A stretch of 64,000 bases of DNA from Corylus avellana. Its lineage: Eukaryota > Streptophyta > Magnoliopsida > Fagales > Betulaceae. The stretch is from NCBI RefSeq assembly GCF_901000735.1, contig NC_081547.1, positions 16,724,217 to 16,788,216 on the forward strand. Reading direction: 5' to 3'. Both the position numbers and the translations under genes were made by a program. A model generated the notes under the pieces. The model was not told where the DNA came from. It did not search any database and saw only the letters and a list, made by a program, of their open reading frames with translations. Of this stretch, positions 1-64,000 are shown one piece after another (position 1 is the first letter of the stretch; every line of letters starts with the position of its first letter).

Positions 1-1261
1 ATTTTAATTATTTTTTGTGTTGTTGATGTTTTTATAGGCTTTTGAAAGAAAGTGAAGTAAAACTAGTTGATTTAGGCTCAAAAAGAGAAGATGAAAAAAT
101 TGGAGCTCCTTGGTACTGCGATCAATCGCAAGGTACCTGCGATCGAGCGCAATACCAGAGAAGATGTTGCACGAACTAGGCCAGGAGCGATCGAGCGCAG
201 GGCAAATGAAGGATCGATCGCAGACCTGCGATCGAGCGCACCCGTGCGCAGGAGGCATCCCAAGTGGCTGCTATAATGTCCCTATTTTCATATTAGGGTT
301 TTTCAAACTCCAAATTGTAATAGGACTGAAACCCTACGAAAACCCTAGGGTTTACTACTTTTCCAAGGACTTCTAAAGCCTGTAAATAGACTCCTAAGCC
401 TTTAGAATAGGTACGCTTAGAGAAGGGAGAAGAATAGGAGCTCTCAAGTCAAGTCTCGGGTTTAATCTTTCCTTTCTTTTCTTTTCTTTTATGAAGATGT
501 TTAACATCAACTCTATGTGTAGCTAATTTATTTAGTAGGGCTAGATTGAAGCCCTAGTTATGTTAAATTAATATTTCAATATTGGCACCTTGTGATGATC
601 TTATTGTGCTATTTAACTTGATTAATACCTGCTTGCATGAATTCCTTATATGTGCATGCCTGATCAACTTGTGCATGTGGTATGGATTTGTTAGTTAGAT
701 CAATTTGGATGACCGAGTCCTGGGTTTAACTTAAGTAACAAAAGAATCCACACCGCGATTCTTGGGTTAATCAACATAGGGAACTAGGAGTATACACCCA
801 TGCCCTAGGCTCTGTGTGTTTGTCGATTTCCATAGAACATATGCTTTTCTAAAGAACAACTTAGTATATACCATGCCAACTCCTTAGGAAAGAGAAGAGT
901 TAGACTATACACCCATGCCTAGCCCGTTGCTTAGGGAAATCAATAGCTTAAGGAGTATACACCCATGCCCTTAGGTTGGCAAACATTAAATATGCATAAC
1001 TTGATCAAAGCATTGGCATATTGAAATACTAGTTTAATATAATTAGTGATGGATATCAAAGCCCTACCCTTTGTCATCATCACATCAACAATCAACTTTT
1101 ATTTTGCTTTTGCTTAAGGAATCTATTTTTAAACATAAATTCAGCAATCCTCGTGGGAATGATCCTATACTTGCACCTTATTCTACCATTTTGACCTTGT
1201 GCACTTTCAGGTAAAACGTACAATTATTTACCTATTAATTTAGGTAGATTTTTGCACAACA
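1..1261 (+). repeat. 5' LTR of Athila-like element E1 (start lies outside the window)
   Basis: It aligns throughout with the 3' LTR at 4440-5756; base 1 corresponds to about LTR position 77, so roughly 76 bases are missing. It ends in GCACAACA directly before the primer binding site. It carries a palindrome-rich block (117-240), a degraded TATA region (TGTAAATA near 384) and four spaced copies of a motif like AGTATACACCCATGCC (786-973). The many short reading frames here are non-coding. Confidence 0.9.
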
Positions 1262-1267
1262 CGTTTT

Positions 1268-1286
1268 TGGCGCCGTTGCCGGGGAT
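1268..1286 (+). other. Primer binding site of E1, complementary to tRNA-Asp
   Basis: TGGCGCCGTTGCCGGGGAT lies six bases after the LTR end. It matches the complement of the plant tRNA-Asp 3' end including CCA, as expected for Athila/Tat-type Ty3/gypsy elements. Confidence 0.88.
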
Positions 1287-1552
1287 TGCGGCGAATTTTG
1301 TTTAAATTTATCTTCCTTTAGTTTTGTTATCTTAATTTTCAATTTTTAATTTAGTATTAGCAAAAATTAAAAAGAATTTCTTGTGTTTCTTAACTTTTTT
1401 GTTTCTGTTTCAGGTTGCGGATTGGCATTCTGTGATCGCGATCAATCGTCAGCCAAGTGCGATCGAGCGCACTGCAATCGAACGCACCAACCTACGATCG
1501 AGTGCAGTTCCAGAGAGCATCCGGACCAGGCAGTGCTGAAGTTGCCAAGTTC

Positions 1553-3027
1553 ATGCAAGGTCGTCGATCTCAAGCCTCAACCATTTTTCCCCTCGATCCT
1601 GAAATTGAGCGGACAATTCGACAACGACCTAGAGACAAAGAAGGAGAAGAAGAAGTTGAAATGGAAGACGTGCCAGAAAATTCAATTAGGCCAAGACTCC
1701 TAGAAGCAAATCCACCACGAGTGAGGAGACCAATGAAGCAAGCATACGTGCCAACAAACCTCCATCAACCCTCATGCATAGCATATCAACCGGAGGTGGA
1801 TGGCAGTTATTATATCTCTCCCCAAATTCTCAATGCATTGACCCACTTCAGAGGCACAACTATTGAGGATCCCAACTTGCATCTTAAGGAATTCTTTGAC
1901 TTATGCAAGTTGCAGAATGTTCAAGGCCTAACTCAAGAGAGACTCAGTTAGTTCTTTTTCCTTTTTCCTTGAAAGATAATGCTAAATTGTGGTACAATTC
2001 CTTGCCTGCAGAGTCCATTCATACTTGGGAAGAATTGACCACCAAATTTTTGAAGAGGTTTTTCCCAGCCCAGAAGACAAAGCAACTTAAAAGGGAACTT
2101 CAAATGTTCCAACAACGAGACAGAGACTTGTTCTTTGAAGCATGGGATCACTTCAATTCCTTACTCCTAAAGTGTCCACATCACAACATCCCTCAAGATG
2201 AGCAGGTACAAATTTTCTATGAAGGATTAGATGATACTAACAAAGGGATGGTTGATTCAGCTTGCGGAGGAACACTTATGGAAAGGAGTAGTGACGAAGC
2301 TGTGGAAATTTTTGAGACATTAAGTGAGCACTCACAGCAATTCTGTTCACGAGGAAGGAGAGGAGTCAAGAGCAAGGGCATGTATGAGGTGAATCTCAGT
2401 GGAGGATCAACTAATCAGTTGGCTGCAGTAGAAAAGAAATTGGATATGCTTGTCAAAGCCATGACTGTTCAGAAAACTTCACCGCTGCAACAAGACACGT
2501 AATTCCAGGTATGTGCTATTTGTTCCCATTTAGATCACACTACTGAGAAGTGTCCTTTTGCAGAACAAGAATAGGTCAACTTTGTGGGACAAAACAATTA
2601 TCCTCATAAGAACAACCCATACTCCAATACTTACAATCTAGGATAGGGCAACAATCCCAATTTCTCGTGGAGTAATAATCAAGGACAGCAGAACGGGACC
2701 CAACAAGCAAGTCAACCAACTCAAGAGCCAAAGATGAACCAACTAGAGAATATGATACATAGCCTGGTGACTTCACAACAACAATTCATGACTGATCAAA
2801 AACATGTCAATACAAAGACTGAGCAAGCCATACAAAAGCTAGAAGTGCAAATGGGTCAGATGGCAAAGGAGCTGAGTGAGAGGAAGCAAGGGGAATTCCC
2901 AGCTCAAATAGTACCTAACCCAAGCAATCACCAGCAGCTGAAGGCAGTCACAGTTCAAAGAGATCCCACTCCTACAAGAGCACAAGAGCCTAATTTTGAA
3001 GAGCTCAAGTGCAGCTCTTCACACTAG
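1553..3027 (+). pseudogene. gag: gag pseudogene of E1 (Athila-like)
   Basis: Structural capsid polyprotein of a Ty3/gypsy element. The start is set at the ATG of MQGRRSQAS, shared with gypsy A. The reading frame continues through the retrotransposon gag core (QERLxLVLFPFSLKDNAKLWYNSLP) and a zinc knuckle CAICSHLDHTTEKC (CX2CX4HX4C) near 2515-2560. It is broken by a one-base loss at about 1947 (GACTCAGTTAG against GACTCAGGTTAG in gypsy A) and by stops near 2500, 2573 and 2640. The last intact stretch (2734-3027) is the coiled, glutamine-rich tail ending KCSSSH. No pol follows it. Upstream 1433-1506 is the palindrome-rich leader. Confidence 0.85.
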
Positions 3028-3326
3028 GAGTCTTACAGTCACCAGTTGATGCGTTGAGCAAGCAAGAACCTCAAGCGCATCTACTCATAATAGTGGTACT
3101 GATGCCACTAAGAGGACGGGACAAGTGTGCTTCAATTCAAGTTTGGGGGTGTGCCATGAGTCAAGCTTTCCAAGACATGGTCGACCATCTCCCCGGTACA
3201 CTCTTTCCTTCATTTAGACACATTGGGGACAATGTGTCATTTAAGTTTGGGGGTATGGGCACACATGTTCACACACACTTTGTCCCAAGTTTATGTTAAT
3301 TGTCTGTTTTGAGTGTTGTTTATGTT

Positions 3327-3357
<31 letters not shown>

Positions 3358-4439
3358 ATGCATGTTCATGTTTATCCTAAAATTTTAGGTTGATCTAGAA
3401 AGAATTGTGGCTTGAATTCATCAGTGAGCTTAAAATTTGGAACACATGATCTGATGAGTAAATTTGTTAGGTTGGTTACTTGTTTAGGACAGTTGAAAAA
3501 TCACAGGTTTGATCTAATCACACAAGCACATTAGCACATAATCTGTGAGGTATGACATGAGATCTGATATGTATGTTTCTGCATCATGGATGAATTGGAT
3601 GACTTATTAGATGACACTATGGCATATATGAAAAAAAAAAAAATTAAAAGTGAAATAAATGATCATTGATGGTTTTTACTGAGTAACTGGACCTCTTGTC
3701 TCAAAGCATTGAGTGTTCACGTCAAAAGGTGAAAAATTTGGATTTTATCATTGTCATGGTTAGTTGGTTTTGTAGCCTTTTTGACTTGAGTTAGTAGGTC
3801 CTTAGGGGTGTCTCTACACCTAATGCCCTAAAACCACCTGGTTTGGGAGCCATTGACTTAACACTCGCTACGAGGGTCAATTAGAAAGCTTAAGAGAACC
3901 AACATTGCACAACCTGACTAAAAAAGAGAAAAGAAAAGAAAAGAAAAAAAACGAGAGAGAAATATGCCTTGTGTCATTCTAATAGGAATTTCAGTGAAAT
4001 TTGAGATTTGGAGACATTTACATATTGGAAAGATTTGGAAGCCTCATAATTTTGTGCTAATTCACTTTACACTATTTTCAAACTTGTGATATTTTAGCAT
4101 GTCCTTTGTAAGTAATTGCACTTTGAGATTCCAATTCATTGTGAAGATGGAGTTCATCTTTTAAGCTTGCTAATGAATAAAAATCATGATCTTGAAGTAA
4201 TGCTTTAATTTTTGGGATGACATAAACTGCGCATGATGTTTGTGGGTAACATTTCTGGAAAACCCTCACGAGACTTCACTCGTCCACTAGGGAATTCCTA
4301 GTGGTTTAAAAGGCTTATTGCATATGCTAAATGCAATCGTACATCCCACGAAAGATGGATTTATCTTTTTGTTTTCAGTTTCCTTTTAGTTTTTAGTTTT
4401 GTATTGCTAAGGGACTAGCAATATGTAAGTTTGGGGGTG
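3028..4439 (+). other. 3' untranslated region of E1, pol deleted
   Basis: Where protease, RT and integrase should lie, the sequence passes from the gag tail into the 3' non-coding region, which aligns with 27009-28339 of gypsy A. It holds three G-rich tracts of the form AAGTTTGGGGG (3139-3150, 3242-3253 and 4426-4438). The last abuts the 3' LTR and is the polypurine tract. No coding region is supported. Confidence 0.8.
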
Positions 4440-5756
4440 TGATAAGCGCTAAAATATTTATATTTTCAGCTCTTATCTTACATGTTTTAATTTTTTGGTT
4501 GTAGTTAATTAGGCCATTTTAATTCCTTTTTGTGTTTTTGATGTTTTTACAGGCTTTTGGAAGAAAGTGAAGTAAAACTGGGTGATTTAGGCTCAAAAAG
4601 AGAAGATGGAAAAATTGGAGCTCCCTGGTATTGCGATCAATCGCAGGGTACCTGCGATCGAGCGCAATACCAGAGAAGATGCTGCACGAGCCAGGCCAGG
4701 AGCGATCGAGCGCACACGGGCTGCGATCGAGCGCACCCATGCACAGGAGGCATCCCAAGTGGCCGCTATAATGTCCCTATTTCCATATTAGGGTTTTTCA
4801 AACTCCAAATTGTAATACGACTGAGACCCTACGAAAACCCTAGGGTTTACTACTTTTCCAAGGACTTCTAAATCCTATAAATAGACTCCTAAGCCTTTAA
4901 AATAGGTACGCTTGGAGAAGGGAGAAGAATAGGAGCTCTCAAGTCAAGTCTCGGGTTTATTCTTTCCTTTCTTTTCTTTTCTTTTATGAAGATGTTTAAC
5001 ATCAACTCTACGTGTAGCTAATTTATTTAGTAGGGCTAGATTGAAGCCCTAGTTATGTTAAATTAATATTTCAATATTGGCGCCTTGTGATGATCATGTT
5101 GTGCTATTTAACTTGATTAATACCTGCTTGCATGAATTCCTCATATGTGCATGCTTGATCCACTTGTGCATGTGGTATGAATTTGTTAGTTAGATCAATT
5201 TGGATGACCGAGTCCTGGGTTTAACTTAAGTAACAAAAGAATCCGCACCGCGATTCTTGAGTTAATCAACATAGGGAACTAGGAGTATACACCCATGCCC
5301 TAGGCCCTGTATATTTGTTGATTTCCATAGAACATATGCTTTTCTAAAGAACAACTTAGTATATACCATGCTAAATCCTTTAGGAAAGAGAAGAGTTAGA
5401 CTATACACTCATGCCTAGCTCATTGCTTAGGGAAATCAATAGCTTAAGGAGTATACACCCGTGCCCTTAGGTTGACAAACATTAAATATGCATAACTTGA
5501 TCAAAGTATTGGCATATTGAAATACTAGTTTAATATAATTAGTGGTGGATATCAAAGCCCTACCCTTTGTCATTATCACATCAACAATCAACTTTTATTT
5601 TGCTTTTGCTTAAGGAATCTATTTTTAAACATAAATTCAGCAATCCTCGTGGGAATGATCCTATACTTGCACCTTATACTACCATGTTGACCTTGTGCAC
5701 TTGCAGGTAAACGTACAATTATTTACCAATTAATTTAGGTAGATTTTTGCACAACA
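4440..5756 (+). repeat. 3' LTR of E1
   Basis: Begins TGATAAGCGC right after the polypurine tract and ends GCACAACA, 1,317 bp. It contains the palindrome-rich block (4632-4738), a TATA box (CCTATAAATAG near 4874), the CT-rich leader and the four AGTATACACCCATGCC-type motifs. It differs visibly from the 5' LTR by scattered substitutions, so the insertion is not recent. Confidence 0.9.
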
Positions 5757-6868
5757 CAAAACAAAGCTAATTGGGCGATTTTGGACAGTTTCGACATCGC
5801 TTCGTGATCTGGGCATAACTCTCTCATCCAAGCTCCGATTGAGATGATTCAAGATGTTATGGAACAAAAAGAAAAAGCTCTACAACTTTTATGTTTTGAG
5901 TTTTGAGAGATAATGAATGCATCAAGGTCTAAATCGGGATTGAAGTTGCTGCACCTACATTGTTGACGTTCTGAAACGTTCCTTAGCATGCAAATCTAAT
6001 ACGTGGATCTGACGCGTATAAAGAGGAGGGAATCATCAGACTAGACACGCATCTTCTCCCCTCTTCTCTAACTTCTCCTTTGAGTTTTAATCATGGCCCT
6101 GCGTGGCAAAACTTTCATAATTGGCTGAAGGAAACGGAAGCCTCGGAATCAATAAAACTATGAGATCTAATTTGTTTTTATTGTTCAATTTATACTTTGA
6201 GTATCAGATGTTCTTCTGTGCCTATTTTCATGATTGTCTCATTTAATTACTAGGAGGCCTACTATTTTATTATTCGTTGCAATCTACTGCTAGGTTAGAT
6301 ATCAAATCCGTAATTGTTTGATCCATCCAATTTGTGAAGCAACTAAGATTTAATAATTTGTTGCGTTAGAAATTATTAGATCTTAGGAAGAACGTTCAAC
6401 GAAATTAAACGCAACCGCTTGTGCTTGTGTTGTTTAGCTTCATCGATCTCTCTAATTCTTAAGGCTGCTACTAGATTAAACCTTTAGCGCTTGTCTTGGG
6501 TTGTTTAGTAGTTATGGTTAATTAGATCTCCTGTTTTCTAATTAACTGCGACTAAGGAGAGATAGGAAAATAGTTCCAATGGTGAATATTCAAAGTATGA
6601 ATTGATATATACTTGCATCGATGATCAATTGTAAAATTCCGATGGTGGATGTTGACTTAGACCAAGGTTTGTTCTTTTGATTGATTTCGATATTTGAATT
6701 TGAATTGTTCCTTAGTTGTTCTTCTTAAAAATGTTTTTGTTATACTCAAACCCCCCATCCTTGTTCACGTAGCATAAAATTAACCTAAATACTCTTCGTG
6801 AGAACGACCCTTACTCGCACTACTACATGTATTTTTAAAAGTATAGGTTTTATTTTTGGTTGCCTGCG
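5757..6868 (+). repeat. Remnant of a second LTR, truncated by E1
   Basis: No gene. The stretch has LTR character: a TATA-like CGTATAAAGAGGAGG near 6018, a downstream leader, and an end (GAGAACGACCCTTACTCGCAC then TGCGACAACACA) of the same style as other Ty3/gypsy LTR ends in this window. E1 probably inserted into it. The family is not identified. Confidence 0.5.
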
Positions 6869-6871
6869 ACA

Positions 6872-6933
6872 ACACACCAGTGACCTAAAGGCGAGCAATG
6901 TTCTTCTCGACGACAAAATGATTGGGCATGTTG
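6872..6933 (+). pseudogene. Receptor-like kinase fragment (catalytic loop only)
   Basis: The frame reads SDLKASNVLLDDKMIGHV, matching the catalytic-loop and following segment (DLKPSNVLLDDEMIGHV type) of plant LRR receptor-like kinases. It begins directly at the preceding LTR end and runs into the N gap, so only about 20 codons are visible. The cysteine/histidine before D is replaced by serine. After the gap no kinase sequence is recognisable. It is probably a captured or truncated fragment; a longer gene hidden in the gap cannot be excluded. Confidence 0.6.
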
Positions 6934-7033
6934 NNNNNNNNNNNNNNNNNNNNNNNNNNNNNNNNNNNNNNNNNNNNNNNNNNNNNNNNNNNNNNNNNNN
7001 NNNNNNNNNNNNNNNNNNNNNNNNNNNNNNNNN
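6934..7033. other. Assembly gap (100 N)
   Basis: Exactly 100 N, the usual placeholder for a gap of unknown length. Confidence 0.99.
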
Positions 7034-8418
7034 GCGCATGGCCTGTATAAGGTGCCAACCCGCTATAGAACAACCCAATTTTCTTTATTTGATTTGATTT
7101 GACTTTTTGTTTATTTGATTTGATTTAATTTTTTGTTTTCGGAGAAAGTTATGTGGATGATAAGTTTGTTTAACTTGTGGATTTGGTTAAAAGAGTTTAA
7201 CTATACCACAATTCATTAAGTTCCTACTTATTTATCCTAAGTGCGGTTAAAACTTCGAGTACCACATCCATGCATGCTTTCAATCTCCTCCTATTCAATT
7301 GTTTGTAACATGTGGGGGACTGTTATGATGTTACAAACAATCTTTTATTATTCAATTATGATTTATTATTACTTTAATATTTTTTCTTATTACCATTGGG
7401 TCTTAAACCAATTTTTTACCGTTGAGTATCAAACCAGTTTTTATGGAGAAAAAAAGAAAAGAAAACTGAAACATCTTTAATTTAGTTTTCTACCTTTTTG
7501 ACCCTTGCTTGGAAAAACTGGTATTGACCAAGGTCTATAGGGATTTGTCCATTAACAAGATTTTATGGCATTTAATTATTTGACCGTTTGGTCTATATAT
7601 CTTCAAGATTATATATGTATGACCGTTGGTATTAAACTTTTCATGACAGTTACATATATTCATGCAATTTAATAGCATGAATCAATAGCCCACTAATTCT
7701 TTTTATAAAGCCACCAAAGAGCACTATATGATATACTCTTTATCAAAAAGATTTTTTTTTTACTTAGTTATATACGCATTATAGAAGCAAATAATTAGGG
7801 GCAATGTCCACCTATTGTCTTTTATTTCTTGTATTTTCTCTATGTGATTTTGTTTATCAAGAAGATTAAAGGGTTGCTTTACTAGTCTTCATTATTGGAA
7901 GTGCGTCCTTAACGAAGATAGACACTATAGTCTAATCCTGGGAGGCTGCGTGTTAAGAGATTCGATTGCATTGAGTTATATACACCGGGAGGCACGAATT
8001 AACCTTTAAGAACAACGCTCTTGCGTGATTCTATAGCATATTGTGAGATCTTTCTATACTCTACTTTTCATCTCTTTTATTTTATTTATTAGAATATTAA
8101 TTTCATACTGTAATTATTTTATATCAATGAGAATTTGTGCACCATCCAAAATTATTTCCAACATTTTATTCCTCTTTCGTTTCTTTTCTTTTTAATGATT
8201 CCTGCATTCTATTTCGTTCCTTTATACTGTAATGAAAAATTCGAGGAAGTTTCCAAGAAGAATTACTTGAATTCACAATACATTTGCCTCAATTAAGGGA
8301 AAACCCACGAACGAAATCATCATCTTCAGAGGACTTTGTCAATAAACCAAACATTTTTTAATTTTCCTTGATTTTACTCTAATATTATTATGATATTATT
8401 CTCTAAATTGAATGTTAG
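7034..8418. other. Gene-free AT-rich interval
   Basis: I see no supported coding region. It holds a short imperfect duplication of TTTATTTGATTTGATTT (about 7083-7135) and an unassigned repeat-like stretch near 7910-8040 (GGGAGGCTGCG and GGGAGGCACGAATTAACC). No exon 1 for the O-methyltransferase pseudogene that follows was found. Confidence 0.6.
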
Positions 8419-10801
8419 GTCTCAAGTGAAGGATGCAGTTCTTGAAGGCGGAGTTCCATTTAACAGGGTCCATGGAATGCACGGCTATGAATACGCTAGC
8501 AGGGACCCTAGGTTCAGTCAAGTTTTCAACACAGCCATGTTCAACCACACTACCTTACTTGTTAAGAAGATGCTCGAGTCCTATGATGGTTTTGAGAACC
8601 TCAAGCAGATCGTTGACGTTGGTGGTGGAATAGGAGTGGCCCTTAGCTTAATCATTTCAAAATACCCCAAAATTAAGGGCATTAATTTCGACATGCCTCA
8701 TGTTATACAACATACCCCACCTTATCCTGGTATGTTGTCTGTTCATCAAGTACGTTTTTTAAAAATAATATTGTTTAAGATATTGTGTTGTTTCTCCCAA
8801 TGGTAATTTCTTAATTCGTTAAATTTCCTTATCAGATTTTGGGATTAAAATGATCAAAAAATCGTTGGATATGCAATGAATCCGATGTTTTCCCACTTCA
8901 GTTGTTTTAAGTGCAGTTTGCCACATCTCTATTGTTCTGATATCTGCAACCTTCATATTCTCAAGGCCCATGTATGATGCCAAAAAAAAAAAAAAAACTG
9001 TTTCTAAGTTAAAGTAGATGATCTCTTCAACCTTCATAATGTTAATTTCCATGCAACAAACAATGTTTTTATGTTGAAGTAGATAGGAGAGAGTGAGAGG
9101 GAAGGAGAGATGCCACAAAAAAAACTTTTCTAAGTTTAAAGTAGATGGTCTCTGTAACTTTCATATTATCAATTCCCATATACCATGTCATGCCACAAAA
9201 AAAATAAAATGTTTCTAAGTTATTAGAGAGATGGCTAAAATCTTTTGGAGACTAATACTATGGAGATTGATTAGCTAGATCCAGTTAACCAAATTTTACC
9301 ATACATGAATTGCTAATGAATGGTTGTACTTTTGAGAGTCTAGACAGCTGTTCGCGATTGTTTGACAGAATCTATAGATTAAAGGGGGTGTTAATTTATC
9401 ATGCAGGTGTAAAACATGTAGCTAGCTGGAGATATGTTCGAAAGTGTTCCAAAAGGAGATGCAATAATTTTGAAGGTGAATTTTCAATTTTGTATCTTTC
9501 TGGCATTGTTCCTTACTTTTATTGTTGACTTGAGGCTCATTTTTCTCTTTCGCTTAGAAACATTTAGCAAATAAATTTGTAGCATGGAAAATGATTGTTT
9601 GACTGCCCACCTGATTGATGTTGTAATGGCATTACTGCAACAATGCAATAATAATGTCCTGTGTCTTTTAAGCGCTATCAACAATTTCTGCAAACTTTGT
9701 TGAAATTATGCTTTTCATTATTGGTGATTAGCCCCATAATTTGAGAAAATTGTTTCACTTTGTCTATCACCATCCAAATTGGATCTTAAATACTGGAAAT
9801 GAAAAAAAAATGATTGAAATCCTCGTTAACAAATTGGAAGGCATTGTTATAAAATTGGTGTTTGCATCTCTTATTGGTTTACCAGGATACTTTGGCAAGA
9901 TTATTTATTGTTAGTAGGGCTACCATGCGATTGCCAGGAACCAAAATGCCTCCCAAATACAATGTCCCTAGGATGTTTTCTCCTATCCTCGAGCTTGAAG
10001 AATGACTAATAACTACGTCACTTCTTTTTGTTACCCACATTTGAAGCTTAGGACGATACGGATGAGATATAAGAAACTTGGTTAATTTTTGCAAGCCATT
10101 TAGTCTTTTTTATTTTTCTACGTACATGATGTTTATACTAAAGAAAAAAATAACTCTGCCTGTTTATCTCAAGGGTGGCATTCATGGGATTTGTTGTTTT
10201 GACATGATGCTATTTGGTTTGCTAGAATGGGGGAATGTGTGATAAAGGGGTATACTTATTCATCTTTCTCATTTTTGTAACATTTGAGCCTAGTTTAGAG
10301 GGTGCGCAGATTGAAAGTTCCGTGGAGACGTTGTCACAAAGTTGATACTCTAGGGTGGTAAAGTATAATTTGCCTTTGATTTTTAACATTCTTTTAATGC
10401 TTCTCAGCATTATATGCTTTGTCAATAATACTCTGTGCTTAAGAAAGGTGATAAATCTATTTTTCAGAATTCAAATACTAACCATGAGATTATTTATCTT
10501 TGATAATGGATACTCAATAATTGGGGCGACGATGACTGCTTGAAGATATTGAAGAACTGCTACAGCGCTCTTCCATATGATGGAAAGGTTCTTGCTATGG
10601 TGCAAGTTCTTCCAATTTTTCAAGGCAAAGGTTAAATCACTACTTGATATGCATATGATGATTCAAAAACAGGGAGGAAGGGAGCGGCAACAACATGAAT
10701 TATTTGGATTGATATATGCAGCTGGATTTAAGAGCATTGGTTTCAATTGTCATGTCTATAATACGTTTATTATGGAGCTCAACAAGAATGGTATCATATG
10801 A
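8419..10801 (+). pseudogene. Caffeic acid O-methyltransferase-like pseudogene 1 (exons 2-4)
   Basis: Plant COMT-type methyltransferases transfer methyl from S-adenosylmethionine to phenylpropanoid hydroxyls in the cytosol. Exon 2 (8419-8729, after TTAG, donor GTATGT) reads QVKDAVLEGGVPFNRVHGM, then the SAM motif VDVGGGIG, then NFDMPHVIQH. Exon 3 (9407-9475) gives GVKHVA and GDMFESVPKGDAIILK but has a four-base AGCT duplication that shifts the frame. Exon 4 (about 10507-10801) reads WILNNWGDDDCLKILKNCY, then shifts frame near 10630 before GGRERQQHELFGLIYAAGF and the stop. The acceptor of exon 4 is lost. The catalytic HDWSD motif has become NNWGD, removing the catalytic His. Exon 1 is absent. 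Clearly non-functional. Confidence 0.88.
8965..9240 (+). repeat. Imperfect tandem repeat in intron 2 of pseudogene 1
   Basis: Three partial copies of a unit with TGCCA, an A-run, then TTTCTAAGTT(T)AAAGTAGATG and CTTCATA.T start near 8975, 9110 and 9190. Confidence 0.6.
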
Positions 10802-12300
10802 TGACATCCATATATGATGACATCCATATAGTAGTAAGGTGGTGTAGGGAATATACCTTTTGTAGGAGCTTACACACTCTAGTAGCTCTTTTGCCTAATT
10901 ACTGAGATAAGGCAACCAATGCAGCTTTTGATGGCATTGTAATATCAGTATGCAGTTTTCTGAAGGATTCCTTTAGTTTTTCAAATGGAAGTTGTGTTTA
11001 CGACTAAATATTACATGGGCTGGTTGAATTCTTTGCCAAATTCAATTCGGCTTTCACACATTAGCAACTCAGCCGTATAAGTGGTTCAGCATGTCATGGG
11101 CTTTGTTCCCACGTGAGAAATGTATAAAGTGATTTATGATCCAATTTTATTATCAAATCTTGAATTTATTTTTTAGCTCTGTTTCACACTCAATTTTGGC
11201 TTTCAATACGTCAAAATTTGGTATTCAATGTGAAATAACAAATTGTTCTTCTTTGAGTAATCTTTCCAACGCATTAGGCATTGCCTTAATCCGAATTTTG
11301 AGCAAGAAGTTATAGTCAAAACAGTACAATAAATTTTATGGCAGAGTTGTAGGATCTAATTTCACCAATTTTTCTTCTTTATTTGCCAAACTCTTGGGTA
11401 CCTGCAAAACATAAAAAGCACATAACAAGATTAAATAAAATATAAACTAATCCTAACAAAGTATGAATTAAACAAATAAAATACATACTATAACGTGCAC
11501 ATCAGCAAGTACCGAGCTATATAGAACCTTTGTTTAAATGTATAACTTTGAGTTGTTGGATTTTTTTTGTTTTTTTTTTTGGAAGTGCGCATGATGTTTT
11601 TAGAACTAGACGTTAACCGTATAAACAAAGTTAAAATACGAAGTCATCATTAATTTTTTAACAGTACATATTATGTAGTTTTATTTTACAACTACATAAT
11701 CTTATCTTATATATATATATAAAAGACAAGATTAGTGGACCCATGTCAAACTCAAACTTAAAGAGTGGTGGATGCTAAAGATTTTCAAGCTCACCATTGT
11801 CCATGGGCATTAAACTTCTATTTTTATAAAAATTTATGATCCATTTAATGAAAAAATATTGATACAAAATTAAGAGATTTATTAATAGAAAAAGAAAATC
11901 AAATTAGAGATAATGAATTAAATTTACGTAAAATGAAAGCAAATATATAATGGAACAATAATTAAGCTTTGTCGGCTAAGTTAAGGTTGAAAAGAAGACG
12001 TACAACAAAGGAATAGAACTTGTGTCAAATCGAGAAGAATTATTTGAATCTACAGATTTTATTTTGTCTTATTACAGAAATAAATTGTTATATGGTTTAA
12101 TTTTTTTTTTTTTTTTTTAAATCATATCACTGATATTGCATTAGAAAAAATCAACGGGTCTAATGCTCATTGCGTGGCCGAATTAGAACCACCTTCATAC
12201 GTACGGCTTATAAATTGATAAATATTTGATTAAACTTGCAAATATCTAAACAAATATATATAGAGCAGACTAGCTTCCATCATCACTCCAAGTTCCTATA
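10802..12300. other. Intergenic interval upstream of O-methyltransferase pseudogene 2
   Basis: No coding region seen. A 16-bp direct repeat (ATGATGACATCCATAT twice, 10798-10831) follows pseudogene 1. The last 60 bases include AAATATATATAGAG, a plausible TATA box about 45 bases before the ATG at 12301, so the promoter of pseudogene 2 is probably within this interval. Confidence 0.5.
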
Positions 12301-13027
12301 ATGGCTACCTCTCTAAAGAAATCGACCCCAAAAATTAATGAGAATGAAGAAGAGAGCTTCGTGTATGCACTGCAGGTGGCGGGCTCCCTTGTGGTGCCCA
12401 TGACCTTGCGATCGGCCGTGGAGCTTGGCGTTTTTGAAATTCTAGCAAAAGCGGGTCCGGGAGCCAAGCTCTCCCCTACACAGATTGTTCAACAGATGCC
12501 AACCAAGAACCCCGAGGCACCCACGAGGTTGGACCGTATTCTGAGGATGCTGGCCACCCACTCTCTGTTTGGTTGCTCTGTGGCTGCTGATGACTCTGGA
12601 TCTTTGCAAAGGCTTTATAGTATTTTTGATGTGTCTAAACACTTCGTCTGCAACGAAGATGGTGTCTCTTTGGGACCTTTCATGGCCTTGATTCACGACA
12701 AGGTCTTCTTAGATAGCTGGTCTGTTTTCTATTTTCACCTCCACTTTTTCTTCTTTTCCCACATTTTTCTGTTCATAATTAGTTTGTTTTCTTCTTTTGT
12801 TTATTTTTTTTTCCAAAAAAAAAAAAAAAAAAAACTAGTCGACAATCTTTCATCATATCGGTACAATGGACATGTGAATCCATGGTTGAATTGGTAAAAG
12901 GAACGATTAAAAAATTGTTAGGAGAATGATGTATAACATGACTTTCTTTAAAATAGGTGGAGCAAATAAATTCAACATACTAACTATCCTCCATAGTACG
13001 TGAGATAAACTGGGTCTTTCTCAATAA

Positions 13028-13690
13028 TAATTTTTTTTTTGAAGATAATGATACTGATCTCATTAAAAGATGAAAGTCAAAATTAAGCATGAAGTTTATA
13101 CAACACAGAGCAACATAAAACTCTGTCAAATCTTAACCAAAGCCAAGATGCGACTTCACCAACCTGCTAACCTATGTCGAATGTCAAATCTTTCAATACT
13201 AGATCAGATCTGCTCCAGGCAGATTTCAACTAATACATAGGTGTAGCCCATAACTAAACCCCCACAACCCAAGGCCAGGGGACTAACTCACATCCACAAG
13301 CCAATAGGCCAGGATGCCTTATTAAAAGAAAAAAACTATCGCTAACCCATGTGCAAATATATTTAAGTAATAGATCTACTTCGAGCAGACTAGATCTAGG
13401 ACATTAGTAGCTAAAAAACAATAACAAAAAAAAAAAAAACTAAATAATAATAATAAAAAAACTAAAAAACTTCACAAGCAGCAGCGAAGGAGCACGGCAT
13501 CGTAAACATTCTCAGGAAGACACACCAAGGCTGATGAAGACAATCAATTTTTAAAAAGATAAAACTAGATCTGGATTTAGATCTAGATCTACAACTTAGA
13601 TCTAAAAATACACTCACCAGAAACGAAGACCAGAGAAGACATCGAGCATTGCTGCCAGAGAAAGGGGAGAAGGGAAGATCTACATCTAAA
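13028..13690 (-). mobile_element. Probable LINE 3' fragment in intron 1
   Basis: Read on the minus strand, the stretch ends ATGAGATCAGTATCATTATC then TTC and an A-run (the T-run at 13030-13040), the typical end of a plant L1-type element. No reading frame survives. The upstream limit is uncertain. Confidence 0.45.
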
Positions 13691-13720
13691 TCTAGATCTT
13701 CTCTCTTTAAAGCTCTCTTT

Positions 13721-14128
13721 CACTACAAAAAACAGGTCATTTTCTGACGTGACAAACAGTGTCTGTTTTTTGCCACATCAGTAAATGCTGACGTGCTAAA
13801 ACTGGCACGCCAACAAATATTTTACTGACATGTCAAAAGTAACACGTCAGGATTTACTGACGTGTCAACTTTTGACACGTCAGTAAAATTTAATCAAATT
13901 TAATTTTTAAACAATTTATTTAAATAAAATTAAAATTTAAAAATTTCTGACGTGTCAATGTTCGACTCGTCAGAAGTTTCTGACGTGTCTGACTAACACG
14001 TCAGAATTTTCTGACGTGTCTTTTTGAGACGTCAGAATTTTCTGACGTGTCAAACAGACATGTCAGAAACTGCTGACGTGTCAAAGTGACACGTCAGCAG
14101 TTTTATTTTCATCTGTTTTCTTGTATTA
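13721..14128 (+). mobile_element. Short non-autonomous CACTA transposon
   Basis: It starts CACTACAAAAAACAG, the classic CACTA terminus, and ends CTGTTTTCTTGTATTA, a slightly decayed inverted copy. Between them are at least ten spaced copies of TGACGTGTC or its complement GACACGTCA, the subterminal repeats that bind the transposase in this class. At 408 bp it has no coding capacity. A 3-bp target duplication is not clear. Confidence 0.72.
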
Positions 14129-14648
14129 GGAGCCATTTGTTTTCTGGGATTTGTTGGGTTTCTCTCGTAGACATCGTGAAATTTTTATTTCTGGGATTCT
14201 TGGGTTTCTTTGGGAGGTGTTGAGCGTTTTGGGTTGTGGCTTTACATTGCATTTGGCTGTTGATTGGTTGTTGGGAATCAGATGTATGATTTGTGTTTTG
14301 CTTCGTGGGTTTTATTGGAATTTGCAACAAAGGTTGGAATTTGGAAGGTTGTGCTTAGTTTCCATTGGAATTTGGAATTTGGAACTTATAAATTATATAT
14401 ATAGGATATTATATTTATAGGATATAAGTATAACTTATAATATATTATATATTATAATATATATATAAATCCTAACGTGTCAAGCTTGGCACGTCAGGCG
14501 TGGCCTTGGGAAGGCCAGCGGGCATCGCCCACACCTCCATTACTTTTTTTTTTGGTTTTCTCTCCCGCCTGGCCCTTCTTATTTCCCCAACTTTTTTCCT
14601 CTTCTTATTTTGAAATTCCCCACTCTCTCTCTCCTCTCTCAATCTCCC
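14129..14648 (+). other. Second ACGTGTC-bearing stretch before gap 2
   Basis: After an unremarkable T/G-rich region, AACGTGTCAAGCTTGGCACGTCAGG at 14474-14498 repeats the CACTA subterminal motif, in two halves facing each other. It may be the edge of another CACTA element whose rest is hidden by the gap. No gene seen. Confidence 0.4.
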
Positions 14649-14748
14649 NNNNNNNNNNNNNNNNNNNNNNNNNNNNNNNNNNNNNNNNNNNNNNNNNNNN
14701 NNNNNNNNNNNNNNNNNNNNNNNNNNNNNNNNNNNNNNNNNNNNNNNN
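14649..14748. other. Assembly gap (100 N)
   Basis: 100 N inside intron 1 of O-methyltransferase pseudogene 2. Confidence 0.99.
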
Positions 14749-15089
14749 TAATGACAAAGTTTTCTTCCAAAATTGGCTGGATAGGAATGACATAATTGGA
14801 AGAAATTCTATTAAAAAGGTATGTGGTCTTCCAACTTTGCTTGTGTTTCTTACATACAAAATAGACACATAGCACTTTTATATATTGGGTTGGAGTAAAT
14901 CTTTGTCCATGTATAAATATGCTCTTAAATGACCATTTGCCCCTAAAAGCTTAAAATGATAGGAAAAAGGTAAATTTAATAATTTAATGAATACTTTACA
15001 TCCCTCACATGTGGGCTTAAAGCTTTTTTTAATAGGTGAGGCTCAACACATATAATATTTCATTTAAATGGGGTGAATTGATAGAATCA

Positions 15090-15420
15090 AAATTTGAACT
15101 CATGACCTCTAGCTCTGATACTATGTTAAGCTATTGGAAAAAGTGGTGATTTAAAATCGTATTAGAGCCAGAGGTTCTAACTTCGAATGTTGCCTTCGTC
15201 ATTTATTACACATTTCAATTAAATATTCCACATGTTGAGTCTCGCTTATCAAAAATAGAGTTTGAGTTAGAACTTTTGTGCTTTTGATCTTTTATCAATG
15301 AATTTCGAAAGATTCCCGTTCAAAAAAAAAAAAAAAAAAAAAGAATTTGAGTCCACACATGAGAGGAAGTGTTAAAGTATTGATTAAATTATTAAATGAT
15401 TTCTTCCTATTAGCTTAAAT
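15090..15420 (+). repeat. Dispersed TATCAGAGC/TGAG-CACACGTGAG repeat with a tiny LINE insertion
   Basis: The stretch (GATTTAAAATCGTATTAGAGCC, ATTAAATATTCCACATGTTGAG, GAGTCCACACATGAGAGG) matches 54470-54634, so both are copies of one dispersed repeat. Here it is interrupted at 15267-15342 by 76 bases ending in a long A-run, flanked by GAGTTTGAG (15258-15266) and GAATTTGAG (15343-15351). That is a target duplication of a severely 5'-truncated retroposon; the copy at 54580 is uninterrupted. Confidence 0.65.
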
Positions 15421-16124
15421 TTTTAGAACAAGTGGCGATTTAACATATGTAAGAATTTAATGTCTCATACGACATAAAAAGATTATTAAACTCCAATGTT
15501 ATAAGGTTATTTAATCATAATCCTATTAAACTATTAGGTTATTTAATCCATTTGTCAAATAAGAGAAGTGGTTTTTTTTTTTAGCCTATACCCTATAAAT
15601 TTACACAAAATATATCCATAAGTTTGGTGTAACTAATTAAGATGGTTAAGTGAAAGAACCTGTTTTGTAGTGTTTATATATACTTTCAAAATATAATAAA
15701 TCATGATAATTAAGATGTTAGAATTTATAGAACATTAAGTTTACACATGTATCAGAGACGACTAAGTTGTAACTTTCATGAATTTCTATTGTACCAATAT
15801 ATTATTTTATACGTACGTATATTCTTATGCAAATCTGTTATAGAATTTATTTGTAATTAATTATGGCATGACCTTTTGAATATTTCAATTGTCACTGTGC
15901 CAATGTTCATGATTTTTGTGCGAACTATAACATCTGTATACTCTATGATTTTAACGTGTTTGAAACTTATTACTATATAGAACTATTATTTTTATACCCT
16001 ATAAAACATAAAGGAGAAATATATATATATTTTTTTGAGTGTTTTGTTTTGTTTTGTTTTTGTTTTTTCTTTTAATTGGTGTTGCAAGTGTTTTTTTTTT
16101 TTTTTTAATTAATTGGTGTTGCAA

Positions 16125-16299
16125 GTTGTTTGTTAATGTTTTGACTTTTTTAGTAGAAAAAAAAAAAAAAAAACTTAAAGAGTGGATTATCAAACAATTC
16201 TTTTAAGCTAGTTGTTTGTTAATGTTTTGACCTTTTTTAGAAGAAAAAAAAAAAAAAAAAAATTAAGAGTGGATTATCAAACAATTTTTTTAAGCTAGT
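16125..16299 (+). repeat. Tandem duplication of about 87 bp
   Basis: Two copies of a unit starting GTTGTTTGTTAATGTTTTGAC, then an A-run and AGTGGATTATCAAACAAT, and ending TTTTAAGCTAGT. Copies begin near 16125 and 16211. Confidence 0.7.
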
Positions 16300-16364
16300 C
16301 CACTTGATTCTAAAAATATTGCACAGTTATGCCTAAAGTGCTTTTGGTGTGCAAAGTTATCAGG

Positions 16365-16487
16365 TGTTTTTTTTTTTTTTTGACATGTCCGCATAAGAGA
16401 AGGAGGAGAGGGGATTCGAACTGGTGACCTCCACTTCATGAGGCGTAGTCCACAGCCAATTGAGCTATCCATTGGGGACAGCGGGGT
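16365..16487 (-). mobile_element. tRNA-derived SINE
   Basis: On the minus strand there is a tRNA-like head: box A TAGCTCAATTGG (16456-16467) and box B AGTTCGAATCC (16412-16422), correctly spaced for RNA polymerase III. A pyrimidine-rich body and an A-tail (the T-run at 16365-16381) follow. It does not fold as a full tRNA, so a SINE is preferred to a tRNA gene. Confidence 0.7.
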
Positions 16488-17491
16488 GGTTACTAACCAC
16501 TAATAATCATATAATCACATAGCCCAATGGCAGTTACTGATTTTAGTGGTAGGCAAAAGCGGTTAATAACTGTGAACCAATTTATATATATATAATAACA
16601 AACTACAATATTTGTTCCGCCATTTAATGCAATAGATATTTTTGAGTTTAAATGTTTAAATCCATCACATATTTGAAATAACAATATCGTTAAGCCTAAC
16701 CCCCTTATATTACAATATTAATGTTTTCGAGTTTAAACTGCAAATTGGGATAAACAAATTAATTAGATCATAATTCGAACATGTAGGCTGCCTCTTCCAC
16801 TACCTAATCTCTGTATCATTCATGTGAGCTTTGCTTGTCCTACAATTTGCGTTGGGTGATTGCTCTTGTGTCTGTTTATAATTAAGTGATTTTGACAAAA
16901 TTAACCTAATACTAAATAAATAAATATAACTATTGCAAGATTTTTGTTTTACTTATAGTTGTTGTCATTGTTGAGTAACATCATGTGGTGCATGGGATAG
17001 CCAGTGTAGTGAATTCCAAACTACTAAAGTTTAATTGTTCTAGATTCTGGTACATTCTTTTATGAATTTATTGTGAAACTCATGATATATATATAGTTAA
17101 GATCTTGGAATTTATATAATATTTGTAGATTTATTTACAAAGTATTGCTCGTACAATCCAGTACTTGTGCTGATTCTGGTCCGAATTCATTGATAGGTCC
17201 CAACTGAAAGATGCAATTCTTGAGGGAGGAATTGCATTCAACAGAGTTCATGGCATCCAGGTTTTCGAGTACTTCGGGTTGGAGCCCAGGTTCAACCAGG
17301 TTTTTAACGCAGCCATGTTCAACCACACAACCAATGTTATTCAGAACATCCTTGACTCCTACAAAGGCTTCCAGCAACTCAAGCAATTGGTTGATGTCAG
17401 CGGCGGTCTAGGAGTCACTCTCAACTTGATCACTTCCAGATACCCCCATATCAAGGCCATTAATTTCGACTTGCCCCATGTTATACAACAT

Positions 17492-17970
17492 TGATGCAGC
17501 GTGGCTTAGTGGGCTGCAGCAAAGAACATCAATAAGCAGCGAATAAATAACCCCAGATCTAGATTTTATCAAAGATCTAAGAATTTTTCTAAAAACAGTA
17601 GATACTCTCTAAAGTTTAAAGGAAAAGAGGAATAAACTCAACTCTGAGTATTCTCATTAATCAAAATCAGTAATAATCAACAAATGTCTTTCTCTGGAAG
17701 CTATAAGCAAATATTTATAGCCCAAAACCCTAAACATAATAAAATATGACATAAATACTCCCAAAACCCTAAACCTAATAAAATAACACAATATTGACTC
17801 TCAAAACCCTAATCCCACTAAAACAAGGAAATAACGACGGCGTAACCTAATTAAAACACAGAAAATAGCAAAAAGGTCCCGCGTGCGCTCGATTGCAACA
17901 CGTGGGCGATTGATCGCAGACCGAGCGCTCGATTGCAATACCAGACACCCGACTGTTATCCAATATGCAT
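17492..17970 (-). mobile_element. Solo LTR inserted in O-methyltransferase exon 2
   Basis: TGATGCAGCGTGGCTTAGTGGGCTGCAGC onward is the reverse complement of the LTRs at 54640-55166 and 56652-57178, aligning over the ATAGCCCAAAACCCTAAAC region and the palindrome-rich end (17879-17943). It is diverged by many substitutions. The right edge (near ATGCAT) and target duplication are unclear. It destroys the methyltransferase exon. Confidence 0.8.
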
Positions 17971-18019
17971 AAAAAAGGCACCACATTATCCTGGTTAATT
18001 TTCTCTTCTTTATATATAT

Positions 18020-18591
18020 ATACCAACAACGGAGGGGGAGGAAGCGCAGTATGTAGGAGTAGGGGAAGGGGATAGTTATGCAAAAGAACATTTAAATCAA
18101 AGCAGTAAAACCAGGCATGAGGCGGTAATGACAATAGTATAATGAAATTAAAGAACTGAAATTAAAATTAGTTGAGAAGCTGAAATCAAAACTTGAAAGT
18201 AATATTGATAAAATATCTTACAAAAGTAAGTAATAGAACTTACAGAAGTAAGTGATAGAAGAAGAGATACAAGAAGAAATCGAAATAAGAAAGCAGGGGA
18301 ATGGCTAGAGAGCTTGGGTAGTAAGCTTCACCAGTTATAAGCTTTTGCCTTCCAATGGGGAGAGGGGAGCCGTTATATAAGCAAATTACAAGGAATAAAA
18401 CAAAATACAATTATGAAGCAAATAGTGAAAAGTAGATTCCGCAGTACTGTGTAGTCCGCGGTCAAAAGTAAACAGTAGAAAGCATGCGCACTGTAGAGTC
18501 GACGCCAATCTGGAACAGTAAAAGTAATCAATCTGGAACAGTAACTGTCGGCACTGTAGTGTCGGCAGACAAAATATGAACAGTGAGTATG
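18020..18591 (-). repeat. Pararetrovirus copy A, distal terminal repeat (intergenic region)
   Basis: This 572-bp stretch is about 95 percent like 33805-34386 at the other end of copy A. Homology stops inside the primer-binding-site sequence (TTGGTAT on the minus strand, then TATATA of host DNA). This is what is expected if a circular viral genome integrated with overlapping ends and its minus-strand discontinuity at the primer site. It holds the TATA box CTTATATAA (minus, 18373-18381). Confidence 0.75.
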
Positions 18592-18900
18592 AACAGTAAT
18601 CCTGCACAGTGTTGTCAGCAACAGTGAACAGTAAAAGTGAACAGTAGTTTAGCATAGTAATCTTCAAATAGTGGTGAATAGTAGTTCGGAGAATTTCTTT
18701 GAGAAAATTCTTGAAGAAGGGAGAAACCAGCCGTTATGAGCCAGTCTGCAAATCTGAACAATAACTAGCCGTTTATGGAACCAGTCTAAGGACCAAGAGC
18801 CGTTATGAGGCCATTCTTGAAGTTTGGAGAGAAAAGGCTGTTAAAAGCCAGTCTGGAATCTTGGAAATTAGTCGTTATGAGGCCATAAAATCACAAATCT
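18440..18900 (-). promoter_or_regulatory. Repeat-rich enhancer region of the pararetrovirus promoter
   Basis: Two families of short repeats lie upstream (minus-strand sense) of the TATA box. About ten copies of ACAGTA/AACAGTG occur between 18440 and 18680. Five copies of a unit like GCCGTTATGAGGCCAGTCTG, spaced about 33-38 bases, lie between 18730 and 18885. Their position is that of an activating region; the function is inferred. Confidence 0.5.
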
Positions 18901-19318
18901 TCTATCCCGGGATAGGGATAATAATCTTGGGAATCTTCAAAATATGGGGGAACCTGAATAGGACTTTGAGACGATGCTTCAGATTTTTCTTCTTCATCGT
19001 TGTTATTAGAATCATCATCAAGGGCAGCAAGGAGAGCCTTGATCTTTTCTTTCTTCTTTGAAGACTTCTTCTTAGAAGAACTGGATGAAGTAGTGGGAGA
19101 AGAACCAGGAAGTTTAGTCTTGTCTTCCGTTGGGGAAGTGGTGAAAGTACTGGGAGTTATTAAAAGAGGGGATTTAATCTAGGGCAAGGTAGGAGCTGTA
19201 GGGGTTTGAGTCAATTATTTAACAGAAATGACAATGCAGTCAACTAGTGAGCATTTATCCCACCATTTGGCATACCAATGTCCTTGGATTTTGTCTTCTA
19301 AAAGGATATATTGCCATT

Positions 19319-20143
19319 TCAGAATCCAAGGAATTTTGAATTTTTTAACAAGTGCAACATAGGGGGAAACTTGGAACCATAAGCATCGACTTTGTAAGCA
19401 ATTTTAAAATTCTGGAAAGCTTCAATTAATTGGAGAGGAAGAATTTCAGGGAGAATTTCAAATTGCATCCACCACCTGGAGAACCAAAGAGGAAGAATTC
19501 CGCATAAATTTTTATCAAAATTAATAAACCAAGAATGGTCAAAGTTCGAGGATTCGTAAAGCAAAAATTTAAACCAAGCTTCAATATAATCATAATAAGT
19601 AAAAGGAATATTAAATCCGTTAAGGGATTTTGGAGCAGAGGGATGTACTCCCCATTCTTTTTCAGAAATAATTCTTTTAAAATAAACACTATGGAAAAGT
19701 AATTTATGAGGATTAATTTTGCAATAAATAGTCTTAAAAAAGACAGAATCAGTTTGACGCAAAATACTAGAATAATATGCTAAGTTCTTTCGAGGATGTT
19801 CAGGAATCCAGTGGAAATTAGGAGGAAAATAGGAGAGGGCAATATCTCTGGCAGATTTAGAAGAAGGTGATCGATTCATTTCAATGAAAAATAAATTCTG
19901 AGAATAAGGAAGATTCACATAGGTAGACGTTTTATCATACCTAACAAAAGGAGGACGGGGTCTTTGGGAATTATCCGCAAAGGGATCATAGGGAGAAGCA
20001 AGGGTATTGGAATAAGAAACCTGGTGGGAACCAGGGTTGAAGGGAGAGAATCTGTTGGTAATAGCAATCGAAGAAATAGGAAGGGAAGTAGCAATAGTAG
20101 ACTCTGGTTTCAAGGCCAGAGCCTTATCCTTTTTGCTTGCCAT
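19319..20143 (-). pseudogene. Pararetrovirus second ORF, protein of unknown function
   Basis: An open frame of 274 codons from the ATG at 20143 (MASKKDKALALKPES); an upstream in-frame ATG at 20224 would add a hydrophobic leader and is less likely. The N-terminal 60 residues are polar and Pro/Ser-rich. The rest is rich in aromatic residues (EKEWGVHPSAPKSLNGF, IPFTYYDYIEAWFKFLLYE, LPLWFSRWW) and looks globular. I recognise no enzyme or zinc motif. It lies downstream of protease, where some endogenous caulimovirids (florendovirus type) carry a separate ORF of unknown function; assignment to that ORF is inference. A Ser/Lys-rich, interrupted tail may continue to about 18900. Confidence 0.55.
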
Positions 20144-20264
20144 TTTGGCACTACAAAAATTCAGGGGGAAAGAAATTAGGAATAAAGTAGTTAAAATCTT
20201 TAAAAACATGCAAAATAATGTCATAATTATTTTGATGCAGTGTTTTAAATTAGAAACAATAGTA

Positions 20265-20269
20265 ATAAT
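20265..20269 (+). other. Target-site duplication (left) of gypsy A
   Basis: ATAAT here and at 29702-29706 flank gypsy A exactly: a 5-bp duplication typical of Ty3/gypsy integrase. Confidence 0.9.
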
Positions 20270-21631
20270 TGATAAGCGCCAAAATATTCATATTTTCAGC
20301 CCTTATCTTACATGTTTTAATCATTTGGTTCTGGTTAATTAGGTCATTTTACTTCCTTTTTGTATTTTTGATGTTTTTACAGGCTTTTGGAAGAAAGTGA
20401 AGTAAAACTAGGTGATTTGGGCTCAAAAAGAGAATATGGGAAAATTGGAGCTCCCTGGTACTGCGATCAATCGCAAGGTACCTACGATTGAGCGCAATAC
20501 CAGAGGAGATGCTGCACGAGCCAGGCCAGGAGCGATCGAGCGTAGGCAAAAGAGGCATCGATCGCAGACGTGCAATCGAGCGTACACGGGCTGCGATCGA
20601 GCACACCCGTGCGCAGGAGGCATTCCAAGTGGCGGCTACAATGTCCCTATTTCCATATTAGGGTTTTTCAAACTCCAAATTGTAATTGGACTGAAACCCT
20701 GCGAAAACCCAAGGGTTTACAACTTTTCCAAGGACTTCTAAAGCCTATAAATAGACTCCTAAGCCTTTAGAATAGGTAGGCTGGGAGAAGGGAGAAGAAT
20801 AGGAGCTCTCAAGTCAAGTCTCGGGTTTATTCTTTCTTTTCTTTTCTTTTCCTTTATGAAGATGTTTAATATCAACTCTATGTGTAGCTAACTTATTTAG
20901 TAGGGCTAGATTGAAGCCCTAGTTATGTTAAATTAATATTTCAATATTGGCGCCTTGTGATGATCATGTTGTGCTATTTAACTTGATTAATACCTGCTTG
21001 CATGAATTCCTCATATGTGTATGCCTGATCAACATGTGCATGTGGTATGGACTTGTTAGTTAGATCAATTTGGATGACCGAGTCCTGGGTTTAACTTAAG
21101 TAACAAAAGAATCCACACCGCGATTCTTGGGTTAATCAACATAGGGAACTAGGAGTATGTATCCATGCCCTAGGCCTTGTGTGTTTGTCGATTTCCATAG
21201 AACATATGCTTTTCTAAAGAACAACTTAGTATAGACATGCTAAATCCTTTAGGAAAGAAAAGAATTAGAGCATGGACCAAGTGGCTAATTCGTTGCTTAG
21301 GGAAATCAATAGCTTAAGGCGTTAGAGTTTAACCCTTAGGTTGGCAAACATTAAATATGCATAACTTGATCAAAGCATTGGCATATTGAAATACTAGTTT
21401 AATATAATTAGTGGTGGATATCAAAGCCCTGCCTTTACCCTTTATTATCATCTCATCAATAATCAATCTTAGTTTAGTTTTGCTTAAGGAATTTATTTTT
21501 AAATATAAATTCAGCAATCCTCGTGGGAATGATCCTGTACTTGCACCATATACTACTCTGTTGACCTTATGCACTTGCAGGTAAAACGTATAATTATTTA
21601 CCTATTAATTTAGGTATATTTTTGCACAACA
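20270..21631 (+). repeat. 5' LTR of gypsy A
   Basis: TGATAAGCGCC...GCACAACA, 1,362 bp. Palindrome-rich block at 20461-20610 and TATA box TATAAATA at 20746-20753, followed by GAGCTCTCAAGTCAAGTCTCG of the presumed leader. Confidence 0.92.
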
Positions 21632-21637
21632 AGTTTT

Positions 21638-21656
21638 TGGCGCCGTTGCCGGGGAT
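21638..21656 (+). other. Primer binding site of gypsy A (tRNA-Asp)
   Basis: TGGCGCCGTTGCCGGGGAT, six bases inside the 5' LTR, identical to the E1 site. Confidence 0.9.
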
Positions 21657-21800
21657 TGCGGCGAATTTTGTTTAAATTTATCTTCCTTTAGTTTTGATAG
21701 TTTAAATTTTAAATTTTAAATTTAATAATAGCAAAAAAAAAAAAATTCAAAAAGAATTTTTGTTTCCCTTCACTTTTCTATTTCTGTTACAGGTTGCGGA

Positions 21801-22999
21801 GTGGCATTCTATGATTGCGATCAATCGTCAGCCAAGTGCGATCAAGCGCACTGCGATCGAGCGCAGTTCCAGAGAGCATCCGGACCAGGCAGTGCTGAAG
21901 CTGCCAAGTTCATGCAAGGTCGTCGATCTCAAGCCTCAACCGTTTTTCCCCTCGATCCTGAAATTGAGCAAACAATTCGACAACGACCTAGAGATAAAGA
22001 AGGAGAAGAAATAGTTAAAATGGAAGACATGCCAGAAAATCCAATTGGGCCAAGACCCCTAGAAGCAAATCCACCACGAGTGAGGAGACCTATGAAGCAA
22101 GCGTACGTGCCAACAAACCTCCATCAACCCTCATGCATAGCATATCAACCGGAGGTGGAGGGCAGTTATTATATCTCTCCCCAAATCCTCAATGCATTGA
22201 CCCACTTCAGAGGCACAACAACTGAGGATCCCAACTTGCATCTCAAGGAATATTTTGACTTATGCAAGTTGCAAAATGTTCAAGGCCTCACTCAAGAGAG
22301 ACTCAGGTTAGTTCTTTTTCCTTTTTCTTTGAAAAATAATGCTAAACTGTGGTACAATTCCCTGCCTGCAGAATCCATTCATACTTAGGAAGAATTGACC
22401 ACCAAGTTCCTGAAGAAGTTTTTCCCAGCTCAAAGGACAAGGCAACTTAGAAGGGAGCTGCAATCGTTCCAACAAAGAGATGGAGACCCTTTCTTTGAAG
22501 CATGGGATCACTTCAATACGATGCTCCTTAAGTGTCCAAATCACAACATATCTCAAGATGACCAGGTACAAATCTTTTATGAAGGGTTAGATGATTGCAA
22601 CAAGGGTGTTGTTGATACAGCTTGTAGTGGTGTGCTGATGGAAAAGAGTAGTGAAGAAGCCATAAAGCTTTTTGAGATGTTGAGTGAACACACCCAACAA
22701 TTTCCATCTAAAGGGAAAGGCATATACGAAGAGAGCACCAATGGAGGAATTCAGGCTCAAATGGCTGCCATGGAGAAAAAGCTGGACATGTTCATGAAGG
22801 CTATGACTAATCATAGCAGTGCTCCTGTTACACAAGTCAAGGTATGTGCCATATGTTCTCATTTAGATCATGTTACTGAGAACTGCCCTTTGTACTCATC
22901 TGCTGATCAGGAGCAAGCCAATTATGGGGAACAACACACTTATCCTCCCAAGAACAATCCTTACTCCAACACTTATAATTCAGGGTGGCACAACCACCC
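21801..22999 (+). pseudogene. gag: gag pseudogene of gypsy A
   Basis: Reads from MAFYDCDQSSAKC (or the internal MQGRRSQAST at 21912) through RRPMKQAYVPTNLHQPSCIA and the gag core to a TAG at 22386-22388, where E1 has TGG (Trp). The frame reopens at once and continues to a zinc knuckle CAICSHLDHVTENC near 22848-22889. It is cut at 22999 by an inserted foreign LTR. The first part of this frame is the palindrome-rich leader and may not be translated. Confidence 0.85.
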
Positions 23000-24288
23000 T
23001 GATAAGTGCCAAATATTGCATATTTAGACCCCTTTATTTACATTAGTTAATCCTTTAGTTGTGTCGTTATTTAATATTTTGTGCTAGTTTTGTGTTTTTA
23101 GTATTTTGTAGGTCGTTGAAGAAAAACTACAGCTTTAAAGGGAAAAATGCGAAGTTTGGAAGAAAGCATACTTTGAGAAGACCTAGATGATATGGTTAAG
23201 TTTAACCAAATCCAAGAAATGGGTAAATCGGATTAAGGATAAGATTGGATAAAATTTCGAATTGGATTCAAATTCAGATTCTACACGTCTCAGTATTTTG
23301 ACCATAACTTTTCGTTCACATATCCGATTGAGGTGATTCAAGTGGCGTTGGAAAGCTAACCCAAAATAATACAATTCATTGTGAAATAGGATTTTCCTAA
23401 TTCGGACGTTTACTATTCCAAAATCGTCCCGTAATTAAATGGTACAAACCTGGACGAATTGTATCCGATTTCAACTTGTAAAACCCTAAGTTTTAGGTCT
23501 ATAAATAGGGAATTATCAGATTAGTTGAGGGGGCTACGAATTTGAAGATTGCAGAGGAGAAAGAAGAGAGTTTAAGGTTTTCCTAACTTTTGAATCTCTA
23601 CTTTGTGATTCTTATTTGTAAGTACTCAATTTTACATTATGAATTCAATCAATTTTGTTTTGTCTTTCAATAACATGAGAGGCTAAACCTTCAACTAAGG
23701 TTGAAGATGAAGCCTCACTTATGATTAGCAATTTTGTTTCATGTATGTAATATTTCCCAATTTAATGGTTTAATTGCTCTATTGTTTTACTTCTAATCAA
23801 TTGGATTGAATAACTCTTGGATATCTTTTGTGATTCAAGGATACACTTGATGATTTAAGATTATTCAATATAATTGATTGCTTGGTTTTCTTTGTTAAAA
23901 ATTGGATTTCCCCTGTGATTTATTCTCTGGATACAATTGATGTTTTGATAAAGATTTGATATTTTCTTGTGATTTACGGATACAGTTAATGATTTGATCG
24001 AATATTGGATTTCTTTTGTGATTTGGGTTATGAATGGATACATGGGATCTTTTGATTAATTCTTTGAAGCAATAGTAAAACAAACTTAAGATTTATATGT
24101 GAGAACTTTGGGAAATATTATAGATCATGAAATTATGTTGTTATGAATTTGTGAGTGTGGATTCTGAAACTTTAGTGTTTCGTCATAAGATTTCAATCAC
24201 TTTAAATTGCTCATGCTTTTGTTTTTTTTCATTCAAACAGAAAAATCTCTCAAAAATTTGGAACTAGATTAGGATTTAATTAATTTAG
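23000..24288 (+). mobile_element. Foreign LTR nested in gypsy A gag, running into gap 3
   Basis: Abruptly after ACAACCACCC of gag, TGATAAGTGCCAAATATTGC starts a different AT-rich sequence with LTR character: TATA box CTATAAATAGG near 23499, then a leader. From about 23815 to 24060 there are about four imperfect repeats of a unit with TTTTGTGATT and GGATACA.TTGATGATTTGA. It is not the Athila-like LTR of this window; the family is unidentified. Any internal part of it is lost in the gap. Confidence 0.65.
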
Positions 24289-24388
24289 NNNNNNNNNNNN
24301 NNNNNNNNNNNNNNNNNNNNNNNNNNNNNNNNNNNNNNNNNNNNNNNNNNNNNNNNNNNNNNNNNNNNNNNNNNNNNNNNNNNNNNNN
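24289..24388. other. Assembly gap (100 N)
   Basis: Hides the rest of the nested LTR and the gag tail, protease and N-terminal RT of gypsy A; sequence resumes in mid-RT, at the point matching 37691 of gypsy B. Confidence 0.98.
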
Positions 24389-25732
24389 AGGATGCTATTT
24401 GGTTTATGTAATGCCCCTGCTACATTCCATAGATGCATGATGAGTATCTTTTCAGATATGGTAGAGAAAACCATTGAGGTCTTTATGGATGACTTGAGTG
24501 TTTTTGGGTGTAGTTTTGATGAATGTCTACACCATTTGAAAAACGTTCTAAAGCGGTGTGAAGAATGCAACCTAGTGCTCAATTGGAAAAAATGCCACTT
24601 CATGGTTCAACAAGGCATTGTATTGGGTCATACTATTTCAAGCAAGGGCATAGAAGTGGATAAGGCCAAGATAGAAATCATCTCCAAACTTCCCCCACCT
24701 CTGACAGTCAAGGGGGTAAGGAGTTTTCTTGGACATGCCGGATTCTATAGAAGGTTTATCAAGGATTTCTCCAAGATCTCTAGACCCCTCTGTGCATTGC
24801 TTGGGAAGGAAGCCAAGTTTGACTGGACCAAAGAATGCATGACGGCCTTCAACAAGCTAAAAATGCTGCTCACCTCTGCGCCAATTATGAGAGCATCTGA
24901 ATGGAGCTTACCCTTTAAGCTCATGTGTGACGCCAGTGACTTTGCCGTGGGAGCCGTTTTGGGTCAAAGGATCAATAAGGTACCTCATGCCATTTGTTAT
25001 GCCTCTAGAACATTAAATGATGCCCAGCTGAATTATTCTACTACTGTGAAAGAATTATTAGCTGTCATATTTGCTTTGGAGAAGTTCAGGTCATACCTAA
25101 TTGGCTCTAAGATTATTATATTCACTGAGCATGCTGCGTTGAGATATTTGTTTACCAAGAAAGATGCCAAACCAAGACTGATCAGGTGGGTATTACTACT
25201 ACAAGAATTTGACCTTGAGATTAGAGATAAGAAGGGCAGTGAAAATGTGGTGGCAGATCACTTATCCAGATTACTCCATGAGGAGGAAGGAGATGAGCTC
25301 CCACTAAATGAAAATTTCCCAGATGAGCAGTTGTTCGTAGTTGATATCCAACTCCCATGGTATGCAAATATAGTGAATTACATCACTGCCAAGGTCTTTC
25401 CCCCAGATATGTCTAGCCAAGAAAAGAAGAGATTGATATCGATATCTCGACAATACCATTGGGACAACCCCTATTTATTCAAATTTTGCCCTGATCAAAT
25501 CATTAGAAGATGTGTCCTAGAAAATGAGCACTTGAGTATTTTGCAGCACTGTCACCAGTTTGCTTGTGGTGGACACTTTGGGGCAAAAAGAACAGCACTT
25601 AAGGTATTACAGTCTGGTTTTTATTGGCCCAATATGTTTAAAGACGCTTTCTTGTTTTGCAACTCTTGTGATAAATGTCAACGGACAGGTAACATCTCTT
25701 CTAGAAATCAAATGCCATTACAAAATATTTAG
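24389..25732 (+). pseudogene. pol: pol of gypsy A, part 1: RT (C-terminal part), RNase H, integrase zinc domain
   Basis: Starts inside RT with [20 protein letters not shown] and the catalytic FMDDLSVFG. The connection follows, then RNase H ([28 protein letters not shown]) and the integrase HHCC zinc-binding segment ([15 protein letters not shown]...CNSCDKCQR). The third RNase H acidic position reads [10 protein letters not shown] instead of [10 protein letters not shown] (Asp to Glu). The frame stops at TAG 25730-25732 where gypsy B has CAG (Gln). The N-terminal half is in the gap. Confidence 0.9.
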
Positions 25733-26671
25733 GTTGTAGAACTCTTCGATGTGTGGGGTCTTGACTTCATGGGACCATTCCCTCATTCATTTGGCTATTC
25801 ATATATTCTTGTGGGTGTGGATTATGTGTCTAAATGGGTCGAGGCTGTCCCCTCAAGGACTAATGATCACAAAGTGGTTGTGAAGTTTTTGCAGGAAAAC
25901 ATTTTTGCTAGATTTGGAACACCCAGGGCAATCATTAGTGACGGGGGAAGTCACTTTAACAACTATGCTTTTACTTCTGTGATGAAGAAATATGGCATCA
26001 CTCATAAGGTTGGCACTCCATATCATCCTCAAACCAGTGGCCAAGTAGAGATCAGCAACAGAGAAATCAAAGGCATCCTTGAAAGGACAGTCAACCCCAA
26101 TAGGAAGGATTGGTCACTACGCTTGAACGATGCACTATGGGCTTACAGGACTGCTTACAAGACACCTATCGGTATGTCTCCATATCGATTGGTCTTTGGG
26201 AAAGCATGCCATCTACCAGTGGAATTGGAACACAAAGCATATTGGGCCATCAAGAAGTTTAACTTCGATATGAAGCAAGCTAGCGACACAAGGAAGCTCC
26301 AACTAAATGAATTTGAGGAATTAAGGCGTGATGCATATGAGAATGCCAAACTCTACAAGGACAGAACCAAAGCATACCATGACAAACAACTGATCAGGAA
26401 GGAGTTTCAAGTAGGACAGAAGGTTTTGATCTATAATTCAAGATTGAAACTCTTCCCTGGAAAGCTTAAATCAAGATGGTCTGGGCCCTACATTGTTACC
26501 CCAGTATTCCCTCATGGAGCCTTGGAAATTCACGACCCTCAAACCGACCAATCATTCAAGGTCAATGGACACAGAGTCAAGCCATATCTTGAAGTAAATT
26601 TAGTACCAAGAGATGAAGATTTGGCACTCCACTCCATCCAAAATGGAGCATCCACTTCTAGACCACATTGA
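25733..26671 (+). pseudogene. pol: pol of gypsy A, part 2: integrase core and C-terminus
   Basis: Same frame as the previous part, after the single TAG. Integrase core acidic residues are visible in GLDFMGPF and [10 protein letters not shown], and the glutamate region in [20 protein letters not shown]. The C-terminal GPY/F-like segment ([20 protein letters not shown]) follows. It ends [12 protein letters not shown]. No chromodomain, consistent with the Athila/Tat branch. Confidence 0.9.
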
Positions 26672-28339
26672 GAGAGGACCACAGTCTGGCTGAAGACGTA
26701 AAACTTAACGCTCATGGGAGGCACCCTATAGCATATCCTTTTATTTTTTGTTGTTGTTTAAGTTATATTTTGTTGTGTTTTCATTTGTGTTTAGTATTTT
26801 AGGTGTTTTTGGTATTTTGTCATTTCTTTTCCATTCTGTTACTGCGATCGATCGCACCACACATGCGATCGAGCGCAGGTCTCCATCTGTGAGGCTGCCG
26901 CACTCTGATAGTGCGATCGAGCGCACCTGGCAGCATCTCCTAGTTATTTTTGTTTTCATTCATTTTAGTGTTGATGCTTTTCACTTGTTTGTGTGTTTGA
27001 TTATTTTGCAGGGGCAAGTGTGCTTCAATTCAAGTTTGGGGTGTGCTACGAGCCATGCTTTCCACGACTATGTCCACCATCTCCTGGGTACATTCTTTCC
27101 TTAATCTAGACACATTGGGGACAATGTGTCATTTAAGTTTGGGGGTATGGGCACACATGTTCACACACTTTGTCCCAATTTCATGTTGTTTGTGTGTTGT
27201 ATAAAAAAAAAATATATATATATATATATCTTTATGCATGTTCTTGTTGCTCAAAAATTTTAGGTTGATCTAGGAAGAATTGAGGCTTGAATTCATCAGT
27301 GAGCTTAAAGTTTTGAACACATGATCTGATGAGTGAATCTATTAGTTTGGTTACTTGCTTAAGCCAGTTGAAAAATCACATGTTTGATCTGATCACACAA
27401 GCACATTAGCACGTAATTTGTGAGGAATGACATAAGGTCTAATGTGTGTGTTTTTGCATCTTGGATGAAATTGGATGAACTATTAGATGACGCTTGGCAT
27501 ATATATTGAAAAAAAAAAAAGAAAAAAAGAAAAGAAAAAAAGAAGTGAAATAAATGATCATTGATGGCTTTTCACTGAGTAACTGGACCTCTTGTTTCAA
27601 AGCACTGAGTGTTCACGTCAAAAGGTGAAAAATTTGGATTTGATCATTGTCATGGTTAGTTGGTTTTGTAGCCTTTTTGACTCGAGTTAGTAGGTCCTTA
27701 GGGGTGTCTCTACACCTAATGCCCTAAAACCACCTGGTTTGGGAGCCATTGACTTAACACTCGTTACAAGGGTCAATTAGAAAGCTTAAGAGAACCAACA
27801 TTGCACAACCTGACCAAAAAAAGAAAAAAGAAAACAGAAAAAAAAAAGAGAGAGAAGAAATATGCCTTGTGTCATTCTAATAGGAATTTCAGTAAATTTT
27901 GAGATTTGGAAACATTTACATATTGGAAAGATTTGGAAGCCTCATAATTTTGTGCTAATTCACTTTACACTGTTTTCAAACTTGTGATATTTTAGCATGT
28001 CCTTTGTAAGTAATTGCACTTTGAGATTCCAATTCATTATGAAGATGGAGTTCATCTTTTTAAGCTTGCTAATGAATAAAAATCATGATCTTGAAGTGAT
28101 GATTTAATTTTTGGGATGACATGAACTGTGCATGATGTTTGTGGGTAACATTTCTGGAAAACCCTCACGAGACTTCACTCGTCCACTAGGGAATTCCTAG
28201 TTGTTTAAAAGGCTTGTTGCATATGCTAAATGCAATCGTACATCCCACGAAAGATGGATTTATCTATTGTTTTCTGTTTTTCCATTCCTGTTTTTGTTTT
28301 GTATTGCTAAGGGACTAGCAATATGTAAGTTTGGGGGTG
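26672..28339 (+). other. 3' non-coding region of gypsy A
   Basis: About 1.7 kb without supported coding. It holds a palindrome block (26842-26925), two internal G-rich tracts resembling the polypurine tract (27026-27036, 27135-27146), purine and TA microsatellites, and the true polypurine tract (TAAGTTTGGGGGTG, 28326-28339) against the LTR. Confidence 0.75.
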
Positions 28340-29701
28340 TGATAAGCGCCAAAATATTCATATTTTCAGCCCTTATCTTACATGTTTTAATCCTTTGGTT
28401 TTGGTTAATTAGGTCATTTTACTTCCTTTTTGTGTTTTTGATGTTTTTACAGGCTTTTGGAAGAAAGTAAAATAAAACTGGGTGATTTGGGCTCAAAAAG
28501 AGAATATGGGAAAATTGGAGCTCCCTGGTACTGCGATCAATCGCAAGGTACCTGTGATCGAGCGCAATACCAGAGGAGATGCTGCACGAGCCAGGCCAGG
28601 AGCGATCGAGCGTAGGCGAAAGAGGCATCGATCGCAGACGTGCGATCGAGCGCACACGGGCTGCGATCGAGCACACCCGTGCGCAGGAGGCATTCCAAGT
28701 GGCGGCTACAATGTCCCTATTTCGATATTAGGGTTTTTCAAACTCCAAATTGTAATAGGACTGAAACCCTGCGAAAACCCTAGGGTTTACTACTTTTTCA
28801 AGGACTTCTAAAGCCTATAAATAGACTCCTAAGCCTGTAGAATAGGTAGGCTGGGAGAAGGGAGAAGAATAGGAGCTCTCAAGTCAAGTCTCGGGTTTAT
28901 TCTTTCTTTTCTTTTCTTTTCCTTTATGAAGATGTTTAATATCAACTCTATGTGTAGCTAACTTATTTAGTAGGGCTAGATTGAAGCCCTAGTTATGTTA
29001 AATTAATATTTCAATATTGGCGCCTTGTGATGATCATGTTGTGCTATTTAACTTGATTAATACCTGCTTGCATGAATTCCTCATATGTGTATGCCTGATC
29101 AACATGTGCATGTGGTATGGACTTGTTAGTTAGATCAATTTGGATGGCCGAGTCCTGGGTTTAACTTAAGTAACAAAAGAATCCACACCGCGATTCTTGG
29201 GTTAATCAACATAGGGAACTAGGAGTATGTATCCATGCCCTAGGCCTTGTGTGTTTGTCGATTTCCATAGAACATATGCTTTTCTAAAGAACAACTTAGT
29301 ATAGACATGCTAAATCCTTTAGGAAAGAAAAGAATTAGAGCATGGACCAAGTGGCTAATTCGTTGCTTAGGGAAATCAATAGCTTAAGGCGTTAGAGTTT
29401 AACCCTTAGGTTGGCAAACATTAAATATGCATAACTTGATCAAAGCATTAGCATATTGAAATACTAGTTTAATATAATTAGTGGTGGATATCAAAGCCTT
29501 GCCTTTACCCTTTATTATCATCTCATCAATAATCAATCTTAGTTTACTTTTGTTTAAGGAATTTATTTTTAAATATAAATTCAGCAGTCCTCGTGGGAAT
29601 GATCCTGTACTTGCACCATATACTACTCTGTTGACCTTGTGCACTTGCAGGTAAAACGTACAATTATTTACCTATTAATTTAGGTATATTTTTGCACAAC
29701 A
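28340..29701 (+). repeat. 3' LTR of gypsy A
   Basis: 1,362 bp, same length as the 5' LTR and nearly identical. TGATAAGCGCC...GCACAACA. Palindrome block 28531-28680. Followed by ATAAT (29702-29706). Confidence 0.92.
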
Positions 29702-29774
29702 ATAATATGCGCCATGATCTAGGAATTGGAATGAATAATGAATTCTGGGAAGACACAATTGTTAAGGGGGGTAC

Positions 29775-30155
29775 TTAAGTAAGATAAAGTCCTAATTTTA
29801 CAGTTGAAATACTAATCTCGTCAATAGAGAATGGATAAAGTAAATCAATGAAAGGCATTCCAAGAATTACTCTTTCAGTCAAATTTTTAACAAGAACAGC
29901 AAAGATATGAAAACGAACATTATTCTGGCAAACATGAACGTTATTTAATGCATGTTTGATATGCAACTTGTTTCCACTGGCAGAATTCAATTTCTCAGTG
30001 GATCTTTGAAAATATTTGTTAGGAATAAATCCTTCTTGAATGCAATTTAAATCAGAACCAGAATCAATCAAAGCAATAATATCAAAAGCATAATCATGAG
30101 AAATAGTAATATGAATTTTTGAATACCATTTGGGAGGAACAATTCTATTAATCAT
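29775..30155 (-). pseudogene. Pararetrovirus copy A: aspartic protease region
   Basis: The frame carries the retropepsin signature LIDSGSDLNC and, about 60 residues on, VILGMPFI. Such a protease matures the viral polyprotein. Compared with copy B (43003-43893) this copy lacks about 130 bases just after the ILGMPFI part and about 280 bases upstream. Reverse transcriptase should follow, but after about 70 non-homologous bases the gypsy insertion begins. Confidence 0.8.
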
Positions 30156-30225
30156 ACTGACAACCTTAACTTCATCAGAAAGGGGCTTATAGCTGGACTC
30201 AGCTTCATCTTCATGCTCAGCTTTG

Positions 30226-31194
30226 TTATTCTTCTTTTAATTCAGGGTTTCCAATTTTTGAAATCAAAGTAAGAAGTAAATCTTCTTGTTCTTCTGATTT
30301 GGTCAGAATCGAACAAGTTTTTGCATTGCAGCAAGATTCAGCACAACCAAATTTAAAACAATTTCCAGAAATCTTAGAAGCAGAGTGATAATCAGAATCA
30401 AAGGAGGATAGAAAATCATTATCAGAAGAATAATCAGAAAAATCATTGTTTTGAAATATTCTAAAATATTTGTCTTTACTGTTTTCATCAATGTCTAAAG
30501 CATTAATCTCTTGTTTAATCTTTTTGGGAGGTTTTGGGCACTTATTAGCATATTGTCCCGTTTCTCCGCAATTGAAACATTTATCTTTTGAAAAATATTT
30601 TTCAAATTTGGAATCTTTATTCTTTTTAGGATTTTTAGAAAAATTCTTATTAGGTCTGTTAAATTTTCTTTTCTTATGACTATTGTAGTATGGAGGGGGT
30701 GATTTCATGAAAATCTTGCCAGATTTCTTCCTATGCTTACGAGAAGGAGCAATAGGAGGCAATCCGAACTGTTCACAGAAATTTCCCATTTCATACTTAG
30801 CTTTCTTGGCATTCTTTAATTGTTGTCTGATCATCTTCTGATCAATACACATTTTAATACCAAGTTTCTTGACAGTAGAGAATAAATCTCCATAAGTCAA
30901 GTTTTCATAATCAATAAGACCAGTATCAGAATTAATCAATTCATCTTTAACTTTGTGAGCAAATAATGAAGGCAATCCATCAGTAAACTTTTCTTTCCAA
31001 TAAGGTTTTTGACTGTCAGGTCTCACCATAACTCGAGAAAGAAAAACATCTTGATACCATCTATAGTCAGACATAGTAGGGCATCGAAGATTGTTCAAAT
31101 AATCAGAAATACGAGAAGTAATATTAGAAGGAGTACCAACAAAATGTTTGATAATTGTATAGATTAAAGTATTGACGCCATCAGGTTCACCCAT
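30226..31194 (-). pseudogene. Pararetrovirus copy A: coat protein region
   Basis: Capsid domain (DYRWYQDVFLSRVMVRPDSQ, LPSLFAHKVKDELI), a Lys/Asn-rich basic stretch, and a zinc knuckle. The knuckle reads CFNCGETGQYANKC, with Gln replacing the His of CX2CX4HX4C; copy B has His there. A stretch of acidic and serine residues follows. The N-terminal part is disrupted by a small inversion and a deletion. Confidence 0.85.
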
Positions 31195-31291
31195 ACCAAT
31201 GTGTTCATTAAAAATGGGTAAGCTTTCTTCATTACACTTTACTGCTGTCCTGATCTGGTTTCTTCTTAGTTCAGTGAGATGGAATAAGATG

Positions 31292-31402
31292 AATCATGCG
31301 AATGGAATATTGATGGTTTGTCTGAGCAAGAACTGCTTAATAAGATGAATCATATGTCTATGGTTGCTAATGCCTATCGTACTAATCACAATAAAAGCCA
31401 AG
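31292..31402. other. Micro-inversion in copy A coat region
   Basis: About 110 bases here (GCGAATGGAATATTGATGG to AAAGCCAAGCTGA) are the reverse complement of about 45029-45140 in copy B. The rest of the surrounding sequence is collinear except for missing blocks on both sides. Confidence 0.85.
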
Positions 31403-31512
31403 CTGAGATTGGAGAAATCTTTCTTCAAATTGTAAATCAGGAGGAGTAGGTTTTGGGTGAAAATTCTTTGTAGGATTGAAAGATCTGGACCCGTCAAAGA
31501 TCCTTTGGAGTT

Positions 31513-32756
31513 TCAGCTCCAAGTCAATCTTGCCAAAGTCTTGTTCAAGAATTTTAATATCAGAATCAGTAGAATCAAGAGAAATTTCAGAATCAGAAGA
31601 AGAAGTTTTTTAGAGATCGCAAAATTCTGTCCAGAAGTACTGGCATGGGTAGTTTTTAACTCAGTCAGTTCAGAAAGTAATTGGTTCACTTTCTCAAGGT
31701 TCATTTGAGAAGTAGTTTTCAAACCAGAAGATTTCTTTAAATCAGGAAGAGAAATCAGAGGTTTTTCAGTCTTAGAAGGAGTGGAAGAAATTTTTAAATC
31801 ATGAGAGGGAGAAGGAATTTTCTCTTCAATCCAATCCAATTGTTGTCCTATAATATGAAGAGATTGGCTAGCAAAATTATTTTGCTCGATAATTTTCCTA
31901 TCGTTATCAATAGGATCTTTATCATGAGTTTTGAAAGGGGAACATTTAACAATGACTTTATTGCAATCAAGAAGAGTATTTTCAAGAGGGGGATGAGAAG
32001 ATCTGACAATAGATTTATCTTTTTAACAAAATTCTTTTTGACAACATTCAAAACATTATCGACAGGGAAATGTTTTTGAAGATAATCAAAAAATAAAAAA
32101 TGTTTTTGGGACTCAATCATCATCTCAATCCATTTGACTTTAATGAGATTTCGTTCCTTTTCAGAATATTTGGCACGGTAAGCATGCGGCAAATCATGAT
32201 TTTCTTTTGAGTTAAAATCCTTGGACAAAGCTGGCCAATCAATAACAGAAAAGAAATCTTTAATAGGAGCAGTAATAACATTACACTGATGAGGAAGATT
32301 ATTGAGAAGAGGAGCATTAAAATCAGAAGCAGAAGGAGAAACAGATCCACCTTCATCATCTGTTGGGGGATCATTTCTAGTAGAATAAGAAGTAGAGGAA
32401 ACTTGGGAATCGGTAGAAATTCCTTTAAGTTTTAAATCAGGGTTAACAGCAGGATAAAGAGGAGGGTTAAGACTTTCATCCACATCCTTATCACGACGTC
32501 GGAGCCCTTCTATGGTTGTGGAACCAGCAAAAGAATTCCTTCGTTCGTTAACCAAAAGAGGTCTTTCAATTCTGCTTGAAAGTCCTAAATCAGAAAAATT
32601 GATTTTAACAGATCCATCCAGATATTGTTGGATGTAATCAAGATTAGAGGCATCATTCACTACTCGAGAAGGTTTTGTAACATTTTCCAAAAGCCATTCG
32701 TTGGGGAGGTCAATCTCATCCCATCGAATCATTTTTCGGAGTTTTAATAATAGCAT
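31513..32756 (-). pseudogene. Pararetrovirus copy A: polyprotein segment between movement and coat proteins
   Basis: Starts IRWDEIDLPNEWLLENV, a segment typical of caulimovirid polyproteins after the movement domain. A variable serine-rich stretch and WPALSKDFNS...YSEKERNLIKVKWIEMM follow. The frame shifts near 32020 and again at a T-run near 31610 (also present in copy B, so it predates the duplication). The stretch around LDWIEEKI and LEKVNQLLSELTEL looks coiled-coil, as in virion-associated proteins. Not separable into finished proteins. Confidence 0.75.
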
Positions 32757-32799
32757 TCTAAGTAGAACTTTGAATTAACAAAGTAGATTCACCTAGATT

Positions 32800-33459
32800 C
32801 TAGATCACAGCTTGTGGATCTAGATTTGTTTTCATCAATTTATAATAAATACGGTAGATGATAGCAAGGGGTTTGCTACCTTCTTCTTTATTATAACCAG
32901 AAGTAAGAATATTCAAAGTTAAAGCTTTAAGAATATGAACATCATTCAAAGCAAGAGAAATATTAGGGAAAACATCAAAATGGACAGGGCCATTAAACAG
33001 AGAAGACTGAATCATACCAAGAGTACTGGTACGAAAATCAACAAATCTAGCATCACGCAAACATAACAAAATAGAAGCATTGACACCAAGTCGAGTCAAA
33101 GGCTTGACTGCAACTTGAACAGAACCAATATGCAAAAATTTATAACCTTTAGCAAGAGAATCATTAACAAATTTCTTATTAAAGAAGGTAATAGTTTGGT
33201 TATCACCCGATATAGCAAATGTTTGTTCAATAGTTTTAACAGAATATGAAATCTTAAAAGAAGATTTTAACCATGAAGTAGTATAAACATCTGAAGCAGA
33301 AAGCTTGGGGATGTTCCATTTATCAAATTTAAAATCATTATCACCTTCAACAGAAAATTGTTCAAAATTAACCACGTCAGGTGGTAAGCTAGAACTAGAG
33401 CTAACAGAAGAATTAGATTTCCACATTTTGACACACAAACTACACACAAAATCACTCAC
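32800..33459 (-). CDS. Pararetrovirus copy A: movement protein (30K superfamily)
   Basis: 220 codons open from MSDFVCSLCV. 30K-type movement proteins enlarge plasmodesmata for cell-to-cell spread. Supporting segments are DVYTTSWLKSSF, SLAKGYKFLHIGSVQVAVKP and the family motif LRDARF (residues 134-139), followed by DFRTSTLGMIQSSLFNGPV and SLALNDVHILKALTLNI. A stop after DPQAVI separates it from the polyprotein, which in relatives is often fused, so even this intact frame may be a broken fusion. It begins about 340 bases after the primer binding site, the expected first-ORF position. Confidence 0.85.
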   Translation of the reverse strand: MSDFVCSLCVKMWKSNSSVSSSSSLPPDVVNFEQFSVEGDNDFKFDKWNIPKLSASDVYTTSWLKSSFKISYSVKTIEQTFAISGDNQTITFFNKKFVNDSLAKGYKFLHIGSVQVAVKPLTRLGVNASILLCLRDARFVDFRTSTLGMIQSSLFNGPVHFDVFPNISLALNDVHILKALTLNILTSGYNKEEGSKPLAIIYRIYYKLMKTNLDPQAVI

Positions 33460-33798
33460 TGGGCATCGGCTTACAGAATCTCATCCTAGGTACTCACTCA
33501 CAAGGCAAACTTCCTAAGCATGTCCTTCCTAGACGCAAAACTATCCACACATACCCTTGGCCTAACACACAGTTCCTTCTTCACGCCCTAACACGCCAAC
33601 CCAGGCTTTCAACGAGACTTACAGATACCTCACAAACTGAACTGACGGGGTGGTGGACTACCATTTAACAACTAGGAGCTCTTTACAAAGAAAGGTTGAC
33701 AGGGAGTAAATAAAAAGGTTAACAACAAGTCGAGACTCAGGGAGGTCAAGAGGGAACAGGGTGTACATCAAGGCAGCAAAGAGATCCCAACTCTTATG

Positions 33799-33810
33799 GC
33801 TCTGATACCA
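33799..33810 (-). other. Pararetrovirus primer binding site (initiator tRNA-Met)
   Basis: TGGTATCAGAGC on the minus strand, the standard caulimovirid primer site complementary to initiator tRNA-Met, between the TATA box (34169-34177) and the movement protein start. Confidence 0.88.
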
Positions 33811-34386
33811 ACAATGGAGGGGGAGGAAGCGCAGTATGCAAAATAATGCAGGGAGTAGGGGAAGGGGATAGTTATGCAAAAGAGCATTTAAATCAAAGCA
33901 GTAAAACCAGCCATGAGAGGGTAATGACAATAGTATAATGAAATTAAAGAACTGAAATTAAAATTAGTTGAGAAGCTGAAATCAAAACTTGAAATTAATA
34001 TTGATAAAATATCTTACAAAAGTAAGTGATAGAACTTACAGAAGTAAGTGATAGAAGAAGAGATACAAGAAGAAATCGAAATAAGAAAGCAGGGGAATGG
34101 CTAGAAAGCTTGGGTAGTAAGCTTCACCAGTTATAAGCTTCTGCCTTACAATGGGGAGAGGGGAGCCGTTATATAGGCAAATTACAACAGATAAAACAAA
34201 ATACAATCATGGAACAAATAGTAAAACTAGATTCCGCAGTACTGTGTAGTCTGCGGTCAAAAGTAAACAGTAGAAAGCATGCGCATTGTAGAATCGGTGC
34301 CAATCAGGAACAGTAAAAGTTGTCAATCTGGAACAGTAACTGTCGGCACTGTAGTGTCGGTAGACAAAATATGAACAGTGAGTATG
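33805..34386 (-). repeat. Pararetrovirus copy A, proximal terminal repeat with promoter and leader
   Basis: 582 bp matching 18020-18591. It contains the minus-strand TATA box CCTATATAA (34169-34177) and the ACAGTA repeats. It breaks off abruptly at 34386 (GTGAGTATG), where the distal copy continues AACAGTAATCC. Confidence 0.8.
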
Positions 34387-35838
34387 AGTAGAACTTTGAA
34401 TTAACAAAGTAGATTCACCTAGATTCTAGATCACAGCTTGTGGATCTAGATTTGTTTTCATCAATTTATAATAAATACGGTAGATGATAGCAAGGGGTTT
34501 GCTACCTTCTTCTTTATTATAACCAGAAGTAAGAATATTCAAAGTTAAAGCTTTAAGAATATGAACATCATTCAAAGCAAGAGAAATATTAGGGAAAACA
34601 TCAAAATGGACAGGGCCATTAAACAGAGAAGACTGAATCATACCAAGAGTACTGGTACGAAAATCAACAAATCTAGCATCACGCAAACATAACAAAATAG
34701 AAGCATTGACACCAAGTCGAGTCAAAGGCTTGACTGCAACTTGAACAGAACCAATATGCAAAAATTTATAACCTTTAGCAAGAGAATCATTAACAAATTT
34801 CTTATTAAAGAAGGTAATAGTTTGGTTATCACCCGATATAGCAAATGTTTGTTCAATAGTTTTAACAGAATATGAAATCTTAAAAGAAGATTTTAACCAT
34901 GAAGTAGTATAAACATCTGAAGCAGAAAGCTTGGGGATGTTCCATTTATCAAATTTAAAATCATTATCACCTTCAACAGAAAATTGTTCAAAATTAACCA
35001 CGTCAGGTGGTAAGCTAGAACTAGAGCTAACAGAAGAATTAGATTTCCACATTTTGACACACAAACTACACACAAAATCACTCACTGGGCATCGGCTTAC
35101 AGAATCTCATCCTAGGTACTCACTCACAAGGCAAACTTCCTAAGCATGTCCTTCCTAGACGCAAAACTATCCACACATACCCTTGGCCTAACACACAGTT
35201 CCTTCTTCACGCCCTAACACGCCAACCCAGGCTTTCAACGAGACTTACAGATACCTCACAAACTGAACTGACGGGGTGGTGGACTACCATTTAACAACTA
35301 GGAGCTCTTTACAAAGAAAGGTTGACAGGGAGTAAATAAAAAGGTTAACAACAAGTCGAGACTCAGGGAGGTCAAGAGGGAACAGGGTGTACATCAAGGC
35401 AGCAAAGAGATCCCAACTCTTATGGCTCTGATACCAACAATGGAGGGGGAGGAAGCGCAGTATGCAAAATAATGCAGGGAGTAGGGGAAGGGGATAGTTA
35501 TGCAAAAGAGCATTTAAATCAAAGCAGTAAAACCAGCCATGAGAGGGTAATGACAATAGTATAATGAAATTAAAGAACTGAAATTAAAATTAGTTGAGAA
35601 GCTGAAATCAAAACTTGAAATTAATATTGATAAAATATCTTACAAAAGTAAGTGATAGAACTTACAGAAGTAAGTGATAGAAGAAGAGATACAAGAAGAA
35701 ATCGAAATAAGAAAGCAGGGGAATGGCTAGAAAGCTTGGGTAGTAAGCTTCACCAGTTATAAGCTTCTGCCTTACAATGGGGAGAGGGGAGCCGTTATAT
35801 AGGCAAATTACAACAGATAAAACAAAATACAATCATGG
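34387..35838. repeat. 1,626-bp tandem repeat, unit 2 (cut by gap 4)
   Basis: Repeats 32761-34212 without visible difference, including the movement protein frame, the primer site and the TATA box, and ends at the gap. Confidence 0.9.
34426..35085 (-). CDS. Pararetrovirus movement protein, second identical copy
   Basis: Protein identical to that at 32800-33459 (all 219 residues), with its own primer site (minus, 35425-35436). The upstream promoter is cut by the gap after CAATCATGG. Either a very recent tandem duplication or an unmerged contig overlap. Confidence 0.8.
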   Translation of the reverse strand: MSDFVCSLCVKMWKSNSSVSSSSSLPPDVVNFEQFSVEGDNDFKFDKWNIPKLSASDVYTTSWLKSSFKISYSVKTIEQTFAISGDNQTITFFNKKFVNDSLAKGYKFLHIGSVQVAVKPLTRLGVNASILLCLRDARFVDFRTSTLGMIQSSLFNGPVHFDVFPNISLALNDVHILKALTLNILTSGYNKEEGSKPLAIIYRIYYKLMKTNLDPQAVI

Positions 35839-35938
35839 NNNNNNNNNNNNNNNNNNNNNNNNNNNNNNNNNNNNNNNNNNNNNNNNNNNNNNNNNNNNNN
35901 NNNNNNNNNNNNNNNNNNNNNNNNNNNNNNNNNNNNNN
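35839..35938. other. Assembly gap (100 N)
   Basis: Separates pararetrovirus unit 2 from mid-gag of gypsy B. The viral left flank, 5' LTR, primer site and most of gag of gypsy B are missing here. Confidence 0.98.
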
Positions 35939-36028
35939 CCGATCAAGACATTCAAAGACTAGAAGTGCAAATGGGGCAATTGGCAAAGAAGCTGAGTGAA
36001 GAAAGCAGGGAGAATTTCCCAATCTAGG
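35939..36028 (+). pseudogene. gag: gag tail fragment of gypsy B
   Basis: DIQRLEVQMGQLAKKLSE aligns with AIQKLEVQMGQMAKELSE at the E1 gag C-terminus; the frame breaks at GCAGGGAGAATTTCCC and ends at a stop. Confidence 0.75.
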
Positions 36029-36140
36029 AGGTCATCAGTAGCTGGAAGCAATCACAGTTCTCAAAAATGGCAAGGTCATTAGAACTGAAGAGCCACCTCA
36101 AGAAACTCCAGAAGGACCATCAACTTCCAAGGTAAACAAA

Positions 36141-37133
36141 ATGGAGAAGGTAAATGCACCACCCTTTCCTCAAAGGCTAGCCAAACCAAAGAAGGAAGAG
36201 CAACTCAAAGATATCTTTGAAACTTTAAGGAAAGTAGAAATCAACATTCCTTTATTAGATGCAATTAAACAAATTCCTTCATATGCCAAATTTTTAAAGG
36301 ACTGTTGCACTAACAAAAGGAAGTTTAAGGAGTATGAGACAGTGGCCTTAACAGAAGAGGTAAGTGCAGTCTTGTTAAGGAAATTATCACCAAAGCTAAT
36401 AGATTCAGGTAGCTTTACCATTCCCTGCAGGATAGGAGACCATTCCTTTGAAAAGGCGCTACTGGATCTAGGAGCAGGGGTGAATTTGCTGTCTTACACT
36501 ATATATGAAAAGCTAGGATTGGGGGAGCTCCAACCAACCTCTATCACCTTGCAATTGGCAAACAGAAGCATCAAACGACCAAGAGGTATACTGGAGGATG
36601 TGTTGGTAAAGGTAGGAACATTTATTTTACCTGCTAATTTTATTGTATTAGATGTGGAAGAATTCCCTATGCCATCACCATTACCTATTATCTTAGGAAG
36701 ACCCTTTATGAGAACTGCCGATACTACAATAGGGGTGAAAAAGGGTATGGTGAGTATGAAGGTAAATGGTGAGACAATCGAATTCAAAATATTCGATGCA
36801 TTGAAAGGACCTCAAGAAGATTTGGAATGTTTTGATGTTTGTGTAATCCAAAATGTTAGTGAGACAGTTTTGCAGGACCATCATAAAGATCCATTGGAAG
36901 CTACCCTTTCCCAGAGTCTCACAAGGCAGGATATTGAGTCAGAACTGGAAGAGATCACCAATGATGTTATGGAAACAGTGCATCACCTTGAGGCCTCTCC
37001 TAAATACTCAGGCAAGTATACTCATCCCTTTGAAATTCTTGAGCCCACTAACACCTCTCTTGTTCCCTCTATTGTACAGGCACCTAGGCTGGATTTGAAG
37101 CAATTACCAGAGCACTTAAAATATGCATACTGA
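36141..37133 (+). pseudogene. pol: Gypsy B gag-pol junction and aspartic protease
   Basis: 330 codons from MEKVNAPPFPQRLAKPKKEE. The retropepsin-like part holds ALLDLGAGVNLLSYTIYEKLGLGE, with DLG in place of the usual DTG/DSG as is common in Athila-like proteases, and LPIILGRPFMRTADTTI as the second signature. A linker ends LPEHLKYAY then TGA at 37131-37133, where related elements read on into RT. Between 37131 and about 37280 there are further frame changes before RT opens. Confidence 0.85.
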
Positions 37134-37252
37134 GGAGAAAACCGGACACTACCAGTCATCATTACTGTTGAGAGAACATAAAACAGCCTTGGGATGGACC
37201 ATTGCTGACATCAAAGGAATAAGTCCAGCTAAGTGCATGCACCAAATCTTCC

Positions 37253-39973
37253 TTGAAGACGAAGCAAAGCCAACTAGGGGATGCACAAAGAAGACTCAAC
37301 CCACACATGAAGAAGGTAGTCAAGGCAGAGGTATTAAAACTACTAGATGTGGGCATCATCTATCCCATCTCAGACAGCAAATGGATCAGCCCAGTTCAAG
37401 TAGTGCCAAAAAAAAGTGGGATCACAGTGGTGAAAAAGGACGATGATGAACGGATACCAACAAGAGTAACCACTGGGTGGAGGGTATGCATCGATTATAG
37501 AAGACTGAACAAGGTAACAAGAAAAGACCAGTTTCCATTATCATTCATCGACCAAATGCTAGAGAGATTAGCTGGCCATAGCCACTACTGTTTTTTGGAT
37601 GGATATAGTGGTTATAATCAGATTGCAATAGCACTAGAGGATCAGGAGAAGACCACCTTCACATGTCCTTTTGGCACATTCGCCTACAGAAGGATGCTAT
37701 TTGGTTTATGTAATGCCCCTGCTACATTCCATAGATGCATGATGAGTATCTTTTCAGATATGGTAGAGAAAACCATTGAGGTCTTTATGGATGACTTGAG
37801 TGTTTTTGGGTGTAGTTTTGATGAATGTCTACACCATTTGAAAAACGTTCTAAAGCGGTGTGAAGAATGCAACCTAGTGCTCAATTGGAAAAAATGCCAC
37901 TTCATGGTTCAACAAGGCATTGTATTGGGTCATACTATTTCAAGCAAGGGCATAGAAGTGGATAAGGCCAAGATAGAAATCATCTCCAAACTTCCCCCAC
38001 CTCTGACAGTCAAGGGGGTAAGGAGTTTTCTTGGACATGCCGAATTCTATAGAAGGTTTATCAAGGATTTCTCCAAGATCTCTAGACCCCTCTGTGCATT
38101 GCTTGGGAAGGAAGCCAAGTTTGACTGGACCAAAGAATGCATGACGGCCTTCAACACACTAAAAATGCTGCTCACTTCTGCACCAATTATGCGAGCACCT
38201 GATTGGAGCTTACCCTTTGAGCTCATGTGTAATGCCAGTGACTTTGCCGTGGGAGCCGTTTTGGGTCAAAGGATCAATAAGGTACCTCATGCCATTTATT
38301 ATGCCTCTAGAAAATTAAATGATGCACAACTTAATTATTCTACTACTGAGAAAGAATTATTAACTGTTATATTTGCTTTGGAGAAGTTCAGGTCATACCT
38401 AATTGGTTCTAAGATTATTGTATTCACTGATCATGCTGCGTTGAGATATTTGTTTACCAAGAAAGACGCCAAACCAAGACTGATCAGGTGGGTATTACTA
38501 CTACAAGAATTTGACCTTGAGATTAGAGATAAGAAGGGCAGTGAAAATGTGGTGGCAGATCACTTATCCAGATTACTCCATGAGGAGGAAGGAGATGAGC
38601 TCCCACTAAATGAAAATTTCCCAGATGAGCAGTTGTTCGTAGTTGATATCCAACTCCCATGGTATGCAGATATAGTGAATTACATCACTGCCAAGGTCTT
38701 TCCCCCAGATATGTCTAGCCAAGAAAGGAAGAGATTGATATCGACATCCCGACAACACCATTGGGACGACCCCTATTTATTCAAATTCTGCCCTGATCAA
38801 ATCATTAGAAGATGTGTCCCAGAAGATGAGCACTTGAGTATTTTGCAGCACTGTCACCAGTTTGCTTGTGGTGGACACTTTGAGGCAAAAAGAACAGCGA
38901 TTAAGGTATTACAATCTGGTTTTTATTTGCCCAATATGTTTAAAGACGCTTTCTTGTTTTGCAGCTCTTGTGATAAATGTCAACGGACAGGTAACATCTC
39001 TTCTAGAAATCAAATGCCATTACAAAATATTCAGGTTGTAGAGCTCTTCGATGTGTGGGGTATTGACTTCATGGGACCATTCCCTCATTCATTTGGCTAT
39101 TCATATATTCTTGTGGGAGTGGATTATGTGTCTAAATGGGTCGAGGTTGTCCCCTCAAGGACTAATGATCACAAAGTGGTTGTGAAGTTTTTGCAGGAAA
39201 ACATTTTTGCTAGATTTGGAACACCCAGGGCAATCATTAATGACGGGGGAAGTCACTTTAACAACTATGCTTTTACTTCTGTGATGAAGAAATATGGCAT
39301 CACTCATAAGGTTGGCACTCCATATCATCCTCAAACCAGTGGCCAAGTAGAGATCAGCAACAGAGAAATCAAAGGCATCCTTGAAAGGACAGTCAACCCC
39401 AATAGGAAGGATTGGTCACTACGCTTGAATGATGCACTATGGGCTTACAGGACTGCTTACAAGACACCTATCGGTATGTCTCCATATCGATTGGTCTTTG
39501 GGAAAGCATGCCATCTACCAGTGGAATTGGAACACAAAGCATATTGGGCCATCAAGAAGTTTAACTTCGATATGAAGCAAGCTAGCGACACAAGGAAGCT
39601 CCAACTAAATGAATTTGAGGAATTAAGGCGTGATGCATATGAGAATGCCAAACTCTACAAGGACAGAACCAAAGCATACCATGACAAACAACTGATCAGG
39701 AAGGAGTTTCAAGTAGGACAGAAGGTTTTGATCTATAATTCAAGATTGAAACTCTTCCCTGGAAAGCTTAAATCAAGATGGTCTGGGCCCTACATTGTTA
39801 CCCCAGTATTCCCTCATGGAGCCTTGGAAATTCACGACCCTCAAACCGACCAATCATTCAAGGTCAATGGACACAGAGTCAAGCCATATCTTGAAGTAAA
39901 TTTAGTACCAAGAGATGAAGATTTGGCACTCCACTCCATCCAAAATGGAGCATCCACTTCTAGACCACATTGA
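37253..39973 (+). CDS. pol: Gypsy B reverse transcriptase-RNase H-integrase
   Basis: 906 open codons. RT runs from about residue 10 ([20 protein letters not shown]) through [20 protein letters not shown] and [11 protein letters not shown] to the active site FMDD (178-181). RNase H begins near 320; its first acidic residue is replaced ([11 protein letters not shown], Asp to Asn at 327) while ELLTVIFA and FTDHAALRY (Asp 393) are kept. The integrase zinc domain, core ([27 protein letters not shown]) and C-terminus follow. The first codons are out of the natural frame: a one-base insertion near 37278 lies between the protease and RT frames, so the true polyprotein is broken upstream. Confidence 0.9.
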
Positions 39974-41626
39974 GAGAGGACCACAGTCTGGCTGAAGACG
40001 TAAAACTTAACGCTCATGGGAGGCACCCTATAGCATATCCTTTTATTTTTTGTTGTTGTTTAAGTTATATTTTGTTGTGTTTTCATTTGTGTTTAGTATT
40101 TTAGGTGTTTTTGGTATTTTGTCATTTCTTTTCCATTCTGTTACTGCGATCGATCGCACCACACATGCGATCGAGCGCAGGTCTCCATCTGTGAGGCTGC
40201 CGCACTCTGATAGTGCGATCGAGCGCACCTGGCAGCATCTCCTAGTTATTTTTGTTTTCATTCATTTTAGTGTTGATGCTTTTCACTTGTTTGTGTGTTT
40301 GATTATTTTGCAGGGGCAAGTGTGCTTCAATTCAAGTTTGGGGTGTGCTACGAGCCATGCTTTCCACGACTATGTCCACCATCTCCTGGGTACATTCTTT
40401 CCTTAATCTAGACACATTGGGGACAATGTGTCATTTAAGTTTGGGGGTATGGGCACACATGTTCACACACTTTGTCCCAATTTCATGTTGTTTGTGTGTT
40501 GTATAAAAAAAAAATATATATATATATATATCTTTATGCATGTTCTTGTTGCTCAAAAATTTTAGGTTGATCTAGGAAGAATTGAGGCTTGAATTCATCA
40601 GTGAGCTTAAAGTTTTGAACACATGATCTGATGAGTGAATCTATTAGTTTGGTTACTTGCTTAAGCCAGTTGAAAAATCACATGTTTGATCTGATCACAC
40701 AAGCACATTAGCACGTAATTTGTGAGGAATGACATAAGGTCTAATGTGTGTGTTTTTGCATCTTGGATGAAATTGGATGAACTATTAGATGACGCTTGGC
40801 ATATATATTGAAAAAAAAAAAAGAAAAAAAGAAAAGAAAAAAAGAAGTGAAATAAATGATCATTGATGGCTTTTCACTGAGTAACTGGACCTCTTGTTTC
40901 AAAGCACTGAGTGTTCACGTCAAAAGGTGAAAAATTTGGATTTGATCATTGTCATGGTTAGTTGGTTTTGTAGCCTTTTTGACTCGAGTTAGTAGGTCCT
41001 TAGGGGTGTCTCTACACCTAATGCCCTAAAACCACCTGGGTTGGGAGTCATTGACTTAACACTCGCTACAAAGGTCAATTAGAAAGCTTAAGAGAACCAA
41101 CATTGCACAACCTGACCAAAAAAAAAAGAAAAAGAAGAAGAAGAAATATGCCTTGTGTCATTCTAATAGGAATTTCAGTGAATTTTGAGATTTCGAAACA
41201 TTTACATATTGGAAAGATTTGGAAGCCTAATAATTTTGTGCTAATTCACTTTACACTGTTTTCAAACTTGTGATATTTTAGCATGTCCTTTGTAAGTAAT
41301 TGCACTTTGTGATTCCAATTCATTATGAAGATGGAGTTCATCTTTTTAAGCTTGCTAATGAATAAAAATCAAGATCTTGAAGTGATGCTTTAATTTTTGG
41401 GATGACATGAACTGTCCATGATGTTTGTGGGTAACATTTATGGAAAACCCTCACGAGACTTCACTCGTCCACTAGGGAATTCCTAGTGGTTTAAAAGGCT
41501 TGTTGCATACGCTAAATGCAATCGTACATCCCACGAAAGATGGATTTATCTTTTGTTTTCTATTTTTCCATTGCTGTTTTTTGTTTTGTATTGCTAAGGG
41601 ACTAGCAATATGTAAGTTTGGGGGTG
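39974..41626 (+). other. 3' non-coding region of gypsy B
   Basis: Same layout as gypsy A: palindrome block 40144-40227, internal G-rich tracts, TA and purine microsatellites, polypurine tract ending at 41626. Up to 41039 it is identical to gypsy A as far as I could read, then diverges by a few percent. Confidence 0.75.
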
Positions 41627-42985
41627 TGATAAGCGCTAAAATATTCATATTTTCAGCCCTTATCTTACATGTTTTAATCCTTTGGTTTTGGTTAATTAGG
41701 TCATTTTACTTCCTTTTTGTGTTTTTGATGTTTTTACAGGCTTTTGGAAGAAAGTGAAGTAAAACTGGGTGATTTAGGCTCAAAAAGAGAATATGGGAAA
41801 GTTGGATCTCCCTGGTACTGCGATCAATCGCAAGGTACCTGCGATCGAGCGCAGTACTAGAGGAGATGCTGCACGAGCCAGGCCAGGAGCGATCGAGCAC
41901 AGGCAAAAGAAGGATCGATCGCAGATCTGCGATCGAGCGCACACGGGCTGCGATCGAGCGTACCCGTGCGCAGGAGGCATTCCAAGTGGCGGCTACAATG
42001 TCCCTATTTCCATATTAGGGTTTTTTAAACTCCAAATTGTAATAGGACTGAAAACCTGCGAAAACCCTAGGGTTTACTACTTTTCCAAGGACTTCTAAAG
42101 CCTATAAATAGACTCCTAAGCCTTTAGAATAGGTAGGCTTGGAGAAGGGAGAAGAATAGGAGCTCTCAAGTCAAGTCTCGGGTTCATTCTTTCTTTTCTT
42201 TTCTTTTATTTTATGAAGATGTTTAACATCGACTCTATGTGTAGCTAATTTATTTAGTATGGCTAGATTGAAGCCCTAGTTATGTTAAATTAATATTTCA
42301 ATATTGGCGCCTTGTGATGATCATGTTGTGCTATTTAACTTGATTAATACCTGCTTGCATGAATTCCTCATATGTGTATGCCTGATCAACATGTGCATGT
42401 GGTATGGACTTGTTAGTTAGATCAATTTGGATGACCGAGGGGTTTAACTTAAGTAACAAAAGAATCCACACCGGGATTCTTGGGTTAATCAACATAGGGA
42501 ACTAGGAGTATGTATCCATGCCCTAGGCCTTGTGTGTTTGTCGATTTCCATAGAACATATGCTTTTCTAAAGAACAACTTAGTATAGACATGCTAAATCC
42601 TTTAGGAAAGAAAAGAATTAGAGCATGGACCAAGTGGCTAATTCGTTGCTTAGGGAAATCAATAGCTTAAGGCGTTAGAGTTTAACCCTTAGGTTGGCAA
42701 ACATTAAATATGCATAACTTGATCAAAGCATTTGGCATATTGAAATACTAGTTTAATATAATTAGTGGTGGATATCAAAGCCCTGCCTTTACCCTTTATT
42801 GTCATCTCATCAATAATCAATCTTAGTTTACTTTTGTTTAAGGAATTTATTTTTAAATATAAATTCAGCAGTCCTCGTTGGAATGATCATGTACTTGCAC
42901 CGTATACTACTCTGTTGACCATGTGCACTTGCAGGTAAAATGTACAATTATTTACTTATTAATTTAGGTATATTTTTGTACAACA
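41627..42985 (+). repeat. 3' LTR of gypsy B
   Basis: 1,359 bp, TGATAAGCGCTAAAATATTC to GTACAACA. Palindrome block 41818-41966. Followed by ATAAT at 42986-42990 and the pararetrovirus flank. Confidence 0.9.
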
Positions 42986-43002
42986 ATAATATGCGCCATG
43001 AT

Positions 43003-43893
43003 CTAGGAATTGGAATGAATAATGAATTCTGGGAAGACACAATTGTTAGGGGGGGTACTTAAGCAAGATAAAGTCCAAATGGGAATAGTCCTAATGCGAA
43101 TAGGGCTCTCATCTAACTCTAAACCTAGAGGATCTCTAAACTTCATGCTCAATCTATTAATATCAATTTCAAATTTAGAGGCAAAATGAATTTGAATATT
43201 AATACCAAATTTCACAGTTGAAATACTAATCTCGTCAATAGAGAATGGATAAAGTAAAGCAATGAAAGGCATTCCAAGAATTACTCTTTCAGTCAAATTT
43301 TTAACAAGAACAGCAAAGATATGAAAACGAACATTATTCTGGCAAACATGAACGTTATTTAATGCATGTTTGATATGCAACTTGTTTCCACTAGCAGAAT
43401 TCAATTTCTCAGTGGATCTTTCAAAATATTTGTTAGGAATAAATCCTTCTTGAATTCAATTTAAATCAGAACCAGAATCAATCAAAGTAATAATATCAAA
43501 AGCATAATCATGAGAAATAGTAATATGAATTTTTGAATACCATTTGGGAGGAACAATTCTATTAATCATACTGACAACCTTAGCTTCATCAGAAAGGGGC
43601 TTATAGCTGGACTCAGCTTCATCATCATGTTCAGCTTTGTTATCATTTTCAGAAACATTTTCTGGAAAACATTCTTTAAGATTTAAAAGCAAAAAATATT
43701 GTTGTAAATCTTTGTTTTTAGTGTAAACATTATGCAAGCCATTTTGCAAGTTAACAATATCTTTCTTGATGTTACCAATCTCATGCTGCAAGTTTGGGAT
43801 AGTAACTACTTTGGATTTTTGTTTTGAAAATCGTTTCAAAGTATCCTCAAGAGAGATTTTAGTGTTAACAGGTTTTTCAAAATCTTTTACCAT
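43003..43893 (-). pseudogene. Pararetrovirus copy B: linker and aspartic protease
   Basis: Two frames. 43893-43456 holds MVKDFEKPVNTKISLEDTLK, a coiled-coil-like linker and the protease start LIDSGSDLN, ending at a TGA where copy A has a Cys codon. 43404-43003 holds the remainder (VILGMPFIALLYPFSIDE) and a tail of about 40 residues absent from copy A. The frame ends just before the gypsy B insertion; no RT follows. Confidence 0.8.
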
Positions 43894-45281
43894 GAGTTTT
43901 TTAAGTTTTTAAGATATTCTTCTTTTAATTCGGGGTTTTCAATTTTTGAAATCAAAGTAAGAAGTAAATCTTCTTGTTCTTCTGATTTGGTCAGAACCGA
44001 ACAAGTTTTTGCATTGCAGCAAGATTCAGCACAACCAAATTTAAAACAATTTCCAGAAATCTCAGAAGCAGAGTGATAATCAGAATCAGAGGAGGATAGA
44101 AAATCATTATCAGAAGAATAATTAGAAAAATCATTGTTTTGAAATATTCTAAAATATTTGTCTTTACTGTTTTCATCAATGTCTAAAGCATTAATCTCTT
44201 GTTTAATCTTTTTGGGAGGTTTTGGGCACTTATTAGCATAGTGTCTCGTTTCTCCGCAATTGAAACATTTATCTTTTGAAAAATATTTTTCAAATTTGGA
44301 ATCTTTATTCTTTTTAGGATTTTTAGAAAAATTCTTATTAGGTCTGTTAAATTTTCTTTTCTTATGACTATTGTAGTATGGAGGGGGTGATTTCATGAAA
44401 ATCTTGCCAGATTTCTTCCTATGCTTACGAGAAGGAGCAATAGGAGGCAATCCGAACTGTTCACAGAAATTTCCCATTTCATACTTAGCTTTCTTGGCAT
44501 TCTTTAATTGTTGTCTGATCATCTTCTGATCAATACACATTTTAATACCAAGTTTCTTGACAGTAGAGAATAAATCTCCATAAGTCAAGTTTTCATAATC
44601 AATAAGACCAGTATCAGAATTAATCAATTCATCTTTAACTTTGTGAGCAAATAATGAAGGCAATCCATCAATAAACTTTTCTTTCCAATAAGGTTTTTGA
44701 CTGTCAGGTCTCACCATAACTCGAGAAAGAAAAACATCTTGATACCATCTATAGTCAAACATAGTAGGGCATCGAAGATTGTTCAAATAATCAGAAATAC
44801 AAGAAGTAATATTAGAAGGAGTACCAACAAAATGTTTGATAATTGTATAGATTAAAGTATTGACGCCATCAGGTTCACCCATACCAATGTGTTCATTAAA
44901 AATGGGTAAGCCTTCTTCATTACACTTTACTGCTGTCCTGATCTGGTTTCTTCTTAGTTCAGTGAGATAATTATCCCACCAATTTCTAAGAGTACCAGAA
45001 AAACTAGTAGCAAGTAAATCCACAACATCAGCTTGGCTTTTATTGTGATTAGTAAGATATGCATTAGCAACCATAGACATATGATTCATCTTATTAAGCA
45101 GTTCTTGCTCAGACAAACCATCAATATTCCATTCGCACAATTTACCAGCGGAAACAGAAAATTGAGATTGGAGAAATCTTTCTTCAAATTGTAAATCAGG
45201 AGGAGTAGCTTTTGGGTGAAAATTCTTTGTAGGATTGAAAGATCTGGACCTGTCAAAGATCCTTTGGAGTTTCGGCTCCAA
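43887..45281 (-). pseudogene. Pararetrovirus copy B: coat protein
   Basis: 464 codons open from MEPKLQRIFD, though in a full polyprotein the frame would start earlier. Capsid region about residues 40-280 (SFSGTLRNWWDNYLTELRR, CPTMFDYRWYQDVFLSRVMV), Lys/Asn-rich 287-340, zinc knuckle CFNCGETRHYANKC at 339-352 with all four metal ligands, then an acidic serine-rich C-terminus with a Cys cluster. It overlaps the linker frame by a few bases. It is the better-preserved coat protein copy. Confidence 0.85.
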
Positions 45282-45572
45282 GTCAATCTTGCCAAAGTCT
45301 TGTTCAAGAATTTAATATCAGAATCAGTAGAATCAAGAGAAATTTCAGAATCAGAAGAAGAAGTTTTTTAGAGATCGCAAAATTCTGTCCAGAAGTACTA
45401 GCATGGGTAGTTTTTAAGTCAGTCAGTGCAGAAAGTAATTGGTTCACTTTCTCAAGGTTCATTTGAGAAGTAGTTTTCAAACCAGAAGATTTCTTTAAAT
45501 CAGGAAGAGAAATCAGAGGTTTTTCAATCTTAGAAGGAGTGGAAGAAATTTTTAAATCATGAGAGAGATTCA
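45282..45572 (-). pseudogene. Pararetrovirus copy B: end of the homologous region
   Basis: Continues the polyprotein (SSGLKTTSQMNLEKVNQLLS) with the same T-run frameshift as copy A. Homology to copy A stops at CATGAGAG about 45572; the rest of the virion-associated-like and movement regions expected further right is missing. Confidence 0.75.
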
Positions 45573-47003
45573 TTACCAAATTTCGTTGCTGACTTAATAA
45601 ATTTTGATGGAGTGAAACGTTAGTGCTAATAAAATTGTGATAGTTGTCTGATTTAAGTCAATTTCACACTAACGGGTTCTGTTAAATTGGTAGATGAAAT
45701 TTGACCATAGGGATTAAATTATTTTTTTGGCATAGCTTATTGACCATTGAGTTTATTTTGATACCACATGAAGCTAGCTAATTGTTAATCAGTAAACCAC
45801 AATGATTAATTTTGTATTTTTCCTTGAAAAATAAAGTAAACTATTTTTTAAACAAACAAAAAAATCAGATAAATAAAAAATTAGTCATTGTAGACTTGTA
45901 GTTGGCATAAATTACAAATTGTTCATGCGGTATAAAAAATAGGGATAAAAGCAAAATCAGTCCTTGTGGTTGGCCTAAATTACAGATCGCTCTATATCGT
46001 ATGAAAGTGAACTCAGAGTTCCCTGGAATATGCCAAAAAAATAATTTAGTTAGTAGAGTCAAACTCTGTTAGATGTCATGTCAACGCCAATAAAATGGCA
46101 ACATGTGTCACTCTTAATAAAAAATATATATATAGTAAACTAAAAAATTAATTTTCTGATTTTATAATTTTTTTTTTTAGATTTTAATGTTATTAATTTT
46201 TTATTTCAATTTTTAAGAGAATATGGGCATTATAGGAATATAATAAATAAAGTGGTCTTTTTGACATATTTTGGTAATTTGATGTATTGATTTAGCACAC
46301 TTTAAACTTGATTGGACTATTTCAAAAAACATCGGTTAGTTTAAGAGACCTGTTTATATTTTTTCCGTATTTATTTCTTAGGGATGAAAACTAGGACTGT
46401 AAAGACTAAGAAACAAATAAACATAGGTTTTTTTTAAGAACATTTTCTTTTTGCATAATATGTTTTTTCTACAGAATAAGCAGGTTGCGGTAAAAGTACA
46501 TAGATAGGACAATACATTGTTTCAGACATGTTTTTTTTCTTTGTCATTTTGAAGTTAAAGTACTTTTTAAATTTTGTTACCACACATCAATAATATCTTA
46601 AAAAAAACACTAAAAACATGTAGTTCTCAAACAAGTAACAGTTTTTTAGTGGTAGTATTTTTGACTAAAGCTCATGGACCAAAAAACTCTGTATTCAAAA
46701 GATCAATTTCGCAATGCAATTTCAAACATGCTTTAAAAAAATAAATGAACATAAAATTTTTAAAAAAGGCTGTGCTTTTGGAAAAGTCACCGTCAAACAT
46801 GATATCTTATAACAATAATTATATATTATAACAATTGTAATAGTCAGGGGTTAACGCCAAAAATTGACGGAGGGAGTAGATGCATCAAATTAAGAATTTG
46901 AATTATAAAATTGAGAATTTTTAAACTTTAGATGATCTTCTCAAAACGTTTAAAAATTTAAGGGACTTTTGTGAAATTTTCCCTAATTATAATTGAATTA
47001 TAA
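45573..47003. other. Gene-free interval right of the pararetrovirus locus
   Basis: AT-rich with no supported ORF or repeat family recognised. It contains repeated phrases of the type AATTACAAATTGTTC / AATTACAGATCGCTC near 45910 and 45978. Confidence 0.5.
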
Positions 47004-47890
47004 CTGTTAGTTTTAGATTGGTTCATTCGGTATTTCCATTGTAATCAGTTGAAAATGAGTTGCAGCATGAAGAGTTCAAGCCGTGTCCGGACAACCAGAA
47101 GTCGTGTCAAGACACAGATTCCAGAGAGCTCATTTTGCAAGCCATGTCTGGACATCTAAAAGTCGTGTCCGAACACTGATTCAAGAGAGTCCATTCTACT
47201 TGGCATGTTCGGACACTAGGCTTGTCATGTCCGGACATTGAGGGTTTACGCATATGTAACCCTAGCCATGTCGGGACATGTACTCAAACCTGTCCGGATA
47301 CAACCGCTTTATGTTAACCTAATTCTGTTTTGAATAGGTATGTGTTGTAGCCTATGTGTAGGGTGTGTTATGCACATTTGTTTTTACGTATTCCAAGAGT
47401 GAATATGGCTGTGCTAAGAGAGCTTTGGAGATTTAGAGTTTTAAGTTTCTCTCTTAGAGTTAGAGGTTGTGTCTTCATCCACATATCCAAAACAACCTAA
47501 GCTTATCGGAGTTCTGGTAAAGGAGATCACATAGAAGAAACATTCTAGAAGTTCTAGGAGAACTATTGCGGTAGCGGGCAAGTGGGTCGCTTGTCTAGTA
47601 CACGGGATTGTTAGTTACAAGGTTTTGTAAGTGTTGACATTGTCTAATTTCTCGTTATTCTATTATGAGTGGTTTCTTGGGTTTAGCTGTCCTGAAAAAG
47701 TTTTATTTTTATAGGGTTCTCTAAAAAATTTCCTCTTTGTAACTAAATATATGTCTCTTTGATTTACAACTTTTATATATATTTGGTGAATTGTTACATG
47801 CTTAATATTTTTAACTTCCGCATGTTGTTAGTGAACATCTATTCAACCACTTTCTAAGTGTCGGTTTGAGCATATTAGATTCTTCAATAA
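47004..47890 (+). repeat. Probable LTR with a TGTCCGGACA palindrome array
   Basis: Between 47080 and 47303 at least eight copies of TGTCCGGACA or one-base variants occur, some facing each other across 10-20 bases. Downstream sequence (GGTAGCGGGCAAGTGGGTCGC, TTTGTAACTAAATATATG) looks like an LTR body. Boundaries and family (copia-type suspected) are not established. Confidence 0.45.
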
Positions 47891-49682
47891 CAATTATAAT
47901 AGCGAATGGTATATCTAGAGGACAAAAGCTAGAATCATAAAGGCTAAAGAAACATATAAAAATAGGTTTTAATAATAATAGACAACATATACGAATATGA
48001 AAAGAGAGCCCCTACTATTAGGTCATGGTGTAAACCAGCCATTTTACAGTGTCCAATCAACATGTGACATATCATCAATTCAAGAAAAAGGCAAAAAATT
48101 AAAGTGAGAACAAAACCACCAAATCAAAATGAGAACCGAACAAAAACACCCCATATTTGGTGAGACCCAGCCATCCAGACCCTCTCTCACCGGCCGTGAC
48201 CCTATTCTAATGCCTCAAAACTCAATTATAATGCCTCAAAACTCGTTTTTTGATTCAAAACTAAAGCTTAGAGGTAGAAGTTTAACCTTTTAGAGATTTT
48301 ATCACTCTAAATGCCGAAAAAGGTGACTCATGGCGCCGGAGAAGGCGACTCACGGTGCCAGAGAGGGTGAGGGTCATGCTAGACCCATTGGATCTGGACG
48401 ACTGGGTCTGGCCAACATCTTTGAGTTTCAGCATTTTTTCTTTATCTTTGAGTCCAAATTTAGTGTAGTTTATTGTAGGTTATTTTTGTGCACCTTTTAT
48501 GTTTTTGTTTATGTGTTACCTATTGATTGGATGCTGCAAAGAATGAGTTTTACGGCTTATCCGGTTGTAAGTTAAACTCATATGTGAAAATAAAAGTGCC
48601 AAAGTAAAAATGAATTTAGCATTAAAAAACTAAGAAAGATTCCTCCATCAAAAACTTACGACAGTTGGGCACGTTCAATCGAATCAATGCATCAACAAAC
48701 TAAGAAAGATTCCTGCATCAGCGTTCAGCCATTGTCTCATCCTTGTGTTATTTAATTAAAATAATTCAGCTTTTCAAAGAAGACTTATACAATTAACAAT
48801 GGAGGATTGGACGGTGGAAGGTGGGTGTGCAGCACTTGTCTTTCAATCTCGTGCTTCTCTCTATAAAATATTAAGATTATTTTTTTAGTGAAATGTTAGA
48901 AAATATTAAGATTAATTTGTCTTTTTTATTTTTATTTTATTTTATATTTTTTTAATTAGTTTTACAATTTTTTTTTTGGTTAGAACACGTGCCATATTTT
49001 TGTTAGAACACATGTCAGTTCATTAGTTTGATGGACAGAATGGTAACGAAAGTATTAAATTGGTATTTATCTATAAATTATGTATTATCTGTGATATGAA
49101 TTAAAATCTAAATGGTAAAAAATAAAAAAGTGAAAACCTAAGTATTAAAAAAGTTATTAACTCTTATTTTTTTAGTGGAATGCTAGGTGTTTTTGGTATT
49201 CTTTTTGTTTTAAGAAAGATATTATTATTATTATTTTAAAAAAAGTAAAAAATAAACTGAGTGTCTTATGAAATAAAGGTAAACACGCAAGTGTAAGAGC
49301 TTAACGCCAATTTCAAAATAATAATATAACGCAATAAGACTAAAATTAAAAAAAAAAAATTTTAAAAATTAAAAAATTGAAAAAGAAAGAAAAAAGTGTA
49401 ATACAATGCCGGCTGGTCAGCAACTGCAAATGGGCTGTGAGATAAGCGGAATCGATACAAATTGATAGTGGGAAAGATCCCCTCTTCAGTTTATTTCTTC
49501 CTGTTCTTCTTTCTTTCTGGATATGTATAAAAAAATAATAATAATAATAAATAAATAAATTATTTGTTCTTCACTTTGACCTCTCACGCGTCAAACTCTA
49601 TTTCTTTGATGTTGTCGCCCTAAACGCAGCCGTTCCACCTGGAATTCATCGACACTTTTGTAATTTGTATCAACGCCAAAAC
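47891..49682. other. Intergenic interval upstream of the RFC-like gene
   Basis: No supported gene. Simple AT repeats near 49215-49240 and 49530-49560. Bases 49570-49682 should include the promoter or 5' UTR of the RFC-like gene; no clear TATA box is seen. Confidence 0.5.
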
Positions 49683-52600
49683 ATGTTTCCCCCCACATCA
49701 TCATCTTCATTCTCCCAAGCAACAAGAAGATTTGTACAAGTTGGGCGTCCCCCTTGTGCAGCGCGATTAATGCTGAACCCATCATCATCCGATCCCACCC
49801 TTTTCAAGGTAGCAAGGGTTATGAGGAGAAAGAGCCAATCATCATCATCATCATCCAAGCATTCAGATTTGACGGAGGAGAATGTGGAGGCTCACAATAG
49901 AAGAACCCGCAACTACCACTCCAATCACACAGAATCGAGTCCCGAACGTAGAAGCCATGCAAGCAGTTCTGCCACCTCATCAACCTCATTCTCCACCTTC
50001 ATCGCTAAAATGCGAGGAGGACTGGGTTCTTGCTTTAATAAGAGAGACAACATCATGACGACTATAGCAGAAGGTCGGTCTCCTTCGAAGGAGATGATGG
50101 AGAAAAGGAAGCAGATGAGAAACAATGCTTTCTTAGTTAAGGAGAAGCCATTGAGGGAGAGAATACCACCCGCACCCGCACCCGCAACCGGCCCCACACC
50201 CACAATCGCACCCGCAACCGCCGCCGCCACCACTGCCCCGCCACCACCGGACAAAGTGACGAATGAGAAAGATAGCAATGAAAAGGTGAAGGAGATGGAG
50301 TTTATGTGGGCAAACAAGTACCGGCCCAAGGCCTTAGACGACTTCATTTGCAACCAAGACAAAGCCATTGAACTACGGTCTTTGGTAAAATGTCACCTCC
50401 CCGCCTTAATTATAATATTTTTATATTATTTATTATACTTAGAAATAATTTATTAAAATAAAATTGAATCATCTAACTTGTGCGCTTGAGTTTTGGTGTA
50501 CAGATAAGAGAGGGAGGGTGTGGTCATATTATATTTGAAGGGCCGCCAGGCGTCGGGAAGAGAACCATGATCTGGGCTATGCTTCGAGAGTTTTTTGGAG
50601 CTGATAGAGTGCAGGTATAATATTTATTTATTTATATATATAATCTATGATTACGATATATATGATCTATGCACATTTACGGATTGATAGGAGTTTTATA
50701 GATTATCTGTCAATATAAATTAATTAGTATAATTAATTATCTGTCATTTTTAGTTTAGTGACCTACAAGTATATTTGTAATTAATCCATAATAATTAGGT
50801 GGTCTCACTTAAATATGTTAACAGCATTAATTAATTAATAGTATGCAACTAGTGGGAATAATTAATTTTCCATGTAGGAAAAGGAACAATTATGTCCCTT
50901 GATTATAAATATAACAATATTTGCAAGAGATGTTACTCTTTTCATGGGACATGTATACAGCACAACCACTCTTCTTTCTACCTCTTTCCATTTGGATATA
51001 TATGACAATTATTTTTCATGACTCCATTCTTTTATTTAGTAACTCTTTAATTTAGATATAACACTTACTTTATCTTAAAGAAAAAAGAAACAAGGTTTCC
51101 TCATTATCGATTCATTCTTTCAGAGTGAATCCTTTCGTAACTAGCATAACTTTGAATGTCTCAACCTTCTCATCTACCTATCTTCCTCTTCTAGATCCAT
51201 TTACATCCTATGGATTCAATATCATTAGGCACCTCTACAAGTTCCCATAATTTGTTGGAATACATGGATTCCAACTTTAATTTTATACCTTGGCCCAAAC
51301 GGTCTGCATCCATGTCATTATCCTCCTTGTAGGTTCGGAGATCAGGTTCGGTTAGGCTTCTGTAATGGCTTCATAAGCTTCTCCTAGAAACATGATTCTA
51401 TTAGGTGCCCTGATAATCCTCCCATTATAACTCGGTATAATAGTCGTACTAGGTGTCTCATAAGTATAGTAACATGTGTTGTATCTAAGACAATCACCTC
51501 ATCCCTAAGCATAATCAGAGATTGACCCATACTCGTATATGATATTCTCTCAAGAACTACCCTACTCTTTGACTTGAAGTTGTTCGAATAGTCATCGTCT
51601 AGAGCATGATCGATGTTTTTACTCACAAACACCTTGTTGTTTCCAGAACTATAGAACAACTCACCCATAATTCCCTTTGGATATCTTTGATTCAAACTTA
51701 TTACACTTCTCTTTCAGCATGTCTTAGACAACCCCAAATGTGGAGGTATGATCTCATACTAGGCTCTTTCGCTTTAACCACAACTCGGTAGGTGTTTTGA
51801 AAGTTAAATTTTTTTAAAAAAAACAATAATCAATAAGTTCATCACAATATTTAAAGGGATATTCCCAAAAGGAAGTACGTGGAGTACCCTTACCATTTCT
51901 AAAAGGGTTTTGTTACTTCTCTTCGCCCACCATTTATTCGCCACCTCAATTCGATCGAATGCCTTTATGTATTATACCTAGTTGATTATCAGCCTCAGCC
52001 CAAAATTCTTTGATATTTTCAAAGCCTTCAAACTTTTGACACATTAGGTATAGAAAACAGTATCTAGAGTAATCATCCGAGAAAGTGATGAAATACGTAT
52101 AATCTCCTTGTGCTTGAATACTCATAGGACCGCATACATCAATGTGTACTAATTCAAGAAAATCATTGGCCCTATACCCTTTTGCAAAACTTTGGTCATT
52201 TCACCTTCTAAGCAAGATTCGCAGATTGGGAACTCATCAAATTATAATGGGGCATTAACCAATCTTTAGATCCTATTTGGATTAATATGTCGAAGAGCGG
52301 TGCTAAAGGTAAGCCTTATTAGTGATTCTTTTTAATTGTAAATCATTATAGTTAGGTTACAATTTAGAGTTATTAGTAGTATATGAATCAAATGTAATAA
52401 CATACATACCATGGAACACCCTGGTTCAATATTGGGAAGAAGAGTAGTAGCCCGTTAAGAGTGAGTAGTTTATAAAGATATTTATGGGTACTAAATTTCA
52501 CATTGCTTGCTTACTAGATAAAATTATGCTTTATAACTGATTCTAGGGAAACTTCAAATGAAATAGTTATTTTTGGGTGATAATGCATATGTAGCTAGCG

Positions 52601-53747
52601 CTTTTTATTTGGTCATTACAAAATATATTAGAGTCACCTAATAATGTGATGGGGTACTGTCAGTACCACATGACTTCGCCCTGACCAGGATATCAGTGGT
52701 TTAAACGGGAAAAATTTGTAACACTCCGGTCCTATATTGGGAAAATAAGTGAGTGGTTTAAAAGATAAGTAAGTAATGTGCTAAATCCCACGTTACTTAC
52801 TCAATTGGGACACGGCAATCTGCTCCAAGCGACTGAGCGAGGAGTGGTGGGCATGGTGGCTGTGGTTCATAATATCGAGGGGTAGGTTTTGGTTGTTCGA
52901 AGTTTGATTCAACTGGGCAGACTATCCCCTCTAGCAGCAGAGGCGTGGGTTGGAGGAAAAGCTCTACTCTTTGGAAAGGACTTGGGGCTGCGGAACATCA
53001 TCTTGGAAGGGGACTCAAAGCTCGTTGTGGATGCCATTAATGGTGAAGGCGCTAGCTGGAATGGTTTTGGCCTCTCAATCGACGATATGCAAATTCTGTT
53101 AAAGTCTTTCTCCAGTTGGAAGGTTATAGCAGTTCGTAGATCGGCGAATTTTGCGGCTCATGGGGTTGCACGACTGGCTATTTGGGAGAATGTAACTAGG
53201 ACTTGGCAGTTGGAGTATCCTGCTTGTATTCATATGATTATTCTAGGGGAGACTCCCTCCTCTGACAATGATTAAGCAATAAAAGTCCTTTTATTATTCA
53301 AAAAAAAATATAGTGAAATTGAGCCTTATAAAAATGATTATAATAAGGAAATTCCAAATTGACTACTTCTTTTGAGGTGTGGTCCATCATTTGATTGTGG
53401 TTTCCAATTATAAATTCACACACTTGTTAATGTTGAATCATCTCCCAGATAACAAATAAAGAATTATTGGATACCCTATCTATATCTATTTTAAAATGGA
53501 CATGCAAGGCCTTGTTTTAGGCCAAGCTTTTTTTTTCTTTTTTTTTTTTGGTTTTGTGTTTGAACTGTCTCCACGTAAGCACCGGATAAGAGTGGAGGTT
53601 CGAACCTTGGCCATAGCTTTGGTTTGTAGTGTTTTATATTCTCTTTGCTGTAAATGAGGATGTACCTTAAAAATGAAAATGTCAGTGATGATCTATTTTC
53701 TTTGTATTTCACAGGCCAGGGAGGAACGCAAGGCATTTAACTTGAAG
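49683..53747 (+). CDS. RFC3-like AAA+ ATPase gene, first three exons (partial)
   Basis: Exon 1 (49683-50384, 234 codons) starts at ATG of MFPPTSSSSFSQ; a TTG 18 bases upstream is in frame but not a start. The N-terminus is Ser-rich and basic, followed by a Pro/Ala/Thr tract (APAPATGPTPTIAPATAAA), then MWANKYRPKALDDFICNQDK, the conserved entry of clamp-loader AAA+ domains. Exon 2 (50504-50614) joins in phase after GTACAG and holds the Walker A motif GPPGVGKRT and LREFFGADRVQ. Exon 3 (53715-53747) gives AREERKAFNLK. All junctions are GT-AG and in phase. Family: plant replication factor C subunit 3-like proteins, nuclear. Exon 4 was not found, so Walker B and later motifs are missing; the gene may continue beyond 64000 or be truncated. 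Confidence 0.82.
51110..52260 (-). mobile_element. Ty1/copia pol fragment in intron 2 of the RFC-like gene
   Basis: On the minus strand: the pre-integrase end CESCLEGEMTK (about 52190-52235), integrase core VHIDVCGPMSIQAQGDYTYF then FSDDYSR (about 52065-52155), and the integrase/RT linker YPKGIMGELFYSSGNNKVFV (51384-51695). It is heavily mutated with frameshifts and deletions; RT proper and LTRs are not seen. Confidence 0.8.
52790..53312 (+). mobile_element. 5'-truncated LINE with RNase H domain
   Basis: The frame 52889-53275 encodes AAEAWVGGKALLFGKDLGLR, IILEGDSKLVVDAIN and RRSANFAAHGVARLAI, the RVT_3-type RNase H found at the 3' end of plant L1-like elements. After the stop comes AATAAAAGTCCTTTTATTATTC and an A-run (53300-53309). 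The 5' part with RT is missing. The AEA, LEGDS and AAH acidic/His positions are kept. Confidence 0.8.
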
Positions 53748-54634
53748 GTAACTTTTATTACAATTATTGCACCGAATATAATTGATTCATTTGACATTCA
53801 TTGTTAACAATATTTGCCAGCTGAAATGGATTCAGAGTCAACATGAGAGGGAATTGAGACTCAAATATTAGACAAAATTGAAATGGATATACAAGATATT
53901 ATTTCATGCATAAAGAAAGTGTGACATAATTAAATAATAAAAATATCAATATATAACATTGGGCCTGATAGGAGAATCGATTGAGTAATTAATTAATCCA
54001 TCTTAAGTCATAAGCATCAAAGCCAATCGATCTAAGCAGGGCTCTTGCATGCCAACACTTTTACATCGTGTTTGGTACCTATAAACCCTTTTACTTAGTC
54101 TTTTGTTTGGTTATGGGAGATGCCCCACTACCTAACATATCGAGAATAATTTGCTTGAAAAAACCAGAAGGAAACTATCCTCCCTCTTCCCTCTTCCCTC
54201 TCCACTTTTCATTTTTCCTTTTCTATTTTCTTCTTGTATATGCCAACTTAGAGGCCAGATCTACTTCATTTCCACAACTTTCTCCACCTATTTAATTAAT
54301 ATCCATATCCTTCATCTCCATATATCTTCAACGCTTTGTTTGGAGCTCTCCACGGTGCGTGTGCATTTCACGCGCCAGGGTGTTGCACACGTTGCCGTCC
54401 TAATTATTAAAATAATGATTAAGTGATTAAATATATATTTTCTTATCAACTTAAACTTTTGGAATAACTAGTAATTTAACATGGTATCAGAGTCAAAGAT
54501 CTTGAGATTAAACCTTGATTCTGTCAAATCACCCATCATTTTAATTAAATATTCCACATATTGAGTATCACCTGTTAAAAAGGAGTTTGAGCCCACACGT
54601 GAGAGGGAGTGTGAAAATAATGAGTAAGTGGTGA
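53748..54634. other. Intron or intergenic stretch with dispersed repeats
   Basis: No supported exon. 53820-53870 (CTGAAATGGATTCAGAG after TTGCCAG) could be read as a short exon but matches nothing known for RFC-like proteins. From about 54470 to 54634 lies a copy of the dispersed repeat also present at 15090-15420; it is split by the next element and may continue after 57183. Confidence 0.5.
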
Positions 54635-54639
54635 TTTAA

Positions 54640-55166
54640 TGATGCAGATCGCAGGTTCCCCTGGAAGTGCGATCGATCGCACATGTACATGTGATCAAGC
54701 GCAATTCCAGACATTTGCGCACCAAGTCCCTGGAACTGCGATCGATCGCACTTGTACCTGCGATCAATCGTACACGGAGCTGCTTATGTTATATTATGCG
54801 TTTTAAATTAGGTTAAGCCGTTTTTATTTCCTTGTTTTAGTAGGATTAGGGTTTTGGGAGTCAATATTTCGTTATTTTATTAGGTTTAAGGTTTTGGGGG
54901 TATTTATGTAATATTTTATTATGTTTAGGGTTTTGGGCTATAAATATATGCTTATAGCCTCCAGAGAAAACAGTTGTTGATTATTATTAATTTTGATTAA
55001 TGAAAATACTCAGAGTTGAGTTTATTCCTCTTTTCCTATAAACTTTAGAGAGTATCTATTGTTTTTAGAAGAATTCTTAGATCATTGATAGAATCTAGGT
55101 CTGGAATTAGTTATCTGTTGCTTTATTGTTGTTTTTCGCTGCAGCCTACTAAGTCACGCTGCATCG
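54640..55166 (+). repeat. 5' LTR of the gag-only element
   Basis: Palindrome block 54655-54775 with two perfect TGCGATCGATCGCA. A 527-bp LTR; TATA-like GCTATAAATATATGC near 54938. Confidence 0.92.
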
Positions 55167-55168
55167 GT

Positions 55169-55180
55169 TGGTATCAGAGC
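55169..55180 (+). other. Primer binding site (initiator tRNA-Met) of the gag-only element
   Basis: TGGTATCAGAGC two bases after the LTR end. Confidence 0.9.
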
Positions 55181-55194
55181 TCAGTTACTTTCCA

Positions 55195-56451
55195 TGAATG
55201 GGGAGGAGCAACCGCTTTGCAGACATGAACGAGGTGTACGTGTGCACGGAGACAGCACGTAAGGAGCAACCGGCGATTCGTTTAAGGCACATGAGTGGTG
55301 GGCCGAACAATTGTCGTCCCCAACCAAGACCGCGATTCGCGGAGGCGGAAGGCAAATCTATCGCTGAACCTTGGCAACACACGGAGGATCGATTCAGGGC
55401 TATGAGGGATCAAGTTGAAGACCTCACTACCCAATTATCCAACTTGTGTGGTCAACATGAGAACGAATCTAGAAACCCGTTTGCGGAGCGCTGAACGCAC
55501 GGACGTCAGCACCTTGCGCAAGCTCATGCCAATCAGCGGGAAAGTAGATTCGAACTCAAAATTCCGAAATTCGACGAGGATCTAGAACCCGACGAATTTC
55601 TGGATTGGGTGTTGGCTGTTGAAGAGGCTTTTGAATTCAACGGGGTGCCCGATGAACAACGAGTCTCTTTGGTGATACATACATTCCGGGGAAGAATTGG
55701 TGCGTGGTGGCAACAACTGAAGAAGACTAGGAAGCGGGAAGGCAAATTGAAGATCAATAGTTGGGAAAAACTATTGAAATATATGCGGGTCGCTTTCTTG
55801 CCCCATAGTTATACCGTGGGCCAGAATTCACAAAATTGGAGACAAGGGTCTATAGCTATGACAATGAAAGGAGAAAATTCCTACAACAAAAAGGTGTTTA
55901 GGGAAACATGGAGTGAGGCGAAGAGTCCACGAAGGGCCAATTGGGCCCTTACTTGCCAACCACAAATCCATAAACCAAATCTATATTCTATGGAGGAGGA
56001 AAAAGAATCTGTGGATGAAGAGTTTCAAGAGTCCGAATTCATTGATGAAGAGTTCAGACATGAAGATGTTGAAGATCCTTCTCAAGGATTCGTGGATTGG
56101 GATTTCCCACTAACCTATGATGAGGAGCCCGAAGAAGATGACTCATGGGAAGAGGAAAGACCAACAGAGGAGCATGAAGAAGATGACCCATTGGGAGATG
56201 AAGAACCCACCGATGATGTTGGCGATTATGAAGAGATTGATGAAGACCTTTCAGGTGAAGTGTCTAATTTTAATGGTGAGGATGTTGATTATGTTGATTT
56301 CCTTGGTGTTGAAGATATTTTAAATTCTCCTAATGAAGATTATGGTGAGTTTTATGCGGATGAGGAAAATTATATGTTCACAAGGGAAACAATGGTTGAC
56401 CCATTCTTGAGTGTCTTCATGGCACGTGAAAGGGAGAAGGAACAAATTTGA
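55195..56451 (+). pseudogene. gag: gag of the 2.5-kb element
   Basis: A first frame (55198-55494, MGRSNRFADMNE... with a TGA at 55491-55493) covers the N-terminus; the capsid core lies in the frame starting before 55609: FDEDLEPDEFLDWVLAVEEA, RIGAWWQQLKKTRKREGKLK and FLPHSYTV. This is the retrotransposon gag domain of Ty3/gypsy chromovirus-like type. The C-terminal 120 residues are extremely acidic (EEPEEDDSWEEERPTEEHEE) in place of a zinc knuckle and protease. The frame ends at 56451. There is no zinc knuckle and no pol. Confidence 0.8.
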
Positions 56452-56651
56452 AGTATTGCCAAGTGGTGTGTGGGGCTTTCATGACAACCATCAAGGTATT
56501 TCGATGATGAGAAGCATCATGTTTATTTTGGGATGTTGCCTTGTTTTGATCATGAGGAAGGGTGAGTGGAATGAGTTGACTGAACATCCGAAGGACCGTG
56601 GAAAGAACAGGCCGAATTCGAGGGCGAATTCTCTCCAACAAAAGGGGAGAA
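56452..56651 (+). other. 3' untranslated part and polypurine tract of the gag-only element
   Basis: About 200 bases between the gag stop and the 3' LTR, ending CCAACAAAAGGGGAGAA. Confidence 0.7.
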
Positions 56652-57178
56652 TGATGCAGATCGCAGGTTCCGCTAGAAGTGCGATCGATCGCACATGTAA
56701 CTGCGATCGAGTGCAATTCCAGACATTTGCGCACCAAGTCCCTAGAACTGCGATCGATCGCACTTGTACCTGCGATTGATCGCACACGGAGCTGCTTATG
56801 TTATATTCTACGTTTTAAATTAGGTTAAGCCGTCTTTATTTCCTTGTTTTAGTAGGATTAGGGTTTTGGGAGTCAATATTTCGTTATTTTATTAGGTTTA
56901 AGGTTTTGGGGGTATTTATCTAATATTTTATTATGTTTAGGGTTTTGGGCTATTAATATATGCTTATAGCCTCCAGAGAAAACAATTGTTGATTATTATT
57001 GATTTTGATTAATGAGAATACTTAGAGTTGAGTTTATTCCTCTTTTCCTATAAACTTTAGAGAGTATCTATTGTTTTTAGAAGAATTCTTAGATTATTGA
57101 TAGAATCTAGGTCTGAAATTAGTTATACGCTGCTTTATTGTTGTTTTTCGCTGCAGCCTACTAAGTCACGCTGCATCA
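56652..57178 (+). repeat. 3' LTR of the gag-only element
   Basis: 527 bp, TGATGCAG...CTGCATCA, palindrome block 56668-56785. Confidence 0.93.
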
Positions 57179-57183
57179 TTTAA

Positions 57184-57931
57184 CATGGTAGTAGAGCCTA
57201 CCATAGGATGGATGAGGTCCACACTATTTACCCCGAGACAAGGACCAGGAAAAATACTAGCCTGCATGTGAGGGAGGGTGTTGAGGAGAATAATCTCACA
57301 TTGTCTATAAGCAAGACCTTGTGTATGTTTATAAGAAATTGGCAACCTTCTCCTATTGAATCGGTTTTATGAGATAAGTTAGGCCCATGAATTTCTTTAC
57401 CAACTACTCCATTTTTGGCCATGCTTCAGATCTATACCTTCTTCTCTATTTCTCTTATGGATCTCTATAGTTGGTACGGGCCTTTTGTTTATGGAGAATC
57501 CTAGGCCTTATTGTAGACCATGTTGTGATGTCCCCTATGCCTTCGTCGTCGGTTAGTGGGTTACCTCTTTCGCCAGACATTGCAATGGTGCTCCGCCCAA
57601 GCAACTTTAATCCACCCTATTCTATTGCGCTCTCCCCCGTTATGGCTTAATTTCAAGCTTGATTGCTGCAGCAATTGGTGTTTCTACACGCAGATGCTTC
57701 TATAGACTGCCGCATCAAACTGCCATTTGTGGTGACTTTTTTTTTTTTTTGGCTAGTGAGCCAATTAAGACTCAGACAAGCCGAGCCAAGTTTTTTTGGC
57801 CCACTTCTAATAATTTTAGGTTTGCACCATTGGTTTCGTTGGGTGCCCACTCATGTTTTGTATTAATTGTTTGATGAATCTTTCCCCTTTAAATTTTCGA
57901 CAACAAAAACAAGCACAGACCTCATCATATC
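57184..57931. other. Gene-free interval
   Basis: 57184-57300 probably continues the dispersed repeat split by the gag-only element (CTGCATGTGAGGGAGGGTG). Nothing else recognised; the short ORFs show no family signature. Confidence 0.5.
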
Positions 57932-59214
57932 TGTAACATCCCCAGCCCGTTAGGGTTAGGTTTGTTAATGATTTTCTTACTCGCAAAGATCCATAAGGTT
58001 TATAAACTAAACAATACTAGTATAACAATGAATGCATGAAAGTCTAGAATATCATGTCTAAAAATAATAACTAAACTGAAATATTCTTATTTAACAGAAA
58101 TATGTCTCACAAAGAGATAGAGATCCTTATTAAAATAAATCTATCAATTTCTGAAAGAAAACTGTGCCAACGCACTTATTAACTTGACTAATATGAAATT
58201 ATAAGAAATCCTAAATACGTCCGCCCCCATTCCGGCCTCCTAGTGCAGCCTGGTCACCACCTGAAACAAGAAATAAAAACTAATGAGCCCAAAGGGAGCC
58301 CAGTAAGTGAAATCCACAACCATGAGCAGTTTTACTTCTTGTCCCGTTTTAAAAAAATGGAACTCATAACTACATATGTTCCCAGTATATTTTAAAAGAA
58401 AAACAGAAAGCAAATAAAATATATTTTCATCAATAAAATTTATGATAGTCTTTATCTCATACTAGGGCCCATGTATACTGTTACCCCTATATACTAGGGT
58501 TGCGCGGTCCTTGCGACCTGGGATGAGATACTGTGGCCGCAGCCCCGTCCCCTGGCCAGCCGATTAACTCTGGGTGCACTCAGCATGGCAAAAAAATAAA
58601 ACTATGATGGAACCACCTTCTGGCAGAGCCTCCTTCAGCGGTTGCGCCTCCATCCTTAGCATCGGTACCGAGCTTTTCTCTTGTTTCTCTTGGGCCAAAA
58701 ATACACTCCTCCCTACATGTGCCCTCATTTTATAACACTCTTTTCTCATTTCTTGTACTTCTCTTGGGCAACATGTAGGAGGGTTTATGATCATTGTCTC
58801 AAAATTCTCTTTATAAACATCACTATTTTCACAATATTTCTTTTTTCTCAAACTTGTCATGCATGTAGCAAAATTTCATAATATAAACAAAATAATCATT
58901 TGCAATTGAAAACAAAATTGCATAAATAGCATGACATGATAATTTTTATGGAAGGGATAATAAATTCACTTACCTCTTGACTGCAGTAAAATTTTTCTCT
59001 GACTGCTAACTAATCTCCTGAAGGAAATATAGACACATTACTACCCTCATACACGTCACAACAAAACATTCTACTACTATTATGAGTTGGCTTGCTAATC
59101 AATTGAGAATGAACTTACTTAGCTATTTAGGTATGTCTTCTCATAAAATTTCCAGAATTTATTTTATTTAGTATTACTCTTTTATATATATACTTTAAGT
59201 TCTTCCATACTATA

Positions 59215-59216
59215 TA

Positions 59217-59260
<44 letters not shown>

Positions 59261-59262
59261 GC
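59215..59262. repeat. TA microsatellite
   Basis: Near-perfect (TA)n, with further TA-rich tracts to 59560. Confidence 0.9.
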
Positions 59263-60093
59263 ATGCTGACGGACGTGTATATATATTAATGGGTAGTATA
59301 TATATATATATAAAACACTACCATGCGTGTATATATATACCTGCGTCAGAACTATATATATGAACAACTTGAATCTATATATGTGTTGATATATTTTAAA
59401 GTACTATATATATATATACCTTGAATCATTATAAATATATTGAACAATCAGATGTACGTATATTTGAAATCCTTCAACTCATTATATATATTTACATATT
59501 TTGGAACAATCTAGATTTACGTATATATTAAAAATCATTATATATATATATTTCATACATAACCATAGCTGACAGTGAGAGTCTACGGCTAGAGTGGAAA
59601 AGAAGAAAATAATATTAATGGGAGAACTTGTTTAAACAACAATTAAGGGGGCTGGTTTTTAAAAACTGTGAGTTTGGCCATTGTCATAACTTTCTTTTCT
59701 CTAAGGACAAGTAGGTGTGAGATATGCAATGGAATCACGTATAGAGAAAAAAATCAATCCCTCTTCGCCACTACAAGTCAACACGGTAACCAAGGCTACA
59801 ATGAACAATAACTTTCACTCCACTTGCTTTTGAATGAGTATATGTAATAATAAGAAGAAAAGTTGTGAGTCCAAGGTCATACCTGCAGGGCTGACACTCA
59901 CGTTGAGGAGGAAATTGCACCTAGACTTGGTGTGTGTGGATTACTGAGAGAGAGAGAGAGACGTAGTACTAGGGTTTGTCTTATTTGTATAAATAAGTTT
60001 GGCAAGAGGAGAAAAGATAGGCGGCGCTTAGACTTTAGGGTTTTCATTCTTTTTTTTTTTTTTTTTTTTTCTGTTTTAGTTGCCTAGGGCTTC

Positions 60094-60096
<3 letters not shown>

Positions 60097-60139
<43 letters not shown>

Positions 60140-60212
60140 ACTATTATGTATATTTTACTCTTTTATTTTATTTACTTATTATTGTTATCATTATTATTAT
60201 TAATAATATTAA

Positions 60213-60244
<32 letters not shown>
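60097..60244. repeat. TA and TTA microsatellites
   Basis: (TA)n about 60097-60135, then (TTA)n about 60190-60241. Confidence 0.9.
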
Positions 60245-60246
<2 letters not shown>

Positions 60247-60554
60247 TTTTAATTTGTCCATTCTCATTGTTAACCTAAGCCAACCCTTATTTTTTTTTTT
60301 AAAAAAAAAAAAAATCTACAAGTCAACTAAAAATACTCTAAAGGGACTTAGGATTGTCACAAAAGTAAATCAAAGGTCACTAATGAAAACAAAACATAAA
60401 GAATAATTGAGACATATGTGAAGTAAAGAAAGTAAGATGAAGAAGACAAGAGGGAAAATGTTACCGCATTCAGTGGCTTCAGTACCACTGTTGTGAGTAG
60501 ATGCGCTTGAGGTTCGTGCCTGCTTAAACCCATCTACTTGTGAGTGTAATGCTC

Positions 60555-62020
60555 TTAATGTGAAGAGCTACACTTGAGCTCAGAATTTGGCTCAAGTGCT
60601 CTTGTAGGAGCAGGACCTCTCAGAGCTGTGGCTGCCTTCAATTGCTGGTGACTCCTTGGGTTAGGTATTGTTTGAGCTGGGAATTCTCCCTGCTTCCTCT
60701 CACTCAGCTCCTTTGCCATCTGACCCATTTGCACTTCCAGTTTTTGTATGGCTTGCTCAGTCTTTGTATTGACTTGTTTTTGATCAACCATGAATTGCTG
60801 TTGTGAAGACACCAGGTTGTGTATCATATTTTTCAGCTAGTTCATCTTTGGTTCTTGAGTTGGTTGGCTTGCTTGTTGGGGCCCTTTCTGCTATCCTTGA
60901 TTATTGCTCCAGGAGAAATTTGGATGGTTGCGCCATCCTGGATTGTAAGTATTGGAGTATGGGTTGTTCTTGTGGGGATAATTGTTTTGTCCCACAAAAT
61001 TCACCTCTTCTTGTGCTGCAAAAGGACACGTCTCAGTGGTGTGATTTAAATGGGAACAAACAGCACATACCTGGATTGGTGTGTCCTATTGCAGAGGTGA
61101 GATTTTCTGAATAGTCATGGCCTTGACAAGCACATCCAATTTCTTTTCTACCACAGCCAACTGATTGGTTGATCCCCCACTGAGGTTTACTTCATACATG
61201 TCCTTGCTCTTAATTCCTCTTCTTCCCCTTGAGCAGAATTGTTGTGAGTGCTCATTTAATGTCTCGAAAAGTTCCACAGCTTCCTCACTACTCTTCTCCA
61301 TAAGTGTTCCTCCACAAGCTGAATCAACCATCCCTTTGTTAGTATCATCTAATCCTTCATAGAAAATTTGTACCTGCTCATCTTGAGGGATGTTGTGGTG
61401 TGGGCACTTTAGAAGCAAGGAATTGAAGTGGTTCCAGGCCTCAAAGAGCAAATCTCCGTCTCATTGTTGGAACATTTGAAGTTCCCTTTTAAGTTGTTTT
61501 GTCTTTTGGGCTGGGAAAAACCTCTTCAGAAACTTGGTGGTCAATTCTTCCCAAGTATGAATGGACTCTGCAGGCAAGGAATTGTACCACAATTTAGCAT
61601 TATCTTTCAAGGAAAAAGGAAAGAGAACTAACCTGAGTCTTTCTGGAGTTAGGCCTTGAACATGTTGCAACTTGCATAAGTCAAATAATTCCTTAAGATG
61701 CAAGTTGGGATCCTCAGTAGTTGTGCCTCTGAAGTGAGTCAATGCATTGAGGATTTGGGGGGAGATATAATAGCTGCCATCCACCTCTGGTTGATATGCT
61801 ATGCAAGTGGGTTGATGGAGGTTTGTTGGCACATATGCCTGCTTCATTGGTCTCCTCATCCGTGGTGGATTTGCTTCTAATGGTCTTGGCCCAATTGGAT
61901 TTTCTTGCAAATCTTCCATCTCAATTTCTTCTTCTTCTTTGTCTCTAGGTCGATGTTGAATTGTCCGCTCAATTTCAGGATCGAGTGGAAGAATAGTTGA
62001 GGCTTGAGATCGACGACCTT
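60555..62020 (-). pseudogene. gag: gag pseudogene of element D
   Basis: Frame segments 61919-61461 (MEDLQENPIGPRPLEANPPR, capsid core to LQMFQQ), 61451-61086 (MLFEAWNHFNSLLLKCPHHN) and 60827-60555 (MIHNLVSSQQQFMVDQKQVN to KCSSSH). The first break is a TGA for an Arg codon at about 61460; others follow near 61085 and 60838. A zinc knuckle sequence lies around 61020-61075 in the continuation. Closest in this window to the E1 gag. Confidence 0.85.
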
Positions 62021-62309
62021 GTATGAACTGGATTACTTCTTCATTTAGGCAGCTTCAGTACTACCGGTCCGGATGCTCCCTGGAACTGCGCTCGATCACA
62101 GGTTGGTGCTTTCGATTGCAGTACGCTTGATCGCACTTGGCTAAAGATTGATCGCAATCACATAATGCCAATCCGCAACCTGAAACAGAAAACAGAAAAG
62201 TTAGAGAAAACAAGAAATTCTTTTTGCTTTTTGCTAACAACTAAATTAAAAATTGAAAATTAAAATGACAAAACTAAAGGAAAATAATTTTTAAACAAAA
62301 TTCGCCGCA

Positions 62310-62328
62310 ATCCCCGGCAACGGCGCCA
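62310..62328 (-). other. Primer binding site of element D (tRNA-Asp)
   Basis: ATCCCCGGCAACGGCGCCA on the plus strand is the reverse complement of the E1 and gypsy A sites. Confidence 0.9.
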
Positions 62329-62333
62329 AAAAC

Positions 62334-63684
62334 TTTTGTACAAAATATTACCTAAATTAATAGATAATAATTGTATGTTTTACCTGCAAGTGCACAAGGT
62401 CAACATAGTAGTATATGATGCAATTACATGATCATTCCCACGAGGATTGCTGAATTTATGTTTAAAAATAGATTCCTTAAGCAAAACAAAGATTGATTGT
62501 TGAAGTGATGATAATAAAGGGTAGGGCTTTGATATCCACCACTAGTTATATTTGGCTAATATAACAATATGCCAATGCTTTGATCAAGTTATGCATATCT
62601 AATTTTTGTCAACCTTAGGGCACGGCGTATACTCCTAAGGCTATAAATTTTCCTAAGCAACGAGTTAGGCATGGCGTATACTCTAACTCTTTTCATTCCT
62701 AAGGGATTTAACATGATTTATACTAAGTTGTTCCTTAGGAAGGCATATGTTCTATGGAAATCGACAAACACATAGGCCTAGGGCATGGCATATACTCCCG
62801 GTTCCCCATGTTGATTAACCCAAGAACCCGGTGTGGATTTCTTTTGTTGCTTATGATAAACCCCGGACTCGGCCATCCAAATTGACTTAACTAACTAGTC
62901 CGTACCACATGCATATGTTGATTAGGCACACACATATGAGGAATTCATGCAAGTAGGCATTAATCAAGATAAATAGCACAACAAGATCATCACAAAGGCG
63001 CCAATATTGAAATATTAACAAAACATAACTAGGGCTTCAATCAAGCTCTACTAATTAAATTAGCTACACATAAAATTGATGTTAAACATCTTCATACAAT
63101 AAAAAAAAAAAGAGAGGAAAAGAATAAACCTGAGACTTGAACTTGAAGAGCTCTTATTCCTCTCCTTACAAAGTATATCTATTCTAGAGGCTTAAGGGTC
63201 TATTGGTAGGCTTTAGAAGTCCTAGACAAAGTAGTAAACCTAGGGATTTCGTAGGGTTTTGTGACCTATTACAATTTGGAGTTGGAAAACCCTAATATGG
63301 AAAGAATGTCAATCCAGGCACCACTTGATAAGTCTCCTGCGCACGGGTGCGCTCAATCGCAGCCCGTGTGCGCTCGATCACAAGTCTGCAATTGATCCTT
63401 CTTCTAGCATGCGCTCGATCACTCCTGGCCTGATTGATGCTGTGTCCTCTCGGGTATTGTGCTCGATCGCAGGTACCCTGCGATTGATCGCAGTACCAAG
63501 GAGCTCCAATTGTCTCCTTCTTCTCTCTTGAGCCCAAATCACCTAGTTTTACTTCATTTTCTTCCAAAAGCCTATAAAAGTATGAAAAACACAAAAATCA
63601 ATTAAAATGGCCTAATTAACTAAAACCATGGGATTAAAATATGCAAGTTAAGGGCTGAAAATATGAATATTTTAGCACTTATCA
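62334..63684 (-). repeat. 5' LTR of element D
   Basis: About 1,351 bp, starting TGATAAGTGCTAAAATATTC at 63684 (minus). Diverged from the other Athila-like LTRs; palindrome block 63348-63496; four GAGTATACGCCATGCC-type motifs between 62615 and 62800. Confidence 0.85.
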
Positions 63685-64000
63685 CCCATACTAAATCCTT
63701 TAAGAAAGAAAAGAATTAGAGTAGACACCCATGCCTAATTCGTTGCTTAGGGAAATCAATAGCTTAAGGAGTAGACACCCATACCCTTAGGTTGGCAAAC
63801 ATTAAGTATTCATAATATGATTGGATTATTGGCATATTGTTATATTATCTAAGTATGCTTAGTGGTGGATATCAAAGCCCTGCCTTTACCTTTTCATTTA
63901 TCTTTGTATCTTTTATTTCTTTTTCACAATATCAATTTAGTGACAATTTGATATTTTTATCAATTATAAAATAAAATCAACAATCCTTGTGGGATCGATC
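63685..64000 (+). repeat. Fragment of another Athila-like LTR, plus strand
   Basis: CTAAATCCTTTAAGAAAGAAAAG onward matches the second half of the LTRs at 21240-21560 and 28290-29600, in opposite orientation to element D. It starts exactly at the D LTR boundary, so D probably inserted into this LTR. It runs off the window. Confidence 0.8.

What the first reader, a model, noticed from the sequence alone, without database searches (positions are those of the whole stretch)
18020..34386. A pararetrovirus copy with movement protein, coat protein and protease but no reverse transcriptase, bounded by terminal repeats
Seen: primer site and promoter, movement protein (33459-32800), virion-associated-like region, coat protein, protease (to 29775), then after removing the gypsy insertion (ATAAT duplication) only about 70 bases to a different ORF (20143-19319), then the promoter region again. 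No RT or RNase H signature is present anywhere between protease and the second ORF, and copy B also ends at the same protease edge. Known: caulimovirids place RT-RNase H directly after protease; two-component genomes have been proposed for some endogenous florendoviruses. Inference: either an RT deletion fixed before the gypsy insertion, or a genuine RT-less genome component that used a helper's RT.
Basis: partly seen in the sequence, partly recalled or inferred. Interest (0 to 1): 0.8.

Follow-up and report, generated by a model that had tools for sequence, protein, structure and literature searches.

The report
RT-less half of a two-part pararetrovirus
This stretch of a plant genome holds an old copy of a plant virus that lacks its own copying enzyme, and the same genome carries dozens more copies with the same gap plus a matching set of copies that have the enzyme but lack the coat protein, so it looks like one half of an extinct two-part virus of a kind first described in 2014.

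Summary
The locus carries movement protein, coat protein and protease, then ORF2, with no viral RT; one gypsy element (5-bp duplication) interrupts the protease-ORF2 junction. Copy B shares that insertion, so it is not independent evidence. The window's own 370 Mb genome decides the question. At 63 loci (55 clusters, 10 contigs) coat protein is followed by ORF2 within 1.3 kb, 57 at 900-1000 nt, too close for RT. The two gypsy flanks abut in 7 of 7 RT-less copies of other lineages and 7 of 8 close relatives; none of these 15 has RT at the junction. Of 28 loci read, 13 hold an RT-less copy, 8 an RT-bearing coat-less copy, none a copy with both, 7 are incomplete or divergent; one further locus is monopartite. 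This matches components A and B of bipartite florendoviruses (Geering 2014) and the complementary non-autonomous pararetroviruses of Chen 2017. A local deletion is refuted. It is a new member of a known kind. Open: no coat-less partner as close as this copy's own sub-lineage was found, and flanks were not compared.

The parts
33798..33810 (-). tRNA-Met primer binding site, exact 13-mer (motif recalled, then searched)
   Evidence: 7 matches with up to 2 mismatches, 0.96 expected; exact only here and at 35424-35436
34169..34175 (-). TATATAA promoter-like element of the intergenic region (second copy at 18373-18379)
   Evidence: consensus match only
32800..33459 (-). movement protein (MP), 219 aa, GTG start as listed
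   Evidence: PF01107 3e-16; 76-81% aa identity in related copies of the genome where it is near full length
31848..32756 (-). region between MP and coat protein with DUF7588 (the 'virion-associated-like' region; function not shown)
   Evidence: PF24496 2e-12
31513..31839 (-). continuation of the same region in another frame (decayed)
   Evidence: no Pfam match
30226..31194 (-). coat protein domain and zinc knuckle
   Evidence: PF22909 2e-8; CCHC 0.008, below its cut-off; 354 relatives in proteins, 127 matches in own genome
29775..30155 (-). aspartic protease; tail shortened by about 125 bp relative to copy B
   Evidence: PF00077 5e-6
20265..29702 (.). gypsy-type element with one copy of the 5-bp target duplication; LTRs 20270-21632 and 28340-29702 (98.09%)
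   Evidence: TSD at 20265-20269 and 29703-29707
24289..24388 (.). 100-N assembly gap inside the gypsy element
20154..20249 (-). C-terminal remnant of RNase H, just upstream of and overlapping the ORF2 start region in another frame
   Evidence: Smith-Waterman to the RNase H end of the monopartite relative L045: 0 of 5000 shuffles reach it, also when cut before the ORF2 overlap; nucleotide match 79%, E 6e-19, which runs on into the ORF2 start
19319..20224 (-). ORF2, frameshifted at its C-terminal end; main start probably 20143 (inference from relatives)
   Evidence: 30 relatives at 43-63%, alignment, frames, 132 matches in own genome
18020..18592 (-). second copy of the intergenic region (terminal repeat), ending 5-6 nt inside the primer site
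   Evidence: 93% to 33805-34387; boundary sequence
18011..18022 (.). (TA)6 run at the viral left boundary, the integration context reported for florendoviruses
   Evidence: PMC4241990 passages
42987..45565 (-). copy B: protease (with in-frame stop), coat protein and linker, carrying the same gypsy insertion; keeps about 125 bp after the protease that copy A lacks
34387..35838 (-). exact 1452-bp repeat of 32761-34212 (intergenic region + MP), ending at an assembly gap

Best explanation
The locus is an endogenous, decayed copy of the RT-less component (component B type) of a bipartite caulimovirid of the florendovirus kind. Shown: the component has an intergenic region with a tRNA-Met primer site, then MP, DUF7588 region, coat protein and protease, with ORF2 directly after; compared with a monopartite relative in the same genome about 1.3-1.4 kb (RT and most of RNase H) is missing. 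Shown: the same genome holds complementary coat-less, RT-bearing copies (component A type). Inferred: in infected cells A supplied RT-RNase H that reverse-transcribed both pregenomic RNAs, B supplied the coat that packaged both, and both were captured repeatedly in the germ line. Inferred from the shared insertion site: this copy, integrated at a (TA)n tract, was later cut by a gypsy insertion and then partly duplicated (copy B).
For: Domains present and no viral RT. Own genome: 63 of 125 coat-protein rows have ORF2 within 1.3 kb on the same strand, 57 at 900-1000 nt, on 10 contigs, 55 clusters. Of 28 loci read, 13 hold a copy with coat but no RT, 8 a copy with RT but no coat, 0 a copy with both; 7 are incomplete or divergent. 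The window's protease-side flank (583 nt, from copy B) aligns over its whole length in 6 of 7 of these RT-less loci (14-583 in the seventh), with the ORF2-side flank following at once. Among 8 close relatives of this copy, the flanks abut in 7; coat-protease-ORF2 is uninterrupted in 5, L043 has a viral fragment inserted a little further on, L040 is rearranged upstream, L041 has lost the protease; RT is found in none of the 8 stretches. A-B MP nucleotide identity: mean 89.0, maximum 97.4, 42 pairs. The protease tail reads openly up to the ORF2 start in 2 of the 5 loci for which it was printed (L018, L024), the C-terminal extension described for component B. In the protein database 8 of 120 listed relatives have RT missing between protease and RNase H or ORF2, and 5 lack the coat region.
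Against: No coat-less RT-bearing copy of the window's own sub-lineage was found: MP of the coat-less loci read is at most 82.4% to it. The 740-nt upstream regions of A and B copies average only 81.1%, against the 90% criterion of Geering et al. Flanks of the 63 loci were not compared, so independent integration is inferred from spread and divergence only; 8 of the 28 loci were picked for long open frames. The RT search scored 65 of 2602 candidates and the coat search 124 of 522, so counts of absence there are weak. Copies with both coat and RT do exist: L045, 14 coat rows followed by RT, and several database proteins with coat or zinc-knuckle matches plus RT. The ~47 residues after the protease in copy B are not explained: RNase H profile -0.6 bits, 680 of 4097 scored shuffles reach it; the best of nine pairwise tests had 7 of 2000. 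The join across the gypsy crosses an assembly gap. Genus placement by RT phylogeny was not possible.
Confidence: 0.9

Rival explanations
1. Simple local deletion of RT in this one integrated copy, before the gypsy insertion.
For: Copy A does lack other pieces, about 125 and 271 bp, that copy B has.
Against: The same protease-to-ORF2 junction is present in 7 of 7 RT-less copies tested and in 7 of 8 close relatives, and the spacing is alike at 57 loci.
Confidence: 0.02
2. A non-autonomous satellite-like virus dependent on an autonomous (monopartite) helper rather than half of a two-part virus: RT-less, but not paired with a dedicated coat-less partner.
For: A monopartite relative with coat protein and RT exists in the same genome: L045 read, 14 coat rows followed by RT. 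The window's own sub-lineage has no matching coat-less partner among the loci read. Chen et al. describe such a commensal pair (abstract and passages).
Against: Coat-less RT-bearing copies are common (8 of 28 loci read; 51 of 65 RT rows have no scored coat match upstream, a capped list) and share MP with RT-less copies at up to 97.4%, while the monopartite L045 coat protein is 60-67% identical to the window's.
Confidence: 0.15
3. Amplification inside the host genome: one RT-less integrated copy multiplied by duplication or by retrotransposon enzymes.
For: Some copies look like local duplicates (copies A and B of the window; neighbouring rows on C5 and C9); 63 loci fall into 55 clusters.
Against: Copies fall in several lineages with 74-90% flank identity to the window, on 10 contigs, and share MP similarity with coat-less copies. 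Flanks were not compared.
Confidence: 0.05

Closest known systems
Component B of bipartite florendoviruses (Vitis vinifera B and D virus, Oryza sativa B virus, Sorghum bicolor virus; Geering et al. 2014, PMC4241990)
   Same: MP, coat and protease present; RT and N-terminal part of RNase H missing; ORF2-like extension after protease; 5.5-6.9 kb (here 6353 nt without the gypsy); coat-less component A in the same genome; (TA)n context
   Different: Another, unnamed host genome. The ORF2 of most coat-less copies read is only 30-41% identical to the window's. The window's own B sub-lineage has no matching A found. Florendovirus reference sequences were not at hand for a direct comparison.
ePVCVL / ePVCVL2 complementary non-autonomous pararetroviruses of rice (Chen et al. 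2017, PMC5491270)
   Same: One partner has MP, CP and PR without RT/RH, the other MP, PR and RT/RH without CP; related intergenic region and MP (abstract and passages)
   Different: Grass genomes. There the intergenic regions are 99.3% alike between partners; here A-B upstream regions average 81% with a wide range
Monopartite copies of the same genome (L045 and similar)
   Same: Gene order coat, protease, (RT, RNase H), ORF2 after the DUF7588 region, and the RNase H end overlapping the ORF2 start
   Different: Keep RT and RNase H: coat-to-ORF2 spacing about 2.2 kb (10 of the 14 rows where ORF2 was found) instead of about 0.94 kb

Membership tests
Bipartite florendovirus, component B | MP, coat and aspartic protease domains | tested here: met
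Bipartite florendovirus, component B | RT and N-terminal RNase H missing, C-terminal RNase H part kept | tested here: met
   no viral RT in window; RNase H end remnant, 0 of 5000 shuffles; homology to L045 stops shortly after protease and resumes at the RNase H end
Bipartite florendovirus, component B | Protease polyprotein extended by an ORF2 homologue | tested here: met
   ORF2 directly after protease; open up to the ORF2 start in 2 of 5 related copies printed; the window copy itself is broken by stops and frameshifts, so the fusion is not readable there
Bipartite florendovirus, component B | Unit of 5.5-6.9 kb with intergenic region and tRNA-Met site | tested here: met
   6353 nt, primer site
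Bipartite florendovirus, component B | A component A (RT-bearing, coat deleted) in the same genome | tested here: met
   8 of 28 loci read: L010, L015, L016, L017, L027, L028, L031, L032
Bipartite florendovirus, component B | MP above 87% and intergenic region above 90% identity with a component A | tested here: inconclusive
   MP reached by the main lineages (A-B mean 89.0, max 97.4); 740-nt upstream region A-B mean 81.1; window versus A: MP 79.6-82.4, upstream 70.2-80.8
Bipartite florendovirus, component B | Copies are independent integrations (different flanks) | not tested
   only spread over 10 contigs and 55 clusters
Genus Florendovirus | RT falls in the florendovirus clade | not testable with these tools
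   the component lacks RT; no reference RT set at hand
Genus Florendovirus | ORF2 of 45-58 kDa without known domains, in another frame from ORF1 | tested here: inconclusive
   longest relatives 407-449 aa, mass not computed; no Pfam family for the window ORF2 or P0002, one sub-threshold match for P0006; in L045 the RNase H end and ORF2 start are in different frames
Genus Florendovirus | Integration next to (TA)n | tested here: met
   (TA)6 at 18011-18022 against the viral end; one side only
Caulimoviridae | 30K-type MP, caulimovirid coat domain, retropepsin, tRNA-Met primer site | tested here: met

The most novel reading that the evidence does not exclude
The RT-less component outlived several partners. 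The window belongs to a B sub-lineage about 18-20% diverged in MP from the coat-less copies read, yet it keeps the same junction. An RT-less pararetrovirus lineage may therefore have persisted over a long span by borrowing RT from whichever A-type or monopartite relative was present, while the ORF2 of the two components diverged to about one third identity and took on different roles.
Probability: 0.3. Interest if true: 0.6.

Novelty: new member of a known kind. Interest (0 to 1): 0.42.

Why it matters
Two-part genomes among reverse-transcribing viruses are known only from genome fossils (Geering 2014, section and passages seen). Here one compact plant genome holds three states together: monopartite, coat-less and RT-less copies, the last in several lineages. 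Whether the two parts co-diverged, or the RT-less part switched helpers, can be tested by counting and tree building alone.

Tried and rejected
Rejected: a local deletion. Rejected: copy B as independent support, since it has the same gypsy insertion. Dropped: my early reading of the ~47 residues after the protease in copy B as RNase H; the profile tests failed. Only the stretch next to ORF2 is RNase H.

IMG/VR scans with ORF2, MP and the ORF2 alignment found no relative. A PDB sequence search of ORF2 gave only two antibody chains at E 0.3-0.5. A protease tree put the window outside the 26 closest database relatives, with weak support for its exact place (93/38), and 7 of the 8 RT-less database relatives keep an RNase H piece that the window tail does not match significantly. 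Their RT loss may therefore be a separate event or show different erosion; I could not decide.

LTRs: LTR1A-LTR2A 26 mismatches against LTR2A-LTR2B 43, the reverse of the order expected for a shared insertion; gene conversion or a scaffold swap is possible, not resolved.

A search for a partner of the window's own sub-lineage by MP or intergenic region in the whole genome did not complete; L046, fetched for that question, held no viral match. A whole-genome protease search also did not complete. Rows left out before counting: CP 125 of 127 listed rows typed (two secondary pieces dropped), ORF2 131 of 132, RT 65 of 87 (22 secondary pieces dropped), MP 150 of 150.
Full report
What is there. On the minus strand the locus reads: intergenic region with TATATAA at 34175 and an exact tRNA-Met primer site at 33810-33798, MP 33459-32800, a DUF7588 region, coat protein with a sub-threshold zinc knuckle, and protease to 29775. 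Then comes a gypsy element (LTRs 98.1% alike, same 5-bp duplication on both sides), ORF2 20224-19319, and the intergenic region again to 18020 (93% over 584 nt). The viral left end lies 5-6 nt inside the primer site and abuts (TA)6. Without the gypsy the unit measures 6353 nt. RT pieces of relatives give significant matches only at the gypsy RTs of the window.

Limits of the window. Assembly gaps lie inside the gypsy (24289-24388) and at 35839-35938. Copy B (42987-45565) has the same gypsy at the same site, so it descends from the same event. It keeps about 125 bp after the protease and 271 bp before it that copy A lacks. The exact 1452-bp repeat ending at the second gap is either a very recent duplication or an assembly artefact.

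Relatives in proteins. ORF2 has 30 relatives (43-63%), the longest 407-449 aa, none named beyond 'hypothetical protein'. The coat protein has 354, of which 120 were listed. A search with the protease region of a relative found 127 and listed 120 proteins. In 8 of the 120 (P0102, P0151-P0155, P0159, P0165) the protease is followed by an RNase H piece or ORF2 without RT; P0165 runs from protease into the ORF2 start in one frame. In 5 (P0166, P0168, P0173, P0259, P0267) the coat region is missing. Others have RT, some of them coat or zinc-knuckle matches as well, and many are too short to tell. A protease tree puts the window next to, not inside, the closest 26.

Own genome. The window is C7:16724217-16788216 of an unnamed 370 Mb assembly of 12 contigs. 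MP gave 150 scored matches of 270 candidates, ORF2 132 matches from 131 scored of 476 candidates, coat protein 127 from 124 of 522, and P0156 (protease-RT-RNase H) 87 rows from 65 of 2602 candidates; all are lower bounds. I read 28 loci chosen from the MP list (20 of the top 21 by score, 8 among those with long open frames). Thirteen hold MP-DUF7588-coat-protease-ORF2 without RT: L009, L012, L013, L018, L022, L024, L026, L029, L030, L033, L034, L035, L036 (L013 also has a piece of an RT-bearing copy beside it on the other strand). Eight hold MP-DUF7588-protease-RT-RNase H-ORF2 without coat in between: L010, L015, L016, L017, L027, L028, L031, L032 (L028 has a 28-residue coat fragment upstream of MP). 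No copy has both. Seven loci are incomplete, rearranged or divergent: L011, L014, L019, L020, L021, L023, L025. A further locus read on suspicion, L045, has coat, protease, RT, RNase H and ORF2 together: a monopartite relative.

Counts by position. Of 125 coat-protein rows, 63 have ORF2 within 1.3 kb on the same strand (57 at 900-1000 nt, 10 contigs, 55 clusters; distances extrapolated to the ends of the query), 14 are followed by RT (ORF2 found in 10 of them, at about 2.2 kb), 7 have ORF2 at 1.3-6 kb without a scored RT, and 41 have neither match. Of 94 ORF2 rows at 64% identity or more to the window's, 0 have a scored RT within 3 kb upstream; of 37 at 50-63%, 13 do. Of 65 RT rows, 14 have a coat match upstream. 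The RT and coat lists are capped, so zeros there are weaker than the spacing.

The junction. The protease-side flank (583 nt up to the LTR, taken from copy B) aligns through to its end in 7 of 7 RT-less loci at 74-80%, with the ORF2-side flank following immediately. Eight close relatives of the window's ORF2 were read separately as stretches of about 2.6 kb (L037-L044). The flanks abut in 7 of the 8. In five (L037, L038, L039, L042, L044) coat, protease and ORF2 follow without interruption at 86-90% flank identity. L043 (83%) has an inverted intergenic piece inserted shortly after the junction, L040 keeps the junction but is rearranged upstream, and L041 has lost the protease. None of the eight shows RT. 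So the gypsy landed in a junction that already lacked RT. Compared with L045, homology stops shortly after the protease and resumes at the RNase H end, so about 1.3-1.4 kb is missing; what fills the short stretch between is unexplained.

Partnership. MP nucleotide identity between coat-less and RT-less copies averages 89.0% (42 pairs, 6 coat-less by 7 RT-less loci, maximum 97.4%), much as within each class (90.7 and 86.9); the window is 79.6-82.7% from both. The main lineages therefore look conspecific across the two classes by the MP criterion of Geering et al. (above 87%; section read). Their intergenic criterion (above 90%) was not met on average in my 740-nt upstream pieces (A-B mean 81.1), and the window's own sub-lineage has no partner found. 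How the pair worked is inference: RT in trans from the coat-less part, coat in trans from the RT-less part.

Known work. Geering et al. 2014 (PMC4241990; section on bipartite genomes read; passages) describe components A and B with these features in grapevine, rice and sorghum. A review (PMC10377300, passages) adds beet and a possible non-segmented parental form in grapevine. Chen et al. 2017 (PMC5491270, abstract and passages) describe RT-less and CP-less complementary pararetroviruses in rice. Passages of PMC9719215, PMC5766536, PMC5452135 and PMC13308828 were also seen. Verdict: a new member of a known kind, with an unusually complete set of states in one genome.

Noticed in passing
32761-34212 and 34387-35838: Exact 1452-bp repeat of intergenic region plus MP, the second copy ending exactly at an N gap: very recent tandem duplication, collapsed tandem array, or contig-end artefact.
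   Followed up: partly
L010, L015, L016, L027, L028, L031, L032: ORF2 of these coat-less copies is 30-41% identical to the window's ORF2 (most 31-35%), while their RT is 71-88% to a database relative and RT-linked monopartite-type ORF2 is 50-62%: the ORF2 of the coat-less part seems to have diverged most.
   Followed up: partly
L017: Coat-less RT-bearing copy whose ORF2 C-terminal part is of the RT-less type (65%): a possible A/B recombinant.
   Followed up: no
L013, L021, L028: RT-bearing and other viral fragments lie next to each other in opposite orientations within 9.5 kb: possible compound integrations.
   Followed up: no
19319-19420: The frameshift near the ORF2 C-terminus gives nearly the same short ending as database protein P0001, about 60% identical: shared or parallel change next to an A-run.
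   Followed up: no
1-5757 and 60472-63887: Further copies related to the same gypsy element (about 82-94% identity), in both orientations, around the locus.
   Followed up: no
L043:1418-1964: Inverted intergenic region, 83% to the window's, inserted between the RT-less junction and ORF2.
   Followed up: partly
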